The notes below the pieces were generated by a model, which saw nothing but the letters and a program-made list of their open reading frames with translations, ran no database searches and was not told where the DNA came from. Positions 1-64,000 of a DNA stretch of 64,000 bases are shown piece by piece. The stretch's first letter is position 1. Every line of letters begins with the position of its first letter. The translations under genes were made by a program, and so were the position numbers. The DNA is from Citrobacter amalonaticus. Lineage in GTDB: Bacteria; Pseudomonadota; Gammaproteobacteria; Enterobacterales; Enterobacteriaceae. The stretch is from the NCBI RefSeq assembly GCF_018323885.1, contig NZ_AP024585.1, positions 2,852,001-2,916,000 on the forward strand, read 5' to 3'.

Positions 1-221
1 TGTGCATCTTTTACAGCCTCATCACGGGCAATTATGCGCCCTTGTTCAATCATGCGGGCGGCGGTCTGCGCGTTCACTGTCTGTGACGACTCAGCGCTGT
101 CGCGTTCTGCCCACTTCTTTTCCCAACCCCGATCACTCCAGACATTTCCGGCAATGAATAAGGCGGCCACCAGCAACATCATCACCAGTGGTTTCCAGTA
201 TTTCTCCAGGATGCCCATCAT
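1..221 (-). CDS. Rz-like i-spanin (partial, runs off the left edge)
   Basis: This is the start of a lambdoid Rz inner-membrane spanin, which with Rz1 fuses the inner and outer membranes in the last step of lysis. The visible 73 codons begin MMGILEKYW, pass through one hydrophobic segment (about residues 12-26) and continue as a charged, coiled-coil-like periplasmic stretch rich in Glu, Gln, Arg and Ala. The ATG overlaps the endolysin stop as ATGA, so translation is probably coupled. The second ATG at 218 is an equally possible start. The remainder, and any embedded Rz1, lie beyond position 1. Confidence 0.8.
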
Positions 222-667
222 GACAGGAACACATCACGCTCAGCCTTGCGGCGATTCGTGAGCCCCGGCATAACTTTTCCACCAGCTTTATTCCAGCGCA
301 GAAACTCATCTGCAGCGCCTTTGATATCGCCAGCGTTCAATTTCTTCAACAGCGTGGATGTTGATAGCGCACTCGAGCCAACGTTGTAAGCGAACGATAC
401 CAGCGCATCAAACTGGCCTTGTGTCAGTTTCACTCTGACCAGTTTCAGCACATCGTTTTCATAACTCACCAGCCCCGTTTTCAGCAGCCGATCAGCAGTG
501 GTCTGGTCGATAGTCATTCCAGGCTTTACTGGCTTGCCATCTACCGGGTAGGTCCAGCCGTAGCCAATCGTCCACGGTGCGCCGCCTGTTCCCGGATCTG
601 GATAGGCGGACAGCCGGCAACCTTCGAATTTTTTTATCAGCGCAATGCCGTCAGGACTGGTTTGCAT
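218..667 (-). CDS. phage endolysin, GH24 lysozyme
   Basis: This is a T4/P22-type muramidase of about 149 aa that cleaves the glycan strands of peptidoglycan. The Glu-8aa-Asp-8aa-Thr catalytic pattern is visible near the N-terminus (E of KKFEGCR, D of AYPDPG, T of WTIGYG), followed by the helical lysozyme lobe and the family-typical C-terminal [10 protein letters not shown]. There is no N-terminal signal-anchor segment, so export should depend on the holin. The ATG at 667 has GGGAG six bases upstream. A TTG two codons earlier is possible but less likely. The gene overlaps the holin end by 17 bases and Rz by four, as is usual in a lambdoid lysis cassette. Confidence 0.92.
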
Positions 668-974
668 CGTCAACTCCCGCCTTTTTGGCTGCGAATTTTT
701 TAATCAGGTTGCCGATCGAATCGGTGCCGATGTATCCAATAAAGACGCTGGCAATGTATGCGAGGTTGCTACTCAATCCGGAGAAGTCGAGCAGGTCACG
801 AATAAACCAGGCGATCATCGCGCACATCAGCGCATCAATTAGCGTCTTCATCTTGGCGCCACCGTTATAGCGACCACGCAGGTACGCCATAATAAAAGCC
901 AGCATTGCACCAATACCCTGCTCCTTAGCGGCAAATAGCGCAGCGATGAAATCTTGTTTGTATGGCATTTTCAT
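651..974 (-). CDS. phage holin, lambda-type family
   Basis: This small membrane protein of about 107 aa permeabilises the inner membrane and times lysis. It shows hydrophobic segments at roughly residues 8-33 (FIAALF...[11 protein letters not shown]), 42-60 ([15 protein letters not shown]) and 70-85 ([13 protein letters not shown]), followed by a charged Lys-rich tail (KKFAAKKAG), the layout of lambdoid class I holins. The ATG at 974 follows a strong GGAGGTGA site, so the longer in-frame extension to 983 is rejected. It is the first gene of the holin-endolysin-Rz cassette. Confidence 0.85.
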
Positions 975-983
975 AGGCCTCAC

Positions 984-1117
984 CTCCGATAGTTCGGATG
1001 GCGCTGTGTGTGATTGAAAGAAATCAGGCTTCCGGGCTCTTTTGTAAACGTGAAAAAAGAAGGTGATTCCCGGAGCCTGAAGATGATGATCACCACAGCG
1101 GGATGACGTGATGATCG
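984..1117. other. intergenic spacer with imperfect inverted repeat
   Basis: This gap between the methyltransferase and the holin contains an inverted repeat. TCAGGCTTCCGGG at 1024-1036 pairs with CCCGGAGCCTGA at 1069-1080, with one bulged base and a loop of about 32 nt. There is no T-tract at either side, so it does not look like an ordinary terminator. No gene is seen. Confidence 0.5.
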
Positions 1118-2170
1118 TTATGTCTTATCCAGTTCGCGGATTTCCTCCACAGTCTGAATAAATCGCTCTGTTTCCAGCTCAACACCGATTGCCCGTCGCC
1201 CCAGCCTCATAGCCGCTTTAATGGTCGAACCTGATCCCATGAAGAAATCAGCCACAACATCACCCGGCCTGCTGCTGGCGTTAATGATCTGCTGCAACAT
1301 GTCTGCTGGCTTTTCACAGGGGTGTTTCCCGGGGTAAAACTGAACCGGCTTATGCGTCCAGACATCGGTGAAAGGAACAGAGACTGAAACAGAAAAGAAC
1401 CGCCGGAGAGACTTATACTCTTCCAGCAATTCTGAATACTTCCGGTTCAACGAATGCCACGTGGCCACCAGTTGGTGGTGTGGTGTGTCGAGTTCATTGT
1501 TTCGATGCTTATCGAATGCAACCTGAGTGAATAGTTCCTGCAGTTTCTGGTAATCCGCTTCGCCCGGCAGTTGCCATTGAGATGCACCGAACCAGTGGGA
1601 CACCATATTCTTTTTCCCGGTCGCATCGGCGATCTGCTTAGAGGAAACCCCCAGCGATTCACGCGCGTCACGGAAATATGAAATCAGCGGCGTCAGCACA
1701 TGCTGTTTGAGCTCGTTACTTTTCTCTGCGTATCCATCACTCTTGAGCTTATATGGGCCCTGGTAATGTTCAGCGAAGAGAATGCGCTCAGTCGCAGGGA
1801 AGTATGACCGCAGGCTTTCTTTGTTGCAGCCATTCCAGCGACCGGAAGGTTTTGCCCAGATGATGTGATTAAGGACACTGAACCGCTCCCGCATCATGAT
1901 TTCAATATCAGACGCAAGGCGATGCCCACAGAACAGATAAAGGCTACCGGCGGGTTTCAAAACACGCCAGAACTCAGCCAGGTATCCATCAAGCCAGCGT
2001 AAAAAATCCTCGTCCCCTTTCCACTGGTTGTCCCATCCTTCAGGCTTCACCCTGAAGTAAGGTGGATCCGTAACGATAAGGTCAATGGAGTTATCAGGGA
2101 GAGAAGCGATGTAATGCAGGGAGTCAGCGTTGATTAACTCAACACTGTTTATTTTTACAGTATTTTTCAT
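1118..2170 (-). CDS. phage DNA methyltransferase (N6-adenine or N4-cytosine, beta class)
   Basis: This 350-aa enzyme should methylate DNA bases using S-adenosylmethionine. The catalytic motif IV is DPPY near residue 37 (LIVTDPPYF), a long variable middle is the presumed target-recognition region (about 110-270), and the SAM-binding FxGxG motif comes last (DFFMGSGST, about residue 315). That order defines the beta class (N4mC/N6mA families). No restriction endonuclease gene is adjacent, so it is probably an orphan phage methylase that protects phage DNA. It lies between the late terminator region and the lysis genes, hence should be expressed late. The target sequence cannot be read from the protein. 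Confidence 0.88.
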
Positions 2171-2372
2171 AGATCAGTAAGCGTAACTCTGGTAGGCTCA
2201 CTATGCTTTTGCGCTAAAGCAGTGGGCCCTGGTTAGCTTGTGACCTGAAAGCATGAGCTGATGGCTGGCTGGGTGCGTCAACACCCACCAGCCGCCCATT
2301 TCCACAGCAAAAGCCTCCTTAAAAGGAAGCCGCAGGTATAAAAAAGGCCGCCCGTAGGCAGCCTTAAAAATC
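2171..2372. other. spacer with a minus-strand terminator hairpin
   Basis: No convincing gene is present. On the minus strand AAGGCTGCC-TAC-GGGCGGCCTTTTTT (about 2342-2368) forms a hairpin, with one G-U pair, followed by a T-run. It is a good terminator for the small gene that starts at 2585. An open frame through here on the minus strand (hydrophobic, Trp-rich, ending near 2201) lacks a start with a ribosome site. Confidence 0.55.
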
Positions 2373-2585
2373 TTACTTCCACCATCGCGAAGGATGAAGG
2401 GTTTTATGACGAGGCTTGATGTAAACCTCATAGGAATGAGACGGCTTGTCTACTTTTATAATTGGTAATTCCCAACCAGTATTCAGCGAAATACTTTTCT
2501 GACTAGCAGACACTGATACTGTGCCAATCTCAATGTTTCCTGTAATAGCTACGACCTTCTTGGTCGCTAATCTATTTTTAAACAT
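2373..2585 (-). CDS. small phage protein of unknown function (70 aa)
   Basis: I do not recognise this protein. It is basic, has no membrane segment and ends in an Arg/Lys/Trp-rich tail (HPSRWWK). The ATG at 2585 is preceded by CAGGAG with six bases of spacing, better than the longer frame that opens at 2624. It is the first gene after the late promoter and terminator region downstream of Q, so Q-dependent late transcription should express it, and a hairpin terminator follows it. Confidence 0.6.
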   Translation of the reverse strand: MFKNRLATKKVVAITGNIEIGTVSVSASQKSISLNTGWELPIIKVDKPSHSYEVYIKPRHKTLHPSRWWK

Positions 2586-2662
2586 GGCTAACTCCTGTAT
2601 GCCAACGCCGCAAAAGTGCGACATAGATCACACTATCAGCAGTTTAAAAAACATGCAACAAA

Positions 2663-2682
2663 AAACCCGCCTGAGCGGGTTT
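2663..2682 (-). terminator. tR'-like intrinsic terminator downstream of the late promoter
   Basis: On the minus strand AAACCCGC-TCAG-GCGGGTTT is followed by a T-run (TTTTTTGTTG), a strong Rho-independent terminator. It lies about 35-50 bp downstream of the predicted late promoter and ahead of the late genes. This matches the position of the terminator that Q proteins override in lambdoid phages. Confidence 0.8.
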
Positions 2683-2718
2683 ATAAACGTTAGACATTCA
2701 AAGCCCATCGTTACGAAA

Positions 2719-2747
2719 ATACTAACCACATTTTTTGAATATTGCAA
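2719..2747 (-). promoter_or_regulatory. candidate late promoter (pR'-like)
   Basis: On the minus strand TTGCAA (2747-2742) and TAGTAT (2724-2719) are separated by 17 bp. The site lies between the end of the Q gene and the terminator at 2663-2682, which is where lambdoid late promoters are found. The transcription start would be near 2712. Confidence 0.6.
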
Positions 2748-2779
2748 GCATCGTGCAGCGAAAATCATTAAAAATGTAG

Positions 2780-3538
2780 CTATCGTGTCACTTTCCGTAA
2801 TTGCAGCTCTGCGAATGCTTCTTCCTGCCAGCATTTAGTGACCAGCTTATTGATCACTTCACCATAACCGCTGTACCAGGTGTAATTCGTCAAATCAGGA
2901 ATGACCTTTTGCACCTGCGCCCGGGCAATAGTTGTTGGCAGCCTGCTGTAACGATTGCCATTACAGCGACCGCATACTTTCATTACCGGCACGCCGTGGA
3001 GTTTAGTGCGCTTCTCATCAAGTACAGTTCCCTTCCCCCTACATCCTCTGCATGCTGTCGAGACAGTTCCCTTACCGTTACAGTGCTGACAAACTTCTTC
3101 AACTTCCTCATGGCGGATCATAGGCTCTACACCTTTTACGCCTGGATGTTTTACAACATCACACATTGAACGTAACACCCCTTCACCATTGCAATGTGGG
3201 CAAACTGATTTACTCGCCGCCGAACGGGAATAGTCCTCATATGCAAACTTCACCAGTACAGGAAGAATTTCAAGGCGAGACTTCTCACTTAGTTTTTGTA
3301 ATACCGGATTTTTCATTGCCAGGGCGTAGTTAAAAAGCCCCTCCAGTGCAGGTGCTGGATCCTGTATTCCCATCTTTGCCAGAAACAGATTAAACCCAAG
3401 TGGTGCCACTGACTGCACCATGCCCTGCGCAGCCATCACATCAGTGATTGTTAACGCCTCAGAGCTGGTTCCCGGCGTTTCATCATTTAGTTTCGGTGAT
3501 TTTGGTGAGTAAAATTTTGGTAATGATTCAAGGTTCAT
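2780..3538 (-). CDS. Q-type antitermination protein with DnaJ-like zinc repeats
   Basis: This is a late-gene antiterminator of the phage 82/21 Q kind, about 252 aa, that lets RNA polymerase pass the terminator downstream of the late promoter. The middle holds repeated CxxCxGxG units (CPHCNGEG, CQHCNGKG, CRGCRGKG, CGRCNGN, about residues 110-200), as in the DnaJ cysteine-rich domain, so zinc binding is likely. The ATG at 3538 follows GGAGAACAAGT, so the longer frame is rejected. It ends just before the putative late promoter, as expected for Q. The match to Q rests on this zinc pattern and on position. Confidence 0.82.
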   Translation of the reverse strand: MNLESLPKFYSPKSPKLNDETPGTSSEALTITDVMAAQGMVQSVAPLGFNLFLAKMGIQDPAPALEGLFNYALAMKNPVLQKLSEKSRLEILPVLVKFAYEDYSRSAASKSVCPHCNGEGVLRSMCDVVKHPGVKGVEPMIRHEEVEEVCQHCNGKGTVSTACRGCRGKGTVLDEKRTKLHGVPVMKVCGRCNGNRYSRLPTTIARAQVQKVIPDLTNYTWYSGYGEVINKLVTKCWQEEAFAELQLRKVTR

Positions 3539-3551
3539 ACTTGTTCTCCAC

Positions 3552-4541
3552 TTACGCCAGCACACCAATTGCAAGCGCGCGATCGATAAAACGAAATATC
3601 AACTCCAGCTGCGAGCCGTATTTCTCTTCGAATGCCACGGTATCCGCATGTAACTCGTCGTGATGCTTTCTGCACAAAGGCAACACCCAGAGGTCATGCG
3701 CTTTTGTCCCCATGCCGCCCTGACCGTGACCTATCAGGTGGTGCGGATCATCTGCCTGCTTACCACAGCAGGCGCACGGTTGGGCCTTCACCCATCGCGT
3801 GTATTTCTCATTTTCCCAGCGTCGGCGCTTCGGGCGTAGCATGAAGCTTTCCGGCGATTCCGGATCAATCCTGAGTGTCAGTACCTTCTTCGCCTTCTCC
3901 TGCACAATGCTGGTGGCCGGTAACGAGGGCACAATATCGCTTTCTCGCATGATGGATTTCGGCTCTTCACCCGGTAGTCTCAGCGCCTTATGCGCAACAC
4001 TTTCCGGGATCACGTCACCCAGATCACTTCTGACCATCCACCAGCACAACTCCGGGAGAGTCAGAACATGCGACTCAGAGAAACCTAAATCTGTTCGAAT
4101 GACTGACAAAATCCAGGATACCAGGTTTTTGCTGGCTATACCTGCAAGCTGTTCCGTGTATTGACCAGCGAGGGTGTGATCGCAGTGCCAGCACAGCCGG
4201 ATGCTACCAGGCTGATGGCGCATTATCGTGAAATTCTTGTCGTGCCATGTTGAATGGGGCCACTGGCATTCGAACTTTTTGTTTAACCAGCCATCAAGCG
4301 AAGACAATCCACCAGCGCGCTGAATAACACGCTGATTTTCAAATATCCCACTCATTACCGGATCGTCTGCCAGTGGTTGAACCGCTGCCGGCACATGACC
4401 AGTATCGTAAGAGGCCATGCTTTCAGGTTCTGGCTCAAGTAAGACCCGACCACGCATGAATAGCGGCATCAGTTCAGCACCGGGTCGGAAAAGCACAACC
4501 CCCATTCGGTGGGCTATTTCCGGTGTTAACAAAGCTCTCAC
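3552..4541 (-). CDS. DUF968-family phage protein, HNH-like C-terminus
   Basis: This 329-aa protein belongs to a family common in the nin-like region of lambdoid prophages (DUF968; YbcN region). The C-terminal third shows an HNH/zinc-type layout: CACCG, then DPHHLIGHG, then LCRKHHDELH (about residues 255-300), which suggests a metal-dependent DNA nuclease or DNA-binding fold. A second Cys/His pair (CWHCDH) is near residue 117. The start is GTG, overlapping the upstream stop as GTGA. In this position it may act on recombination intermediates, but the function is inferred. Confidence 0.8.
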   Translation of the reverse strand: MRALLTPEIAHRMGVVLFRPGAELMPLFMRGRVLLEPEPESMASYDTGHVPAAVQPLADDPVMSGIFENQRVIQRAGGLSSLDGWLNKKFECQWPHSTWHDKNFTIMRHQPGSIRLCWHCDHTLAGQYTEQLAGIASKNLVSWILSVIRTDLGFSESHVLTLPELCWWMVRSDLGDVIPESVAHKALRLPGEEPKSIMRESDIVPSLPATSIVQEKAKKVLTLRIDPESPESFMLRPKRRRWENEKYTRWVKAQPCACCGKQADDPHHLIGHGQGGMGTKAHDLWVLPLCRKHHDELHADTVAFEEKYGSQLELIFRFIDRALAIGVLA

Positions 4542-5221
4542 GCTGCCTGCCCCTTAGCGATATGTTCCGCCCATAGACCGCCGATCCAGCGCACCCCCTT
4601 AGCAGTAAACCGCGCCTGGCTGAATGCGTGGTTTGAAGTGACAGAGGTCCCCGTCTTAACCTCAAATCGCCCCGCATCAATGTGCGCCGCCATCGGTGTA
4701 AGCGTACCACCCAGGCGGTAAAGGATGCCGCGATCAATCAGAAACAGGCGGAACTCGTTTTCCTTTGCCTTAAGTAATTTTGCCACCTGCCGGAACGACA
4801 TTGACCCACTGGCAGAGCAGTAGCGATCGACAAATTCCACCTTTGGCGCCGCGGCAGCCAGTTCAGTGGCTAGTTTCTGCTTTTGCTCCGCCAGATCAGC
4901 GGCAAGCCGCAGTGCTTCAGAGAATGACTGAGGGATCGCCTGCTGTTGCGCCTGCTCAAGTTCCTGCCATCGATCAACAAGCCGCGCAGTGAACTCAGGC
5001 GACAACTGAGCCACAACCACATAACTGTCCCGCTTTCCTATCAGGTAGACGGCTACAGACTGATTGAGGTGATTTTTAACTTCCCCCATCGGGGGGAGTT
5101 TAATAACCCCGCGCTCTGCCAGCCGTTCAATCGAGCGCTTAACGTGGTCATGACGTGATTCCACTAAATCAGCGATATCACTGCTGGACATGGTTAACGC
5201 CACGGTTGCTAACTGATTCAT
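4538..5221 (-). CDS. Rha/KilAC-type phage antirepressor-like protein
   Basis: This two-domain phage regulator has 227 aa. Residues about 1-90 match the Rha family (SSSDIADLVESRHDHVKRSI, then the YVVVAQLSPEFTARLVDRW strand-helix). A Gln/Ala/Leu-rich coiled coil follows (about 90-125), and the C-terminal part resembles the KilAC/antirepressor DNA-binding domain (SFRQVAKLLKAKENEFRLFL, then TAKGVRWIG). Such proteins usually modulate repressors or host regulation. The ATG at 5221 follows GGAGAGCAATT. Its end overlaps the DUF968 start by four bases. Confidence 0.82.
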   Translation of the reverse strand: MNQLATVALTMSSSDIADLVESRHDHVKRSIERLAERGVIKLPPMGEVKNHLNQSVAVYLIGKRDSYVVVAQLSPEFTARLVDRWQELEQAQQQAIPQSFSEALRLAADLAEQKQKLATELAAAAPKVEFVDRYCSASGSMSFRQVAKLLKAKENEFRLFLIDRGILYRLGGTLTPMAAHIDAGRFEVKTGTSVTSNHAFSQARFTAKGVRWIGGLWAEHIAKGQAA

Positions 5222-5237
5222 AATTGCTCTCCACTTA

Positions 5238-5627
5238 TCAGGCGGCTGCACCCGCCCCCGGTTCAAATTTGGTGATAGTGATTTCCACTTTCCCCTTTGG
5301 GATAATCGGCCCCCACTCCACCAGCATTCTTTTCACCTGGCTGTCGTCCTCCCAGATCCCCGCATGGGTAAGAGCGTCGAACAGCGCTTTGTTGTAGTTA
5401 TCCAGATCCCGGATCCGGTTGTCCGGTGGGAACAGGATTATTTCAACAGCCGCCGGTGACGATGATGGCTTCGGGAGCATGCGCAGTTGTTCAATGATTG
5501 CCGCACATGCTGACGACTGGAACTGGCGACCTTTGGCACTTATCAGGTGACGCCCCGCCAGCGGCCCCTTATTCGGGGCGCGCCAGTACGTGTTCACACT
5601 CGGAGGAAACGGCAGCACCAGTTTCAT
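5238..5627 (-). CDS. rusA: RusA-family Holliday junction resolvase
   Basis: This homodimeric crossover-junction endonuclease (129 aa) nicks four-way DNA junctions during phage recombination. It has the family start (LVLPFPPSVNTYWR) and the acidic catalytic residues in RIRDLDNYNKALFDAL and GIWEDDSQV, which are the Asp residues needed for metal binding in RusA. Length is close to the E. coli DLP12 RusA (120 aa). The ATG overlaps the stop of the upstream HTH gene by four bases. Confidence 0.93.
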   Translation of the reverse strand: MKLVLPFPPSVNTYWRAPNKGPLAGRHLISAKGRQFQSSACAAIIEQLRMLPKPSSSPAAVEIILFPPDNRIRDLDNYNKALFDALTHAGIWEDDSQVKRMLVEWGPIIPKGKVEITITKFEPGAGAAA

Positions 5628-5944
5628 ACCGTGATCCCCTTGTTTTTGAGATAGGTGATTGCGCGGTCCTTCGCACCATCCTCACCATTCACAAGCGCAT
5701 GCAGCAGGGAATCTGCATCAGCAGCGTTCTCCTGATCGTTGATGGCTATTCCCCGCGAAACGCCACGCGTAAGGGTGATAGCCCCTTTTCTCTCCAGCGC
5801 GCGCAGATGATCCGCAGCGGCATTTGGGGAGCTGCATCCCAGCAGCGCCGAAAGTTCTGTATTGGTTGGAGGATAACCATGCTCGCATTGAAAGCTGATC
5901 AGGGTATCCAGTACATGCTGCTGGCGAGCCGTTAAGTTCATCAT
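5624..5944 (-). CDS. LexA-type winged-helix phage protein
   Basis: This DNA-binding protein of about 106 aa has an N-terminal half (LTARQQHVLDTL... EHGYPPTNTELSALLGCSSPNAAADHLRALERKG) that matches the LexA winged-helix domain. The LexA protease half (Ser/Lys dyad) is absent, so it cannot self-cleave and is a regulator or accessory factor only. Start choice is uncertain. ATGATG at 5944/5941 follows AGGAGG by ten bases, but an upstream ATG at 5971 overlaps the previous stop as ATGA and would add nine residues. Confidence 0.75.
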   Translation of the reverse strand: MMNLTARQQHVLDTLISFQCEHGYPPTNTELSALLGCSSPNAAADHLRALERKGAITLTRGVSRGIAINDQENAADADSLLHALVNGEDGAKDRAITYLKNKGITV

Positions 5945-5967
5945 GCTGCCTGTTCCTCCTTGCTCAC

Positions 5968-6669
5968 TCATAACTCAGGCAAATAGGCGCGCACCAGCGC
6001 TTCAGTGAAAGGTGGCTGTATTGTTTCTGCCTGGCGGGCCTTACCAGCGACAAATGTGACCAGCGACATAAACGCCTTCCCTTTTTCCTCCAGATCGGTA
6101 CGGCTGATGTAGCTGAAACGCTCGCCGCGCCAGGACTTATCGAACACGGCGATTGCACCAGCAAAAAATGCGCTGGTGGGCTTTTGCTTTTCATCCAATG
6201 GAACGAACCATGATGGCAGGTCGAAACCAATACGACCTCGAATGAACATGATGTGATCGGCATCTTCCGGCCACCATGTTTCACTTGTGGCTGACTTAAT
6301 GAGGTAGATATATCTCCCTCCTTTTTCACGCATCACCATTGTGTAATTCATGATGTGGGTCATGCCAGTGATCGCTTGCTTTTCATGGTACTGAGAGCGG
6401 CTATATGGTGGATTCGCAAACGCGGCACCGCCCAGTTCCTCCAGCCGTTCAGACCAGTCCTGCGTCAGCGCATTATCTTCGGCGGTGTACCATACCGGGC
6501 ATTTCGCGTTATCGTCGTCAGCAAACAGATCCAGAACCAACGGCCCGAATATTGCGTTGATCCCCCAAAACAACAGATCCGGAGTACGCCATTGATCGCC
6601 AACCTCTTTCAGTTCGTGGGCTGGTTTGCTACGCAGTTCCGCCAGCGCCTGGCAATATTTGTTTGTCAT
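5968..6669 (-). CDS. phage N6-adenine DNA methyltransferase (PF05869 type)
   Basis: This is a 233-aa methyltransferase of the phage Dam-like family. The N-terminal WRTPDLLFWGINAIFGPLVLDLFADDDN is the SAM-binding region and AFANPPYSR (about residues 83-91) is the catalytic NPPY motif. Members usually methylate adenine in phage DNA. The ATG shares one base with the upstream stop. This is the second DNA methyltransferase in the prophage, and it differs in architecture from the beta-class enzyme at 1118-2170. Confidence 0.87.
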   Translation of the reverse strand: MTNKYCQALAELRSKPAHELKEVGDQWRTPDLLFWGINAIFGPLVLDLFADDDNAKCPVWYTAEDNALTQDWSERLEELGGAAFANPPYSRSQYHEKQAITGMTHIMNYTMVMREKGGRYIYLIKSATSETWWPEDADHIMFIRGRIGFDLPSWFVPLDEKQKPTSAFFAGAIAVFDKSWRGERFSYISRTDLEEKGKAFMSLVTFVAGKARQAETIQPPFTEALVRAYLPEL

Positions 6670-7601
6670 TATCCCCTGAACCCCTTTGGAATTTTGGTAT
6701 CAACCGGACCGAACTTCATTGGGTCACGTTTCTTTTCACCCCAGCATTCACGTGCCGGACGCCCCTTCTTGTCCCAGCGGATCCCGCTTTGCAGATACCC
6801 CTCAAATTTTTTCGGGCCAAACAGTGTTTCAGGGCGCATGTACTGGTACTGCTCATCGTTGCCGTTCCAGTGCTCGTGTTTCAGGTCAATAACCAGTTGC
6901 AGGTCAGCAACGCTGTAACCTTCACGCAGACGAGCACGAATGTTTTCCAGCGAGGTTTTTGATTTCTGAAAGCGGGAGCCGCTGACCTGGTTCAAATGGG
7001 TTAAAACCAGAATGGCGTTATCGGTGATCGCAACTTCAGGGTCTGGTTGCAACGCAACCGGACAAGAAGGTTTTATGATCTGTTTGTGGTGATCTGAGTA
7101 ATGATCTGTATAGAGAATAGGTTCCGCGACTTCGCGGTTATGGTTCCGCGATTCTGCGTTTTCGGTTCCGTGATTCTGCGGAATAGGTTCCGCGACTTCG
7201 CGTTTCCCGTTCCGCGATTCTACGGAATCCAGTGTTGTAGGGAATAAAGCCTCGATTAATGCATCCCCGTCGATACGGTAGTGCGTCTTTTTCGTACCGT
7301 TTACCTGCTTTTGCGCTTTATCAACAATTCCAGGTAACCAGCGAGTGCAAATCTTGTTTACCAGCCGTTGTACCTGGTCTTCACTGACTCCACGAATTTC
7401 CGCAGCTAACTCACTGTGCTCTTTGTAGAACCAGCCATCCTTCAGGTCTGATTTCCCGGACCAGAAGACCAACTGGTTGAGAACTGCCCCCAAAGCATGC
7501 GCCTGCTGATCACCGGAAAAAAAATCAAGGTAAGGGACCGGGATTGTTATTGCGTTGCGCTGGCCCGACAGCGACTGAACGATTTCAAATATCTGGCTCA
7601 T
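6669..7601 (-). CDS. O-like phage replication initiator
   Basis: This 310-aa protein probably initiates phage replication. The N-terminal half looks like a winged-helix replication domain (AHALGAVLNQLVFWSGKSDL, then HSELAAEIRGVSEDQVQRLVNKI). The C-terminal half (about residues 205-290; KTSLENIRARLREGYSVADLQLVIDLK, then YMRPETLFGPKKFEGYLQ) is the conserved phage C-terminus found in DnaD/O-like initiators. Between them lies a low-complexity linker with SRN..REVAEPI twice, encoded by five DNA iterons (7120-7225). As in lambda O, the origin appears to lie within the initiator gene. No P or DnaC-like loader follows; the next gene is the adenine methyltransferase. Confidence 0.85.
   Translation of the reverse strand: MSQIFEIVQSLSGQRNAITIPVPYLDFFSGDQQAHALGAVLNQLVFWSGKSDLKDGWFYKEHSELAAEIRGVSEDQVQRLVNKICTRWLPGIVDKAQKQVNGTKKTHYRIDGDALIEALFPTTLDSVESRNGKREVAEPIPQNHGTENAESRNHNREVAEPILYTDHYSDHHKQIIKPSCPVALQPDPEVAITDNAILVLTHLNQVSGSRFQKSKTSLENIRARLREGYSVADLQLVIDLKHEHWNGNDEQYQYMRPETLFGPKKFEGYLQSGIRWDKKGRPARECWGEKKRDPMKFGPVDTKIPKGFRG
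7120..7225 (+). repeat. five 18-bp iterons at 22-bp spacing (predicted phage origin)
   Basis: Copies of GGTTCCGCGAYTYYGCGK start at 7120, 7142, 7164, 7186 and 7208, so the period is exactly 22 bp. Copies 1 and 4 share 17 of 18 bases. An AT-richer stretch with three GATCTG words (about 7075-7119) flanks them on the C-terminal side of the gene, like the unwinding region of lambda ori. Confidence 0.8.
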
Positions 7602-7770
7602 GATCGTCCTTTATCTCAGTAAACTTGCGCTGGAACTGTTCGAGCGGGCTGAAGCATTCATGCTCATAGCCATTGCGCAGGTAGATAACGCGGTGAGTTT
7701 CCGGTTCCCATCGGATAATGCGAACGGGGATACCGTAGTGGTCTTTGAACCATCGGTTAAGTTCTCGCAT
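7585..7770 (-). CDS. DUF4222 family small phage protein
   Basis: This 61-aa protein (MRELNRWFKDHYGIPVRIIRWE..., ending DDHEPDI) matches the DUF4222 family found just upstream of replication genes in enterobacterial prophages. The function is unknown. It has no membrane segment, and its basic, aromatic N-half could bind nucleic acid. The ATG follows GGGGAGTCCTT. It overlaps the start of the O-like gene by 17 bases, so the two are probably co-translated. Confidence 0.75.
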   Translation of the reverse strand: MRELNRWFKDHYGIPVRIIRWEPETHRVIYLRNGYEHECFSPLEQFQRKFTEIKDDHEPDI

Positions 7771-7937
7771 AAGGACTCCCCTCTACGGCGCCATACCCCC
7801 ACAATTGCCATCGCCCGACTGTGGTTACAGGGAACCCAGCGGCCTGATACCATGCGCTCATACCGAAACATGATGTAACCCCGAACAGGGAATGCACGTA
7901 GTTGCGGTATGCGGTTCTTTACCGTTAAACTGTTCAT
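7611..7937 (-). CDS. hypothetical phage ORF overlapping DUF4222
   Basis: I do not recognise this frame of 108 aa. Its first 55 codons (MNSLTVKNRIPQL... GVWRRRGES) lie in otherwise non-coding DNA, and the ATG overlaps the YmfL stop as ATGA, with GGAG upstream. The remaining half overlaps the DUF4222 gene in another frame and becomes Ser/Thr/Ala-rich like a shadow frame. A real short gene whose stop has been lost, or a fully overlapping gene, are both possible. Confidence 0.4.
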   Translation of the reverse strand: MNSLTVKNRIPQLRAFPVRGYIMFRYERMVSGRWVPCNHSRAMAIVGVWRRRGESLCENLTDGSKTTTVSPFALSDGNRKLTALSTCAMAMSMNASARSNSSSASLLR

Positions 7938-8488
7938 GCGTTAGTTTCTCCACTGATACGACACGCCACGGCGCCCGGAGCTGCACACTCGCGGGCGTCA
8001 CTCTTTTTCGGCGCACAAAAGACGCGAAAAAGCAGCGTTAAGTGTTCCTGCCATTTAGCCATCACCTGATAGCTGTTCTCTTCGATCTGCGCTCGTTCCT
8101 TCTCATCAATCACACCGTCTGCTGTTGCCTTGCGAACGTACTGCGAGTGCTTGCCAATCCACTCGACTGACTCCATCAGGCGCTGGTTGATATCGCCGTT
8201 CTCAATCTCTTCAACATCAGCCAAAGGCACAAAAACACCGTTGGAGTGACGTGCGATAGCATTCGCAATATGGTTTGAGCCACCAGCTCTCTGTAACACC
8301 ATTGCCCAGCCAAGCGGGAAGATCTGATCACCATCAGCCCTAAGGCGGTTAAACAGTGCATTTTCAGTAACGCCCAACCACTCAGCAGCCTCGGCATAAC
8401 CACCAGGCAATTCGGTGATCGTCTTTTTGATTGCGCCCACCAGCCAGGATGGTTGCTTATCAACTTTCCATTCGGGTTCTTTTCCCAC
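7934..8488 (-). CDS. YmfL/CII-like phage regulatory protein
   Basis: This 184-aa DNA-binding regulator is of the YmfL type (named after the e14 prophage gene) and sits where lambda has cII. The N-terminal part (about residues 15-60: LVGAIKKTITELPGGYAEAAEWLGVTENALFNRLRADG) is a helix-turn-helix. The C-terminal half is helical and charged. It is the second gene after cro in the rightward early operon. Its target promoter is not known; an establishment-type role like CII is inferred from position. Confidence 0.75.
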   Translation of the reverse strand: MGKEPEWKVDKQPSWLVGAIKKTITELPGGYAEAAEWLGVTENALFNRLRADGDQIFPLGWAMVLQRAGGSNHIANAIARHSNGVFVPLADVEEIENGDINQRLMESVEWIGKHSQYVRKATADGVIDEKERAQIEENSYQVMAKWQEHLTLLFRVFCAPKKSDARECAAPGAVACRISGETNA

Positions 8489-8531
8489 GGCTTGTTCCTC
8501 TCTTCTGTGGTTATAAAAAACGAAATATTTG

Positions 8532-8732
8532 TTACTGTTTTGGATAAATGTCAGGACGAAGATCGGATTTGCTGATAATTCCAGAAGTGGTTTCTTCCAG
8601 CTTTTTAGCTAAGGAAAAACCGGCTTTTTTGTAACCATTAAAAACTAAGCGCAGGTAGCCAGGTGTTGACCCAACGCTTCCGGCTAAATCACCTTGTTGC
8701 TCTTTGGTTAAAGAGTCCCAATACTCTTTCAT
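8532..8732 (-). CDS. Cro/YdaS-like repressor
   Basis: This 66-aa protein has a single helix-turn-helix (LTKEQQGDLAGSVGSTPGYLRLVFNGYKKAG) like the YdaS/Cro group, and sits divergently opposite cI. It should bind the shared operators and repress cI transcription on the lytic path. The ATG at 8732 has a perfect AGGAGG eight bases upstream; the longer frame to 8804 is rejected because it would cross the operators and promoter. One operator (8736-8754) covers the Shine-Dalgarno region. Confidence 0.85.
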   Translation of the reverse strand: MKEYWDSLTKEQQGDLAGSVGSTPGYLRLVFNGYKKAGFSLAKKLEETTSGIISKSDLRPDIYPKQ

Positions 8733-8735
8733 GAT

Positions 8736-8804
8736 ATGTACCTCCTGTGTACATATTACACGAAAGAAATGAACCATCAAGGTACTTGTACCACTGAGGT
8801 ACAC
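8736..8804. promoter_or_regulatory. OR-like operator region: three 19-bp palindromes
   Basis: Three related sites of the form ATGTACC-N5-GGTACAT lie between cro and cI. They are 8736-8754 (ATGTACC/TGTACAT), 8769-8787 (ATGAACC/GGTACTT) and 8786-8804 (TTGTACC/GGTACAC). The fourth and best copy is at 9541-9559 beyond cI. Number, spacing and position mirror lambda OR1-3 and OL, so these are the likely CI and Cro binding sites. Confidence 0.85.
8753..8780 (-). promoter_or_regulatory. pR-like promoter for cro
   Basis: On the minus strand TTGATG (8780-8775) and TAATAT (8758-8753) are 16 bp apart, reading into cro. The -35 box lies within the middle operator and the -10 box touches the cro-proximal operator, so repressor binding would block RNA polymerase. 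The predicted start near 8746 gives a very short leader. Confidence 0.65.
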
Positions 8805-8814
8805 ATTGTTTAAT
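8786..8814 (+). promoter_or_regulatory. pRM-like promoter for cI, probably leaderless
   Basis: TTGTAC (8786-8791) and TTTAAT (8809-8814) are 17 bp apart. The expected transcription start is at about 8821, the A of the cI ATG. No Shine-Dalgarno precedes that ATG, so cI mRNA from this promoter would be leaderless, as with lambda pRM. Confidence 0.55.
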
Positions 8815-8820
8815 TTACTG

Positions 8821-9495
8821 ATGAAAACTATCCAGGAAATCAGGCGGTTAAACGCCAGAAAATTGAGAGATGGTGTTGGCGGTAATACTTACTTTGCTAA
8901 CATGATCGATCGCGAGCCAACCCAGACCAGCAGGTTCATGGGAGAAGGTGCCACCAAAGGTATTGGTGACACTATGGCCAGACACATCGAAAAATGTTTC
9001 GATCTTCCTCAGGGGTGGTTAGATACAGAACATCAAACGACTAATGTTGCAAAAGAACCTGATGTTTCCGACACTAATAGAAACATTACTATGGTTCCCG
9101 TTATATCTTGGGTGCAGGCAGGAGCATGGACCGATTCTGGTTATGCTGAGGTAGATTTGAATAGTGTTGAAACCTATCCTTGTCCCGTGCCATGCGGGCC
9201 TATGACATATATCCTACGTGTAATTGGAGACTCAATGATCGACGAATATCGTCCTGGCGATATGATTTTTGTCGATCCTGAGATCGCTGCAACGCATGGT
9301 GATGATGTCATAGCCCTAATGCATGATTCTGGTGAGACAACATTTAAAAGGCTTATAGAAGACAGTGGTGCAAAATTTCTCAAAGCATTGAACCCTAACT
9401 GGCCTGAGCCATACGTCAAGATTAATGGTAATTGCTCAATAATTGGTACTGTAGTTTTCTCAGGAAAGCCCAGAAGATACAGACATAAACCTTAA
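8821..9495 (+). CDS. CI-like prophage repressor, S24 family
   Basis: This lysogeny repressor has 224 aa. Residues about 1-65 form the helix-turn-helix DNA-binding domain (MKTIQEIRRLNARKL...). The C-terminal half is a LexA/CI-type S24 peptidase with the catalytic Ser in VIGDSMIDEYRPGDMIFVD and the Lys in the GETTFKRLIED segment. The linker carries ISWVQAGAW, where the Ala-Gly dipeptide is the usual RecA-stimulated cleavage site. DNA damage should therefore induce this prophage. I chose ATG 8821 over the TTG at 8806 because the promoter places the transcript start there. A hairpin terminator follows the gene. Confidence 0.92.
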   Translation: MKTIQEIRRLNARKLRDGVGGNTYFANMIDREPTQTSRFMGEGATKGIGDTMARHIEKCFDLPQGWLDTEHQTTNVAKEPDVSDTNRNITMVPVISWVQAGAWTDSGYAEVDLNSVETYPCPVPCGPMTYILRVIGDSMIDEYRPGDMIFVDPEIAATHGDDVIALMHDSGETTFKRLIEDSGAKFLKALNPNWPEPYVKINGNCSIIGTVVFSGKPRRYRHKP

Positions 9496-9507
9496 TTTTT
9501 CACAGTA

Positions 9508-9530
9508 AACCTGCTTCGGCAGGTTTTTTT
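9508..9530 (+). terminator. terminator after cI
   Basis: AACCTGC-TTCG-GCAGGTT followed by T's is a 7-bp stem with a stable UUCG tetraloop. It ends the cI transcript 13 bases after the stop codon and insulates it from the pL-like promoter that begins immediately downstream. Confidence 0.88.
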
Positions 9531-9534
9531 ATGC

Positions 9535-9562
9535 TTGACAATGTACCTTGACGGTACATAAT
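9535..9562 (+). promoter_or_regulatory. pL-like promoter with internal OL operator
   Basis: A consensus TTGACA (9535-9540) and CATAAT (9557-9562) lie 16 bp apart. The spacer contains the perfect palindrome ATGTACC-TTGAC-GGTACAT (9541-9559), the best copy of the operator found between cro and cI. It reads toward the yfdPQR-like genes and integrase, as lambda pL does, so CI should silence this operon in the lysogen. Confidence 0.85.
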
Positions 9563-9661
9563 GTACCTACAAGCAACAGCGAACAGGCAGGACGCCCACG
9601 AAGTAGCCGTCGGTGGCGTATGAATAACCGGATGATTCGCAATAGTGATTAGGGAGGGTTT

Positions 9662-9982
9662 ATGAACAAAACGCAAAAAATGACGCCGCAAGAATTCTGG
9701 GCGTCAGTAAGGACGACTGCATCACTTAAAATCGCTCAATTTCAACTTCAACATCATCTTGAGAGGCGTTACCAAAACGAGCTTCAGGAGGAAGTTTCCA
9801 GCCTTTCATCTCTTGTGCAAGAGCTAACCGGATATCCTCTCTGTCCATCGAGCGACACTGAGAAATCTTCCAATGATGCTTTTGACAAAGGTAAAGGTAC
9901 ACAGCCTCAAATCCGTCAATGCCAGACGGGTATCCGTTCTCTTGCGCAAGATGATCACCAAAGCATTCAAGAGAGTAGTTAA
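9662..9982 (+). CDS. uncertain ORF, first in the pL-like operon
   Basis: A 106-aa frame starts at an ATG with a strong AGGGAGGG site, about 90 bases downstream of the pL-like promoter, where lambda has N. The first 25 residues (MNKTQKMTPQEFWASV...) look plausible. Most of the rest lies antisense to the minus-strand gene 9726-10037 and becomes Gln/Ser-rich, as a shadow frame would. It is either a short early protein, a decayed one, or an antisense artefact. I do not recognise it. Confidence 0.3.
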   Translation: MNKTQKMTPQEFWASVRTTASLKIAQFQLQHHLERRYQNELQEEVSSLSSLVQELTGYPLCPSSDTEKSSNDAFDKGKGTQPQIRQCQTGIRSLAQDDHQSIQESS

Positions 9983-10037
9983 GGTCGGCTAGTGCTCTCT
10001 GGAGCTTCCACCTTACGTAATACCGTTCTTTACTCAT
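9726..10037 (-). CDS. hypothetical phage protein, antisense to the pL transcript
   Basis: This 103-aa protein has a natural-looking composition, rich in aromatic and acidic residues (SKERYYVRWKLQRAL..., ending DVEVEIERF), and no membrane segment. I do not recognise its function. The ATG follows AGGAAGG with eight bases of spacing. It faces the opposite way to the pL-like operon running through it, so transcription from pL would give antisense RNA. It competes with the plus-strand frame 9662-9982; I favour this strand. Confidence 0.55.
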   Translation of the reverse strand: MSKERYYVRWKLQRALADLNYSLECFGDHLAQENGYPSGIDGFEAVYLYLCQKHHWKISQCRSMDREDIRLALAQEMKGWKLPPEARFGNASQDDVEVEIERF

Positions 10038-10413
10038 GTAGCTTTCCTTCCTAGTTATACGGACTTAGAAGGATAACACCGCGCCTGACGTGGATAAAAG
10101 CAGGCCAAAGCAATAAGAAACACATCCCTGTTCTGGCGGCCCGGCGTTTTCCCGTGTATTTCCGGCAACCGCCAGCCTTTTCAGGGCACAACATGCAAGC
10201 GCACTCCTTCACTTACCAGTTATGGGTGACAGGTGTGAAACGGCGGAGTGCGCTTGCAGTTGTGGTGAAGTGCAGCCCTTAGAGGTAACCAGAAGATAAG
10301 CATCTGGCGCCACAACCCAATCACGTAGCCAGCGTGGTACCAGGAAGTAAGAAAGCTGTGTGTAGTCTTGGCGGTACCAGGGTCTTCAACCTGACAAAAG
10401 GGGGACGAAGATA
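10038..10413. other. non-coding leader region with long inverted repeat
   Basis: I see no gene here. A perfect 14-bp inverted repeat, TGCAAGCGCACTCC (10194-10207) and its complement (10245-10258), encloses 37 bases. GGTACC occurs at 10336 and 10373, each followed by AGG, and again at 10426. GGCGGTACC (10370-10378) pairs with GGTACCGCC (10426-10434), which is followed by a T-tract. These could be antitermination or attenuation elements in the pL leader. Confidence 0.6.
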
Positions 10414-10581
10414 ATGTTCTACCTCGGTACCGCCCTTTTTTACAAAACAGACAAGGGCATCACCGGGCGACGGGCTCATAACCCAATCCACCCGGGCGGT
10501 TGCAGCCGCAGGTGCTCTTGTCTGTTTTGTGGAGAAACTAACTGGCGGTTGCGACCGCCAACTCGAGGGTTAAGACGATGA
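10414..10581 (+). CDS. small cysteine-rich phage protein (55 aa)
   Basis: This is a short frame with a good AGGGGGA site eight bases before its ATG and a four-base ATGA overlap with the following yfdP-like gene. The protein is basic with four cysteines close together (residues 30, 34, 36, 39: CSRRCSCLFC), a possible zinc knuckle, and no membrane segment. I do not recognise it. Two hairpin-forming repeats run through its coding sequence, so translation and RNA folding may interact. Gene-like features are the ribosome site and the coupling; the composition alone would not convince. Confidence 0.5.
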   Translation: MFYLGTALFYKTDKGITGRRAHNPIHPGGCSRRCSCLFCGETNWRLRPPTRGLRR

Positions 10582-10949
10582 GTAATGACCGCATGACCGT
10601 AGTGCCCGATTTTCTGGGCGAACTGGATGCCGGAGTGTTCATGAACAAGATCGCCGCAGCGCTGAATACCACCGCGCTCGGCGTTCTGAACAACGGCAAC
10701 AAAGGCAAGGTAGTCCTCACCTTTGATTTTGAGCGTATGGGTAATTCCGTCGAAGAGAAGCGCGTCAAGATCAAGCACAAGCTGAACTACAGCACCCCGA
10801 CGCCGCGCGGTAAAGCGTCTGAAGAGGACACAACCGAAACCCCTATGTGGGTCAACAAAGGCGGGAAGCTCACCATCCTCCAGGAGGATCAGGGGCAACT
10901 GTTCGGGATCACCGGCGCGGTGGACGGAAAGCTTAAAGCGGCTCAGTGA
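10578..10949 (+). CDS. yfdP: YfdP-like phage protein
   Basis: This 123-aa protein precedes yfdQ and yfdR in the same order and at similar size as the K-12 CPS-53 prophage genes. It appears soluble and beta-rich in the middle (KGKVVLTFDFERMG) with a Lys/Arg-rich segment (EKRVKIKHKLNY) that could touch nucleic acid. No enzyme motif is seen and the function is unknown. It starts inside the end of the 55-aa gene (ATGA) and lies in the CI-controlled pL-like operon. The name rests on gene order. Confidence 0.65.
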   Translation: MSNDRMTVVPDFLGELDAGVFMNKIAAALNTTALGVLNNGNKGKVVLTFDFERMGNSVEEKRVKIKHKLNYSTPTPRGKASEEDTTETPMWVNKGGKLTILQEDQGQLFGITGAVDGKLKAAQ

Positions 10950-11005
10950 TCCGCAGCAACAAATTCACTGATACCAATTCGATCATCAGTTAATAAGGAA
11001 TTTCT

Positions 11006-11833
11006 ATGTCTCAGTTAGACAGCGGTGCATTTAAGCAGGTAAAAGACCTGGTTCTTTCTGGCTACCACCTGAATGATATTCAGGATCTGGAATGCCCTAC
11101 CGCTTTGTTGCCTGAAGGAACCAGCGTTGAAAGCCTCGAGCGTTTTTCTCTGGAGCGTTTCCGCTTTCGCGGCGCAATGACCACGACCAGCATTGACGAC
11201 TTCGCTCGTTACTCGAAGGGTTACGCCAGCGCCGACGAACCCGCCCGTTGCTTTATTGACGCTGACAACATGACCGCCCGCTCGGTATTCAATATCGGCT
11301 CCCTGAAAAATCCAGGACATGCCGATAACGTTGCCGCAATCACCTTGAAGAAAACAGCACCGTTCCGCGCGCTGTTGCAGATCGATGGTCAACGTCTGAA
11401 GCAAAAACAAATCGCGGAATGGCTGGAGGACTGGAGCGATTATCTTCTGGCGTTCGATGCTGATGGCAATACGATGCAGATTTCCCAGGCAGCCCAGGCT
11501 GTACGCCGTATCACTATCCAGCAGGCAACCCAGCAGGATCATGAAACGGGTGACTTCGCAGGTAAACGTTCACTCATGCAAAGCGTCGAAGCCAGCAGCA
11601 AAGATGTCATGCCGGTGGCGTTCGAGTTCAAGTGTATGCCGTATGAAGGGCTTGGCGAGCGCCGCTTTAGTCTGCGTAACAGCCTTCTGACTGGTGATGA
11701 GCCGTGCTTTGTCCTGCGTATCGTCCAACTGGAAGCTCAGGAAGAAGCGCTCGCCAACGAATTTCGCGATCTGCTGATCAGTAAATTCGACGGTGAATCA
11801 GTAGAAACCTTCATCGGTAACTTTAAAGCGTAA
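11006..11833 (+). CDS. yfdQ: YfdQ, DUF2303 family protein
   Basis: This 275-aa protein matches the YfdQ/DUF2303 family in length and sequence (for example LLPEGTSVESLERF, then KAPFRALLQIDGQRLKQ-like helices, then MPVAFEFKCMPYEGLGERRF). Its function is unknown. Members sit between yfdP and yfdR in many prophages and their conserved order suggests a shared early role. It follows yfdP by 56 bases and has AAGGAA upstream of its ATG. A GC-rich hairpin lies behind it. Confidence 0.85.
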   Translation: MSQLDSGAFKQVKDLVLSGYHLNDIQDLECPTALLPEGTSVESLERFSLERFRFRGAMTTTSIDDFARYSKGYASADEPARCFIDADNMTARSVFNIGSLKNPGHADNVAAITLKKTAPFRALLQIDGQRLKQKQIAEWLEDWSDYLLAFDADGNTMQISQAAQAVRRITIQQATQQDHETGDFAGKRSLMQSVEASSKDVMPVAFEFKCMPYEGLGERRFSLRNSLLTGDEPCFVLRIVQLEAQEEALANEFRDLLISKFDGESVETFIGNFKA

Positions 11834-11845
11834 TTGCTCAGCATT

Positions 11846-11869
11846 AAATCCCCGGCGCCGCGGGGATTT
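11846..11869 (+). terminator. hairpin after yfdQ, weak terminator
   Basis: AAATCCCCG-GCGCCG-CGGGGATTT forms a 9-bp stem 13 bases after the yfdQ stop. It is followed by ATTGAAG rather than a T-run, so it may be a processing or partial termination site between yfdQ and yfdR. Confidence 0.45.
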
Positions 11870-11964
11870 ATTGAAGCGTAATTCCTTTATATATCGCCAT
11901 CTGGCGAGGGATTCGTGCAACCAAAAATCGTGCGGTGCAGCGCACCAATTAAGGAGAACTAACG

Positions 11965-12504
11965 ATGAGTTTTATCCAGACTCTTTCCGGTAAGAAGTTC
12001 GATTATATCAACGCCACCATTGACGATATTGATATCGAGGATATCGCCGGTGCGCTTTCAAATATCTGCCGCTTCGCGGGGCACCTGTCGGAGTTTTACA
12101 GCGTGGCGCAGCATTCCGTTCTGTGCAGCCAGCTCGTGGCGCCAGAGTTCGCCTTTGAAGCACTGATGCATGACGCGGCAGAGGCGTACTGCCTGGACAT
12201 CCCTGCCCCGCTTAAAGCGTTGTTGCCAGATTACCGCCGGATCGAGACGCGCACGGATCAACTGATCCGCCTGAAATTCGGCCTGCCGCTCGACGAGACA
12301 TACCTCGTTAAATATGCCGACCTGACCATGCTAGCGACCGAACGCCGGGATCTGGATATCGACGACGGTTCCATATGGCCGATTCTGGAAGGTATTCCAC
12401 CTACAGATTTATTCGAAATTCATCCTTTGCGCCCCGGGCAGGCTTTCGGTCTGTTCATTAACCGGTTCAATGAACTGATGGAGCTGCGCCAATGCGCCGC
12501 CTGA
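11965..12504 (+). CDS. yfdR: YfdR, HD-domain nucleotidase
   Basis: This 179-aa HD-domain phosphohydrolase is related to YfbR-type 5'-deoxynucleotidases, which dephosphorylate deoxynucleoside monophosphates. The metal ligands are visible: H in VAQHSVL, HD in LMHDAAEAYCLDIPAPLK, and D in KYADLTML further on. It may adjust nucleotide pools during phage replication. GGAGAACTAACG precedes the ATG. The next small gene starts inside its last codons, so the two are translationally coupled. Confidence 0.88.
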   Translation: MSFIQTLSGKKFDYINATIDDIDIEDIAGALSNICRFAGHLSEFYSVAQHSVLCSQLVAPEFAFEALMHDAAEAYCLDIPAPLKALLPDYRRIETRTDQLIRLKFGLPLDETYLVKYADLTMLATERRDLDIDDGSIWPILEGIPPTDLFEIHPLRPGQAFGLFINRFNELMELRQCAA

Positions 12505-12668
12505 AAGTAACAGAGCTCGTTGCGGAGGCGCATGCCTCCGTACCGGAACTACCAGCAAAGCATGGGCGGCTTTTGAAAGAGGTCGCGACACGACTGGAAG
12601 CAACCTATGCGGCGTTATCCGAGTCACTGGCTCGGCTGGATCAACAACGTGAAGGTAATGCGCAATGA
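12492..12668 (+). CDS. small phage protein of unknown function (58 aa)
   Basis: This short gene overlaps both neighbours: its ATG is 11 bases before the end of the yfdR stop codon, and its TGA overlaps the next ATG as ATGA. The translated protein begins MRRLKVTELVAEAH, is strongly helical and charged, and contains no membrane segment or metal motif. The double overlap in a tight operon is the main evidence that it is real. Its function is unknown; the helical, amphipathic pattern would suit a small binding partner. Confidence 0.6.
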   Translation: MRRLKVTELVAEAHASVPELPAKHGRLLKEVATRLEATYAALSESLARLDQQREGNAQ

Positions 12669-12919
12669 CTGTATTCGAATACGTCCAGGCCCATCCCAAT
12701 ACCACCAGCAGCGATATTGCCAAAGCGCTGCACAGAAGAACACCTGTCGTGGCCGGCGCTCTATCGCAACTCTACACTACTGGCCACATCGTAAAAACTG
12801 GCGTTCGTGGTGGCGCACCAACATACCGCGTTAACGATCTGCCATTCGGCTGCAGTAATCCTCTGACGCTGATGTTTAACCAGCTTTTACAGGCTGTCCG
12901 CCGGGAGGCCGCGCAATGA
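12665..12919 (+). CDS. winged-helix phage DNA-binding protein
   Basis: This 84-aa protein has a compact winged-helix fold (FEYVQAHPNTTSSDIAKALHRRTPVVAGALSQLYTTGHIVKTGVRGGAPTYRV), with helix-turn-helix at about residues 13-42 and the wing around 48-57. This layout is typical of MarR/IclR-like mini regulators in prophages. GAAGG lies upstream of the ATG. It overlaps the genes on both sides by four bases (or three), so it belongs to the same translational unit. Its target is unknown. Confidence 0.72.
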   Translation: MTVFEYVQAHPNTTSSDIAKALHRRTPVVAGALSQLYTTGHIVKTGVRGGAPTYRVNDLPFGCSNPLTLMFNQLLQAVRREAAQ

Positions 12920-13053
12920 TCTCCCTGCGCAACGCAGATTGCTTCGATGTTTTCCCGCGACTCTCCAGCGGTACCATCGACCTTGTATGTGCTGACATTC
13001 CATACGGAACCACGCAGTGCCGCTGGGATTCAGTTGCAAACAGACCTGGATAG
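12916..13053 (+). pseudogene. 5' remnant of a DNA methyltransferase gene
   Basis: The frame encodes MISLRNADCFDVFPRL, then IDLVCADIPYGTTQCRWDS, then stops after 45 codons at 13051. The IDLVCADIPYG stretch is a motif IV (D-x-PY) region of a beta-class N4/N6 methyltransferase, normally over 200 residues. Everything after the motif is missing and the sequence switches within about 20 bases to an unrelated phage gene in another frame. This is best read as a deletion product. Confidence 0.75.
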
Positions 13054-13300
13054 CGAGCGCCGCAAGGCTGGCAACTCTCCGGTAATTCCGGATGGTTCAG
13101 AAGACACAAAGCGCCTTGACTGGCTTGATGCACAAAACAAAAGGCTGAATGAGTATTACGTAACATTGTACGGTTGGAAATTTGACGCGAATTTCCAGAG
13201 AAACGCCATGACGTTAAATGACAGCAATTATCCGGTTATGACAGTTCGCCAAGCTATTGATCAAGCTATCGCAGCAGTACCAAAACAGGAGACCTTATAA
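13030..13300 (+). pseudogene. 3' remnant of an Ea22-like/hypothetical phage gene
   Basis: In a frame different from the methylase remnant, the last part of a larger phage protein is preserved (SERRKAGNSPVIPDGSEDTK, then RLDWLDAQNKRLNEYYV, then PVMTVRQAIDQAIAAV). This C-terminal block is familiar from Ea22/DUF551-like prophage proteins. It has no start with a ribosome site of its own; the open frame merely continues upstream by chance to 12947. The joint with the methylase remnant lies near 13020-13045. Confidence 0.6.
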
Positions 13301-13301
13301 C

Positions 13302-13660
13302 ATGAACAACTTAATGATCGACCTCGAAACTATGGGTAAAAAACCAAATGCGCCGATCGTTTCAATGGGTGCTGTTTTCTTTAATCCTCAATCCGGTGAA
13401 TTGGGTCCCGAGTTCTATGCGGTAGTCAGCCTCGAAGTGGAGCATTTGAGCGTGCCGGTCAACTCTGCCCGTGGGAATTCTGGAATGATCACGACGTTCG
13501 AACAATCGTAACCCTCGGTCGCACGATAGGATTCGATCCAAAGCGAGATATGCCATTCGATGGCGATATGCATAACGCCCTGGCCGATGCGCGCCATCAG
13601 GCTAAATACGTGTCCGCTATCTGGCAGAAATTGATACCGACCACCAGCACTGATATTTGA
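13302..13660 (+). pseudogene. 3'-5' exonuclease gene with internal deletion and frameshift
   Basis: The gene starts as a DnaQ-fold phage exonuclease (NLMIDLETMGKKPNAPIVSMGAVFF; D and E are metal ligands) and ends, in another frame, as the same family's C-terminus (IGFDPKRDMPFDGDMHNALADARHQAKYV, with the last H and D ligands). The middle is missing: codons up to about 13435 are followed by a frame beginning GAFERAGQLCPWEFWNDHDV at 13439. The first frame runs to a stop at 13509-13511, giving a 69-aa dead product. GGAG lies ahead of the ATG. Confidence 0.85.
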
Positions 13661-13702
13661 TGTTACAGCCCGGGTGCAGCCGGGCTAAGTGGAGAACGAC
13701 TC

Positions 13703-13924
13703 ATGAGCGATCGCTTCCTGACTGATGACGAACTTGCTGAAGCTACTGGATCACCACAGAAGGCTCGGCAAAAAGAAGTCTTAACCCAGAATGGTATTTA
13801 TTTTATTGAACGCCGGGACGGTGCAGTTAAAACGACCTGGTATCATATAAATCATCCATTCAGGTTAAATCTACCAGCAGGGTCCCTGCCCACTCCGGGC
13901 ATGAACTTCAACGCAATAGAGTGA
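13703..13924 (+). CDS. DUF4224 family protein next to integrase
   Basis: This 73-aa protein (MSDRFLTDDELAEATGSPQKARQKEVLTQNGIYFIERRDG) has an N-terminal helix-turn-helix-like motif and belongs to the DUF4224 family. These genes regularly sit directly upstream of lambdoid integrases and may act as an excisionase or directionality factor, which is an inference from position. GGAG lies nine bases before the ATG. The stop is four bases before the integrase ATG, so they form one transcript. Confidence 0.78.
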   Translation: MSDRFLTDDELAEATGSPQKARQKEVLTQNGIYFIERRDGAVKTTWYHINHPFRLNLPAGSLPTPGMNFNAIE

Positions 13925-13928
13925 AATT

Positions 13929-14924
13929 ATGGGTCGCAAACGCGCACCCGGTAACGAGTGGATGCCAAAGGGCGTTTTCTTTCGCCCTTCTGGTTACTAC
14001 TGGAAACCAGGTGGAACAACAGAAAAACTGGCACCTGCCGGCGCCTCAAAATCAGAGGTATGGATCGCTTTCGAGAAGGTGGTTGAAGGCAGGAAAAATA
14101 TACTTACCTTCTCCCAACTGTGGAAGAAGTTCCTCAACAGCACGGATTATGCAGATCTAGCCCCGCGAACACAGAAAGACTATCTGGCACATGAAAAATA
14201 TCTGCTGGCTGTTTTCGGTGATGCAGAGGCTAAAGCCATTAAGCCAGAACATGTCAGACGCTACATGGATGCCAGAGGAAAGAAAAGCCGTGTCCAGGCC
14301 AACCATGAACATAGCTCGATGTCTCGCGTTTATCGCTGGGGTTATCAACGCGGCTTCGTTCCTGGTAATCCATGTGTTGGTGTGGACAAGTTCCCCAAAC
14401 CACAGCGTGATCGCTACATCACAGATGAAGAATACCTGGCGATTTATGAACACGCCAGTGAGCCGGTTAAAGCCGCAATGGAAATAGCTTATTTGTGTGC
14501 AGCGAGGGTATCCGATGTACTGAAGATGGACTGGTCCCAGATAATGGAAGAAGGGATTTTCATCCAGCAAGGCAAAACTGGTGTTAAGCAAATAAAGGCA
14601 TGGACTGAACGTTTACGAGCAGCAGTGGATCGGTGTCGAGCATGGGGAGAGGATGGTGCGGTCATAAAAACTATGTATGGAGAGCGTTACTCTTACAAGG
14701 GGTTTAACGAGGCATGGCGAAAAGCGAGGACAGCAGCTGCCAATAAGCTTCGAAGGCCTATTGACTGTACTTTTCATGACCTGAAAGCAAAAGCAATTTC
14801 TGATTATGATGGTTCCACCAGAGATAAGCAGAAATTCAGTGGCCATAAAACAGAATCTCAAGTAATTGTCTATGACAGGAAAATAAATATCACTCCAACA
14901 TTAAATAAAAAAGCCCCTCTTTGA
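13929..14924 (+). CDS. int: tyrosine recombinase (prophage integrase)
   Basis: This 331-aa integrase should join the phage att site to the tRNA-Ser gene and reverse the reaction with an accessory factor. An N-terminal arm-binding region (KRAPGNEWMPKGVFFRPSGYYW), a core-binding SAM-like domain (about 60-150, FSQLWKKF... YLAHEKYLL) and the catalytic domain (about 160-325) follow in order. Active-site residues seen are Arg in LCAARVSDVL, Lys in QQGKTG, His in TFHDLKAK (the usual second Arg is Lys here), His in FSGHKTESQ and Tyr in VIVYDRK. Its stop lies inside a convergent terminator. The Lys in place of Arg should be checked against close relatives. Confidence 0.93.
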   Translation: MGRKRAPGNEWMPKGVFFRPSGYYWKPGGTTEKLAPAGASKSEVWIAFEKVVEGRKNILTFSQLWKKFLNSTDYADLAPRTQKDYLAHEKYLLAVFGDAEAKAIKPEHVRRYMDARGKKSRVQANHEHSSMSRVYRWGYQRGFVPGNPCVGVDKFPKPQRDRYITDEEYLAIYEHASEPVKAAMEIAYLCAARVSDVLKMDWSQIMEEGIFIQQGKTGVKQIKAWTERLRAAVDRCRAWGEDGAVIKTMYGERYSYKGFNEAWRKARTAAANKLRRPIDCTFHDLKAKAISDYDGSTRDKQKFSGHKTESQVIVYDRKINITPTLNKKAPL

Positions 14925-14930
14925 GGGGCT
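14912..14930 (-). terminator. convergent terminator between int and the cargo operon
   Basis: AGCCCCTC-TTT-GAGGGGCT is flanked by A's on the left, so on the minus strand it is followed by TTTTTT and ends the three-gene cargo operon. It overlaps the last codons of int and could also slow plus-strand transcription. Confidence 0.82.
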
Positions 14931-15387
14931 ATTTTCGTGTATAGTAATTTTTCAAATTGGCGCATTCTTCTTGTATTTCTTTAATTCTAAAGTCACCCAC
15001 GGATAATTTACGCTGTAGTGTTTTGTCGTCATTATAAGCTTCAGTAGTAATTGCTCTTCTTAAAGAAATAAAGTTGGCATTATTATATTTTTGGCCTTTA
15101 TATTTTTCAATTTCTTTCGCAAGCTGAGTTATATCTTTAATAGATCGAGTTAATTTTCCAAGCTCCAGAATTTCATTCTTATTATTTTCGCCCATCCAAA
15201 AATCAATAGCATCATCCTCTAAGGTTGAAATTGCTTTCTTTATATCGCCAATCCAAGAATTTCTAGCATTTCTGAGCAAGAACCTCCATCCAGCAAATAC
15301 AGAAACTACCCAACCCAGAATGACCAACATCCAAGTCAGCCATTGTTGTGGTGTTGTTCCATTTAGAAAAGTTTTTATATCCTGCAT
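14929..15387 (-). CDS. single-pass membrane protein, third gene of cargo module
   Basis: I do not recognise this 152-aa protein. It has one clear membrane segment (about residues 16-37, WLTWMLVILGWVVSVFAGWRF) followed by a basic stop-transfer (LLRNARN) and a long, charged, helical cytoplasmic part with coiled-coil character. There is no enzyme motif. It starts two bases after the STAS-like gene ends and runs into the terminator. An effector or membrane anchor for the two upstream proteins is a reasonable guess only. Confidence 0.72.
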   Translation of the reverse strand: MQDIKTFLNGTTPQQWLTWMLVILGWVVSVFAGWRFLLRNARNSWIGDIKKAISTLEDDAIDFWMGENNKNEILELGKLTRSIKDITQLAKEIEKYKGQKYNNANFISLRRAITTEAYNDDKTLQRKLSVGDFRIKEIQEECANLKNYYTRK

Positions 15388-15388
15388 T

Positions 15389-15742
15389 TTACTTTTTTCC
15401 GTTCTTTGCTATTAGAGCTTTATTTATATAATCCTTAATTTCATCAATAAGCTCAGGTTCTTCATTTGAAATAAATGTAAATTTATTTACAATTTTGGCC
15501 GGCACCCCTTCACGGATTAACCCACCAAACCCTTCTTCAAGAAAAGAAGAACCATATCCAGCTGAACCATCAAGATCAATAACAACCTCGGAGTCCTTAT
15601 TCTGTATAAAATCATCACCATAAATTTTATTGATTTGGGCAATCAAATATTGCTTAAACTCCTCACCTGATTGAGGTCCTAATTCTCTAAACCTCGCACC
15701 TGGGAATGGAAATTTATCTGCTACTTTTATTAAATGTTTCAC
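15389..15742 (-). CDS. STAS-like DUF4325 protein, second gene of cargo module
   Basis: This 117-aa protein resembles the DUF4325 STAS-like family: after the N-terminal strand region (FPFPGARFRELGPQSGEEFKQYL), SEVVIDLDGSAGYGSSFLEEGFGGLI carries the strand-loop-helix with a Ser pair where STAS phosphoacceptor or binding loops lie. STAS proteins commonly pair with GHKL ATPases as switch partners. It overlaps the ATPase gene by four bases (ATGA), so the two should be made together. The function in this element is unknown. Confidence 0.75.
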   Translation of the reverse strand: MKHLIKVADKFPFPGARFRELGPQSGEEFKQYLIAQINKIYGDDFIQNKDSEVVIDLDGSAGYGSSFLEEGFGGLIREGVPAKIVNKFTFISNEEPELIDEIKDYINKALIAKNGKK

Positions 15743-16863
15743 AATACCACCTCTTTGTCCAAACTATCAATGTCTAACGGTATTGACCATTCAACAATTG
15801 TACCACACATACTTAAATTATGCTCGGTTAATTTATCTTTAGCTACGCCATTCTCTCCATAATATCTATAATAACCTTTATTGCTAAATATAGACAAATT
15901 ACCTACTTTAAACTGATTAATAATAGATAAAACATCAGACAGCCCTTTCCCTCTATTATTTTGATTAGTTCTAGTTTTACCCATTCTGGTTGCTGCTTTA
16001 ATTAAAGCCGAGTCAGTTTTAGTTTTAATATTAAGTAAACCAAGTGTTTTATTAACTAAGTCTGCCCCCCATTTAATAGGCAAAGAACTCGGGATGCCAA
16101 TTCCTTTATCACAAATAACCACGATTAATTTATCTTTATGTACTCCAGCGAATGCCCACCACTTTGTTGCAATTTCATCATCAGCATCGTAGTAAGCATG
16201 TTCGACAGAGTTTGCCATTGCCTCACTAAATCCTTTATATAACTTCCGCTTGGCGGCACGCCCTATTTTGTTTTCAATCTCAATCATTGCGCTCTGGGTT
16301 TTTTGAAGTTCTGATTTTGCACCAGATGCGTAATTCCAATATGAAACATCATCAAAAACTTTAGTTTTACGAGATTCTTTTCCAACAAGATCATAAAAGC
16401 CAACTTGTTTTAGTATACTTTCAGTTTTTTCGTTTTTAGGGTGTTTGAAAGTAATTGCCTTTGATTTGAAAGGTGAAGTCTTCAGAATCAAATCGACCTC
16501 AGATAAAAAACAAATCATCGCACTTGCCGTAATGATAGTGGTTTCATCAAAGTTTATTGATATTTTATTTCTTTGCGATTCCTTTCTAATTTTATTGAAA
16601 AAAGAAACAGTTTTGGTATAGTTATGTTCATAATAAAAATCAATATATTGAGGGGCAGGTATTGATTTTCTTTTATAAGCAATTGTCTTTATAAACAATT
16701 TACTCTTACAATTTATTTTCTTTTTCTTGGCCAACGTTAAGGAGTTTTTATGTATCGAATACACATCACCACTTAATAAAGTATTTTTCAATTTCAGTTT
16801 AAACTGAAACATCATAGCTCTTTTGTTCTTTCGCTTTATAATACGATTCATATAAACATCCAT
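15739..16863 (-). CDS. GHKL-fold ATPase, first gene of cargo module
   Basis: This protein of about 374 aa has a C-terminal histidine-kinase-like ATPase domain: N-box in EAMANSVEHAY (about residue 210), G1 in DKGIGIP, G2 in NRGKGLSDV and a final GTIVEW strand. The N-terminal 190 residues are Lys-rich and unfamiliar, with a STAS/ATPase-like SINFDETTIITASAMICFLSEVD stretch. There is no sensor, DHp or receiver part. Start choice is uncertain: ATG 16863 or 16851, with a TTG at 16890; none has a strong ribosome site. The DNA is clearly AT-richer than its surroundings, which suggests acquisition. Confidence 0.75.
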   Translation of the reverse strand: MDVYMNRIIKRKNKRAMMFQFKLKLKNTLLSGDVYSIHKNSLTLAKKKKINCKSKLFIKTIAYKRKSIPAPQYIDFYYEHNYTKTVSFFNKIRKESQRNKISINFDETTIITASAMICFLSEVDLILKTSPFKSKAITFKHPKNEKTESILKQVGFYDLVGKESRKTKVFDDVSYWNYASGAKSELQKTQSAMIEIENKIGRAAKRKLYKGFSEAMANSVEHAYYDADDEIATKWWAFAGVHKDKLIVVICDKGIGIPSSLPIKWGADLVNKTLGLLNIKTKTDSALIKAATRMGKTRTNQNNRGKGLSDVLSIINQFKVGNLSIFSNKGYYRYYGENGVAKDKLTEHNLSMCGTIVEWSIPLDIDSLDKEVVL

Positions 16864-16937
16864 TCTATGATTTGAACAAAAAACAACCAATGGCCTACAA
16901 TGCTTCTATGATACTAAAAGGGTTGAAATTGGTAACT

Positions 16938-16969
16938 ATTTTCTCAATTGATTTTCTCACATTTTCTCA
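16938..16969. repeat. three ATTTTCTCA direct repeats, candidate integrase arm sites
   Basis: ATTTTCTCA occurs at 16938-16946, 16951-16959 and 16961-16969, 47-78 bp from the tRNA-Ser end. Their position on the phage side of the attachment core matches the three P' arm-type sites that lambda Int binds. Confidence 0.6.
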
Positions 16970-17040
16970 ACGAGACTTTGGTCACTGAAAAGGCATTGGT
17001 TAAGTGATTGAATTGTGGCGGAGAGAGGGGGATTTGAACC
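16970..17040. other. prophage attachment junction (att) at the serU 3' end
   Basis: The phage sequence meets the chromosome at the 3' end of the tRNA-Ser gene, within or just left of about 17016-17040. The tRNA is intact, so the phage must carry a copy of the 3' end as its core. The exact core cannot be set because the other att site is outside the window. Confidence 0.65.
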
Positions 17041-17105
17041 CCCGGTAGAGTTGCCCCTACTCCGGTTTTCGAGACCGGTCCGTTCAGCCGCTCCGGCATC
17101 TCTCC
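17016..17105 (-). tRNA. serU: tRNA-Ser (CGA)
   Basis: This 90-nt gene folds as a class II tRNA with a long variable arm. The acceptor stem is GGAGAGA at the 5' end (17105) paired with TCTCTCC, the CCA end is encoded, the T-arm contains GGTTCAAATCC, and the anticodon loop CTCGAAA gives anticodon CGA, reading UCG. It lies between the prophage and mtfA, as serU does in E. coli, and its 3' end is the integration target. Confidence 0.95.
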
Positions 17106-17198
17106 GTTTTGATGGTTGCCATCATGCCAGGTAATTTGGCATTTTAACAGACCCTGTCCCTTCAATTTTGTTCAAGTGACGAGTTTGCGAGCAAATCG

Positions 17199-17996
17199 AT
17201 GATTAAGTGGCCCTGGAAAGCACAAGACACCGCACAAAATGAGTCTGCTCAGTGGGAGGAAGCCCTTGCAATTCCCCTGCTTGTGACCCTGACCGCGCAA
17301 GAACAAGCCAGACTCATTGCGCTGGCAGAGCGATTCCTGCAACAAAAAAGGCTGGTCGCCCTTCAGGGTTTCGAACTCGACTCGCTGAAAAGCGCGCGCA
17401 TCGCCCTGCTTTTCTGTCTGCCGGTTCTGGAACTGGGTATCGAATGGCTGGATGGCTTCCATGAAGTGCTGATCTACCCTGCGCCCTTTGTCGTCGATGA
17501 CGAATGGGAAGATGATATTGGTCTGGTCCACAACCAGCGCGTTGTTCAGTCCGGACAAAGCTGGCAGCAAGGACCAATCATCCTGAACTGGCTGGATATT
17601 CAGGACTCCTTCGACGCCTCCGGGTTTAACCTGATTATTCATGAAGTTGCCCATAAGCTGGACATGCGCAATGGCGATCGCGCCAGCGGCATCCCGCTGA
17701 TTCCTCTGCGGGAAGTCGCCAGTTGGGAGCATGACCTGCACGCCGCAATGAACAATATTCAGGATGAAATTGATCTGGTGGGTGAAACGGCATCGAGCAT
17801 TGATGCCTATGCGGCGAGCGATCCGGCGGAATGTTTTGCGGTCCTGTCAGAATATTTCTTCAGCGCCCCGGAACTCTTTGCGCCACGGTTCCCCGCGCTG
17901 TGGCAACGTTTCTGCCAGTTCTATCAGCAGGACCCTCTGCAACGCCTTCGTGATAACGAAGACGATGACCCATTTGACCCTGCGCAGGTTCACTGA
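17199..17996 (+). CDS. mtfA: MtfA (YeeI), Mlc-titration factor and peptidase
   Basis: This 265-aa protein has the same length as E. coli MtfA, which binds and inactivates the glucose repressor Mlc and so raises ptsG expression. The zinc-peptidase signature HEVAH is present ([14 protein letters not shown], about residues 148-152), with a downstream Glu in [13 protein letters not shown] as the third ligand. It is a soluble cytoplasmic protein. It stands alone between the serU and asnT tRNA genes, with its own promoter region in the 93 bases after serU. Confidence 0.95.
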
Positions 17997-18049
17997 TCCT
18001 CCATTTTGGGGATTAATTAACCACTTGAAAAAGCGTGCTAATTTTACTG

Positions 18050-18078
18050 TTGACACGCCGTAGCGAGGTCAGTATTAT
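18050..18078 (+). promoter_or_regulatory. tRNA-Asn promoter (copy 1)
   Basis: TTGACA (18050-18055) and TATTAT (18073-18078) are 17 bp apart, followed by a GC-rich discriminator GCGCC, as in stringently controlled tRNA promoters. Confidence 0.85.
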
Positions 18079-18096
18079 GCGCCTCGTTCACACGAT

Positions 18097-18172
18097 TCCT
18101 CTGTAGTTCAGTCGGTAGAACGGCGGACTGTTAATCCGTATGTCACTGGTTCGAGTCCAGTCAGAGGAGCCA
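18097..18172 (+). tRNA. asnT: tRNA-Asn (GTT), copy 1
   Basis: This 76-nt gene has acceptor TCCTCTG paired with CAGAGGA, discriminator G, an encoded CCA, the loop CTGTTAATC with anticodon GTT, and a T-arm GGTTCGAGTCC. It lies between mtfA and cbl, as asnT does in E. coli. Three identical copies follow in the window. Confidence 0.97.
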
Positions 18173-18177
18173 AATTT

Positions 18178-18205
18178 AAAAAGCCCGCTTTTTAGCGGGC
18201 TTTTT
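18178..18205 (+). terminator. terminator of asnT
   Basis: AAAAAGCCCGCT-TTTT-AGCGGGCTTTTT is a bidirectional hairpin. It ends the tRNA transcript and, on the other strand, cbl. The same hairpin follows all four tRNA-Asn genes. Confidence 0.9.
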
Positions 18206-18208
18206 GCT

Positions 18209-19159
18209 TTATATCTGATAATCAATCGCCACGTCATCAGGCTCCATCACCTGCCGCTTGATATCCTCCACGGACAATCCCGCATTACACAGTTCGATAA
18301 ATCGCCAGACGTAGTTGCGCTGGAGTTGCCCGCGCTTCAGTCCTAGCCAGACAGTATTGGCGTCAAACAGATGCCGGGTATCCAGTCGCGTCAGCGCCCC
18401 CTCTTCCTGTTCACCGCTGGACTGTTCCGCCACCAGACCAATCCCAAGTCCTAACGCGACATAGGTTTTAATCACATCGGAATCCTGCGCGCTGAGAACA
18501 ATATCCGGCAGCAGACCTTTACGTGCAAAAGCTTCATCAATGCGGGAACGCCCGGTGATCCCTTGCCGATAAGTGATCAGCGGCCAGTGGGCAATCGACT
18601 CCAGCGTAAGCGGCGAAACCAGGGTCAATGGATGATTATTCGGCACTAACAGGCTGTGATGCCAGCGAAACCAGGGGAAAGCAACCAAAAGAGGATCGTT
18701 GCTCAGCCGTTCACTGGCAATACCAATATCCGCCCCGCCATTTTGTAATAACGTCTCTATTTCCTGCGGCGTTCCCTGAATTAATTCCAGACGAACTTCC
18801 GGGAATAATTCGCGGAAGGCTTTGATCACCCCCGGCAGACTGTATCGCGCTTGCGTATGCGTCGTGGCGATAGTTAACACGCCCGAGGTGTCATTAGTGA
18901 ACAAATCCGCCAGTCGGCGTACGTTACTGGCTTCATTTAAAATGCGCTCGGCGATAACCAATAACGCCTTACCTGGCTCGGTCATGCCAAGCAGACGCTT
19001 GCCCCGACGGATAAATATCTCGATCCCAAGCTCATCTTCTAACTCGCGAATATGCCGACTCACCCCTGACTGTGAGGTAAAGAGCATATTGGCGACTTCC
19101 GTCAGGTTGTAATCCTGACGGGCTGCCTCACGGATAATTTTTAGCTGCTGGAAATTCAC
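18209..19159 (-). CDS. cbl: Cbl, LysR-type regulator of sulfur starvation genes
   Basis: This transcription activator (316 aa) needs sulfate starvation to act and controls genes such as ssu and tau, together with CysB. The N-terminal helix-turn-helix is NLTEVANMLFTSQSGVSRHIRELEDELG, and the rest is the LysR effector domain (TLTLA-like TIATTHTQARYSLP start). I chose the GTG at 19159 (NFQQLKIIREAARQ) because it gives the known family start and length; the open frame extends 26 codons further. It lies next to nac, as in E. coli. Confidence 0.94.
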   Translation of the reverse strand: MNFQQLKIIREAARQDYNLTEVANMLFTSQSGVSRHIRELEDELGIEIFIRRGKRLLGMTEPGKALLVIAERILNEASNVRRLADLFTNDTSGVLTIATTHTQARYSLPGVIKAFRELFPEVRLELIQGTPQEIETLLQNGGADIGIASERLSNDPLLVAFPWFRWHHSLLVPNNHPLTLVSPLTLESIAHWPLITYRQGITGRSRIDEAFARKGLLPDIVLSAQDSDVIKTYVALGLGIGLVAEQSSGEQEEGALTRLDTRHLFDANTVWLGLKRGQLQRNYVWRFIELCNAGLSVEDIKRQVMEPDDVAIDYQI

Positions 19160-19260
19160 TTGTTGCTCCGGATACATCAGACATGCCGCTATTGTTAAAG
19201 TCAGATGTCCGGCATAACAAATAATAAAAACCTGCATCTTATTCCGTCATGGAATAACGT

Positions 19261-20178
19261 TTAACTGACCAACTGCAACTCGCGGTTATCCAGTGCCGGA
19301 CTGCTCACCAGCGACATCAGGATCTCTTTCACCGCCTGTGCCTGCGGTGACAAACTCCCTCTTGCTGACATATTCAGCGACAGCGACAGGCTCATCGACG
19401 GCGAAGTAATGCGTGCCATCCAGCCATTTGCCGCACCACACAGAGAACGCGCGGCGGATTCCGGTAGCACCGTCACGCCCATGCCGCTGGCAATCGCGGC
19501 AGTCAGCGTGGCTATCGACTCAATCTCGCCGATGACTTTCGCCGTTAAACGGCGCAGTGAGAAGGCTTCATCAACCCGCAACCGGACTGCGCTGTAGTCA
19601 CGAGGGAGAAAAAGATTCATCTGTGCAACAGCGGTAAGGTCTACGCTCTGCCCAGGGCAATCGCGGGTACCAACAAGGAAGAGGTCTTCTTTGAGCAGAG
19701 GTTGGCTGGTAATGCCTGCCTGCGGAGAACGCTCGTAGAGCACCGCCATATCCAGGTGACCACTCAATAATTTATCGTTCAGTACGGCACCACTGTTTTC
19801 ATGCAGATACACCAGTACCTCGGGCAGTTCTGCGCGCACCGCCTGTAGCAGCGGCATGGTGACCGACGACGCAGCAGTGCCCGGTGCAAGACCGATCGAC
19901 ACCTGTCCCGTTAAGGTTTGCCCAACATTACAGACAGCTAACTGCGCCTGTTCACACTGACGAAGGATCGTTCGCGCATGGGTGTAGAGAATTTTTCCCG
20001 CTTCAGTCGGCGTCACCCCCCGTTTGGTGCGAATGAGCAATTGCTGATTGAGCTCGCCTTCCAGAGTGGCAACCTGCTGACTCAGCGCGGGCTGTGCGAT
20101 ATGCAATACTTCAGCGGCCTGTGTCAGGCTACCAATATCGACAATTTTCACGAAATATTTCAATCGTCTGAAGTTCAT
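19261..20178 (-). CDS. nac: Nac, nitrogen assimilation control LysR regulator
   Basis: This 305-aa regulator, made during nitrogen limitation, couples NtrC to sigma-70 genes: it activates operons such as hut and put and represses gdhA and its own gene. Residues 1-60 carry the helix-turn-helix (GSLTQAAEVLHIAQPALSQQVATLEGELNQQLL). The ATG at 20178 follows AGGAGG; the long upstream open frame is not needed. A sigma-54 promoter and a possible NtrC site lie upstream, supporting the assignment. Salmonella typically lacks nac, so this helps place the genome nearer Citrobacter. Confidence 0.95.
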   Translation of the reverse strand: MNFRRLKYFVKIVDIGSLTQAAEVLHIAQPALSQQVATLEGELNQQLLIRTKRGVTPTEAGKILYTHARTILRQCEQAQLAVCNVGQTLTGQVSIGLAPGTAASSVTMPLLQAVRAELPEVLVYLHENSGAVLNDKLLSGHLDMAVLYERSPQAGITSQPLLKEDLFLVGTRDCPGQSVDLTAVAQMNLFLPRDYSAVRLRVDEAFSLRRLTAKVIGEIESIATLTAAIASGMGVTVLPESAARSLCGAANGWMARITSPSMSLSLSLNMSARGSLSPQAQAVKEILMSLVSSPALDNRELQLVS

Positions 20179-20458
20179 TTTGCCTCCTGTCCGGAATGCC
20201 AGAACCCATGCTGGCAGTGATGTCAGGAGAGAATTGCAAGATGCTTGCCAGTTTCGGATAAGAGGAGGAATTGGTGTTAAATCGCCGTAAAATAAGCATT
20301 TATGATTGTTATCGGTAATATCGATTCTCGTCAGCGGTTTCCGATCTGCCCCATCCGGGGTAGACACGCACCAGAATGGGGCAAAGCCCACCGGAGACCG
20401 AAAGTTCACCGCTTTGCTGGTTTTGTCAGCAAACAGACGCACAATCGCATTTCCCCCT
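20179..20458. promoter_or_regulatory. nac upstream region with sigma-54 promoter and NtrC-like site
   Basis: On the minus strand TGGCAAG-CATC-TTGCA (20250-20235) matches the sigma-54 consensus, with the GG and GC exactly 12 apart, and would start transcription near 20224. GCACC-AGAAT-GGGGC (20368-20382), about 150 bp upstream, resembles the NtrC site GCACC-N5-GGTGC with one mismatch. Confidence 0.75.
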
Positions 20459-20487
20459 TTGACAACCCCAATCGTCGTCGCTAATAT
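20459..20487 (+). promoter_or_regulatory. tRNA-Asn promoter (copy 2)
   Basis: TTGACA (20459-20464) and TAATAT (20482-20487) are separated by 17 bp, and are followed by the discriminator GCGCC. Confidence 0.85.
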
Positions 20488-20505
20488 GCGCCTCGTTCAC
20501 ACGAT

Positions 20506-20581
20506 TCCTCTGTAGTTCAGTCGGTAGAACGGCGGACTGTTAATCCGTATGTCACTGGTTCGAGTCCAGTCAGAGGAGCCA
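20506..20581 (+). tRNA. tRNA-Asn (GTT), copy 2
   Basis: The sequence is identical to asnT over 76 nt, with anticodon GTT and encoded CCA. It lies between nac and shiA. By position it matches the asnW region of E. coli, but I leave the exact symbol open because the copies are identical. Confidence 0.97.
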
Positions 20582-20591
20582 AATTTTGAAG

Positions 20592-20611
20592 AGCCCGCTT
20601 TTTAGCGGGCT
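20592..20611 (+). terminator. terminator of tRNA-Asn copy 2
   Basis: AGCCCGCT-TTTT-AGCGGGCT followed by TTTTTGC is the same hairpin as after the other copies. Confidence 0.9.
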
Positions 20612-20789
20612 TTTTGCTTTTTCGGACGCCATATCCGCTTCATTTTCCTGTTCTGCCCTTTGTGGATTAAAAATCGTTTTCTCTTCCTGTCTGTCGCGGT
20701 AGTCTCATAACAACCACTTATAGGTTGGCCGCAATGTGTGTGACTCTTATTCCCATACTAATAATAAAATCAGTACAAACAGGATTACT

Positions 20790-22106
20790 ATGGATTCCAC
20801 CCTCATCTCCACCCCCTCCGTAGAGGAAACCCCATCGCTTAATCGCGCCAGACGTGCCGCGCTGGGCAGCTTTGCCGGTGCCGTCGTCGACTGGTACGAT
20901 TTTCTGCTTTATGGCATTACCGCCGCACTGGTCTTTAACCGTGAGTTTTTCCCGCAGGTCAGCCCGGCAATGGGTACGCTTGCCGCATTTGCCACCTTTG
21001 GTGTCGGTTTCCTGTTCCGTCCGCTGGGCGGCGTGATCTTCGGCCACTTCGGCGATCGCTTAGGCCGTAAGCGGATGCTGATGCTCACCGTCTGGATGAT
21101 GGGTATTGCCACAGCATTGATTGGCATTCTTCCTTCATTCGCCGCTATTGGTTGGTGGGCGCCGGTACTGTTAGTACTGCTGCGCGCGATTCAGGGATTT
21201 GCGGTCGGCGGTGAATGGGGCGGTGCCGCATTACTCTCCGTAGAAAGCGCGCCAGAAAACAAAAAAGCGTTCTATAGCAGCGGTGTACAAGTGGGCTACG
21301 GCGTCGGTCTGCTGCTTTCCACAGGTCTTGTGTCATTGATCAGTTATCTGACGACCGACGAGCAGTTCCTGAGCTGGGGCTGGCGTATTCCGTTCCTGTT
21401 CAGCATCGTCCTGGTGCTTGGTGCGTTATGGGTGCGAAACGGGATGGAAGAGTCAGCAGAATTTGAACAGCAGAAACAGCAGGCGCCTGAAGAGAAAAAG
21501 CGCCTGCCGGTGATGGAAGCGCTCGTACGCCATCCGGGTGCCTTTTTAAAGATTATTGCACTCCGTCTGTGCGAACTGCTGACTATGTACATCGTTACCG
21601 CATTCGCCCTGAATTACTCGACGCAAAACCTCGGCCTGCCGCGTGAGCTCTTTCTGAATATCGGCCTGTTGGTCGGAGGGTTAAGCTGCCTGACCATCCC
21701 CTGCTTTGCCTGGCTGGCAGACCGCTTTGGCCGTCGGCGCGTCTATATTACCGGTGCGTTGATTGGCACGCTAAGCGCATTTCCGTTCTTTATGGCTCTC
21801 GAATCACAGTCGATTTTCTGGATTGTGTTCTTCTCGATCATGCTTGCTAACATTGCTCATGACATGGTGGTCTGTGTGCAGCAACCGATGTTCACCGGCA
21901 TGTTCGGTGCAGGATATCGCTACAGTGGGGCTGGCGTGGGTTATCAGGTTGCCAGCGTGGTGGGCGGCGGATTCACCCCCTTCATCGCCGCGGCGCTGGT
22001 TACCTTCTCCGGTGGCGACTGGCACAGCGTGGCTATATACCTGCTGGCAGGCTGCCTGATTTCGGCCGCCACCGCATTGCTGATGAAAGATAAGCAACAC
22101 GCCTGA
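20790..22106 (+). CDS. shiA: ShiA, shikimate transporter (MFS)
   Basis: This 438-aa inner-membrane symporter imports shikimate, a precursor of aromatic amino acids. It has about 12 membrane segments and the MFS sugar/metabolite:H+ symporter signature between TM2 and TM3 (GDRLGRKRMLM) and its repeat (ADRFGRRRVYI). The length equals E. coli ShiA when counted from the ATG at 20790; the frame opens earlier at 20736 without a ribosome site. It is a single gene between a tRNA-Asn and amn. Confidence 0.93.
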   Translation: MDSTLISTPSVEETPSLNRARRAALGSFAGAVVDWYDFLLYGITAALVFNREFFPQVSPAMGTLAAFATFGVGFLFRPLGGVIFGHFGDRLGRKRMLMLTVWMMGIATALIGILPSFAAIGWWAPVLLVLLRAIQGFAVGGEWGGAALLSVESAPENKKAFYSSGVQVGYGVGLLLSTGLVSLISYLTTDEQFLSWGWRIPFLFSIVLVLGALWVRNGMEESAEFEQQKQQAPEEKKRLPVMEALVRHPGAFLKIIALRLCELLTMYIVTAFALNYSTQNLGLPRELFLNIGLLVGGLSCLTIPCFAWLADRFGRRRVYITGALIGTLSAFPFFMALESQSIFWIVFFSIMLANIAHDMVVCVQQPMFTGMFGAGYRYSGAGVGYQVASVVGGGFTPFIAAALVTFSGGDWHSVAIYLLAGCLISAATALLMKDKQHA

Positions 22107-22159
22107 GTTCTCTGCGAGGGCCATTCGGCTCTCGCCTCTTCTCTAAAACTCTGACTTTT

Positions 22160-22180
22160 GTTTCACATTCCGGTGACATA
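22160..22180 (-). promoter_or_regulatory. possible PhoB box upstream of amn
   Basis: On the minus strand two TGTCA-like words (TGTCACCGGAA-TGTGAAAC) are repeated with the 11-bp period of a PhoB box. amn is known as a Pho-regulon member in E. coli. The match is imperfect in the second half. Confidence 0.4.
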
Positions 22181-22221
22181 CTATCGGGTGAGCAGTACAC
22201 CTGTAGAACAAGGAGACACAG

Positions 22222-23676
22222 ATGAAGAGTAAGGGCTCCAGCCTGACGCCTGCACAAGCGCTGGAAAAACTTGATGCACTCTACGAGCAGTCGGTTCAGG
22301 CGCTACGCAGTGCCATTGGCAAGTACATTGAAACGGGGGAACTTCCCGATCTCACCGCCCGGAGTAAAGGTCTTTTTGTTTATCCATCGCTTTCTGTTAC
22401 CTGGGATGGCAATGCCACCAATCCCCCGAAAACCCGTGCTTATGGGCGTTTTACTCATGCAGGTTGCTATACCACGACCATCACTCGTCCGGGACTGTTC
22501 CGCCCCTATCTGGAAGAACAGCTCACGCTGTTGTATCAGGATTACGACGCGCAGATCACCGTCGAGCCATCACAGCATGAGATCCCCTATCCGTACGTGA
22601 TTGACGGTTCTGAGCTCACACTTGACCGCTCAATGAGCGCTGGGCTAACCCGCCATTTCCCAACCACCGAACTGGCGCAAATTGGTGATGAAACCGCAGA
22701 TGGCATCTATCATCCCGTAGAGTATTCTCCCCTGTCGCACTTTGACGCACGACGGGTCGATTTCTCACTCGCCCGGTTACGTCACTATACCGGCACGCCG
22801 GTGGAACATTTTCAGCCGTTCGTGTTGTTCACCAACTACACCCGCTATGTGGATGAGTTTGTGCGCTGGGGATGCAGTCAAATTCTCGATCCGGACAGCC
22901 CATATATTGCGCTTTCCTGCGCCGGAGGCATCTGGATCACCGCTGAAACGGAAGCGCCCGAAGAAGCCATTTCCGATCTGGCCTGGAAGAAACACCAGAT
23001 GCCCGCCTGGCATCTGATCACTGCCGACGGTCAGGGGATCACGCTGGTAAATATTGGCGTAGGCCCGTCTAACGCCAAAACAATTTGCGACCATCTGGCG
23101 GTTCTGCGCCCTGATGTCTGGTTGATGATTGGTCACTGCGGCGGCCTGCGTGAAAGCCAGGCGATTGGCGATTATGTGCTTGCCCATGCCTATCTGCGAG
23201 ATGATCAGGTGCTGGATGCGGTACTGCCGCCGGATATCCCGATTCCTAGCATTGCAGAGGTACAGCGCGCCCTGTATGACGCAACGAAGATGGTCAGCGG
23301 CATGCCCGGTGAAGAAGTCAAACAGCGTCTGCGTACCGGAACGGTGGTGACCACCTCCGATCGCAACTGGGAATTGCGTTACTCCGCCTCTGCGCTACGT
23401 TTTAACCTGAGTCGCGCCGTGGCAATTGATATGGAAAGCGCCACCATCGCCGCACAAGGTTACCGTTTCCGAGTGCCCTATGGCACCTTGTTGTGCGTTT
23501 CGGATAAACCGCTGCACGGTGAGATCAAACTGCCCGGTCAGGCAAACCGTTTCTACGAGGGGGCCATTTCCGAACACCTGCAGATTGGTATTCGCGCCAT
23601 TGACCTGCTGCGTGCTGAAGGCGACCGTCTGCACTCCCGCAAACTGCGCACCTTCAACGAGCCACCATTCCGTTAA
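22222..23676 (+). CDS. amn: Amn, AMP nucleosidase
   Basis: This 484-aa enzyme hydrolyses AMP to adenine and ribose 5-phosphate, which helps set the adenylate pool under phosphate stress. The N-terminal regulatory half (about 1-180) is followed by the nucleoside-phosphorylase-like catalytic domain (LVNIGVGPSNAKTICDHLAVLRPDVWLMIGHCGGL, then the purine-pocket AIDMESATIAAQGYRFRVPYGTLLCVSDKPLHGE). Length and sequence match E. coli Amn. GAACAAGGAGACACAG provides a good ribosome site. The downstream hairpin is shared with the convergent tRNA-Asn. Confidence 0.96.
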   Translation: MKSKGSSLTPAQALEKLDALYEQSVQALRSAIGKYIETGELPDLTARSKGLFVYPSLSVTWDGNATNPPKTRAYGRFTHAGCYTTTITRPGLFRPYLEEQLTLLYQDYDAQITVEPSQHEIPYPYVIDGSELTLDRSMSAGLTRHFPTTELAQIGDETADGIYHPVEYSPLSHFDARRVDFSLARLRHYTGTPVEHFQPFVLFTNYTRYVDEFVRWGCSQILDPDSPYIALSCAGGIWITAETEAPEEAISDLAWKKHQMPAWHLITADGQGITLVNIGVGPSNAKTICDHLAVLRPDVWLMIGHCGGLRESQAIGDYVLAHAYLRDDQVLDAVLPPDIPIPSIAEVQRALYDATKMVSGMPGEEVKQRLRTGTVVTTSDRNWELRYSASALRFNLSRAVAIDMESATIAAQGYRFRVPYGTLLCVSDKPLHGEIKLPGQANRFYEGAISEHLQIGIRAIDLLRAEGDRLHSRKLRTFNEPPFR

Positions 23677-23701
23677 GAAGAACCAGAGGCAGAAAGCAAA
23701 A

Positions 23702-23721
23702 AGCCCGCTAAAAAGCGGGCT
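23702..23721. terminator. shared terminator of amn and tRNA-Asn copy 3
   Basis: AGCCCGCT-AAAA-AGCGGGCT lies between convergent amn (+) and tRNA-Asn (-). The minus strand has the stronger T-run (TTTTTGCTTT). Confidence 0.88.
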
Positions 23722-23731
23722 CTTCAAAATT

Positions 23732-23807
23732 TGGCTCCTCTGACTGGACTCGAACCAGTGACATACGGATTAACAGTCCGCCGTTCTACCGACTGAACTA
23801 CAGAGGA
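23732..23807 (-). tRNA. tRNA-Asn (GTT), copy 3 (inverted)
   Basis: The complement of 23732-23807 is identical to asnT. It is the only copy on the minus strand, so recombination with the other copies would invert or delete the genes between them. It lies between amn and yeeO. Confidence 0.97.
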
Positions 23808-23825
23808 ATCGTGTGAACGGGGCGC

Positions 23826-23854
23826 ATATTAGCGACGCCCACTGCCGTTGTCAA
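23826..23854 (-). promoter_or_regulatory. tRNA-Asn promoter (copy 3)
   Basis: On the minus strand TTGACA (23854-23849) and TAATAT (23831-23826) are 17 bp apart, followed by GCGCC. Confidence 0.85.
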
Positions 23855-23906
23855 AGCCTGAATGCACCATCGCGATCGTTTGTCGAAATATTCCTCATTT
23901 CGTTGT

Positions 23907-25394
23907 TTATTCAGACGCAACGGGGGATTTTGTCAGCTTTTGATGTACCGGGCGCGGGTATTTCCATAGCCAACGTCCGCTAACCATACGCCAGTAAAAC
24001 AGCGCTGCACGTACCGCCCAGTCGAAGAACATTCCCATCCAGACCCCGACAACACCCCAGCCAAGTACAATCCCCAGCGTATAACCAGCAACCACTCGAC
24101 AGCCCCACATTCCCAGCATCGATACCCACATGGCAAAACGTGCATCGCGCGCGCCTTTAAACCCTGAAGGTAAAACCCAGGATGCAGCCCAGATCGGCAT
24201 AAACGCCGCGTTGAGCCAAATCAGGATGACAACCACGTCTTTTACCTCCTGATCGCGGGTGTAAAACGATGCCATCAGCCCGGCAAACGGCGCGCTCAGC
24301 CAGGCGATGGCGGTCAGGCCAATCGTGGAAAGCCAGAACACGTGGCGTAATTGAATCTCTGCCTGGGCAATCTGTCCGTTTCCAAGACGTCTTCCGGTAA
24401 TAATGGTGGATGCCGACCCCAGCGCGTTTCCTGGCAGGTTAATTAGCGCGGCAATGGAGAATGCGATGAAATTACCGGCAATGACGCTGGTGCCCATCCC
24501 GGCGACAAACATCTGCGTTAATAACTTGCCGCCGTTGAACAGTACCGATTCAATGCTGGCCGGGATACCAATCCCCATCACTTCCCAGATAATGGCGAAG
24601 TTCAGCGGTTTAAAATAACTTTTCAGCGGAATGCGCAGCGCCGGGTTAAAGCCAATCATCAGCACCCAGATAATGGCAACCGCGCCAATATAGCGCGAAA
24701 TAGTCAGGCCCAGTCCTGCGCCGACAAAGCCGAGCCCTTGCCAGGAAAAAACTCCGTAAATCAGGATGCTACTGATAATGATATTAAGGATATTCATCCC
24801 ACCATTTATCAGCAGCGGAATTTTCGTATTGCCCGCGCCGCGCAACGCGCCGCTACCAATCAGAGCAATCGCGGCGGCAGGATAACTAAGAACCGTTAAT
24901 TCCAGGTAAGTCAGCGCCAGCGCCTTCACTTCCGCTGTCGCTTCGCCTGCCACTACATTGATAATCTGCGCGCCAAAGTAATGAATCACCGCCGCCAGGA
25001 TCACGGCAAACAGCGTCATAATCACCAGAGATTGCCGGGCCGCAGCACGGGCGCGTCGGCGGTCACGTTTACCGAGGCTAAAGGCCACCACCACCGTCGT
25101 CCCCAGATCGATAGCGGCAAAAAAAGCCATAATTACCATGTTGAAGCTGTCAGCGAGACCGACGCCCGCCATCGCTTCTTTACCCAACCAACTGACCAGA
25201 AACGTACTGAGTACGCCCATCAGCAAAACGCAGGTATTCTCCAGAAAAATAGGCACAGCAAGTGGGGTAATTTCGCGCCAGAAAAGTACCTTATAGCTCT
25301 TGCGTTTGGCATACCAGGGCGTGCGGGTGACGGCCTGACGTAGGGCTGCGGAGACGTTCAAAATGGACCTTAGAGAAGAAAGTTGAAACCTCAT
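23907..25394 (-). CDS. yeeO: YeeO, MATE-family efflux protein
   Basis: This 495-aa inner-membrane transporter of the MATE family is reported in E. coli to export flavins and dipeptides. About 12 membrane segments are visible, with the family start WREITPLAVPIFLENTCVLLMGVLSTFLVSWLG and polar loop GKRDRRRARAAARQS. I chose the ATG at 25394; the frame opens 30 codons earlier at a TTG (25484) without a clear ribosome site. It is a single gene whose end faces the tRNA-Asn promoter. Confidence 0.92.
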   Translation of the reverse strand: MRFQLSSLRSILNVSAALRQAVTRTPWYAKRKSYKVLFWREITPLAVPIFLENTCVLLMGVLSTFLVSWLGKEAMAGVGLADSFNMVIMAFFAAIDLGTTVVVAFSLGKRDRRRARAAARQSLVIMTLFAVILAAVIHYFGAQIINVVAGEATAEVKALALTYLELTVLSYPAAAIALIGSGALRGAGNTKIPLLINGGMNILNIIISSILIYGVFSWQGLGFVGAGLGLTISRYIGAVAIIWVLMIGFNPALRIPLKSYFKPLNFAIIWEVMGIGIPASIESVLFNGGKLLTQMFVAGMGTSVIAGNFIAFSIAALINLPGNALGSASTIITGRRLGNGQIAQAEIQLRHVFWLSTIGLTAIAWLSAPFAGLMASFYTRDQEVKDVVVILIWLNAAFMPIWAASWVLPSGFKGARDARFAMWVSMLGMWGCRVVAGYTLGIVLGWGVVGVWMGMFFDWAVRAALFYWRMVSGRWLWKYPRPVHQKLTKSPVASE

Positions 25395-25510
25395 TTCAAA
25401 TGATGAGGGAGAAACGGAAAAGCTGCAAAGTTTTTTGCCGATTAAATCTCCGCAATTGCAACAAATTGTTGAGAGAAGCGCCAATTAACCGTGCATGTCT
25501 GAAATGGGGT

Positions 25511-25538
25511 TTGACAAAAGATTTTTCGCCGCTAAGAT
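25511..25538 (+). promoter_or_regulatory. tRNA-Asn promoter (copy 4)
   Basis: TTGACA (25511-25516) and TAAGAT (25533-25538) are 16 bp apart. It differs from the other three copies in spacer length and -10 box, so it may be weaker. Confidence 0.75.
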
Positions 25539-25554
25539 AAGCCTCCACAACGAT

Positions 25555-25630
25555 TCCTCTGTAGTTCAGTCGGTAGAACGGCGGACTGTTAATCCGTATG
25601 TCACTGGTTCGAGTCCAGTCAGAGGAGCCA
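25555..25630 (+). tRNA. tRNA-Asn (GTT), copy 4
   Basis: The sequence is identical to asnT over 76 nt. It lies between yeeO and erfK, the asnV-type position in E. coli. asn tRNA genes of this cluster are known insertion sites for high-pathogenicity islands, but all four copies here are unoccupied. Confidence 0.97.
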
Positions 25631-25638
25631 GATTTAAG

Positions 25639-25660
25639 AAGCCCGCTTTTTAGCGGGCTT
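25639..25660 (+). terminator. terminator of tRNA-Asn copy 4
   Basis: AAGCCCGCT-TTTT-AGCGGGCTT followed by TTTGCTTTT. On the other strand it lies just beyond the erfK stop and may serve it too. Confidence 0.9.
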
Positions 25661-25690
25661 TTTGCTTTTCAGAACACCATCCCGGCGTCA

Positions 25691-26623
25691 TTAAATGCGA
25701 GTTTGTCCGTGGCTGATGTTGACGGGCATCCCCGAACGGCGTTCGAGCGCTTCGCTGACACGGTTCGTATCCACACCCTCAGCGCTCATAAAGCTACGCA
25801 TCACAGGTGTGATCGGCAGCGGGACTTTTCTGTCAGATTCATATTCCGCGCGGTTGCGGGACAGTGGTTCATGCACTTCTATCCAGCGGCTACCGTCAGG
25901 TTCCGTCGTGGTTTTCACCGGCTGATCGATAATCTGCACGCGGGTGCCGACGGGCACGTTCTGGAAAAGATGTTCGATATCATCATTGCGTAAACGAATG
26001 CAGCCCTGGCTCACGCGCAGACCAATGCCGAAATTTGCGTTGGTGCCATGAATAGCGTACAGCTTGCCGATATAGATGGCGTACAGCCCCATCGGGTTAT
26101 CCGGCCCCGCAGGAACGAAGGCGGGCAGGCTTTCTCCTCTGCTTGCGTATTCACGGCGGGTATTCGCCGTCGGCGTCCAGCTCGGCGCCTCTTGCTTACG
26201 CTCGACTCTCGTCACCCAGTTACGCGGCGTTTCTCGTCCTGCCTGGCCAATACCAATCGGGAAAATCTCAACCGTGTTGCTGCCGTTTGGATAGTAGTAA
26301 AGACGCATCTCTGCCACGTTCACAACAATGCCCTGACGAACGGTAGCAGGCAGAATGATTTGCTGCGGCACAATCAGCGTTGAACCCGACTTCGGAAGGA
26401 ACACATCCACATCCGGATTCGCTTCCAGCATATTACTCAGCCCCTGCCCATACTGAGCGGCAAATGCTTCAAGCGGTTGCGTATTCTTGTCGGGAACGGT
26501 AATCGTCAGCGGATTTCCAACCAGACGACTTCCTTCAGGTGGCAGTGGATAGCTGACAGCCAGCGCGCTCTGGCTTGCAAGCAGCATAAATAATGAACAA
26601 AACAATTTTACACGAGGCAACAT
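25691..26623 (-). CDS. erfK: ErfK (LdtA), L,D-transpeptidase
   Basis: This 310-aa periplasmic enzyme attaches Braun lipoprotein to meso-diaminopimelate in peptidoglycan. Residues about 1-23 are a signal peptide ([17 protein letters not shown]). A LysM-like segment follows ([23 protein letters not shown]...), then the YkuD domain with the catalytic motif [20 protein letters not shown], Cys as nucleophile. The ATG at 26623 gives the known family length; the frame opens 11 codons earlier. It is divergent from nothing and convergent with a tRNA-Asn. Confidence 0.95.
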
Positions 26624-26742
26624 TTCCCTTTCCTCAGTCGCGGCAGATGTGGGCAAATTATAGCGTTTTTAAAGGCGATTAACCTCTTCTCTCACGCTGA
26701 CCAGCAAACTGCGCGGTTTACCGGCCAGGCAAGGTCACTTTA

Positions 26743-27807
26743 TTACGCTTCTTTGCCATCCGGCAGCACGATATTGCTGGCCGCCAGTTCTCCCATGTTG
26801 CTGTACATCGCGCAGGCCGCTTCCACAATCGGCATCGCCAGTGCAGCACCGCTCCCCTCCCCCAGGCGCATTCCCATGTTGAGATAAGGTTCGAGCTCCA
26901 GGTGCTCCAGCGCAATCCGTGCGCCCTTTTCGGCGGAGAAATGTGATGGGATCAGATACGGTTTGATCTCCGGCGCAATCTGACAGGCGGCCAGCGCAGC
27001 GGAATAGGACAGGAAGCCATCCAGCAACACCGGTAAACCGCAGGACGCGGCGCCCATGATAACTCCCGCCATGCCCACCAGGTCAAATCCACCGACTTTC
27101 GCCAGCACATCCACCCCATCATGCGGATTGGGCTGGTTGACGGCAATCGCCCGGCGAACCACCTCCACTTTATTGCCTACACGGGAAAGCGGCAGGTTAG
27201 CGCCAATTCCCACCACCGCTTCAGCCTCACTGCCTGTCAGGACGCTAACAATCGCCGCAGCAGGCGTGGTATTCGCCATCCCCAACTCGCCAACGCCAAA
27301 CAGCGTCACGCCGCGCTGCGCCTGTTCGCGTGTGTAGCGAATGACTTCCAGCAGTAGCTCTTCCGCCTGCGTACGGCTCATCGCAGGGCCAGTGGCGATG
27401 TTTCCACACCCACGTGCGACGCGCATGTTCACTACGCCGGGGATGAGTTCAGCATCAATCCCCACGTCGATCACATGAACCTTTGCACCGGCATGAGCGG
27501 CAAGCACACAAACGCCCGTCGTGCCGCGCGTCATATTTGCCGCCTGAATGGCGGTCACCACTTTAGGCGAAACGGCAACCCCTTCATCCCAGACACCGTG
27601 ATCGGCGCACATCACCAGTATCGCTTTTTCACCGACACGCGGTACACCGTGTAGACCTGGCATACCGGCCAGCTGTACCGCCAGCGCCTCCAGCCGACCC
27701 AGGCTACCGGGCGGTTTAAGCAGGCCATCAATATGCTGTTGCGCGCGTGTCATCGCGCCACGGTCTGGCGGCGGAATTTCGCGGAGTAAAGAGGTTAACG
27801 TTTGCAT
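26743..27807 (-). CDS. cobT: CobT, nicotinate-nucleotide:DMB phosphoribosyltransferase
   Basis: This 354-aa enzyme makes alpha-ribazole phosphate from dimethylbenzimidazole and nicotinate mononucleotide for the lower ligand of B12. The family start [13 protein letters not shown], the long glycine-rich core ([35 protein letters not shown]) and the C-terminal [13 protein letters not shown] with the catalytic Glu are seen. I use the ATG at 27807, which matches the family start. It is the last gene of the cob operon, 25 bases after cobS. Confidence 0.96.
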
Positions 27808-27832
27808 ATGCGTTCTCATTGTGTTGGCTGAC

Positions 27833-28576
27833 TCACAGCAGAGCCAGCAGGAATATCAACTCGCCAAGTTCTATTGCCGCACCCAGCGTATCGCCGGTTT
27901 GCCCACCCAACGTCCGTTTTAACAGTTGTCCCAGCAGGAAGACAGACACCATCGTCACGACCAGTGCCGCCACCCCCTGCATTCCAGGCAACAGAACCGC
28001 CGCCAGAATCGCGGCCAGACCAAGGGTAAAACAGGTTTGCGTCCCGGTGACATGACCGATAAACACGTTGCCTAATCCCTCTTCACGGGCGTAGCGGTGG
28101 CGATACATCAACAACACGGCTGTCCCACGCCCAACGGCACAGGCGGCTGCCAGCGCGGCCAGCACAGGAGTGCCGCGTAGCGACAGTTCACTGATCACCA
28201 GCACTTTCGCCAGCAAGACAAAAATGAGCGCCAGACCGCCGTGCGTTCCCAGTCGGCTGTCGCGCATAATCTCCAGCATACGTTCGCGGCTGCGGGCGGA
28301 GAAAACGCCATCGCAGGTATCAGCCAGACCGTCGAGGTGAAAGCCCCCGGTCATCAGCGCCAGCGCTAACACGGTAAAGAGCGCCGCCAGTGGTGCGCCG
28401 CACCAGGACTGAAAGAGCATAAACACCAGCCCACTCAACGCGCCGAGTAGCAGACCGATGAGCGGGAAAGTCACAATACCGCGAGAATACTGATCGAATT
28501 CCAGTCCCTGCGACCAGCGACCCGGAACGGGCAAACGCGTAATAAAAGAGAGCATTGCCCAGAACAACTTACTCAT
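27833..28576 (-). CDS. cobS: CobS, cobalamin-5'-phosphate synthase
   Basis: This 247-aa integral membrane enzyme joins adenosylcobinamide-GDP with alpha-ribazole phosphate. It has about six membrane segments and the conserved acidic motif [37 protein letters not shown] that binds metal and substrate. Its length equals Salmonella CobS. Its ATG overlaps the cobU stop by four bases. It acts with cobU and cobT in nucleotide-loop assembly. Confidence 0.96.
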
Positions 28577-29118
28577 TTAATTTTGACTCCAATACCAGAT
28601 ACCACCAGCCAGACCTCATCCGCCGCTGCCGCCAGACGCTGATTCACACGCCCGGCGATATCCCGAAAGTGCCGCGCCAGACGGTTTTCCGGCACGATCC
28701 CCATCCCGACTTCGTTGGTCACTAGCACCACCCTGGCCGGACATCGCTGACAGGCCGCGATCAGCGTCTGGATCTCCGCCTCAATCGCCGTTTCCAGCGC
28801 GGCGTAATCCCAGCTATCGGGGTCACTGTCGCCGCCCAAAGCAAACAGCAGGTTAGTGACCATCGTGGTGATGCACTCCAGTAGAATGGCTTCATCCGGC
28901 GCGTTATCCGCAGTGATCAGCGCATCAAGATGCTGCCAGCGCTCGGCGGTACGCCAGTGCGCTGGACGTCCATCACGATGATGCTGAATGCGCGCTGCCA
29001 TTTCGTCATCAAAAATCTGCGATGTCGCGATGTACAGCACCTGCGGGAAATCAGCGATCAGGGCTTCGGCATGACGACTCTTACCGCTGCGTGCGCCGCC
29101 AGTGACCAGAATCATCAT
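28573..29118 (-). CDS. cobU: CobU, adenosylcobinamide kinase/guanylyltransferase
   Basis: This 181-aa bifunctional enzyme phosphorylates adenosylcobinamide and then adds GMP. The P-loop [12 protein letters not shown] is at the N-terminus, HHRDGRP contains the guanylylated His region and the C-terminal [28 protein letters not shown] is conserved. The first of two adjacent ATGs gives the family start MMILVTGG. It overlaps cbiP by four bases. Confidence 0.97.
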
Positions 29119-30635
29119 ACTGACTCCCGATGTTGCTGCATGATGGTATAAATTTTCTCAATATCGATGTGTTGCCGCATCGCATCCGCCAGCAGATCAA
29201 ACTGCTGCGATTTATATTGCGCGTATTGGAAGGTGGGATCCAGGGGAGTCAGCCCCTTACGCACGCGCAGGCCATTGACCAGCGCTCGCGTAAAATCATC
29301 ACTGTCGAACAAGCCATGCAGATAAGTCCCAAACGCTCGTCCGTCGGCAGTGACGGCACCATCCGCGACGTTTTCGCCGTGCTTCTGCAGTTGCATCACC
29401 GACTGGCAATCGCCGTTCAGCGTCGTTTCGCCCATGTGAATTTCATAACCGCGCACTGGCAACCCGGACGCGGCAGACAACCAGTCCGGCAATGTCGACG
29501 ACATCGTCGCCGTTACCTGGGTCGTGGTTTTCCGCTGGGCAAAATGCGTTACCGTATCGAGCAGCCCCAGACCCGGTAGCGTTCCCAGCCCTGACTCGAC
29601 CTCATCGATAATGGTTTCGCCCAACATCTGGTAGCCACCACAGATCCCGCCAATGGGGATGTTTTGTTGGTGCGCCTGCAATACCGCGTGGGCCATGCCG
29701 CTTTCACGTAGCCACACCAGATCGCCGAGCGTATTTTTACTGCCCGGCAGGATCACCAGGTCAACGTCCGCCAGTTCTTGCGGATGACGCACATAGCGCA
29801 CGCGCACATCGGGCTGCGCGGCCAGCGCGTTAAAATCGGTGAAATTGGAGATATGCGGGATCTGCACCACGGCAATGTTGATGTCGCGTTTTTCCGTGCG
29901 CAGGTATTTCCCTTTTTGCAGCGCCACGCCATCTTCATCTTCGAGATCGACATCCAGCCACGGCATCACGCCCAGCACGGGAACGCCGGTCAGGCTTTCA
30001 ATCTGCTCAATACCGGGATTAAGCAACGCCACATCACCACGAAACTTATTGATGATCACCCCTTTCACCCGCGCACGCTCGTGTTCATGCAGCAGCGCCA
30101 GCGTACCGTAGATTGAGGCAAACACCCCGCCGCGATCGATATCGGCGACCAGGATCACCGGGCATTGCGCCATCTCGGCCATCCCCATATTGACGATGTC
30201 GCGGTCACGCAGGTTGATCTCCGCCGGACTACCCGCCCCTTCCAGCACCAGTACATCAAACTCCTGCGCCAGACTGGTGTAAACGGAAAGGATCTGCTCG
30301 CGCAGACGCGGCTTGTATTCGTGATAGCTGACCGCATCCATATCGGTCGCCACCTGTCCCATCAGCACCACCTGCGCCTTGCGATCGCTGGTCGGTTTCA
30401 ACAGCACCGGATTCATGCGGACATCTGGCACAATGCCCGCCGCTTCGGCCTGGAAAATCTGCGCGCGGCCCATCTCTTTCCCCTCCGGCGTGATGCCGGA
30501 GTTGAGCGCCATATTCTGCGACTTAAACGGTGCGGTCCGCCGACCATCCTGATAAAAAATGCGGCACAGTCCCGCCACCAGAACACTCTTGCCGACGTCA
30601 GACGCCGTTCCCTGCAACATAATGGCCTGCGTCAT
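29115..30635 (-). CDS. cbiP: CbiP, adenosylcobyric acid synthase
   Basis: This 506-aa amidotransferase amidates side chains b, d, e and g of adenosylcobyrinic acid diamide with glutamine and ATP. The N-terminal ATP-binding domain ([20 protein letters not shown], then [15 protein letters not shown]) is followed by the class I glutaminase-like domain with [11 protein letters not shown] carrying the nucleophilic Cys. The ATG at 30635 gives the family length; the frame runs 11 codons further up. It overlaps cbiO by four bases. Confidence 0.96.
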
Positions 30636-31447
30636 GACGCCTCCTTGATTGCGCGTTGTCGCATACAACGGAAAAATTCATCTTCGGTTTTGCACAGCGG
30701 CATACCTAGCTCTGCGTGCAGTTTCACCAGCCAGGGTTGCGTTAACCCGGCCTCTTCAATCAGTTCTGTACGGGCAAAAACCTCACCCGGCTCACCGTGC
30801 GCCAGCACTTCGCCATGACGTAAAACGTAGACGGCATTGCTGACTTCATAAATCAGATCAATATCATGGCTGGAGATCACCACGTGATTTCCCTGCGCCA
30901 CAATCCGTTTGATGATGTCGATCATCTGGCTACGTCCTGAAGGATCAAGCCCCGCCGTGGGTTCATCCAGTAACAGGTATTTTGCCCGTAGCACCAGCGC
31001 ACCGGCGATGGCCACCCGCTTCTTTTGTCCGTGGCTTAAGCACTGAATCGGCTGCTGGCGAAAATGTTGCGCATCTACCAGCGTCAACGCTTCGTCGACT
31101 CGTCGGGCAATTTCTCCCTCCTCCACGCCAAGATTGCGCAGGCTGAAGGCGATATCGCTGTCGATATCGGTGTAGAAAATTTGCTGATCGGGATCCTGAA
31201 ACACCGTCGCGACCTGCTGACGCAGCGCCAGCAGGCCACGCTTACTGTAGTCCAGCGGTTTTCCCTGCCACAATACCGCGCCCTGTTGCGGTCGCAGTAA
31301 TCCGCTCAGATTCATAAATAGGGTGGATTTCCCACAGCCGTTGGCTCCCACCAGTCCGGTGACGGCATGCTGTGAAAAATCCAGCGTCAGCCCTTTAAGT
31401 ACATGCGCATCCTGATAACGAAACCAGAGTTCGGTGGTGGCAAGCAT
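30632..31447 (-). CDS. cbiO: CbiO, cobalt transporter ATPase
   Basis: This 271-aa ATP-binding subunit belongs to the CbiMNQO energy-coupling factor that imports Co2+ for B12. Walker A is GANGCGKST, the signature is [15 protein letters not shown], Walker B is [12 protein letters not shown], and the switch His is in [10 protein letters not shown]. It sits on the cytoplasmic face with CbiQ. It begins eight bases after cbiQ. Confidence 0.96.
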
Positions 31448-31455
31448 GCTTTTCC

Positions 31456-32133
31456 TTACAGGTGAAAATCGCCCTGATACAATTTGATATCTAACGTCGC
31501 CGCCATTTGCTGATAGCGATTCAGCACCCGGGTAAACAAAACGCCCACCAGCATCGCCAGCGAGCGATAGCCAATCGGCAGACTACGATAGCCAAAACGC
31601 AGCGTCTGCGCGCGATGAATCGCCATCGCTTCATCTAACAGAATAAAAATAAAGCGCCAGGTCAGCAGGATCTGTTCCGTCAGCAGACGCGGTATCCGCG
31701 CCCGTTTGAGCAGTAAAATCAGCTGCGGAAATGGCAGGTTAAGCACCAGCCAGAACGTGGCGGCCAGCGCGGCCAGACTCCGCCAGAACGTCTCGTTCGC
31801 GGTGTGCAGCCCAGACGCCGTGACCCCCAGCCAGTAACTGCCAAGCTGAAAACTGACCAACAGCGTTTGTGGGTCGCGGCTGACGCTGAACAGAATCGTC
31901 ACCACCCCCACCACCAGAAAACCAAACGGCAGCGCCATCCAGCGACACCAACGGCGCAGGGAGATGCGCAGCAGCCAGCAGGTCAGCCCGGCAATCAGCG
32001 CCAGCTCGATACCCTGTCCCCAGGCTGGCAGGGTAAACGCCAGAGTCATCAGCAGCAGCCAGAACAGGAACTTACGCTCTGGTGCGACATGAAACCAGCG
32101 GCTCTGATAGCTCAGTCGATCAAGCCCGGTCAT
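31456..32133 (-). CDS. cbiQ: CbiQ, cobalt transporter T component
   Basis: This 225-aa transmembrane subunit (EcfT-like) links CbiO to CbiM/N. About five membrane helices are visible, and a C-terminal region holds the two Ala-Arg-x-like coupling helices (RARIPRLLTEQIL and HRAQTLRFGYRSL). The second of two adjacent ATGs matches the family length. It overlaps the end of cbiN. Confidence 0.93.
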   Translation of the reverse strand: MTGLDRLSYQSRWFHVAPERKFLFWLLLMTLAFTLPAWGQGIELALIAGLTCWLLRISLRRWCRWMALPFGFLVVGVVTILFSVSRDPQTLLVSFQLGSYWLGVTASGLHTANETFWRSLAALAATFWLVLNLPFPQLILLLKRARIPRLLTEQILLTWRFIFILLDEAMAIHRAQTLRFGYRSLPIGYRSLAMLVGVLFTRVLNRYQQMAATLDIKLYQGDFHL

Positions 32134-32401
32134 CACGGCGTTGTCTGCCTTTGGTGTAGCCCAGAATATAGAAAATCACCGCCGCGCCAAGCGAGCCTTG
32201 CAACGTAAACAACAGGCTTTCAATTTCTCCGCTCGCCGGTTCATACAGCGGCTGGAACCACGGCTCATAATGCGGAGCAACCACCTGAATCTGGCTTTCC
32301 GCTTCACCGTCCGAGCCACCGTATTCACCACCGTGATTGATAAAGAACGGCAACACGACCAAAGCAATCACCATGGCTAACAATATCAGCGTCTTTTTCA
32401 T
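32120..32401 (-). CDS. cbiN: CbiN, cobalt transport accessory protein
   Basis: This 93-aa protein has two membrane helices (about residues 4-22 LILLAMVIALVVLPFFI and 65-85 FTLQGSLGAAVIFYILGY) and a periplasmic loop between them (GGEYGGSDGEAESQIQVVAPHY). CbiN assists CbiM in Co2+ loading. Length equals Salmonella CbiN. It starts one base after the cbiM stop codon region. Confidence 0.95.
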   Translation of the reverse strand: MKKTLILLAMVIALVVLPFFINHGGEYGGSDGEAESQIQVVAPHYEPWFQPLYEPASGEIESLLFTLQGSLGAAVIFYILGYTKGRQRRDDRA

Positions 32402-32402
32402 G

Positions 32403-33140
32403 TTAATGTCCTTGCGCGGTTATCAGTTGCCGTTTCGTCAGCTGGTCGTAGATCATCACGGTCAGCAAGCCTTCGGCGATAGCAATCGGGATCTGCGTCA
32501 GGCAGAAAATCCCCATAAACTTGACGACAGATCCTGGCGCGCCCGCTTCGGGATCCGGGAAGGCCACGCCAAGCTGTACAGATGTCACAAAGTAAGTCAC
32601 CAGATCCGCCAGCATGGCGCAGAGGAAGACGCCAACATCACGACGGACCCCGGCGCGACTGGCCATCTTCCACACCATATAGCCGACAACCGGGCCAATC
32701 ACCGCCATCGACATGCCGTTAGCGCCCAGGGTGGTCAAGCCACCGTGCGCCAGCAGCAGCGCCTGGAACAGCAGTACGATAGCGCCGAGAACCGCCACCA
32801 CGCCCGGACCAAACAGGATCACCGCCAGCCCGACGCCTGTCGGATGTGAGCAGCTACCGGTAACCGACGGGATCTTCAGTGCCGACAGCACAAAAATAAA
32901 CGCCCCGCACAGCGCCAGTAGCACTTTCTGATGGCTGTCATCCATCACGATATGTCGCAGGCGCACCAGTCCGTACCACAGGCACGGTAAAAACAGCAAC
33001 CACCAGGCCAGCGCCCACATCGGCGGTAAAAATCCCTCCATGATGTGCATGGCGAACGCCTGCTCCGGCACAATCATCAGCAATAGCGCCGCAGCCAGAC
33101 CACTGAATGACAGCTGTTTCAGCTGTTGTTCGAGTTTCAT
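32403..33140 (-). CDS. cbiM: CbiM, cobalt-binding transporter subunit
   Basis: This 245-aa membrane S component is the metal-binding part of the importer. It has an N-terminal signal-like segment (LSFSGLAAALLLMIVPEQAFA) followed by MHIMEGFLPP, whose His after processing binds Co2+ in the family. GSCSHPTGVGLAVILFGP adds the conserved metal-site loop. The open frame runs 44 codons upstream inside cbiL; I chose ATG 33140 for family length and for the four-base overlap with cbiL. Confidence 0.95.
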   Translation of the reverse strand: MKLEQQLKQLSFSGLAAALLLMIVPEQAFAMHIMEGFLPPMWALAWWLLFLPCLWYGLVRLRHIVMDDSHQKVLLALCGAFIFVLSALKIPSVTGSCSHPTGVGLAVILFGPGVVAVLGAIVLLFQALLLAHGGLTTLGANGMSMAVIGPVVGYMVWKMASRAGVRRDVGVFLCAMLADLVTYFVTSVQLGVAFPDPEAGAPGSVVKFMGIFCLTQIPIAIAEGLLTVMIYDQLTKRQLITAQGH

Positions 33141-33850
33141 TCTGCATACTCCCACTGTTTGTTGACCAGGATGGTCGAGAAATAAGGCAACGGCTGATCG
33201 TCGCTGACCTCGTTGAGATGCCGCCAGCACTGCTCTCCAGGGAGCGTGGCCTCGGACATCATCAGTGCACAATCCAGTAATCCGGCCTGATCCAGCAGCG
33301 CTTTAATCCGCGCAAAGCGACCATAGACCTTCATCAGTACCAGACTGTCGTGTTGACGTAGCGCCTGGGCGATCTCCGCTTCCGGTGCGGTACAGGAGAT
33401 CACCGCCAGCGACTGCTGTTCCATCGCCAGCGGCGTTTTGGATCGGGCGGCAATGGCGGCAAACGACGTCACACCAGGCACGATCTCCAGCCAGTCAGCA
33501 CACCCGATGCGCTGTAGTAAAAAGACCCAGGTGCTGAACAACATGGCGTCACCCAGGGTGATAAATCCCACCTGTTTGCCTGCCTCCACTTCCTTAACCA
33601 ACGCTGCGGTCACTTCATCCCAGACCGCCTCTTTTTCCGCGCTGTCTGCGCTCATGGGGAAATGGCAGCAACGAATTTCTGTGTTCGCACCGATGTACTC
33701 CCGCACGATGGAAAGCGCGAGGCTGTCGCCACCCTTACGTCCCGCCGGGGCATAGAGAATATCCAGTGAACCCAGAATACGTGAGGCGCGAACGGTGATC
33801 AGATCGGCTGCTCCCGGGCCGGTGCTCAGGGCGTACAGTTTGCCGCTCAT
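33137..33850 (-). CDS. cbiL: CbiL, cobalt-precorrin-2 C20-methyltransferase
   Basis: This 237-aa enzyme methylates C20 of cobalt-factor II using SAM. It has the tetrapyrrole methylase start GKLYALSTGPGAADLITVRASRIL and the glycine-rich GFITLGDAMLFSTW and GVTSFAAIAA loops. The frame extends upstream into cbiK; ATG 33850 overlaps the cbiK stop by four bases and gives the family length. Confidence 0.96.
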   Translation of the reverse strand: MSGKLYALSTGPGAADLITVRASRILGSLDILYAPAGRKGGDSLALSIVREYIGANTEIRCCHFPMSADSAEKEAVWDEVTAALVKEVEAGKQVGFITLGDAMLFSTWVFLLQRIGCADWLEIVPGVTSFAAIAARSKTPLAMEQQSLAVISCTAPEAEIAQALRQHDSLVLMKVYGRFARIKALLDQAGLLDCALMMSEATLPGEQCWRHLNEVSDDQPLPYFSTILVNKQWEYAE

Positions 33851-34641
33851 GCCGCTTCCTCCATCGCCACGCTCAGCGCTTGTTGCAAATGCGCGACGAA
33901 CATCGCCCGCACCGCCGGATTTTCGCCAAGACCGCTCAGCCACGGCGTTGCCGTGATCCCCGCCGCCGTAAACAGCGTTTTCCACGAATCATCGTCGTCC
34001 GAAGCCATATCATTGATGGCGTGATCCCCTGCCACCAGCATCAGCGGCATCAGATGGACGGCTTTGACCCCCTCTTTGCTCAGGCTCTCAATCAGAATAT
34101 CGACTTCCGGATAGCTCTCCACCGCGCCGACGCGCGCCGGGAAACCCTGCGCCATCATCATGTGGTCGAGGCAGGCATAAGCGGCAAACGCGTGATGGCT
34201 GGCGCCGTGGCCCATGAATACCACTTTCTCATTGGCGGCGGGGACAGGCATCTGCTGTTTCAGGGCGAGCATTAACTGCGCGTAATCGTCATGGCTGCTC
34301 AACAGCGGCACGCCCAGCGTCAGGCGGGCAAACAGCGGACGCAGAGTCTGCACTTCACGGACAATTTTTTCATATTCGTCGCCGTTAATGATGTGCAGCG
34401 ACTGAATCGCCACATCCTGATATCCCTGATCAGCAAGCTTTTGCAGCGCCTGCAGCGGGGTATCTATCTCAATACCATCACGCTGTTTGAGCTTGCGAAT
34501 AATCATTCCAGAGGTAAAGGCACGGAACAGGGTGCGGTCAGGACAGCTGGCGGCCAGATCGCGCTCGCAGGCCACAATGTTCTTCTCGCAGGTATCGTGA
34601 TAGCTGGTGCCAAAGCTAACCACCAGAAGCGCTTTTTTCAT
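33847..34641 (-). CDS. cbiK: CbiK, anaerobic cobalt chelatase
   Basis: This 264-aa cytoplasmic enzyme inserts Co2+ into sirohydrochlorin, the first committed step of the anaerobic pathway. The start KKALLVVSFGTSYHDT and the metal-ligand His regions VFMGHGASHHAFAAY and AVHLMPLMLVAGDHAINDM are visible. It depends on sirohydrochlorin made by CysG elsewhere. Eleven bases separate it from cbiJ. Confidence 0.95.
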   Translation of the reverse strand: MKKALLVVSFGTSYHDTCEKNIVACERDLAASCPDRTLFRAFTSGMIIRKLKQRDGIEIDTPLQALQKLADQGYQDVAIQSLHIINGDEYEKIVREVQTLRPLFARLTLGVPLLSSHDDYAQLMLALKQQMPVPAANEKVVFMGHGASHHAFAAYACLDHMMMAQGFPARVGAVESYPEVDILIESLSKEGVKAVHLMPLMLVAGDHAINDMASDDDDSWKTLFTAAGITATPWLSGLGENPAVRAMFVAHLQQALSVAMEEAA

Positions 34642-34652
34642 TTTCTGATTCC

Positions 34653-35438
34653 TTAAGCAGCGGCCAGCCAGCGCGCCAAACGTTGCGCAAATGCGGCCTG
34701 ACTTTCCAGTAACTCATCTCCCGTCACCAGCGGCGCCGGGCGGGTAATCACGATGCAGGGAATACCTGCATCCAGACAGGGTTGAACCTTTTCCTGATAA
34801 CCGCCCTCTGCGCCAGAAGCCTTGGTTATCACGACGTCAGCCTGACACTGACGATAAAACGCAGCGTTAAATTCAGCGCTGAACGGCCCGCACAGCGCGA
34901 ACGTCTCGCCTACGCCAAAGCCCAGATCGGCGCACTGTTGAATCACCTCGGGGACGGGCAACACGCGGGCGAGCAGCGTTTTTTCCGGTAAACCTGTGCG
35001 CCATATCGCCAGATCTTTACTCCCGGTAGTCAGCAGTACGCGCTCGCCAAAACGTCGTGCAACGTCGCACGCCTCGGCAATGCTCTGTACGGTAAAGAGC
35101 AGCGGATGCGTCAGTTCACTAAGCTGTTCCGGGCGCTGGTAACGACTCAGCAGCACGCCAGCCCGTTCGCAGGCGCACAGAATATTGCGGCTCACCACTT
35201 CGGCATACGGGTGCGAAGCATCGATCACCCATCGCGTTCCGTTCTCCTTCAGCCAGTTCACCATTTCATCCTGCTCGAGCCGACCACAGCGCACCTGCCC
35301 CTTGATATCGCCAGCCAGTTGTTTCCCGGTCGGCGTCGCCACCGACAGGGTGTAGGCCACATTAGCGGCATCCAGTTGCTGGCACAGCGCACGGGCATCG
35401 CTGGTGCCGCCCATGACCAGAACCTCACCAAAACTCAC
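34653..35438 (-). CDS. cbiJ: CbiJ, cobalt-precorrin-6A reductase
   Basis: This 261-aa NADH-dependent reductase converts cobalt-precorrin-6A to 6B. It has the nucleotide-binding start VLVMGGTSDARALCQQL, the mid-region DASHPYAEVVSRNIL and a C-terminal DVVITKASGAEGGYQEK typical of the family. Length is two residues below the Salmonella enzyme. It overlaps cbiH by four bases. Confidence 0.95.
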   Translation of the reverse strand: MSFGEVLVMGGTSDARALCQQLDAANVAYTLSVATPTGKQLAGDIKGQVRCGRLEQDEMVNWLKENGTRWVIDASHPYAEVVSRNILCACERAGVLLSRYQRPEQLSELTHPLLFTVQSIAEACDVARRFGERVLLTTGSKDLAIWRTGLPEKTLLARVLPVPEVIQQCADLGFGVGETFALCGPFSAEFNAAFYRQCQADVVITKASGAEGGYQEKVQPCLDAGIPCIVITRPAPLVTGDELLESQAAFAQRLARWLAAA

Positions 35439-36160
35439 AGCACGTAACCTCGTGGCGTGATCATCAGACCGTCCTGCACATAAGTCGCTTTGTTACCGAC
35501 GATCACCAGACTGGTCATATCCACCGGTTCAAAATCCATCTCGCCCAGCGTAGTCAGCCATTTCTCCTGCTTTTTACGCCCGGCAGATTTCACCACTCCC
35601 ACCGGCGTTTGCCCGCTCTTACTGGCGGAAAGCAGTTCAAATGCGCGCGCCAGATGTCCCTCACGGCCCCGGCTGCGCGGGTTGTAGAAGCAGATGACGA
35701 AGTCCGCTTCTCCGGCGGCGATAATACGTTTTTCGATAACCGGCCACGGCGTAAGTAAATCGCTTAAACTGATGTGACAAAAATCGTGCATCAGCGGTGC
35801 GCCGAGCAGCGACGCCGCCGCGATACTGGCAGTCATCCCCGGGATCAGGCGCACTTCAACGTCCAGTTTCTGTTTGCTGACCAGCTCCAGCACCAGCCCC
35901 GCCATGCCGTAAATACCGGCGTCACCGCTGCTGATCAGCGCCACGTTGTGTCCGGCCTGCGCCAGTTCAATCGCCGCATGGCAGCGCTCGATCTCTTTGC
36001 ACATGCCGGTTTTGATCACCTGCTTGTCACCGGTAAACGCTTTGACGAGGTGAGTGTAGGTTTTGTAACCCACAATAATTTCTGCCGCCTGCAGGGCCTC
36101 AACGGCTTCCATGGTCATCATGGCCTGTGAGCCGGGGCCGATTCCGATTACGGTTAACAT
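35435..36160 (-). CDS. cbiH: CbiH, cobalt-precorrin-3 C17-methyltransferase
   Basis: This 241-aa enzyme methylates C17 and contracts the ring of cobalt-factor III. The start [23 protein letters not shown], the ISSGDAGIYGMAGL loop and PGMTASIAAASLLGAPLMHDFCHISL mark the tetrapyrrole methylase fold. It overlaps cbiG by one base. Confidence 0.96.
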   Translation of the reverse strand: MLTVIGIGPGSQAMMTMEAVEALQAAEIIVGYKTYTHLVKAFTGDKQVIKTGMCKEIERCHAAIELAQAGHNVALISSGDAGIYGMAGLVLELVSKQKLDVEVRLIPGMTASIAAASLLGAPLMHDFCHISLSDLLTPWPVIEKRIIAAGEADFVICFYNPRSRGREGHLARAFELLSASKSGQTPVGVVKSAGRKKQEKWLTTLGEMDFEPVDMTSLVIVGNKATYVQDGLMITPRGYVL

Positions 36161-37215
36161 CAGTGTGAAACTCCCAAAGTGATAGTGACGCCCTGCTCAC
36201 GCAAGGTTTCGCCGGTCAATTGCCCATGACTCAGCAGCCATGCTGCCGGACCCGAGACGCTTCCGACACCGACCGTCTGGCGAACAAACGGCGAAGCCGG
36301 AAAGTGATGTTCATGCTCACGCAGCGCGTCAGCGGTAAAGGTTTCAAACGGCACACGCCAGCAGGAGGCAAGTTGGATCAGCCCCTCTTCGTCTTTCTTG
36401 AGCGACACGCTGCCGATGGCTTTCAGCGCCAGCGGATCAAAGCGCTGCGCTTCAAGCTGACGCGCCAGCAGCGCAGCCAGTAGTGGGAACGGCGTATCGC
36501 GACGACAGCCAATGCCAGCGACCACCCGTTGTGGCACCAGTTTCCAGTGTTGAACCGGAATATCCGGCAATTCGTTACGTAACGTGACGCACACCAGCGC
36601 ATCCAGTTCAGGCAACTGCTGGAGATCGGTAACGGTAATGAACCCACGGCGATCGCAGTGGCGGACGTCTTCATCCAGTTCTTCATCCCACCACAGTCCC
36701 ACGCGCTGGTTGCTCACCAGCATCTGATTCACCGCTTTTACTGCGGTGCGAAAGTCGGTCATACGGGCGTTGAGCTGAAACGCGAGGGTGTCCAGTGCCG
36801 CCATCTCATTGACATCGGTGGCAGTGGTAATCACCGGATCGGCGCCCAGCATGCCGGCGAGATAACGGGTCAGCGCGTTCGCGCCGCCCGCATGGCCCGA
36901 AAGCAGGCTGATCACATGCTGGCCGCGCTCGTCGATCACCACCACCGCCGGATCGCTGAACTTGTCATTCACCAGCGGGGCCAGCACGCGCACCGCGATG
37001 CCGGTCGCCCCGATAAAAATCAGCGCGGAATAGTTCGAAAACGCGTCGCGCGCGGCGTGGGCGAACCCGCCGTCGAACGGTAAGAAACCGTCCTCCAGCA
37101 ATTTTTCACTGGTAAAACAGGTCAGCGGTAACATCGCTGCCAGCCGTTTAGCCAGCATTACACCGCCGGGCGTCAGGCAAAACAGCGCGATTGATTCAGG
37201 CTTTACGGTATTCAT
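36160..37215 (-). CDS. cbiG: CbiG, cobalt-precorrin-5A hydrolase
   Basis: This 351-aa enzyme opens the delta-lactone of cobalt-precorrin-5A, releasing acetaldehyde. The N-terminal domain ([19 protein letters not shown], then [16 protein letters not shown], then [20 protein letters not shown]) is followed by a central linker and the C-terminal domain ([16 protein letters not shown], then [19 protein letters not shown]). The frame is open for 43 codons upstream inside cbiF; ATG 37215 matches family length and overlaps cbiF by 20 bases. Confidence 0.95.
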
Positions 37216-37969
37216 GGCTAAAGTCCGCGGCATAGAGTCTGGAGTAGTGATACTCATCTCCGAGGAAATTCCCGACCAGGATGAGCGCCGTTTTGCGGAT
37301 CCCGGCGTCGCGCACTTTATCGGCGATATCCGCCAGCGTGCCACGCACGGTTTGACTTTCCGGCCAGGTCGCTTTGTAGATCACGGCCACCGGTGTGGTC
37401 GCCGGGTAACCACCCTCAATCAACCGTTCCGCAACCCGGTTGATACGCTGGACGGAGAGATAAATTGCCATTGAGGTCTGGTGGCTGGCGAACGATTCCA
37501 GTTGTTCACGTTCTGGCACCGGCGTGCGACCTTCGAGTCGCGTAATAATCAGGCTTTGCGAGACTTCCGGCACGGTGTACTCAACCCCCAGTTCCGCCGC
37601 CGCGCCGAGGAAAGCGCTGACCCCCGGCACCACCTGCCAGGGGATACCACGTTTGGTCAGCTCTTCCCCCTGTTCGCGCACCGAGCCATACAGCGACACG
37701 TCGCCGGTTTGCAGGCGCACTACCGTTTTTCCGGCCTTCACCCCCTCTTCCATCAGGGTGAGGATTTGCTCAAGATGCAGTTCCGCACTGTCGTGGCACT
37801 CTGCGTCCGCCGGACAATACTCCAGCAACTCAGTGTTAATCAGCGATCCGGCATAAATCACCACCTGCGCCTGTTGCAACAGCCGGTAACCCTTAAGCGT
37901 AATCAGCTCCCGGTCACCCGGACCTGCGCCGACAAACCACACACAACGGGGATCAAATGTCTCAGACAT
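37196..37969 (-). CDS. cbiF: CbiF, cobalt-precorrin-4 C11-methyltransferase
   Basis: This 257-aa tetrapyrrole methylase methylates C11. It starts [33 protein letters not shown], then has [12 protein letters not shown] and [25 protein letters not shown]. The open frame continues ten codons upstream; ATG 37969 matches family length and overlaps cbiT by eight bases. Confidence 0.96.
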
Positions 37970-38534
37970 GGCGTTCTTCCTTCTGGCAGGCGATGACAAA
38001 AACGGGATTGTTCGGTTTGAAATAGTGACCCGCGCCCAGCGTGGTCAGCGACGAAATCTGCATTTGCAGGCAGTCCACGTCCTGCACACCGCGCTGTTGC
38101 AGATGTGCCAGCGCGGTGTTGAGGTTTTCCTGTAGGATGAATGTCATCACCAGGCGTCCACCAACGTGCAACTGGCGCATAGACCAGTCGATCAGTTCCG
38201 TGAGATGTCCCCCACTGCCACCCATAAAGACGGCATCGGCTTTCTCGGTCATCATCATTGGCGCTTCACCCGGCAGAATATCGATATTCGCGCAGGCGAA
38301 ATGCTGACGGTTTTCGTCGAGTAAACGCAGCGCCGCCGGATTGCGCTCGATAGCCGTGATGTGTAGCGACGGAAACTGTAGCGCGGCTTCGATGGACACA
38401 CTGCCGGTTCCGGCCCCGATATCAATCAGGTGACTGGCCCGGTGCAGTTCAAGTTTTGCGAGAGCGAGCGCACGTACCGCTTCTTTGGTCATCGGCACCT
38501 TCTCACCGCGCAGGAAAAGCTCATCTTTCATCAA
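37962..38534 (-). CDS. cbiT: CbiT, cobalt-precorrin-7 C15-methyltransferase (decarboxylating)
   Basis: This 190-aa class I SAM methyltransferase methylates C15 and decarboxylates the acetate on C12. The SAM-binding motif is [17 protein letters not shown], with [12 protein letters not shown] after it and [13 protein letters not shown] further on. Either of two adjacent ATGs could start it (38534 or 38531). It overlaps cbiE by 14 bases; CbiE and CbiT act on successive positions and are fused as CobL in aerobic pathways. Confidence 0.95.
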
Positions 38535-39126
38535 GGATCACCACTGCATTCATCTCATATTCGGCATGGACCTCGCTGACGCGCAGCCAGTGGATCCGTT
38601 CGTTTTCCATCGCCAGGTTTTCACCAATCACCATCCAGCGATCGCCCTTTCCTCGTGCAACCAGTTGTGCAGCAATATCACGCGGCCCGCACTGACCGTC
38701 GGTGACCATTGCCACCTTGTTATGCTGCGCCAGCGTATCGAAACAGACGCTGCGCCCGTGGCTACTGGTGAGCCACATGTCATTCATGTCGATTCCCGAC
38801 TGCGCGCACAGATACTGCACCGCGCTGATACCTGGAATGATGCGTACCTGCGCAACGCCAAAATGCGCCACCATCCGCGTACCGATGCCGTAAAACAGCG
38901 GATCGCCAGAAGCCAGAACCACCACCCGCTTATCCTGATGCGCCGCAATCCATGCCAGCAGTTCGGGAATGTTGGCGCCCAGCGCAAACTGCTCGCCGCG
39001 AAAGTCCGGGAACTGCTGCAAATGGCGCTTACCGCCGACCAGCACATCGGCCTCATCAACCGCCGCGCGCGCCGCCGGCGTCATCAGGTGCAGACCGGCT
39101 GGCCCCATCCCCACGACCGTCAGCAT
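38521..39126 (-). CDS. cbiE: CbiE, cobalt-precorrin-7 C5-methyltransferase
   Basis: This 201-aa tetrapyrrole methylase methylates C5. It starts [32 protein letters not shown], with [17 protein letters not shown] and [16 protein letters not shown] as the other two hallmark loops. It overlaps cbiD by seven bases and cbiT by 14. Confidence 0.96.
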
Positions 39127-40259
39127 TGCATCTCCCGGGCGATAGCGTCGACGGGGCGGTTGCTACCCAGAACCTGGTTATCAAACGAAAACATGATCGC
39201 GTCGCAGGTCGGCGGGGTTTTGGTAAAGCGCAGCATCTGCATCACGCGCTGACAGATGCGTTCAGCAAGATGGTTGTAGAGGTGCTGAAAGCCGAACGCG
39301 TCGATGTGCTCCATTGCCGCTTCAGTGGTGTCGCAATCGCTTACCAGCGTCAGCAACTCCCGCGGCGCGCCGAGCAGCGCCAGATGCGCCACCAGCGTTT
39401 CCATTCGCGCATCGGCTATGTGGCTGTGGGTATGGAAGATCCCGGCAGCAATTTTGATCAATTTCCCAGGATGACCGACGAGCACGACCTGGCGAAATCC
39501 CAGCCGCACCGCCTCTTCAATCATGTAGCCGACAAAGTTGCTCATGGTGACCACCACGTTGGTATCGATGCCCATCTGTTCGCGGACGAAACGCTCACCA
39601 TGATTACCCGGCACCAGAACTACCCGCTCCAGTCCGGCGGCACGTTTGATTTCCAGCTCCAGCGATAACGACCGCTTCCAGCTCTCTTCGGACATGGGGG
39701 TCACAATACCGGTGGTGCCAATAATGGAAATTCCGCCAAGAATACCGAGACGCGAGTTGTAGGTTTTTTGCGCTCGTTCTTCGCCTTCCGGGGCAAATAT
39801 TTCGATTTCCGCCCCGCGTACCGGGCCTATCGCCTCACGCACGGCGGACTCAATGGTGTGACGCGGGGTGCGATTAATTGCCGCGCTGCCGACAGGCAGA
39901 CCAATCCCCTTGCGGGTGACGGTGCCGACGCCTTCGCCCCCGGACAGGACAATTTCACCGCTGTCATTCAACGTGACGCGGGCGAAAATCAACATCCCGT
40001 GGGTGGCGTCGACATCATCGCCACCATCTTTACGGATCGCGGCAATGGCCTGCTGTCCTTCAATGTGTGGAGATTCCACGTTCAGACACAGAGTGACGCC
40101 GGAAGGTGTGACAATCGATACCTGATGGATCAGATGCTGACGCAACACCATCAGCGCGGCGACTTTTGCCGCCGCCGTGGCGCACGATCCAGTGGTATAA
40201 CCTTTGCGCAGCGCTTTGCCGTTATGCCAGACGGGCGCGTCGAAAGACTGATCGCTCAT
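39120..40259 (-). CDS. cbiD: CbiD, cobalt-precorrin-5B C1-methyltransferase
   Basis: This 379-aa SAM-dependent enzyme of its own family methylates C1. The family signature [23 protein letters not shown] is at the N-terminus, with [23 protein letters not shown] and [23 protein letters not shown] in the core. Length equals Salmonella CbiD. It overlaps cbiC by four bases. Confidence 0.97.
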
Positions 40260-40888
40260 CGCGCCCCCTGCATGTAATACAGCATGGCGTTCACGATCGC
40301 CGCCGCAACGTTACTGCCGCCTTTGCGTCCGAGGGCGGCAATGGCGGGCAATTGGCTGTGCGTCAGCGCCTCTTTGGATTCCGCCGCGCCGACAAATCCC
40401 ACCGGCACGCCGACGACGCCGCTTACCGCTACATCTTTTTCCAACAGGCGAAACAGCGCAGTGGGCGCGTTGCCAAAGACAAACACTTTTTCGCCTTCTT
40501 CCGTCACGGCAATGTCGACAGCCGCCATTGAGCGAGTGATACCCTGCGCTTTCGCTTGCGCTACCACGCGCGGATCGCTGATATAGCAGCGACACTCGCC
40601 CCCCGTCTTCGCCAGCAGGGTTTTATTGATTCCCGAAAGCGCCATGGTGGTGTCGGTATAGATAACCGATGGGCGACTTAGCGCTGCACAAAGTTGTTCC
40701 AGCGCATCATCCGAAAACCAGAGAATATCCAGCCAGTCGAAGTCAGCGGTGGTATGAATCACCCGTTTGATGATGGCTTCATGTAGCGGACTGGCAAACT
40801 GGTACTCCGGGCGCGTTTCATGAATGATCTCGCCAATGATGTCAAAACTTTTGGCTTCAATCGCCTGGGGTTGCTGGATGTATTGCAT
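40256..40888 (-). CDS. cbiC: CbiC, cobalt-precorrin-8 methylmutase
   Basis: This 210-aa enzyme moves a methyl group from C11 to C12 to give cobyrinate. The catalytic His lies in [13 protein letters not shown], and [34 protein letters not shown] is conserved. I use ATG 40888 for the family length; an ATG two codons earlier is closer to GAGGATAA and is also possible. Confidence 0.95.
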
Positions 40889-40900
40889 TGTCATTTATCC

Positions 40901-41860
40901 TCAGGCCACACCCACTACCAGCCAGCGCGTCACAAGGAACAGCACCAGAGCCAGCGTTGAGGCAACCCACATCAGTCGAATCGTTTGGGAAATGTCATCT
41001 ATGGAAATAGTGCGCTGCGCGTCGCCGATCCACGGTTTTTCAACGCGCTCGCCAAAGTAATCATTCGGGCCGCCCAGTCGAATGCCCAACGCACCGGCAA
41101 CGGAAGCCTCCGCCCAGGCACAGTTCGGGCTGCTGTGGTTATAGCGATCCCGCCAGCCCACACAGAGCGCCCGGGCGCCGTCACGACGGCACAGCACCGC
41201 TGCCGCGCTCAGCAGCAGCCAGCTCAGCCGTGCAGGAATGTAGTTCGCGACGTCGTCCAGGCGAGCGCTGACCATGCCAATCGCCCGGTATTTTTCGTGT
41301 TTATAACCCACCATGGAATCCAGGGTATTCACCGCTTTGTAGGCCATCGCCAGCGGCGCGCCGCCAATTAAGAGGAAGAACAGCGGCGCGATAATGCCGT
41401 CAACCGTATTCTCCGCCACGGTTTCCACGACCGCCCGGTTGATCTGTTCTGGCTGAAGTTGCGATGTGTCACGCCCCACAATCCACGAGAGCTTTTCGCG
41501 GCTTTGTGCAAGGTTACCTTCGCGCAGCGGGCGCTCAACCTCCTGTGCCGCCGTTGCCAGACAGCGCCCCGCCAGCACGGTGAAAATCATCCAGACTTCA
41601 ACGACCCAACCGAGCCATGGATGAATCCACGCCGCCAGGTGTAACACGCCCCAGGCAACCGCCCACGTCAAGCCGACAACCACCAGCCACATCACCCCAC
41701 CACCCATGCGTAACGCCCGGTCGCTGTGGCAGTAGCGGCGGATAATCCGCTGCACGGTAGTGATCAGATTGCCTATCCAGCGCACCGGATGCGGCCAGTG
41801 TGGTGGGTCGCCAATCACGACATCGAGAAGCCAGGCCACACACCATGCCAGTAGCGTCAT
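40901..41860 (-). CDS. cbiB: CbiB, adenosylcobinamide-phosphate synthase
   Basis: This 319-aa membrane protein condenses adenosylcobyric acid with aminopropanol phosphate. Several membrane segments are visible (for example LLAWCVAWLLDVVIG and LWLVVVGLTWAVAWGVLHLAAW-like), and the cytoplasmic WRDRYNHSSPNCAWAEASVAGALGIRLGGPNDYFGE loop is the family hallmark. Length equals Salmonella CbiB. It overlaps cbiA by four bases. Confidence 0.96.
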   Translation of the reverse strand: MTLLAWCVAWLLDVVIGDPPHWPHPVRWIGNLITTVQRIIRRYCHSDRALRMGGGVMWLVVVGLTWAVAWGVLHLAAWIHPWLGWVVEVWMIFTVLAGRCLATAAQEVERPLREGNLAQSREKLSWIVGRDTSQLQPEQINRAVVETVAENTVDGIIAPLFFLLIGGAPLAMAYKAVNTLDSMVGYKHEKYRAIGMVSARLDDVANYIPARLSWLLLSAAAVLCRRDGARALCVGWRDRYNHSSPNCAWAEASVAGALGIRLGGPNDYFGERVEKPWIGDAQRTISIDDISQTIRLMWVASTLALVLFLVTRWLVVGVA

Positions 41861-43236
41861 AACGCCTCCCGCGCGGCATTCAGCCAGTGATTAAGCATTA
41901 ATGGACGCTGAGCAAAGTGAACGTGCAGGTAGCTGGCGAAGGTGTTGCCCGTTCGCCAGCCACCGGACCACGCCTGCACCATCTGACCGTCACGGACTTT
42001 ACGGCAAGCCAGCACAGCGGGGGTTTCAGGGGAAAAATCGGAGTAATGGAATTCATGACCGCGCAGCACATCGCCTTCCGCGGCCAGCAGCGTGGGCTGC
42101 AAAGCCTGCGCTTCACAATAGCCAAAGCGGGTTAGCCGTTTACCCATTTTGCTGCGACCGGGAAGGATATCGGCCATGCGATGCTCAACCCCGTCGGCAT
42201 CTTCCAGCAGGCTGCCGAGGTACATCAATCCGCCGCATTCGGCATAAATGGCGACACCGCGCTGATGCGCCTCGCGCAGGCTTGTCAGCATAGTAGTATT
42301 GGCCGCCAGCGCGGACGCGTGCAGTTCCGGATAACCGCCGCCCAGCCAGACCATTTGACAATCGGGTAATTCGCGATCGTGGAGCGGGCTGAAGCGTACA
42401 ATGTTGACGCCGGTACGCGCCAGCAGCGCCACGTTATCGGGATAATAAAAATTAAAGGCCTCATCATCAGCCATCGCCAGCGTCAGTCCTTCTCCGGCGT
42501 TGGGCGCAGGACATTCAGGCCATTCGCCTGGCGGCAATGCCTGAAGGTGGATTAACGCCAGCAACCGATCGATATCCAGCGTACTTTCCAGCCGGGCGGC
42601 GAAATCCTGCCACGATTGTTGATTGACGACGGACTCACGCGCGGTCACCAGTCCCAGATGCCGTTCGGGTAGCGCGACGCCGTCAACACGCGGGACGTAA
42701 CCCAGCACCGGCACAGCGCAGTAGTGCTCGATAGCGGTTTTCAGCAACTGGAAATGGGACTCACTGTTGACGCGGTTAACGATGACGCCGGCAATGTTCA
42801 GCGTCGGGTCGAAATGCTGGAAGCCCATCACCGTGGCGGCAATGGAAGTAGAAACGGCTTTCCCGTCAACCAGCAGAATGACCGGACAGCCCAACTGTTT
42901 TGCCATCGCGGCGGTACTGCAATAATCAGGATCTGTACCGTAACCGTCATACAGCCCCATCACCCCTTCGATCACTGCAATATCTGCATCCTGCATCTGT
43001 TCGCGGAACAGCGCATTAAGCACCGGCTCGGGGAGCATAAAACTGTCGAGGTTGCGGGAGGCGGTACCGCTGATGGCCGTATGCCAGGCGGTGTCAAGGT
43101 AATCAGGGCCGACTTTGCAGGGCTGGACGCGTAAACCACGTTGTTTCATCACGTTCAGCAAGCCCAGCGTCACTGTGGTTTTACCACAGCCGCTACCGGT
43201 ACCTGCCAGAACAAACGCGTACTGCTTTGCCGCCAT
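41857..43236 (-). CDS. cbiA: CbiA, cobyrinate a,c-diamide synthase
   Basis: This 459-aa glutamine amidotransferase amidates the a and c acetates. The P-loop is LAGTGSGCGKTTVTLGL, EGVMGLYDGYG follows, and the class I glutaminase domain carries IYAECGGLMYLGSLL with the nucleophilic Cys. The frame is open for 50 codons upstream, through the RNA leader; ATG 43236 matches the family start and sits just behind the RBS hairpin. It is the first gene of the operon. Confidence 0.97.
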   Translation of the reverse strand: MAAKQYAFVLAGTGSGCGKTTVTLGLLNVMKQRGLRVQPCKVGPDYLDTAWHTAISGTASRNLDSFMLPEPVLNALFREQMQDADIAVIEGVMGLYDGYGTDPDYCSTAAMAKQLGCPVILLVDGKAVSTSIAATVMGFQHFDPTLNIAGVIVNRVNSESHFQLLKTAIEHYCAVPVLGYVPRVDGVALPERHLGLVTARESVVNQQSWQDFAARLESTLDIDRLLALIHLQALPPGEWPECPAPNAGEGLTLAMADDEAFNFYYPDNVALLARTGVNIVRFSPLHDRELPDCQMVWLGGGYPELHASALAANTTMLTSLREAHQRGVAIYAECGGLMYLGSLLEDADGVEHRMADILPGRSKMGKRLTRFGYCEAQALQPTLLAAEGDVLRGHEFHYSDFSPETPAVLACRKVRDGQMVQAWSGGWRTGNTFASYLHVHFAQRPLMLNHWLNAAREAL

Positions 43237-43237
43237 G

Positions 43238-43257
43238 ACCCTGATCCTGTTCAGGGT
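43238..43257 (-). promoter_or_regulatory. RBS-sequestering hairpin ahead of cbiA
   Basis: On the minus strand ACCCTGA-ACAGGA-TCAGGGT is a perfect 7-bp stem that ends one base from the cbiA ATG. AGGA, the likely Shine-Dalgarno, lies in the loop. In the Salmonella cob leader such a hairpin is paired with the riboswitch to block translation when B12 is plentiful. Confidence 0.75.
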
Positions 43258-43336
43258 GGTAGGGATGTACTGACACCCAGTCTTCCGACTGTACGCATCT
43301 GAGCAACCCACTTCCCACCGAAGTTGTTGGTAGTAT

Positions 43337-43489
43337 CCGACAGGCTGGTCTTCTGGCTTAGCGTCGTCCTCGCCCGTCCTTCCCAATCTTGCGATCAGTG
43401 GTCTTCACGGGGTTGTCAGCATCACAGCAGCGGGGGCTGCGGGGGATTTTCACCCCCTTCCCAGACACAAATGTGTCAAACCTGTCGGC
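43337..43489 (-). ncRNA. cobalamin riboswitch
   Basis: The minus strand carries the B12 aptamer core: GGGAAGGGGGTGAAAATCCCCCGCAGCCCCCGC, CTGTGATGCTGACAA-type J6/3 and L5 elements, and AGCCAGAAGACCAGCC (the B12 box) near the 3' side. Outer arms CCGACAGG (43337-43344) and CCTGTCGG (43481-43488) form P1. It lies about 100 bases upstream of cbiA and should bind adenosylcobalamin and reduce operon expression. Confidence 0.95.
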
Positions 43490-43802
43490 TTAAATGATGA
43501 ACAGAATGAATTCTCCTCATCACAACAATACTTTTCGTTACTTATTCGTTACGCATTTTTTATCAACAAAAAACGCCGCAATAAAACGATTCTGAATGAA
43601 ATGTCATGCAAGAGAATAATGAAACCTCTTAACAATGACACTGTATCTCATCACAGAAATAAAAACTGGTGAAGTTTATTCCGTAAAGAGCGATATTTTA
43701 TTGCGCTATGACAATTTATTGCTGTACTAAAAACACTTAACCATTATAAATGACCGGATTACGCGGGAATATCAAAAATCGGCAATAGCAAAATATTGCT
43801 AT
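43490..43802. promoter_or_regulatory. cob operon promoter region
   Basis: This 313-base AT-rich gap between pocR and the riboswitch must hold the cob promoter, which in Salmonella is activated by PocR. I cannot assign one -35/-10 pair with confidence or define the PocR sites. No gene is seen. Confidence 0.55.
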
Positions 43803-44720
43803 TTATGCCGATTCAGCAGGCAAGTTTTCATTTATTTTTTGCCGATAGGCCTGCGGCGTAACCTGATAAGTCTGACGGAACACTTTGCAAAAATAGCTGG
43901 TTTGCGAAAAACCTAAATTGCGGGCAATACTGGCAATGCTCCAGTCACTGTGACAAAGCAGCTCTCTGGCACTGGCCATGCGCTGTTGATTGACCCACGC
44001 GTTAAAACCAATGCCCTGATATTTTTTGAACAGTTTGCTGAAGTAGTACGGGCTCAGGTAAACATGCGAGGCCACATCTTCAAGGCGAAGATCGTCTGAC
44101 AAGTGGGCATCAATATAGCGTAACGCCTTTTTCATTTTGCTGTCATGAGGGCTGGCGGCGCGGGTCGGGCGTGAAGGCTCAGCAGGTTGCGTGCTGTCTT
44201 TGATCACCACGAAATTGAGTTGCTTCTTGAGGCAGTTTTCAACAATGAGTTTGAGCAGATCCGCCGAGGCCATCACGCGAGAATAGTCCATTTCCGGGAC
44301 ATTACTGAACTCATTGAGCAGTTCAGGATCGGCCTGCCAGCGATCGTCAACCTTCATGATATCGAGCAGATCGGCACCATCATCGTTACGTAAACGCACC
44401 TGGCCGCACAGAACGAATCCAACAAGATGGCCTGCGATCACGAGAGGAATAGAGAAATCGGTAAGCCCGGCATGGCAGCGATAGATACAGGGTTGATCCG
44501 ATTTTGACGCTTCCAGTCCCCCACAGCGATCGCTCATACGACACCGGGTACTGTGTTGCGGATGCTGACGCATCAGTTGGCAAAAAGGTGTGAAATTAAA
44601 CAGCTCAGAAATCTCATCACCGTGAATATTGACAACCACAACAGCCAGGCTGGTCGCTTGCGCAAAATCCTGTGCGATTTTATTAATGAGTTCTGAGTTC
44701 AGGGTGCTCGCAGAAATCAT
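43803..44720 (-). CDS. pocR: PocR, AraC-type activator of pdu and cob
   Basis: This 305-aa activator switches on both pdu and cob when 1,2-propanediol is present. The N-terminal PocR sensory domain (about 1-165) contains conserved cysteines in CQLMRQHP, TRCRMSDRCGG and CIYRCHAGLTDFSIPLV. The C-terminal AraC domain (about 200-298) has two helix-turn-helix motifs (LRLEDVASHVYLSPYYFSKLFKKYQG and WSIASIARNLGFSQTSYFCKVFRQ). It lies between the two operons that it controls. Confidence 0.96.
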   Translation of the reverse strand: MISASTLNSELINKIAQDFAQATSLAVVVVNIHGDEISELFNFTPFCQLMRQHPQHSTRCRMSDRCGGLEASKSDQPCIYRCHAGLTDFSIPLVIAGHLVGFVLCGQVRLRNDDGADLLDIMKVDDRWQADPELLNEFSNVPEMDYSRVMASADLLKLIVENCLKKQLNFVVIKDSTQPAEPSRPTRAASPHDSKMKKALRYIDAHLSDDLRLEDVASHVYLSPYYFSKLFKKYQGIGFNAWVNQQRMASARELLCHSDWSIASIARNLGFSQTSYFCKVFRQTYQVTPQAYRQKINENLPAESA

Positions 44721-44831
44721 GATAAAATCCCTCAGTTAATCCATTGTTATAATGAAAACATAAATTTTACATTTACTTCTTATCATCCCCATCCTTGTAT
44801 GTAAATGACAGAAAGTACAAGGGACAATAAC

Positions 44832-44859
44832 AAAAGTCTCCCTGGGTGGGGAGACTTTT
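44832..44859 (-). terminator. terminator between pduF and pocR
   Basis: AAAAGTCTCC-CTGGGTGG-GGAGACTTTT is a 10-bp stem with T's on both sides. It ends pduF transcription and partly separates it from pocR, which has its own upstream region at 44721-44831. Confidence 0.85.
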
Positions 44860-44927
44860 TAGTCAGTTCGTGAAAGCAGATCACGAAAAAGAAATTAAAG
44901 ACGTGATATTAGCCACGCCAGCCAAAA

Positions 44928-45737
44928 TTACGCGTCCGTCTCTTCGATTTTACACGTATTACAGGGCAAATTTTTACCGATAAGGTACTTATAGATAGCC
45001 GCGCCCGCACACGCACCAATCAATGGCGCAATAATCGGCACAATAAAGTACGGAATATCGCGTCCACCAGTCATCGCAATATCTCCCCAACCTGCCATCC
45101 AGGCGAACAGCTTAGGACCAAAATCACGCGCCGGGTTCATGGCAAAGCCGGTTAACGGGCCTGTGGACGCACCAATTACCGCCACCAGAATACCGATCAG
45201 CAGCGGCGCCAGTGCCCCTTTAGGCACACCGTTACCATCATCGGTCAGCGCCATAATCAGCCCCATCAGGATTGAGGTGATGACGATTTCGACCCCAGCC
45301 GCCTGCCACACGCTCAGCGCGGCCGCCGGATAGGTACTGAAAATACTGGCCAGATAGAGGCTATCGACACTGCCGCGAACCATGTTGTGGGCAGTTTCAT
45401 ACTCGGTGAATAAATTGCCGTAAAGCAGATAAGCCAGCACCGCACCGCCAAACGCTCCCGCGACCTGCGCGATGATGTAAGGCAGAACTTTGCGTCCCGG
45501 GAAGCAGGCAAACAGCCAGAGTGCGACTGTGATGGCCGGGTTCAGATGCGCTCCGGAAATTCCCGCCGTCAGATAAACCGCAAGCGAAATACCCAGACCC
45601 CAAATAATACAAATTTCCCAGAGACCCAGACTGGCGCCTGCGACTTTCAGTGCGCTAAGGCAGCCGATACCAAAAAACAAAAACAATCCGGTACCCAAAA
45701 ACTCGGCAATGCATTGCGCTTTCAGTGAATCATTCAT
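44928..45737 (-). CDS. pduF: PduF, propanediol diffusion facilitator
   Basis: This 269-aa aquaglyceroporin of the MIP family (GlpF-like) lets 1,2-propanediol enter the cell. Six membrane segments and both pore motifs are present: SGAHLNPAITVAL and GFAMNPARDFGPKL. The second motif keeps the Asp after the Arg, as in glycerol-type channels. AAGAAGGTGTCACA precedes its ATG. It is divergent from the pdu operon and shares its control region. Confidence 0.96.
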   Translation of the reverse strand: MNDSLKAQCIAEFLGTGLFLFFGIGCLSALKVAGASLGLWEICIIWGLGISLAVYLTAGISGAHLNPAITVALWLFACFPGRKVLPYIIAQVAGAFGGAVLAYLLYGNLFTEYETAHNMVRGSVDSLYLASIFSTYPAAALSVWQAAGVEIVITSILMGLIMALTDDGNGVPKGALAPLLIGILVAVIGASTGPLTGFAMNPARDFGPKLFAWMAGWGDIAMTGGRDIPYFIVPIIAPLIGACAGAAIYKYLIGKNLPCNTCKIEETDA

Positions 45738-46258
45738 TGTGACACCTTCTTAGAAGCGTTCGTGTCCTTACCAGCGGACCCTTGCTGGTCGTAGAGTACA
45801 ACGGCACTACTATAGGAAGAGGCCGCTGAAAATTGTTGGCAAACTGCGCATTCTCAGACCTGGAAAAATCGTGTTGTTATAGCAATTTCTTGCCATCTAT
45901 TTATTCAAAGGCAGCGTGTAGAGTGCCTGAATGTAATTAACCAGGACGATTCGTGATAGCAAAAATTGGTTATTTGAAGATTTTCCTTTTCCAATCAATG
46001 TCACAAATTGGATTTTCCGCATAGCAAATTAAATTAACCCTGTCACCCTCCAAAATGTAAATATGGAATAGCAAAAGCCAAAATATCACATTAATAAAAA
46101 ATAACAAAAACAATAAAAACAAATAGATAAAATAAAACATAGCAAGTTTGTCACATTCACAGCCCACTAATTTTTCACCCAGACTTTCAAGTCAGCCATT
46201 CTTTTTCCTCGCTTCTTTTTATAGTCATGAATATCGGGACAACCCAGGCGAGGTCTTT
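45738..46258. promoter_or_regulatory. divergent pduF/pdu control region
   Basis: This 521-base region has no convincing gene and is notably AT-rich between about 46010 and 46150. In Salmonella the equivalent region carries the PocR, CRP and ArcA sites for pdu. I see no clean TGTGA-N6-TCACA site. GCGAGGTCTTT just before pduA is the ribosome site. Confidence 0.6.
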
Positions 46259-46543
46259 ATGCAACAAGAAGCATTAGGAATGGTAGAAACCAAAGGCTTA
46301 ACTGCAGCCATAGAGGCCGCAGATGCAATGGTGAAGTCAGCCAATGTCATGTTGGTCGGCTACGAAAAAATTGGCTCAGGGCTGGTAACCGTCATCGTTC
46401 GCGGTGATGTCGGTGCCGTAAAAGCGGCGACCGATGCTGGCGCTGCTGCTGCGCGCAACGTGGGAGAAGTGAAAGCCGTACACGTGATTCCACGCCCTCA
46501 TACCGATGTTGAAAAAATCTTACCGAAGGGAATTAACCCATGA
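46259..46543 (+). CDS. pduA: PduA, microcompartment shell protein (BMC-H)
   Basis: This 94-aa single BMC domain forms shell hexamers with a central pore for propanediol. The core [55 protein letters not shown] and pore loop KIGSG are visible. It is nearly identical to Salmonella PduA. The frame is open 37 codons upstream; ATG 46259 with GAGG is the start. The stop overlaps the pduB start by four bases. Confidence 0.97.
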
Positions 46544-47352
46544 GCAGCAATGAACTGGTTGAACAGATCATGGCGCAGGTCATTGCCCGTGTGGCAACGC
46601 CTGATCAAGCGGGTATCCCTGATAAAACCCATCCAAAACGAGAGACGGCTATGGCAGAGAAGAGCTGCAGTTTAACGGAATTTGTTGGCACCGCGATTGG
46701 CGACACCGTAGGTCTGGTGATTGCAAACGTAGACAGTGCCCTGTTGGAAGCAATGAAGCTTGAGAAGCGCTATCGCTCCATTGGCATCCTGGGCGCGCGT
46801 ACCGGCGCGGGTCCGCACATTATGGCGGCAGACGAAGCGGTCAAAGCCACCAATACCGAAGTGGTAAGCATTGAACTCCCTCGCGATACCAAAGGCGGCG
46901 CGGGTCACGGTTCTCTCATTATTATCGGCGGTAACGACGTTTCCGACGTTAAGCGCGGAATTGAAGTGGCGCTGAAAGAACTCGATCGCACCTTTGGTGA
47001 TGTGTATGGCAACGAAGCCGGACACATCGAACTGCAGTACACCGCTCGCGCCAGTTACGCGCTGGAAAAAGCGTTTGGTGCGCCGGTTGGCCGTGCCTGC
47101 GGCGTGATTGTGGGTGCTCCGGCTTCCGTCGGCGTGTTAATGGCAGATACTGCCCTGAAAGCCGCGAACGTTGAAGTTGTGGCCTACAGCTCTCCGGCAC
47201 ATGGCACCAGCTTCAGTAACGAAGCGATCCTGGTGATCTCCGGCGATTCTGGCGCAGTGCGTCAGGCGGTTATCTCAGCGCGAGAAATCGGTAAAACCGT
47301 TCTTGCGACCCTCGGTGCTGAACCGAAAAACGATCGCCCGTCCTATATCTGA
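46540..47352 (+). CDS. pduB: PduB, microcompartment shell trimer (BMC-T)
   Basis: This 270-aa shell protein has two BMC domains in tandem (about 45-145 and 150-265), with the second beginning near [20 protein letters not shown]. The N-terminal 37 residues ([18 protein letters not shown]) form an amphipathic helix that binds the shell to the enzyme core in Salmonella. An internal ATG starts the shorter PduB' form. pduC follows after 18 bases. Confidence 0.97.
46651..47352 (+). other. PduB', internal-start form of PduB
   Basis: The ATG at 46651 ([13 protein letters not shown]) lies in frame with pduB and has GAGAGACGG upstream. It gives a 233-aa protein without the N-terminal helix. Salmonella makes both forms in about equal amounts. 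Confidence 0.75.
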
Positions 47353-47370
47353 ACTCCGTGAGGCTCATTC

Positions 47371-49035
47371 ATGAGATCGAAAAGATTTGAAGCACTGGCG
47401 AAACGCCCTGTCAATCAGGACGGATTCGTTAAGGAGTGGATCGAAGAAGGCTTCATTGCGATGGAAAGCCCGAACGATCCCAAGCCGTCGATTAAAATCG
47501 TTAACGGCGCCGTCACCGAACTCGATGGCAAATCGGTCAGCCAGTTTGACCTGATTGACCACTTCATTGCCCGTTACGGCATCAACCTGGCACGCGCAGA
47601 AGAAGTGATGGCGATGGACTCCGTAAAACTCGCTAACATGCTGTGCGATCCTAACGTAAAACGTCGCGACATTGTGCCACTGACCACGGCGATGACCCCG
47701 GCAAAAATTGTCGAAGTGGTTTCGCACATGAACGTCGTTGAGATGATGATGGCGATGCAAAAGATGCGCGCGCGTCGCACGCCATCCCAACAGGCGCACG
47801 TCACCAACGTCAAAGATAACCCGGTACAGATTGCGGCCGACGCCGCAGAAGGCGCATGGCGCGGATTTGACGAGCAAGAGACCACAGTAGCCGTGGCGCG
47901 TTATGCTCCGTTCAACGCCATTGCACTGCTCGTCGGTTCCCAGGTGGGCCGCCCCGGCGTGTTAACCCAGTGTTCACTGGAAGAGGCAACCGAACTGAAG
48001 CTCGGTATGCTGGGACACACCTGCTACGCCGAAACCATTTCCGTCTACGGTACCGAACCGGTCTTTACTGACGGCGACGACACGCCGTGGTCAAAAGGTT
48101 TCCTCGCCTCTTCTTACGCTTCGCGTGGGTTGAAAATGCGCTTCACTTCCGGTTCAGGTTCTGAAGTACAGATGGGTTATGCCGAGGGCAAATCCATGCT
48201 GTATCTCGAAGCGCGCTGCATTTACATCACCAAAGCGGCAGGCGTACAGGGTCTGCAAAACGGCTCCGTAAGCTGCATCGGCGTTCCGTCCGCAGTGCCA
48301 TCAGGAATTCGTGCGGTACTGGCAGAAAACCTGATCTGTTCCTCGCTGGATCTGGAATGCGCCTCCAGTAACGACCAGACCTTTACCCACTCCGATATGC
48401 GTCGTACCGCGCGTCTGCTGATGCAGTTCCTGCCGGGGACAGACTTTATCTCTTCCGGTTATTCCGCCGTGCCGAACTACGACAACATGTTCGCGGGCTC
48501 CAACGAAGATGCGGAAGACTTTGATGACTACAACGTTATCCAGCGCGACCTGAAAGTGGACGGTGGTCTGCGTCCGGTACGTGAAGAAGACGTTATCGCC
48601 ATTCGTAACAAAGCAGCGCGCGCTCTGCAGGCGGTTTTCGCTGGCATGGGGCTGCCGCCCATTACGGATGAAGAAGTTGAAGCCGCAACCTACGCCCACG
48701 GTTCGAAAGATATGCCTGAACGTAACATCGTTGAGGACATCAAGTTTGCGCAGGAAATCATCAATAAGAACCGCAACGGTCTGGAAGTGGTGAAAGCGCT
48801 GGCTCAGGGCGGCTTTACCGATGTCGCGCAGGACATGCTCAACATCCAGAAGGCCAAGTTAACCGGGGACTATCTGCATACCTCCGCCATCATCGTCGGC
48901 GATGGACAAGTGCTCTCTGCCGTCAATGACGTCAACGATTATGCCGGTCCGGCAACAGGTTATCGCCTGCAAGGCGAACGCTGGGAAGAAATTAAAAACA
49001 TCCCTGGCGCACTTGATCCCAACGAGCTTGGCTAA
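47371..49035 (+). CDS. pduC: PduC, propanediol dehydratase large subunit
   Basis: This 554-aa TIM-barrel subunit binds adenosylcobalamin and substrate and converts 1,2-propanediol to propionaldehyde by a radical mechanism. Sequences such as RSKRFEALAKRPVNQDGFVKEW, GRPGVLTQCSLEEATELKLGMLGHTCYAE and the C-terminal LTGDYLHTSAIIV match the family at full length. It is encapsulated with PduD and PduE. Confidence 0.97.
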   Translation: MRSKRFEALAKRPVNQDGFVKEWIEEGFIAMESPNDPKPSIKIVNGAVTELDGKSVSQFDLIDHFIARYGINLARAEEVMAMDSVKLANMLCDPNVKRRDIVPLTTAMTPAKIVEVVSHMNVVEMMMAMQKMRARRTPSQQAHVTNVKDNPVQIAADAAEGAWRGFDEQETTVAVARYAPFNAIALLVGSQVGRPGVLTQCSLEEATELKLGMLGHTCYAETISVYGTEPVFTDGDDTPWSKGFLASSYASRGLKMRFTSGSGSEVQMGYAEGKSMLYLEARCIYITKAAGVQGLQNGSVSCIGVPSAVPSGIRAVLAENLICSSLDLECASSNDQTFTHSDMRRTARLLMQFLPGTDFISSGYSAVPNYDNMFAGSNEDAEDFDDYNVIQRDLKVDGGLRPVREEDVIAIRNKAARALQAVFAGMGLPPITDEEVEAATYAHGSKDMPERNIVEDIKFAQEIINKNRNGLEVVKALAQGGFTDVAQDMLNIQKAKLTGDYLHTSAIIVGDGQVLSAVNDVNDYAGPATGYRLQGERWEEIKNIPGALDPNELG

Positions 49036-49045
49036 GGGGTGAACA

Positions 49046-49714
49046 ATGGAAATTAATGAAAAATTGCTGCGCCAGATTATCGAAGACGTGCTGTCCGAAA
49101 TGCAGACCAGCGATAAGCCCGTCTCATTTCGTGCACCGGGAACGTCAACCGCGCCTGCTGCACCGGCCGGTGACAGTTTCCTGACGGAAATTGGCGAGGC
49201 GAAACAGGGCACGCAACAGGACGAAGTGATTATTGCGGTCGGCCCGGCGTTTGGTCTCTCTCAGACCGTTAACATCGTCGGTCTACCGCATAAAAACATT
49301 CTGCGCGAAGTGATTGCCGGGATTGAAGAGGAAGGTATTAAAGCGCGTGTAATTCGCTGCTTTAAATCATCCGACGTGGCCTTCGTTGCCGTTGAGGGTA
49401 ACCGTCTGAGTGGTTCCGGCATCTCTATCGGCATCCAGTCAAAAGGCACGACGGTCATCCATCAACAGGGACTGCCGCCGCTGTCCAACCTGGAGTTGTT
49501 CCCGCAGGCTCCGCTGCTGACGCTGGAAACCTATCGCCAGATTGGGAAAAACGCCGCGCGTTATGCCAAGCGTGAATCACCGCAGCCGGTCCCGACGCTG
49601 AACGACCAGATGGCGCGCCCGAAATATCAGGCTAAATCCGCCATCTTGCACATTAAAGAGACGAAGTACGTCGTGACGGGCAAAAACCCGCAGGAACTGC
49701 GCGTGGCGCTTTAA
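49046..49714 (+). CDS. pduD: PduD, propanediol dehydratase medium subunit
   Basis: This 222-aa medium subunit contributes to coenzyme binding. Its N-terminal [20 protein letters not shown] is an amphipathic helix that targets the enzyme to the shell. A linker rich in Ala/Pro/Thr follows and then the core ([31 protein letters not shown]). Two residues shorter than the Salmonella protein. Confidence 0.97.
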
Positions 49715-49727
49715 TAAGGATCCCTTT

Positions 49728-50249
49728 ATGAATACCGATGCAATTGAATCGATGGTTCGGGATGTGTTGAGCCGCATGAACAGCCTGCAGGGCGACACAT
49801 CTGCCCCGGCAGCAGCTTCGGGCACTACGACCCAGACCGCCAAAGTGACTGACTATCCGCTCGCCAGTAAGCACCCTGAGTGGGTTAAAACGGCCACCAA
49901 CAAAACGCTGGATGAGTTCACCCTCGAAAACGTTCTGAGCAACAAAGTGACCGCACAGGATATGCGTATCACACCGGAAACGCTGCGCATTCAGGCGGCT
50001 ATTGCCAAAGATGCCGGACGTGACCGCCTGGCGATGAACTTTGAGCGCGCCGCAGAACTGACGGCGGTGCCGGACGATCGCATTCTCGAGATCTATAACG
50101 CCCTGCGTCCTTATCGTTCAACGAAAGAAGAACTGCTCGCGATCGCGGACGATCTTGAAAACCGCTATCAGGCCAAAATCTGCGCCGCGTTTGTTCGTGA
50201 AGCGGCGGTGTTGTACGTCGAGCGTAAGAAGCTGAAAGGCGACGACTAA
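49728..50249 (+). CDS. pduE: PduE, propanediol dehydratase small subunit
   Basis: This 173-aa small subunit completes the dehydratase. It has an N-terminal helix (AIESMVRDVLSRMNSL), a short Thr/Ala linker, and the helical core DYPLASKHPEWVKTATNKTLDEFTLENVL. The C-terminal KICAAFVREAAVLYVERKKLKGDD is family-typical. It follows pduD by 13 bases. Confidence 0.97.
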   Translation: MNTDAIESMVRDVLSRMNSLQGDTSAPAAASGTTTQTAKVTDYPLASKHPEWVKTATNKTLDEFTLENVLSNKVTAQDMRITPETLRIQAAIAKDAGRDRLAMNFERAAELTAVPDDRILEIYNALRPYRSTKEELLAIADDLENRYQAKICAAFVREAAVLYVERKKLKGDD

Positions 50250-50258
50250 GGAAAGGTC

Positions 50259-52091
50259 ATGAGATATATAGCTGGCATTGATATCGGCAACTCATCCACA
50301 GAAGTCGCGCTGGCGACGCTGGATGACACTGGCGCGCTCACCATTACCGGTAGCGCGCTGGCAGAAACCACCGGGATAAAAGGCACATTGCGTAATGTGT
50401 TTGGGATTCAGGAGGCGCTCACGCTTGCGGCTAACCGTGCAGGCATCAATGTCAGCGATATCTCGCTTATCCGTATCAACGAAGCCACCCCGGTGATTGG
50501 TGATGTCGCGATGGAAACCATCACGGAAACCATCATCACCGAATCCACCATGATCGGTCATAACCCGAAAACACCGGGCGGCGTCGGCCTGGGGGTGGGG
50601 ATCACTATCACGCCGGAAGAGTTACTCACCCGACCGGCGGATACCCCGTTAATTCTGGTGGTGTCATCTGCTTTCGATTTCGCTGATGTCGCCACCATGA
50701 TTAACGCCTCTGTCCGTGCCGGTTACCAGTTAACCGGTGTCATTTTGCAACAGGACGATGGCGTTCTGGTCAGTAACCGACTGGAAAAACCCCTGCCCAT
50801 CGTTGACGAAGTGCTGTACATCGACCGTATCCCGCTCGGAATGCTGGCCGCCATTGAGGTCGCCGTGCCCGGTAAAGTCATCGAAACGCTGTCAAATCCT
50901 TATGGCATCGCGACGGTGTTTAATCTCAATGCGGACGAGACCAAAAACATTGTCCCGATGGCGCGAGCGCTGATTGGCAACCGTTCCGCCGTGGTGGTGA
51001 AAACCCCGTCAGGCGATGTTAAAGCGCGCGCCATTCCTGCCGGAAACATTGAACTGCAGTCCCAAGGGCGCACGCTACGCGTTGATGTCGCGGCAGGCGC
51101 CGATGCCATTATGAAAGCAGTTGGCGAATGCCCGAAACTGGACAACGTTACCGGTGAAGCGGGCACTAATATTGGCGGTATGCTGGAACACGTTCGCCAG
51201 ACAATGGCGGAACTGACCAATAAGCCAAGCAACGAAATTTTTATCCAGGATTTACTGGCCGTAGATACCTCCGTTCCGGTCAGTGTCACCGGTGGACTGG
51301 CCGGTGAGTTTTCTCTTGAGCAGGCTGTCGGTATCGCCTCGATGGTGAAATCAGACCGTCTGCAGATGGCAATGATCGCCAGCGAAATCAAAGAAAAGCT
51401 GAACGTGGATGTACAGGTTGGCGGTGCAGAAGCCGAAGCGGCAATTCTGGGCGCGCTCACCACGCCAGGTACCACGCGTCCGCTGGCGATTCTGGACTTA
51501 GGGGCGGGCTCGACCGACGCCTCCATTATCAATCCCAAAGGCGAAATTATCGCCACCCACCTCGCCGGGGCTGGCGACATGGTTACCATGATCATCGCCC
51601 GGGAGCTGGGACTTGATGACCGCTATCTGGCGGAAGAGATCAAAAAGTATCCGTTAGCCAAAGTCGAAAGCCTTTTCCATCTGCGCCACGAAGACGGTAG
51701 CGTTCAATTCTTCCCGACGCCACTTCCCCCTGCGGTGTTTGCCCGCGTCTGTGTGGTCAAGCCGGATGAACTGGTGCCCCTGCCCGGCGATCTCGCGCTG
51801 GAGAAAGTTCGCGCCATTCGCCGCAGCGCCAAAGAGCGCGTGTTTGTCACCAACGCCCTGCGCGCACTGCGACAGGTTAGCCCGACGGGCAATATCCGCG
51901 ATATTCCGTTTGTCGTTCTGGTCGGTGGCTCCTCGCTGGACTTTGAAGTGCCGCAACTGGTGACGGACGCCCTGGCGCATTATCGCCTGGTGGCCGGACG
52001 CGGAAACATTCGCGGCACCGAAGGCCCGCGAAACGCGGTTGCGACGGGGCTCATCCTCTCCTGGCATAAGGAGTTTGCCCATGGACAGTAG
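50259..52091 (+). CDS. pduG: PduG, dehydratase-reactivase large subunit
   Basis: This 610-aa ATP-dependent chaperone releases damaged cobalamin from the inactivated dehydratase. The Hsp70/actin-like ATPase motifs are visible: AGIDIGNSSTEVALA at the start, LAILDLGAGSTDASII, and VVLVGGSSLDFEVPQLV. It forms a complex with PduH. Its end overlaps pduH by 11 bases. Confidence 0.97.
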   Translation: MRYIAGIDIGNSSTEVALATLDDTGALTITGSALAETTGIKGTLRNVFGIQEALTLAANRAGINVSDISLIRINEATPVIGDVAMETITETIITESTMIGHNPKTPGGVGLGVGITITPEELLTRPADTPLILVVSSAFDFADVATMINASVRAGYQLTGVILQQDDGVLVSNRLEKPLPIVDEVLYIDRIPLGMLAAIEVAVPGKVIETLSNPYGIATVFNLNADETKNIVPMARALIGNRSAVVVKTPSGDVKARAIPAGNIELQSQGRTLRVDVAAGADAIMKAVGECPKLDNVTGEAGTNIGGMLEHVRQTMAELTNKPSNEIFIQDLLAVDTSVPVSVTGGLAGEFSLEQAVGIASMVKSDRLQMAMIASEIKEKLNVDVQVGGAEAEAAILGALTTPGTTRPLAILDLGAGSTDASIINPKGEIIATHLAGAGDMVTMIIARELGLDDRYLAEEIKKYPLAKVESLFHLRHEDGSVQFFPTPLPPAVFARVCVVKPDELVPLPGDLALEKVRAIRRSAKERVFVTNALRALRQVSPTGNIRDIPFVVLVGGSSLDFEVPQLVTDALAHYRLVAGRGNIRGTEGPRNAVATGLILSWHKEFAHGQ

Positions 52092-52431
52092 CGTCACCAC
52101 GCCTGCCATTGTGATTTCGACCATCGGCGACTGCCTTTCAGTCTGGAAAGAGGTGCTGCTCGGCATTGAAGAAGAAGGCATTCCGTTTGTGATCCAAAAC
52201 CAGGCGGCGGGAGAAGTCGTTCAGAGCGCATGGCAGGCGGCCCGCCAGTCTCCGCTGCTGGTCGGCATCGCCTGCAATGAAGAAACCCTGGTCGTGCACT
52301 ACAAGAATTTACCCACTTCAGCGCCGCTTTTTACGCTGACGTATCGCCAAAACAGCCTTGACCGGCGAAGTACTGGAAACAACGCGGCAAGGTTAGTCAA
52401 AGGGATCCCCTTCCGGGATCTCAATGCTTAA
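52081..52431 (+). CDS. pduH: PduH, dehydratase-reactivase small subunit
   Basis: This 116-aa partner of PduG is structurally related to the dehydratase medium subunit ([31 protein letters not shown]), and swaps with it during reactivation. The ATG at 52081 lies inside pduG and matches the family length; the frame is open 14 codons further up. Confidence 0.94.
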
Positions 52432-52450
52432 TCCACAGGAGAATTGCAGT

Positions 52451-52726
52451 ATGAATAACGCACTGGGTCTGGTTGAAACAAAAGGGTTGGTCGGCGCGAT
52501 TGAAGCCGCAGATGCCATGGTGAAATCCGCCAACGTGCAACTGGTCGGTTACGAAAAAATCGGCTCCGGCCTGGTGACCGTCATGGTTCGCGGTGACGTC
52601 GGCGCCGTTAAAGCCGCCGTTGATGCAGGCTGCGCGGCAGCAAGCGTCGTGGGTGAGGTGAAATCCAGCCACGTTATCCCGCGTCCGCACAGCGACGTTG
52701 AGGCTATTTTACCAAAATCGGCCTGA
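52451..52726 (+). CDS. pduJ: PduJ, microcompartment shell protein (BMC-H)
   Basis: This 91-aa hexameric shell protein is closely similar to PduA ([47 protein letters not shown]), the most abundant facet component in Salmonella. CAGGAG nine bases upstream fixes the start, and a nine-codon extension overlapping pduH is rejected. Confidence 0.97.
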
Positions 52727-52749
52727 GCATTATCGAAAAGGAGCACAGC

Positions 52750-53241
52750 GTGAAGCAATCACTGGGATTACTCGAAGTTAGTGGTCTGGCATTAGCCATC
52801 TGTTGCGCAGATGCCATGGCGAAAGCGGCTTCCATCACGCTGGTTGGCCTTGAAAAAACCAACGGTTCAGGCTGGACGGTGATCAAGATCACCGGTGATG
52901 TGGCATCAGTACAGTCTGCCATTATCACCGGTGCTCATCTCGCTGAACAGCAAGATGGCCTGGTCGCGCATAAAGTGATCGCCAGACCTGGCGAGGGCAT
53001 TCTTTCTCGCGCGATGGCTGCCACTCCGGCACCTGTGCCTGCACCCGAAACGGTGTCTGCACCGGAATCCGTACCAGCCCCCATCGAAGAACCTGAAACT
53101 GAAGTCGTTGTAGAAGAGTCAGCACCGGAAGCGGCGCCTGAAGACGGGATCATCAGCTGCAATTTGTGTCTGGACCCGGCCTGTAAGCGCCAGAAAGGCG
53201 AACCCCGGTCGCTCTGCCTGCATTCAGGTAAACGAGGTTAA
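52750..53241 (+). CDS. pduK: PduK, shell protein with C-terminal Fe-S-type extension
   Basis: This 163-aa protein starts with a BMC domain (about 1-85). A Pro/Glu/Val-rich linker (about 90-135) leads to a tail with CNLCLDPACKRQKGEPRSLC, a four-Cys motif that may bind an iron-sulfur cluster or zinc. The start codon is GTG (GGAG upstream). It is a minor shell component in Salmonella. Confidence 0.95.
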   Translation: MKQSLGLLEVSGLALAICCADAMAKAASITLVGLEKTNGSGWTVIKITGDVASVQSAIITGAHLAEQQDGLVAHKVIARPGEGILSRAMAATPAPVPAPETVSAPESVPAPIEEPETEVVVEESAPEAAPEDGIISCNLCLDPACKRQKGEPRSLCLHSGKRG

Positions 53242-53246
53242 GCGTA

Positions 53247-53879
53247 ATGGATAAGCAACTTCTGGAAACGACGGTCAGCAAAGTGCTGAATGAATTACGG
53301 GATCGCCCCATTCCACTGGGCGTTTCCAACCGTCATATCCACCTTAACGCTGAGGATTATGCCCGTCTATTTCCGGGACATCCTATTAGTGAGAAAAAAG
53401 GGCTTCTGCAACCGGGACAGTATGCGGCTGAGCAAACCGTCACGTTAGTGGGACCAAAAGGTCAACTGAAAAATGTCCGCCTGCTGGGGCCGCTGCGTAG
53501 CACCAGCCAGGTGGAGATTTCGCGCACAGATGCCAGAACGCTGGGCATCGCCGCGCCGTTGCGGATGTCCGGAAATCTCAAAGGTACGCCGGGTATTCGC
53601 CTCGTGAGTCCCTTTGGCGAACTCGAACTCACCTCCGGGGTGATCGTCGCCCAGCGCCACATTCACATGTCGCCGCTGGATGCGCTGATCCTGCGCGTTG
53701 CTCACGGCGATAGCGTCAGTGTCGCTATTGAGGGCACCGATCGTCGGCTGATCTTCGATAACGTTGCGGTACGCGTTTCCCCCGACATGCGTCTGGAGAT
53801 GCATATTGATACGGACGAGGCCAATGCCGCCGGGGCAGATGATCCCAATGCTTTCGTCACACTGGTGACTGAGCGATGA
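53247..53879 (+). CDS. pduL: PduL, phosphotransacylase
   Basis: This 210-aa zinc enzyme converts propionyl-CoA to propionyl phosphate inside the compartment. The first 20 residues (MDKQLLETTVSKVLNELRDR) are an encapsulation helix. Two beta-barrel halves follow, with the metal-binding His in NRHIHL and QRHIHMS. Length equals Salmonella PduL. It overlaps pduM by four bases. Confidence 0.96.
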   Translation: MDKQLLETTVSKVLNELRDRPIPLGVSNRHIHLNAEDYARLFPGHPISEKKGLLQPGQYAAEQTVTLVGPKGQLKNVRLLGPLRSTSQVEISRTDARTLGIAAPLRMSGNLKGTPGIRLVSPFGELELTSGVIVAQRHIHMSPLDALILRVAHGDSVSVAIEGTDRRLIFDNVAVRVSPDMRLEMHIDTDEANAAGADDPNAFVTLVTER

Positions 53880-54367
53880 ACGGCGATCTGTTGCAGCGAA
53901 TCGTCGAGGAGGTGGTCTCCCGCCTGCAACGTCGTGCGCAAAGCACCGTCACGCTGAGCGTCGCGCAACTGCGGGAAACACCGTCCCGCGCCCTGTTTTC
54001 TCAGTATGCCTCTGTGCATATTTTACAGGTCGATCTGCCCCTGCTGGAGCAGATCGCCAACAACGATTCGTCACATGCCGCCGCCGTCATGATCCATGAG
54101 GCGCTGGCATTTGGCCTGCGGGTGCAACTCTCAGTGCAACGTCGGTTACTGCCCGCCGTGCCGGTAAAAAAACTGGCCCGACTGCCGCTGATTCTCTGTG
54201 ACGAGCAGGGGCAGCCTATCATGCTGCACCCCACCCGACTGTTAAGTTATGCCGATGTTGCCCCGTTACCTGCAGGGTTGCTGGTGCTGCATCGCAAATG
54301 TGTTGTTACCGCGCTGGCTCGCGAGACCGCGAGCTCGCGCCACATCCAATTGATGAAGCAGGAGTGA
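53876..54367 (+). CDS. pduM: PduM, microcompartment assembly protein
   Basis: This 163-aa protein has an amphipathic N-terminus (NGDLLQRIVEEVVSRLQRR), like other encapsulated Pdu proteins. In Salmonella PduM is needed for correct shell assembly but has no known enzymatic role. No catalytic motif is seen. Confidence 0.92.
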   Translation: MNGDLLQRIVEEVVSRLQRRAQSTVTLSVAQLRETPSRALFSQYASVHILQVDLPLLEQIANNDSSHAAAVMIHEALAFGLRVQLSVQRRLLPAVPVKKLARLPLILCDEQGQPIMLHPTRLLSYADVAPLPAGLLVLHRKCVVTALARETASSRHIQLMKQE

Positions 54368-54370
54368 ACC

Positions 54371-54646
54371 ATGCATCTGGCACGTGTTACAGGCGCGGTG
54401 GTATCCACGCAAAAATCGCCCTCGTTGGTCGGAAAAAAACTTCTGCTGGTACGCCGCGTGAGTGCCGACGGTGAATTGCCGGCGAACCCAACGGCAGGTG
54501 ATGAAGTCGCCGTTGACTCCGTCGGCGCAGGCGTTGGCGAACTGGTGCTCCTGAGTAGTGGCTCCAGCGCCAGACATGTTTTTTCCGGGCCGAATGAGGC
54601 CATCGATCTGGCCGTTGTCGGCATTGTCGACACGCTTTCTCGGTAA
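54371..54646 (+). CDS. pduN: PduN, microcompartment vertex protein (BMC-P)
   Basis: This 91-aa pentamer-forming protein of the EutN/CcmL family closes the shell vertices ([30 protein letters not shown], then [25 protein letters not shown]). It starts three bases after the pduM stop. Confidence 0.97.
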
Positions 54647-54655
54647 GGGGGAGTT

Positions 54656-55663
54656 ATGGCGATTTATACCCGCACAGGTGATGCTGGCACAACCGCGCTC
54701 TTTACCGGACAGCGCGTCAGTAAAACGCACCCCCGCGTGGAAGCGTATGGCACGCTCGATGAGCTTAACGCCGCGCTGAGCCTGTGCGTCTGCGCCACCC
54801 ATAGCGCGCAGCATCGCGCGCTGCTGGAGGCCATTCAGCTACAAATTTTCTGGTTCAGCGCTGAACTTGCCAGCGAAAGCGAGCAGCCGTCTGCGGATCA
54901 GCGCTATATCAGCTCTGAGGAAATTGCCGCACTGGAAGCGGCTATCGACACCGCGATGGGACGCGTTGCCCCCTTGCACAGTTTCATTTTGCCTGGCCGT
55001 TGCGAAGCCGCAAGCCGCCTGCATTTTGCCCGCACTCTGGCGCGCCGGGCCGAACGCCGTCTGGTGGAACTCGCGGCCGAGGTCACCGTCAGGCATGTGC
55101 TGATGCGCTATATCAACCGCCTGTCAGACTGCTTGTATGCACTGGCGCGCGCGGAAGATCACGACGCCCATCAGGACACCATTATCCGGGAAGTGACGAA
55201 GCGCTATCTGGCAGCGGGTCACGCCCCTGTCAAAAAGGAATCTACGATGTCGCTCTCCTTTGGCGATCTTCACCAGTTAACACGCGCCGCCGTCGAGCGA
55301 GCGCAAGTCTTAAACGTCCCGGTGGTCATCAGCATTGTTGATGCTAACGGCACCGAAGCCGTCACCTGGCGGATGCCGGATGCCCTGCTGGTCAGCAGTG
55401 AACTGGCGCCGAAAAAAGCCTGGACCGCGGTGGCGATGAAAACCGCGACGCACGAACTTGCGTCAGTAGTTCAGCCCGGCGCGCCGCTATACGGGCTGGA
55501 AAGTCATATGCAGGGAAAAGTCGTCACTTTTGGCGGCGGCTACGCGCTATGGCGTGATGGATTGCTTATTGGGGGTCTTGGTATCAGCGGTGGAAGCGTT
55601 GAACAGGACATGGACATTGCACAGGCTGCCATTGCGGCAATAAACGTGAGAACACATCAATGA
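54656..55663 (+). CDS. pduO: PduO, ATP:cob(I)alamin adenosyltransferase
   Basis: This 335-aa two-domain enzyme adenosylates cobalamin. The N-terminal PduO-type domain (about 1-190) shows YTRTGDAGTTALFTGQRVSKTHPRVEAYGTLDELNAAL and, near the end, LARRAERRLVELA and YINRLSDCLYALAR. The C-terminal domain (about 195-335) is a heme-binding GlcG/DUF336 module (SFGDLHQLTRAAVERAQVLNVPVVISIVDANG). It works with PduS. Confidence 0.96.
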   Translation: MAIYTRTGDAGTTALFTGQRVSKTHPRVEAYGTLDELNAALSLCVCATHSAQHRALLEAIQLQIFWFSAELASESEQPSADQRYISSEEIAALEAAIDTAMGRVAPLHSFILPGRCEAASRLHFARTLARRAERRLVELAAEVTVRHVLMRYINRLSDCLYALARAEDHDAHQDTIIREVTKRYLAAGHAPVKKESTMSLSFGDLHQLTRAAVERAQVLNVPVVISIVDANGTEAVTWRMPDALLVSSELAPKKAWTAVAMKTATHELASVVQPGAPLYGLESHMQGKVVTFGGGYALWRDGLLIGGLGISGGSVEQDMDIAQAAIAAINVRTHQ

Positions 55664-57045
55664 ATACGACCGAACTGGAAACCCTCATCCGCACTATTTT
55701 GAGCGAGCAACTGGCTCCCGCAAAAACTGAAATCAAAGGGAACGGCATCTTTCAGTCTGTTGGTGAAGCTGTCGATGCTGCCCACCAGGCGTTCTTGCGT
55801 TATCAGCAATCACCATTAAAAACGCGCAGCGCCATTATTAGCGCTATCCGGGAAGAGCTGGCGCCACAACTGGCTACGCTGGCGGCAGAGAGCGCTGCAG
55901 AAACCGGAATGGGTAACAAAGAGGACAAATTCCTCAAAAACAAAGCGGCGCTGGACAATACGCCGGGTATTGAAGATCTGACCACCACGGCACTCACTGG
56001 CGACGGCGGCATGGTGCTGTTTGAGTATTCGCCGTTCGGCGTGATTGGTTCCGTTGCGCCCAGCACTAACCCGACAGAAACCATTATTAACAACAGCATC
56101 AGCATGCTGGCGGCGGGCAACAGCGTCTATTTCAGCCCGCATCCGGGTGCTAAGGCCGTGTCACTGAAACTTATCGCCATGATTGAAGATATTGCGTTTC
56201 GTCGCTGCGGCATTCGCAATCTGGTGGTGACCGTTGCCGAACCGACGTTTGAAGCCACCCAGCAGATGATGGCGCACCCGAAAATTGCCGTGCTGGCGAT
56301 TACCGGCGGTCCGGGCATTGTGGCAATGGGTATGAAGAGCGGAAAAAAAGTGATTGGTGCAGGCGCGGGGAATCCTCCTTGCATCGTCGATGAGACGGCC
56401 GATCTGGTGAAAGCGGCGGAAGATATTATCAACGGCGCGTCGTTTGACTACAACCTGCCGTGCATCGCGGAAAAAAGCCTGATAGTGGTGGAATCCGTCG
56501 CTGAACAATTGATTCAGCAGATGCAAAGTTTCGGCGCGCTGTTGTTGAGTCCAGCCGAGACAGAGAAGCTGCGTGCAACCTGTCTGCCAGAGGGGGTAGC
56601 CAATAAAAAACTGGTGGGTAAAAGCCCTTGCGCTATGCTTGAAGCCGCCGGTATTCCGCTCCCGGCAAAAGCGCCGCGCCTGCTGATTGGCGTCGTCAGC
56701 GCCGACGACAGTTGGGTAACCAGCGAGCAGTTAATGCCGATGCTGCCCGTGGTGAAGGTGAAAGATTTTGACGCCGCGTTGTCGCTGGCGCTGAAAGTGG
56801 AAGAAGGATTACACCACACCGCCATTATGCATTCGCAGAATGTCTCTCGCCTGAACCTTGCGGCGCGGACTCTGCAGACCTCCATTTTCGTTAAAAACGG
56901 CCCCTCCTATGCGGGGATTGGCGTCGGCGGCGAAGGTTTTACCACCTTCACCATCGCCACGCCGACGGGTGAAGGGACAACGTCGGCACGCACGTTTGCC
57001 CGCTCCCGTCGCTGTGTGCTGACTAACGGTTTCTCAATCCGCTAA
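55660..57045 (+). CDS. pduP: PduP, CoA-acylating propionaldehyde dehydrogenase
   Basis: This 461-aa enzyme oxidises propionaldehyde to propionyl-CoA with NAD+. The N-terminal 18 residues (MNTTELETLIRTILSEQL) form the well-studied encapsulation peptide. The catalytic Cys lies in FDYNLPCIAEKS, with NAD-binding GPGIVAMGMKSGKKVIGAGAGNPP upstream. It overlaps pduO by four bases. Confidence 0.97.
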   Translation: MNTTELETLIRTILSEQLAPAKTEIKGNGIFQSVGEAVDAAHQAFLRYQQSPLKTRSAIISAIREELAPQLATLAAESAAETGMGNKEDKFLKNKAALDNTPGIEDLTTTALTGDGGMVLFEYSPFGVIGSVAPSTNPTETIINNSISMLAAGNSVYFSPHPGAKAVSLKLIAMIEDIAFRRCGIRNLVVTVAEPTFEATQQMMAHPKIAVLAITGGPGIVAMGMKSGKKVIGAGAGNPPCIVDETADLVKAAEDIINGASFDYNLPCIAEKSLIVVESVAEQLIQQMQSFGALLLSPAETEKLRATCLPEGVANKKLVGKSPCAMLEAAGIPLPAKAPRLLIGVVSADDSWVTSEQLMPMLPVVKVKDFDAALSLALKVEEGLHHTAIMHSQNVSRLNLAARTLQTSIFVKNGPSYAGIGVGGEGFTTFTIATPTGEGTTSARTFARSRRCVLTNGFSIR

Positions 57046-57055
57046 TGAGGTTGTG

Positions 57056-58168
57056 ATGAATACTTTTTCACTACAAACCCGTTTGTACAGCGGCCCTGGA
57101 AGCCTGAAAGTGCTTGGCCGCTTTACGGACAAGCACATCTGGATTATCTGCGATGGTTTTCTCGCCCGTTCGCCGCTGATTGATACGCTTCGCGAGGCGA
57201 TACCGGCAGATAACCGGATCAGCATCTTCAGTGAGATTACGCCCGACCCCACTATCGGAACCGTCGTTCAGGGGATTGCACAAATGCAGTCCCTGCGCCC
57301 CGACGTGGTGATTGGTTTCGGCGGCGGCTCCGCGCTGGATGCCGCGAAAGCCATTGTCTGGTTCAGTCGTCAATTTGATATTGATATTGAAACCTGTGTG
57401 GCGATCCCAACCACCAGCGGAACCGGATCGGAAGTGACCAGCGCCTGCGTGATAAGCGATCCGGAGAAAGGCATTAAATATCCGCTGTTCAATAACGCGC
57501 TCTACCCGGACATGGCGATCCTTGATCCGATGCTGGTCGTCAGCGTCCCACCCGCCATTACCGCCAATACCGGAATGGATGTGTTGACGCACGCGCTGGA
57601 AGCCTATGTGTCCACGCGCGCCAGTGACTTTACCGACGCACTCGCGGAAAAAGCCGCTCAGATAGTCTTTCAGTATCTGCCTGTCGCGGTTCGTAAAGGC
57701 GACTGCCTCGCTACACGCGGCAAAATGCACAACGCCTCTACGCTGGCAGGGATGGCCTTTAGCCAGGCTGGACTGGGGCTGAACCACGCCATCGCCCACC
57801 AGTTAGGCGGTCAGTTCCATTTGCCACACGGTCTGGCGAATGCCCTGCTGCTGGCGTCGGTGATCCGCTTCAACGCGCACGATCCGCGAGCGGCTAAACG
57901 TTACGCCCGGTTCGCGAAGGCCTGTCATTTATGTGCTGACAGCGCCAATGAAACGGCGAGCGTGAACGCGCTGGTGCAGCACATCGAGCAACTGAAAAAA
58001 GCGTGTGCTATCCCAACCCTTGCCGTGGCGCTTAAAGAACAAAAACAGAACTGGTCAACGCGCATTCCGGCAATGGTTCAAGCCGCGCTGGCAGACGTGA
58101 CGCTGAAAACCAACCCCAGAGCGGCGGATGTCGGGGCCATTCAGGAACTGCTTGAGGAATTGTTATGA
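57056..58168 (+). CDS. pduQ: PduQ, 1-propanol dehydrogenase
   Basis: This 370-aa iron-dependent alcohol dehydrogenase reduces propionaldehyde to 1-propanol and recycles NADH to NAD+ inside the shell. VVIGFGGGSALDAAKAIVW is the nucleotide loop, TTSGTGSEVTSACVI and the metal-ligand His residues in HALEAYVS and GLNHAIAHQLGGQFHLPHGLANALLL are seen. I use ATG 57056; a GTG one codon earlier is possible. Confidence 0.96.
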   Translation: MNTFSLQTRLYSGPGSLKVLGRFTDKHIWIICDGFLARSPLIDTLREAIPADNRISIFSEITPDPTIGTVVQGIAQMQSLRPDVVIGFGGGSALDAAKAIVWFSRQFDIDIETCVAIPTTSGTGSEVTSACVISDPEKGIKYPLFNNALYPDMAILDPMLVVSVPPAITANTGMDVLTHALEAYVSTRASDFTDALAEKAAQIVFQYLPVAVRKGDCLATRGKMHNASTLAGMAFSQAGLGLNHAIAHQLGGQFHLPHGLANALLLASVIRFNAHDPRAAKRYARFAKACHLCADSANETASVNALVQHIEQLKKACAIPTLAVALKEQKQNWSTRIPAMVQAALADVTLKTNPRAADVGAIQELLEELL

Positions 58169-59520
58169 ATACCGCCCTGAATGATAAACCAGACGTCCTG
58201 GATGCGCCGACGCTCGTTGAACGCGTTCGTGCGGCAGGCATTGTGGGGGCTGGTGGTGCCGGTTTTCCGACGTATGTCAAACTCCAGGCTCAGGTGGAAA
58301 TTTTCCTCGTCAATGCAGCCGAATGCGAGCCGATGCTGAAAGTCGATCAGCAACTCATGGCGCAGCAGGCAGCGCGTCTGATTCGCGGCGTACAGTATGC
58401 AATGAAGGCCACCGGCGCCTGCGAAGGGATCATCGCCCTGAAAGAGAAGTACCAGCCAGCGATTACCGCCCTGACGCCGCTTTTACCTCCGGCGATCAGA
58501 CTGCACATTCTGCCTGATGTTTATCCGGCAGGCGATGAAGTACTGACCATCTGGATGGCGACGGGTCGCCGCGTTCCCCCCGCTGCGCTGCCGGTCAGCG
58601 TGGGCGTGGTGGTCAATAACGTACAAACCGTACTGAATATCGCCCGCGCGGTCGAACAGCACTATCCGGTGACGCGCCGCACGCTCACTATCAACGGCGC
58701 TGTTGCTCGTCCACAGACCGTGACCGTCCCCATCGGTATGTCCTTACGCGACGTGCTGGAGATGGCTGGCGGCGCGACCATCGACGATCCCGGGTTTATC
58801 AACGGCGGACCGATGATGGGAAGCCTGGTGACGTCACTGGACGCGCCGGTCACGAAAACCACCGGCGGACTGCTGGTTTTGCCGAAAACACATCCACTGA
58901 TTCAGCGACGTATGCAGGATGAGCGCACCGTGCTATCGGTGGCGAGAACAGTCTGTGAACAGTGTCGCCTGTGTACCGATCTCTGCCCGAGGCATCTCAT
59001 CGGTCACGAGCTCTCTCCGCATCTGCTGGTGCGCGCAGTTAATTTCCATCAGGCCGCCACGCCACAGCTGTTGCTCAGCGCCCTCACCTGTTCTGAATGT
59101 AACGTCTGTGAAAGTGTGGCCTGCCCGGTAGGTATTTCACCTATGCGGATTAACCGGATGCTGAAGCGCGAGCTACGTGCACAGAATCAGCGCTACGAGG
59201 GGCCGCTCAACCCGGCCGATGAGATGGCGAAATACCGTCTGGTGCCGGTAAAACGACTCATCGCCAAACTGGGGCTGACACCGTGGTATCGGGAAGCGCC
59301 ATTAATCGACAGCGAGCCCGTTGTTGAGAGAACGACGCTGCTGTTGCGCCAGCACATCGGCGCCAGCGCGGTGCCCTGCGTTCAGAAAGGCGAGCGTGTC
59401 GCGCGTGGTCAGTGCGTCGCTGAAATTCCGCAAGGTGCGCTCGGCGCGCCTGTTCACGCCAGTATTGACGGCATTGTCTGTGAGGTAACAGATCAGGCCA
59501 TCATCGTTGTAAGAGGTTAA
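58165..59520 (+). CDS. pduS: PduS, cobalamin reductase (Fe-S flavoprotein)
   Basis: This 451-aa enzyme reduces cob(III)alamin to cob(I)alamin for PduO. The N-terminal NADH/FMN-binding domain starts [16 protein letters not shown]. Two ferredoxin-type motifs are [13 protein letters not shown] and [15 protein letters not shown] (about 265-330), and a biotinyl/SLBB-like C-terminus follows. It overlaps pduQ by four bases. Confidence 0.96.
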
Positions 59521-59522
59521 CC

Positions 59523-60077
59523 ATGTCTCAGGCCATAGGTATTTTAGAACTCACCAGCATTGCCAAAGGGATGGAAGCAGGCGATGCCATGCTGAAAAGC
59601 GCCAATGTGGCTCTGCTGGTCAGCAAAACCATTTGTCCGGGTAAGTTTTTGCTCATGCTGGGCGGCGACGTCGGCGCAGTACAACAGGCGATCGAGACCG
59701 GAAATGCGCTCGCTGGCGAGATGTTGGTCGACAGTCTGGTGTTACCCAATATTCATGCCAGCGTGCTTCCCGCGATTAGCGGACTGAACAGCGTGGACAA
59801 ACGTCAGGCGGTGGGGATTGTTGAAACCTGGAGCGTAGCAGCCTGTATCAGCGCGGCTGACCGGGCGGTGAAGGCGTCCAACGTTACGCTCGTGCGCGTT
59901 CATATGGCGTTCGGTATCGGAGGTAAATGCTACATGGTGGTCGCGGGTGATGTCTCCGATGTCAACAACGCGGTCGCGGTTGCCAGTGAGAGCGCGGGTG
60001 AAAAAGGCCTGCTGGTTTATCGTTCAGTGATCCCTCGCCCGCACGAAGCGATGTGGCGTCAGATGGTGGAGGGATGA
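59523..60077 (+). CDS. pduT: PduT, trimeric shell protein with Fe-S cluster
   Basis: This 184-aa BMC-T protein has two BMC domains. Cys38 ([12 protein letters not shown]) is at the position that binds a central [4Fe-4S] cluster in the trimer of Salmonella PduT, and may pass electrons across the shell. It follows pduS by two bases, and PduS is its partner. Confidence 0.96.
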
Positions 60078-60427
60078 TGGAAAGGCAACCGACCACGGAT
60101 CGCATGATCCAGGAGTACGTCCCCGGCAAACAGGTCACGCTGGCGCATCTGATTGCGAATCCCGGCAAAGACCTGTTCAAGAAGCTGGGGTTGCAGGACA
60201 GCGTCTCGGCGATTGGCATTCTCACCATCACGCCAAGTGAAGCATCCATTATTGCCTGCGATATCGCGACGAAATCCGGCGCAGTCGAGATCGGCTTTCT
60301 TGACCGCTTCACCGGTGCGGTGGTGTTAACCGGCGACGTCTCGGCGGTGGAATACGCTCTGAAACAGGTTACGCGCACGCTCGGCGAAATGATGCGCTTC
60401 ACAACCTGTTCCATCACGCGGACATAG
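60077..60427 (+). CDS. pduU: PduU, shell protein (permuted BMC-H)
   Basis: This 116-aa shell protein has a circularly permuted BMC domain ([31 protein letters not shown], then [35 protein letters not shown]) whose N-terminal strands form a small barrel over the pore. The ATG at 60077 is the second of two adjacent ATGs and matches family length. Confidence 0.96.
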
Positions 60428-60431
60428 CGTA

Positions 60432-62083
<1,652 letters not shown>

Positions 62084-62174
62084 GTTCGCGCCGCGCAAAT
62101 TGCGGCAAATCATGGTAATAGCGCAATCGCCATGACACTATGCGCCGAGGATTGCAGATCAGAAAGGTGATAAC

Positions 62175-63041
62175 GTGGCTGTTGCGCAGTGCCCCGCGTC
62201 GTGCGGTGAACTTATTCAGGGCTGGATAATGGGCAGCGAGAAACTGGTCTCCTGCCCGGTTGACTGGTACAGCACCGTCGAGGTCAGCACCGGTTCCCCT
62301 CTGGCGGATGAGCGCCCTCTTTCGCGGGCGATGGTCAACCGACTTCTTGAACACTGGGACTACCCTGCCTACCTGAGTCAGGATATCCGTGTTTCGATCC
62401 ATTCAACTATCCCGATTGCCAAAGGCATGGCCAGCAGTACGGCGGATATTGCCGCAACCGCTGTCGCCACCGCGCAGCATCTGGGCCATCAGCTGGATGA
62501 GTCCACCCTCGCGCAACTATGCGTCTCGCTGGAACCGACGGACAGCACCGTTTTTCAGCAACTGACGCTGTTTGACCACAACGACGCATCAACGCAAATC
62601 CCCTGCGATGCTCAACCGGCGCTGGATCTTCTCGTACTGGAGAGTCCGCAAACTTTACGCACCGCGGATTATCATCGCATTCCCCGGCAGGCAGGTTTAC
62701 ATGCGGGCGCACCGGCGCTGAAGCGGGCATGGGAAAAAGTACAGGAAGCCTGTGCGGAGCAAAATCCTTATCGTATGGGAGAAGCGGCGACGCTGAGCGC
62801 TATTGCCAGCCAGATGCTGTTGCCAAAACCGGATTTCGACGCGCTATTGTCGCTGGTTGAAGAGTGTGGTTTATACGGCGTGAACGTGGCGCACAGCGGC
62901 AGCGTCGTCGGACTGATGCTCGACAGACAGCGACACGATGTTGATTACGTTAAGTGGTTACTGGCAAGGAACAGACTGACTGAGCACTGGCCGGAACAGC
63001 ATTTATTGCGAATGGTCAGCGGTGGCGTAAAACGACAGTGA
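62175..63041 (+). CDS. pduX: PduX, L-threonine kinase
   Basis: This 288-aa GHMP kinase makes L-threonine phosphate, a precursor of the aminopropanol linker of B12. The start is QCPASCGELIQGW, the ATP-binding loop is PIAKGMASSTADIAATAV and the C-terminal SGSVVGLML is conserved. GTG 62175 follows AAAGGTGAT. Compared with the Salmonella protein I remember, about 12 N-terminal residues are missing because the upstream frame has no ATG. Confidence 0.92.
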   Translation: MAVAQCPASCGELIQGWIMGSEKLVSCPVDWYSTVEVSTGSPLADERPLSRAMVNRLLEHWDYPAYLSQDIRVSIHSTIPIAKGMASSTADIAATAVATAQHLGHQLDESTLAQLCVSLEPTDSTVFQQLTLFDHNDASTQIPCDAQPALDLLVLESPQTLRTADYHRIPRQAGLHAGAPALKRAWEKVQEACAEQNPYRMGEAATLSAIASQMLLPKPDFDALLSLVEECGLYGVNVAHSGSVVGLMLDRQRHDVDYVKWLLARNRLTEHWPEQHLLRMVSGGVKRQ

Positions 63042-63063
63042 GGATCGCCTGACGGATCCTCAC
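63038..63063. other. hairpin between pduX and tmaR
   Basis: GTGAGGATC-GCCTGACG-GATCCTCAC is a perfect 9-bp stem that includes the pduX stop. No T-run follows on either strand, so termination may need Rho or be weak. Confidence 0.5.
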
Positions 63064-63076
63064 TGCTGGCAAAACG

Positions 63077-63412
63077 TTACTCCGCTTTCGCGTCGCCGTT
63101 TTTCATTTCACCCATCGCCTTCAGCTTTTTGGAGATGTCGCGACGTTCTTTGGATATCTCTGCATTTTTGATGATGTAGTCATCAACGCGATCTTCATAG
63201 TCGCTTTTCATGCTGGCGATGATGCCCTGAATAGCTTCAACACTCATCCCCGGCTTGATGTAATCGCTCAGGTTGTCCAGCAGCAGAACACGTTTCTGGT
63301 TGTCACGGATCTTTTTCTCAACGTCCTGGATTTCACGCTGCAGTTTGTTTTTACGACGGAACAGACGGACAAATTCCAGCACGTCCTGGAAAGATGGCTT
63401 GGTAGTTTCCAT
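63077..63412 (-). CDS. tmaR: TmaR (YeeX), polar PTS regulator
   Basis: This 111-aa coiled-coil protein ([33 protein letters not shown]) matches E. coli TmaR, which clusters at the cell poles and holds Enzyme I of the PTS there. It is rich in Lys and Glu with no membrane segment. The gene ends close to pduX and marks the return to core chromosome. Confidence 0.93.
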
Positions 63413-63572
63413 TTTTACACCCCTGATAATGTGAGAGTCGGATTCGTTTAAACGATAGGGCTAACATTACTTTTCGCAGCCGCAAATGACAATGGCTTCA
63501 TTCTGGTTTCCATCATACCCTTATTCCTTGCTGAATCGAAGCAGCCAGGGCAGCATTCCCCTTACCTGCTTT

Positions 63573-64000
63573 TTATTTGCGCAGTGCGCGACAGATAAGA
63601 TGCGACAGCAGCTCCAGTTGACGGGCGGTTTCCAGGCTTAGCCAGACATAGCCATGAATCGGCGTTTCAGCCACATGATGTTCATCGTGCTGACGGATCA
63701 GCGTGCGCAATTCGTTAACGATCTCGTTCAGTTTTTCGCTGTTGGCGAGAATCGGCTGCGGATTACCTTCGAACAAGGCATGGGCAATCGTCAACAGCGC
63801 CTGCTGGGTCATTTGCTGCGTTTCCCGCAGCGTATGGGCATTGAGCATGACGAAATGGCTTTCACGGGTCGCCCACAGGGCATTGATCTGCAATTCGAGC
63901 ATGCAAACCAAATTACGATTGACGGTCTGAATGGCTTCAAAAATAGATTTCTGGATGCGCGTCTCTTTGCTCGCCGGCGTAATAAGTCCGCGCATTTTTA
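63573..64000 (-). CDS. yeeA: YeeA, inner-membrane FUSC-like protein (3' part only)
   Basis: The visible 140 or so codons are the cytoplasmic C-terminal portion of YeeA, in the position it has in E. coli next to yeeX. It is helical and rich in Leu/Gln/His (IRQHDEHHVAETPIHGYVWLSLETARQLELLSHLICRAL). The frame remains open to the window edge, so the membrane part lies beyond it. Start and promoter are not visible. Confidence 0.82.
   Translation of the reverse strand, partial: KMRGLITPASKETRIQKSIFEAIQTVNRNLVCMLELQINALWATRESHFVMLNAHTLRETQQMTQQALLTIAHALFEGNPQPILANSEKLNEIVNELRTLIRQHDEHHVAETPIHGYVWLSLETARQLELLSHLICRALRK

Follow-up and report, generated by a model that had tools for sequence, protein, structure and literature searches.

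A widespread membrane-protein variant of the kinase-STAS cassette, carried between int and attR of a Citrobacter prophage

The closest described system to the cassette reported here is VapKSC, an anti-phage operon encoding a STAS-GHKL kinase, a STAS antitoxin and a PIN toxin (Chambers et al., EMBO J, June 2026; PMC13373217). VapKSC is built as a toxin-antitoxin unit with its effector encoded by the third gene, and its protection is lost on changing the proposed ssDNA-binding residue of the kinase, the serine of the STAS protein or a residue of the PIN toxin (PMC13373217). The residue proposed for ssDNA binding is aromatic, F54 in VapK and W68 in CapK, a related, ssDNA-responsive kinase that controls transcription (PMC13373217). 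CapK carries an N-terminal HTH, while its partner CapS represses transcription and ends in a C-terminal wHTH (PMC13373217). The word “transmembrane” is absent from the main text of the VapKSC paper (PMC13373217), and we found neither a membrane-protein variant of the kinase-STAS switch in the literature searched nor a database entry for the three-gene unit described below.

The window, a stretch of 64,000 nucleotides from Citrobacter amalonaticus, contains three adjoining minus-strand genes (14929..16890) for a GHKL protein, a DUF4325 STAS-like protein and a single-pass membrane protein. Their host element is a prophage of ~47.3 kb, in which they sit between int and attR at tRNA-Ser:

13929..14924, plus strand: prophage integrase (int), convergent with the cassette (PF00589, E 4.5e-12; phrog_1 integrase)
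14912..14930: terminator hairpin, bidirectional, separating int from the cassette
14929..15387, minus strand: single-pass membrane protein, 152 aa, candidate effector (hydropathy 1.99)
15389..15742, minus strand: STAS-like protein, DUF4325, 117 aa (PF14213, E 3.1e-11)
15739..16890, minus strand: GHKL protein, kinase-like (phrog_3364, E 1.4e-54; HATPase_c, E 1.1e-4, sub-threshold)
17001..17077: attR, 77 bp covering the 3′ part of tRNA-Ser(CGA), repeated 47.3 kb leftward
17016-17105, minus strand: tRNA-Ser(CGA)

There is a 4-bp overlap between the GHKL and STAS genes, and 1 bp separates the STAS and membrane genes; frames and coordinates agree with the initial annotation. The attachment site inferred there is supported by attL, a 77-bp copy of the 3′ part of tRNA-Ser with 94.8% identity and the same orientation; this copy lies 47.3 kb to the left, which places the cassette within the prophage, flanked by int and attR. 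The cassette is also AT-richer than its neighbours, as first described, with a GC content of 32.5% compared to 46.8% for int, and none of 454 sliding windows across the 47.3-kb prophage (1962 bp, step 100) is as low. The terminator once ascribed to the cassette itself is a single bidirectional hairpin shared with int. Promoter-like sites are about as frequent as chance would give (10 compared to an expectation of 8.9). Separately, a GC-rich block spans ~26-43 kb, and an 8-kb part of it is without a near match in E. coli.

The likeness to VapKSC lies in a three-gene operon of the same order, with a GHKL kinase first and, second, a short STAS protein in which a Ser/Thr is conserved (residues up to 116 are mentioned in the VapKSC paper; the protein here has 117 aa). 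The start of the GHKL protein is ambiguous (TTG 16890, ATG 16863 or ATG 16851; residue numbers count from ATG 16851). A very basic N-terminal tail of about 53-65 aa, found in 62 of 63 kinases and a point of difference from VapKSC, is followed by an uncharacterised middle region of ~130 aa and a SpoIIAB/RsbW-like GHKL domain. The N-terminal STAS domain expected from VapK and CapK is a candidate here, in the ~130-aa middle region: when the N-terminal region of the kinase from the window is compared with DUF4325, hhalign gives a probability of 2.2%, and in the kinase of a PIN-type operon (L112) the stretch aligned with this region by MAFFT matches STAS_2 at E 0.0055, below the cut-off. The GHKL protein is a member of phrog_3364 and scores 23.1 bits against HATPase_c (cut-off 26.4). 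The best PDB matches of its profile are RsbW and SpoIIAB, which are weak (E 0.012-0.078) and make up 5 of the 7 matches listed; in the profile alignment, the N-box EAxxNxxxHAY lines up with both of these proteins and the G1 box with SpoIIAB. At 141 aa, RsbW has less than half the length of the cassette kinase. The GHKL motifs noted earlier are present in the protein, and alignment shows the nucleotide-binding residues to be intact, not missing: E210, N214, H218, D248, G250, G301, G303, G350 and T351 are invariant in every relative that has the position, where broken or partial kinase frames (L006, with an IS element; L009; L014; L020, at a contig end; L062) count as gaps.

The STAS protein passes the curated cut-off for DUF4325 (PF14213; 43.3 bits, cut-off 23), which, like phrog_3364, is a family of unknown function. 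Ser66 is conserved in 87/87 and Ser65 in 86/87 of the STAS proteins, and we regard Ser65-Ser66 as the candidate phospho-site; having both serines conserved distinguishes the cassette family from VapKSC. In likeness to the SpoIIAB-SpoIIAA and RsbW-RsbV switches, the DUF4325 profile aligns with a STAS structure, 3t6o, at the serine loop, where GYGSSF is set against GSSF (E 0.15). CapS is likewise a STAS substrate with a conserved serine, paired with a GHKL kinase and linked to immunity, whereas no HTH match was found in the STAS or membrane protein here. The VapKSC layout itself, with a PIN gene third, appears in two DUF4325 operons (L112 and L114), whose STAS proteins have another serine register, with S/T at the Ser65 position and P/A at the Ser66 position. 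All ten long DUF4325 proteins scanned contain a GHKL match, with a best E of at most 3.6e-4, which passes the curated cut-off in 3/10; six of ten fusions have serine at neither position. In a STAS tree of 62 sequences, built from every second representative plus the genome loci (44 membrane-type, 10 fused, 6 untyped and 2 PIN), the membrane type found in the window forms its own clade.

The third gene marks the main departure from VapKSC, encoding a single-pass membrane protein in place of a PIN nuclease. The transmembrane segment reported earlier was recovered at about residues 20-38, and the C-terminal domain is predicted to be cytosolic. Among relatives, an N-terminal hydrophobic stretch of at least 1.3 is found in 61/67 third genes compared to 46/288 control ORFs (the 6/67 representatives without a clear stretch were kept within the membrane type), and charge bias favours a cytosolic C-terminus in 47 proteins and the reverse in 5, with 9 equal. 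The protein diverges fast, with a mean identity of 18%. Searches of Pfam, PADLOC, PHROGs, NCBIfam and PDB returned weak matches with none below E 0.02; there was no PIN match in Pfam, and its sole match in PADLOC-DB 2.0.0 was gop (E 0.025), a database in which the STAS and GHKL proteins had 0 matches. Since it diverges fast and has no recognisable effector domain, the label “effector” reflects position and topology.

The cassette type is a widespread membrane-protein variant of the recently described kinase-STAS kind. The same three-gene order is found in all 80 loci kept from 162 IMG/VR relatives and in 6/6 plasmid or phage records, with the third gene defined as the first ORF that encodes 80 aa or more and has its start between 90 bp upstream and 250 bp downstream of the STAS stop; the shortest third ORF (114 aa, L062) stops at a contig end. 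Co-occurrence of all three genes is therefore the rule and not a rarity, and the GHKL-STAS partnership proposed in the initial annotation is borne out by this adjacency and by the long DUF4325 proteins. Inter-protein distances correlate across 64 loci (Mantel rho 0.61, 0.58 and 0.46; maximum of 200 permutations 0.20). A class-level genome scan was less tidy, with a GHKL profile match near 11/13 STAS matches and two loci, L100 and L103, in which the rule above gives no third ORF. The STAS alignment served as the search query (the seven-row GHKL alignment held no searchable stretch), and the relatives come mostly from viral contigs because these were searched most. Single-protein scans of the genome and viral collections gave no match, and a DNA search of 5,426 E. 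coli genomes, which a divergent copy would escape, found no copy of the cassette.

The initial annotation considered the place between int and the attachment site to be usually free of genes. Across 10 relatives of the prophage, the tRNA-Ser(CGA) slot is indeed empty in 6, but 4 carry an unrelated three-gene cassette and the window cassette is present in none. Exchangeable cargo genes can thus occupy the int-att slot. This count excludes three phage records whose integrase is similar but in which other genes follow int and no att site was located. No family match above cut-off was obtained for the alternative E. coli cassette, and the PDB matches of its last protein are at chance level only. 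An ExK-like stretch in this alternative cassette was judged by eye. Elsewhere, the module often lies directly behind CI-type repressors, and in 8 non-redundant loci it occupies the P2 gpA-gpQ (old/tin) slot, which is known to harbour anti-phage systems and exclusion genes (PMC9122126). It is also found on plasmids, next to toxin-antitoxin pairs. Neighbouring ORFs, called by a simple longest-ORF script, were scanned upstream (86 of 119 ORFs from 59 of the 60 non-redundant loci, with L014 left out) and downstream (86 of 116 ORFs from 60 of 60); one upstream item (L009) is apparently a piece of its own broken kinase. Restriction genes make up at least 3/86 downstream proteins; known defence genes are rare, and most neighbours are lysogeny, phage structural or unknown genes. 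Matches to S24 peptidase repressors account for 27/86 upstream proteins.

Sigma-factor control, also suggested earlier, was set aside because the curated anti-sigma models of NCBIfam scored below cut-off (RsbW 19.7 bits, cut-off 145; spIIAB 16.5, cut-off 135) and the neighbour families listed offered no evident partner, be it a sigma factor or a phosphatase. Unlike in SpoIIAB-SpoIIAA and RsbW-RsbV, no anti-sigma phosphatase is among the neighbour families listed (25 of 30; 25 of 37), the only sigma-like matches are to sigma-70 region 4 (5/86 downstream proteins), and the third member is a membrane protein.

From these comparisons we propose, with roughly an even chance of being right, that the cassette is a prophage-borne, VapKSC-like switch acting on a membrane effector. 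In the resting lysogen, the STAS protein would hold and restrain the cytosolic domain of the membrane protein. Infection or DNA damage would turn on the GHKL kinase, perhaps through nucleic acid bound by the basic tail, and the active kinase would phosphorylate the STAS protein at the Ser65-Ser66 site. Phosphorylation would in turn free the membrane protein, which may then damage the membrane or halt growth such that the competing phage fails. An anti-phage or exclusion function is favoured because of the locations of the module and the VapKSC precedent.

The membrane protein might be a sensor instead. It would then report envelope stress or incoming phage, and the kinase-STAS pair would be the output, in that the STAS protein or the kinase, once freed, would act elsewhere, for instance on prophage induction or host transcription. 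The protein is single-pass with a cytosolic domain and is the fastest-evolving of the three, which would suit a sensor of variable ligands, and the frequent CI-type repressors would suit such an output; nevertheless, an N-terminal stub of ~20 residues is practically all of the window protein that is predicted to lie outside the membrane, Pfam finds no DNA-binding domain in the three proteins, and the third gene of VapKSC is the effector (PMC13373217), so we regard the sensor as unlikely. Slightly less likely still is a regulatory partner switch for lysogeny, in which the kinase would detect DNA damage and adjust prophage induction or immunity, with no defence against other phages. While the S24 repressors upstream and the transcriptional role of CapK point that way, the module also occurs on plasmids and in the P2 slot, includes a membrane protein, and is absent from the ten prophage relatives.

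Plasmid carriage beside toxin-antitoxin pairs, and the toxin-antitoxin build of VapKSC, would also fit addiction or general-fitness cargo with no role against phages. This is improbable, given that the module sits in phage slots with known exclusion genes (PMC9122126) and that VapKSC protects against a phage (PMC13373217). The ATP-site motifs found here are common to GHKL proteins in general and the kinase activity is putative, such that the GHKL protein could in principle be a clamp or chaperone ATPase of the MutL, MORC or Hsp90 kind with the STAS protein as a scaffold. The predominance of serine kinases among its listed structural matches and the invariant STAS serine argue against this very improbable alternative, as does Pfam, which yields general HATPase models and none specific to MutL, MORC or Hsp90.

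More broadly, and more tentatively than an even chance would warrant, the VapKSC-like switch may represent a new phage-borne immunity family that crosses phyla, in which a serine kinase triggered by nucleic acid undoes the STAS latch on a pore-like or membrane-disrupting protein. In that case, kinase and STAS protein would together form a general plug-in switch with interchangeable effectors: a PIN nuclease in VapKSC, a membrane protein in this cassette and a DNA-binding output in CapKS, and perhaps in fused HTH-HATPase-DUF4325 proteins. If true, a membrane-acting branch would be added to the kinase-STAS immune switch first described in 2026, and such a switch would be widely carried by temperate phages at positions where exclusion genes accumulate. 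DUF4325 and phrog_3364 would gain a testable role, with the serine and asparagine residues named, and partner switching, classically a sigma-factor device, would have been adapted to latch a membrane protein.

The right end of a prophage lies inside the 64-kb window (G000:C1:2852001-2916000) of this 5.07-Mb genome. The 3′ part of tRNA-Ser(CGA) is repeated over 77 bp, at 94.8% identity, 47.3 kb left of the complete gene, indicating that the prophage begins some 30.3 kb outside the window's left edge and ends near position 17,001. The integrase gene (int) and the tRNA gene are 2,091 bp apart, and the slot between them holds a three-gene cassette:

13929-14924, plus strand, prophage int, followed by a hairpin
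14912-14930, bidirectional hairpin between int and the cassette
14929-15387, minus strand, membrane protein gene
15389-15742, minus strand, DUF4325 (STAS-like) protein gene
15739-16890, minus strand, GHKL (kinase-like) protein gene

The cassette block has a GC content of 32.5%, and none of 454 equal-sized windows along the prophage is as low. Elsewhere in the window, a GC-rich block (26000-43500, ∼0.54-0.61) beyond four tRNA-Asn genes is possibly an island; for its 8-kb part at 28000-36000, a search of 5,426 E. coli genomes gave no near match.

The three genes form a conserved module. A STAS-protein profile search of IMG/VR returned 162 relatives, from which 80 loci were kept. In all 80, and in 6 of 6 loci from records of Marinobacter phage AS1 and plasmids of Vibrio (2), Novosphingobium, Leptospira and Acinetobacter, a GHKL match lies directly upstream of the STAS gene and a same-strand ORF of 114-211 amino acids directly downstream. 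L009, L014, L020, L062 and the Acinetobacter plasmid have a disrupted or incomplete GHKL frame; on the plasmid, the kinase gene of the triad (L006:2224-4600) is apparently interrupted by an ISAba14-type element. Clustering at 90% GHKL identity gives 67 groups, window included, and pairwise distances correlate over 64 of them (GHKL-STAS 0.61, GHKL-membrane 0.58, STAS-membrane 0.46; largest permuted value 0.20), with mean identities of 30% for GHKL, 46% for STAS and 18% for the membrane protein. A class-level scan of 369 genomes gave 13 STAS matches, 11 with a GHKL profile match nearby; none was found near the STAS gene at L101 and L103, and the ORF rule applied gave no third ORF at L100 and L103. 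Counting the window's own genome, 12 of the 369 genomes of the class and 1 of 8 of the genus contain a match to the triad-type STAS profile.

Among 87 GHKL sequences, E210 (84), N214 (85), H218 (85), D248 (86), G250 (86), G301 (85), G303 (85), G350 (86) and T351 (86) are invariant wherever the position is present (number of sequences in brackets; residues counted from the ATG at 16851). In the STAS protein, Ser66, Phe67, Leu68, Glu70, Gly73, Gly74 and Arg77 each occur in 87 of 87 sequences and Ser65 in 86. The best solved matches of the GHKL profile are RsbW and SpoIIAB (E 0.012-0.078), with alignments spanning the N-box in both and the G1 box for SpoIIAB, while the STAS profile best matches the STAS structure 3t6o (E 0.15), GSSF aligning to GSSF. 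These matches are weak singly but agree with one another, and in a by-eye alignment Ser65-Ser66, the candidate phospho-site, would fall at the place of SpoIIAA phosphorylation. The N-terminal tail of the kinase (median 53 residues) contains 31% Lys+Arg and 5.6% Asp+Glu, with a Lys+Arg excess above 0.15 in 62 of 63 representatives, and this basic character suggests that the tail may bind nucleic acid. The third protein has no recognised domain; a hydrophobic stretch (≥1.3 across 19 residues) lies within the first 70 residues of 61 of 67 representatives, compared to 46 of 288 control ORFs of similar length from the same loci. Charge around the stretch predicts a cytosolic C-terminal domain in 47 of the 61 (opposite in 5, equal in 9).

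Two kinase-STAS systems, CapK-CapS and the three-gene VapKSC, are described in passages of PMC13373217. There, VapKSC comprises a kinase of the STAS-GHKL type, a STAS antitoxin whose serine is essential, and a toxin of the PIN type. The set gives ∼2-log protection against one phage, which is abolished when the PIN toxin's residue, the serine of the antitoxin or the kinase's proposed ssDNA-binding residue is changed (PMC13373217). The window unit shares gene order, kinase motifs, STAS protein size and the serine with VapKSC but differs in the third gene, and is therefore not classed as VapKSC; by analogy, it probably works like it. Francisella phage KIRK has a similar row behind cI according to its gene table, made up of a 293-aa protein resembling a Marinobacter phage AS1 protein, a DUF4325 protein and a TM protein, and passages of that paper contain no discussion of it (PMC7924643). 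Beyond this table, we found no paper on the membrane-type unit among the open-access papers searched; a figure legend on DefensePredictor mentions predicted systems with HATPase domains (PMC13092281), which calls for caution on novelty.

In a phylum-wide sample of 398 genomes, DUF4325 itself is present in 29, the window's own included. All ten long DUF4325 ORFs scanned match a HATPase model (best E 3.6e-4 or lower each), three above the curated cut-off, and such fusion is a sign of GHKL-STAS partnership. Weak, sub-cut-off N-terminal HTH-type matches occur in 6/10, and serine is absent at both positions of the candidate pair in 6/10; L106, L108, L109, L115, L117 and L121 have both features (6/6). 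Fusions lacking the serine are possibly self-contained, phosphorylation-free regulators. At L112 (810-2898) and L114 (460-2366), DUF4325 lies between GHKL-like and PIN-domain genes (PIN_12, 5.5e-6, below cut-off, and PF01850, 5.1e-8, above cut-off, respectively), and this VapKSC layout suggests that DUF4325 includes VapS-type antitoxins. In a tree of 62 DUF4325 sequences, 43 of 44 membrane-type members lie on one side of a split (support 0.98), together with no PIN and no fused members; L102 lies outside.

Upstream neighbours (86 of 119 proteins called, from 59 of 60 non-redundant viral loci) gave 27 S24-type, 26 HTH_3, 6 CI-type, 9 YdaS and 5 P22-Cro Pfam matches, which may overlap on one protein. 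From these repressor-type matches, the module often stands behind a repressor, like rexAB, which follows the repressor in lambda. Eight non-redundant loci, which are among the closest relatives, carry the module in the interval from P2-type gpA to the portal gene gpQ, a locus (old/tin) presented in passages of PMC9122126 as a hotspot of anti-phage systems. Downstream neighbours (86 of 116 proteins called, 60 loci) include 8 portal (PF04860) and 4 integrase matches and, with 25 of 110 matching PADLOC models listed, at least three restriction genes (one for a type II enzyme, the other two for a specificity subunit and an enzyme of type I). HTH or control-protein models account for nearly all PADLOC matches on the upstream side. 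Known defence genes are rare around the module, which counts against a general defence-island pattern. Two plasmid triads have toxin-antitoxin neighbours: that on one Vibrio plasmid (L003:2675-6700) adjoins MazEF-like and FRG genes, and that on the Leptospira plasmid (L005:3920-6722) a nucleotidyltransferase/HepT-like pair.

A related integrase is present in 31 of 5,426 E. coli genomes (76-81% DNA identity among the 25 matches listed). Sixteen accessions, all among these 31, carry an unrelated three-gene cassette behind int, which occupies the whole space to the tRNA-Ser gene in 4 of 4 gene tables examined:

L134:5798-8049 (also L135-L137), minus strand, alternative E. coli cassette, three hypothetical genes of 350, 143 and 265 aa

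Its proteins have no Pfam match above cut-off and no PADLOC match, and we consider it a candidate unidentified defence system. By eye, the last protein is nuclease-like. The slot was empty in both genomes examined of the remaining 15 (int-tRNA gap 112 bp). Across the family to which the bacterium belongs, relatives of the integrase occur in 32 of 295 genomes; of 19 loci scanned for tRNA genes, 11 have tRNA-Ser in the 1.5-kb flank behind int, four of them tRNA-Ser(CGA), and all four slots are empty (integrases 84, 82, 69 and 57% identical). Together with the two cassettes, these empty relatives indicate a slot that is often empty and able to hold cargo of such size and orientation.

Anatomy, conservation and location of the module are observed, and from them we infer all biochemical steps of the scheme that we consider most likely. 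The STAS protein would act as a latch on the membrane protein, and the kinase would open this latch upon phage attack or DNA damage. The released membrane protein would then stop the cell or the incoming phage.
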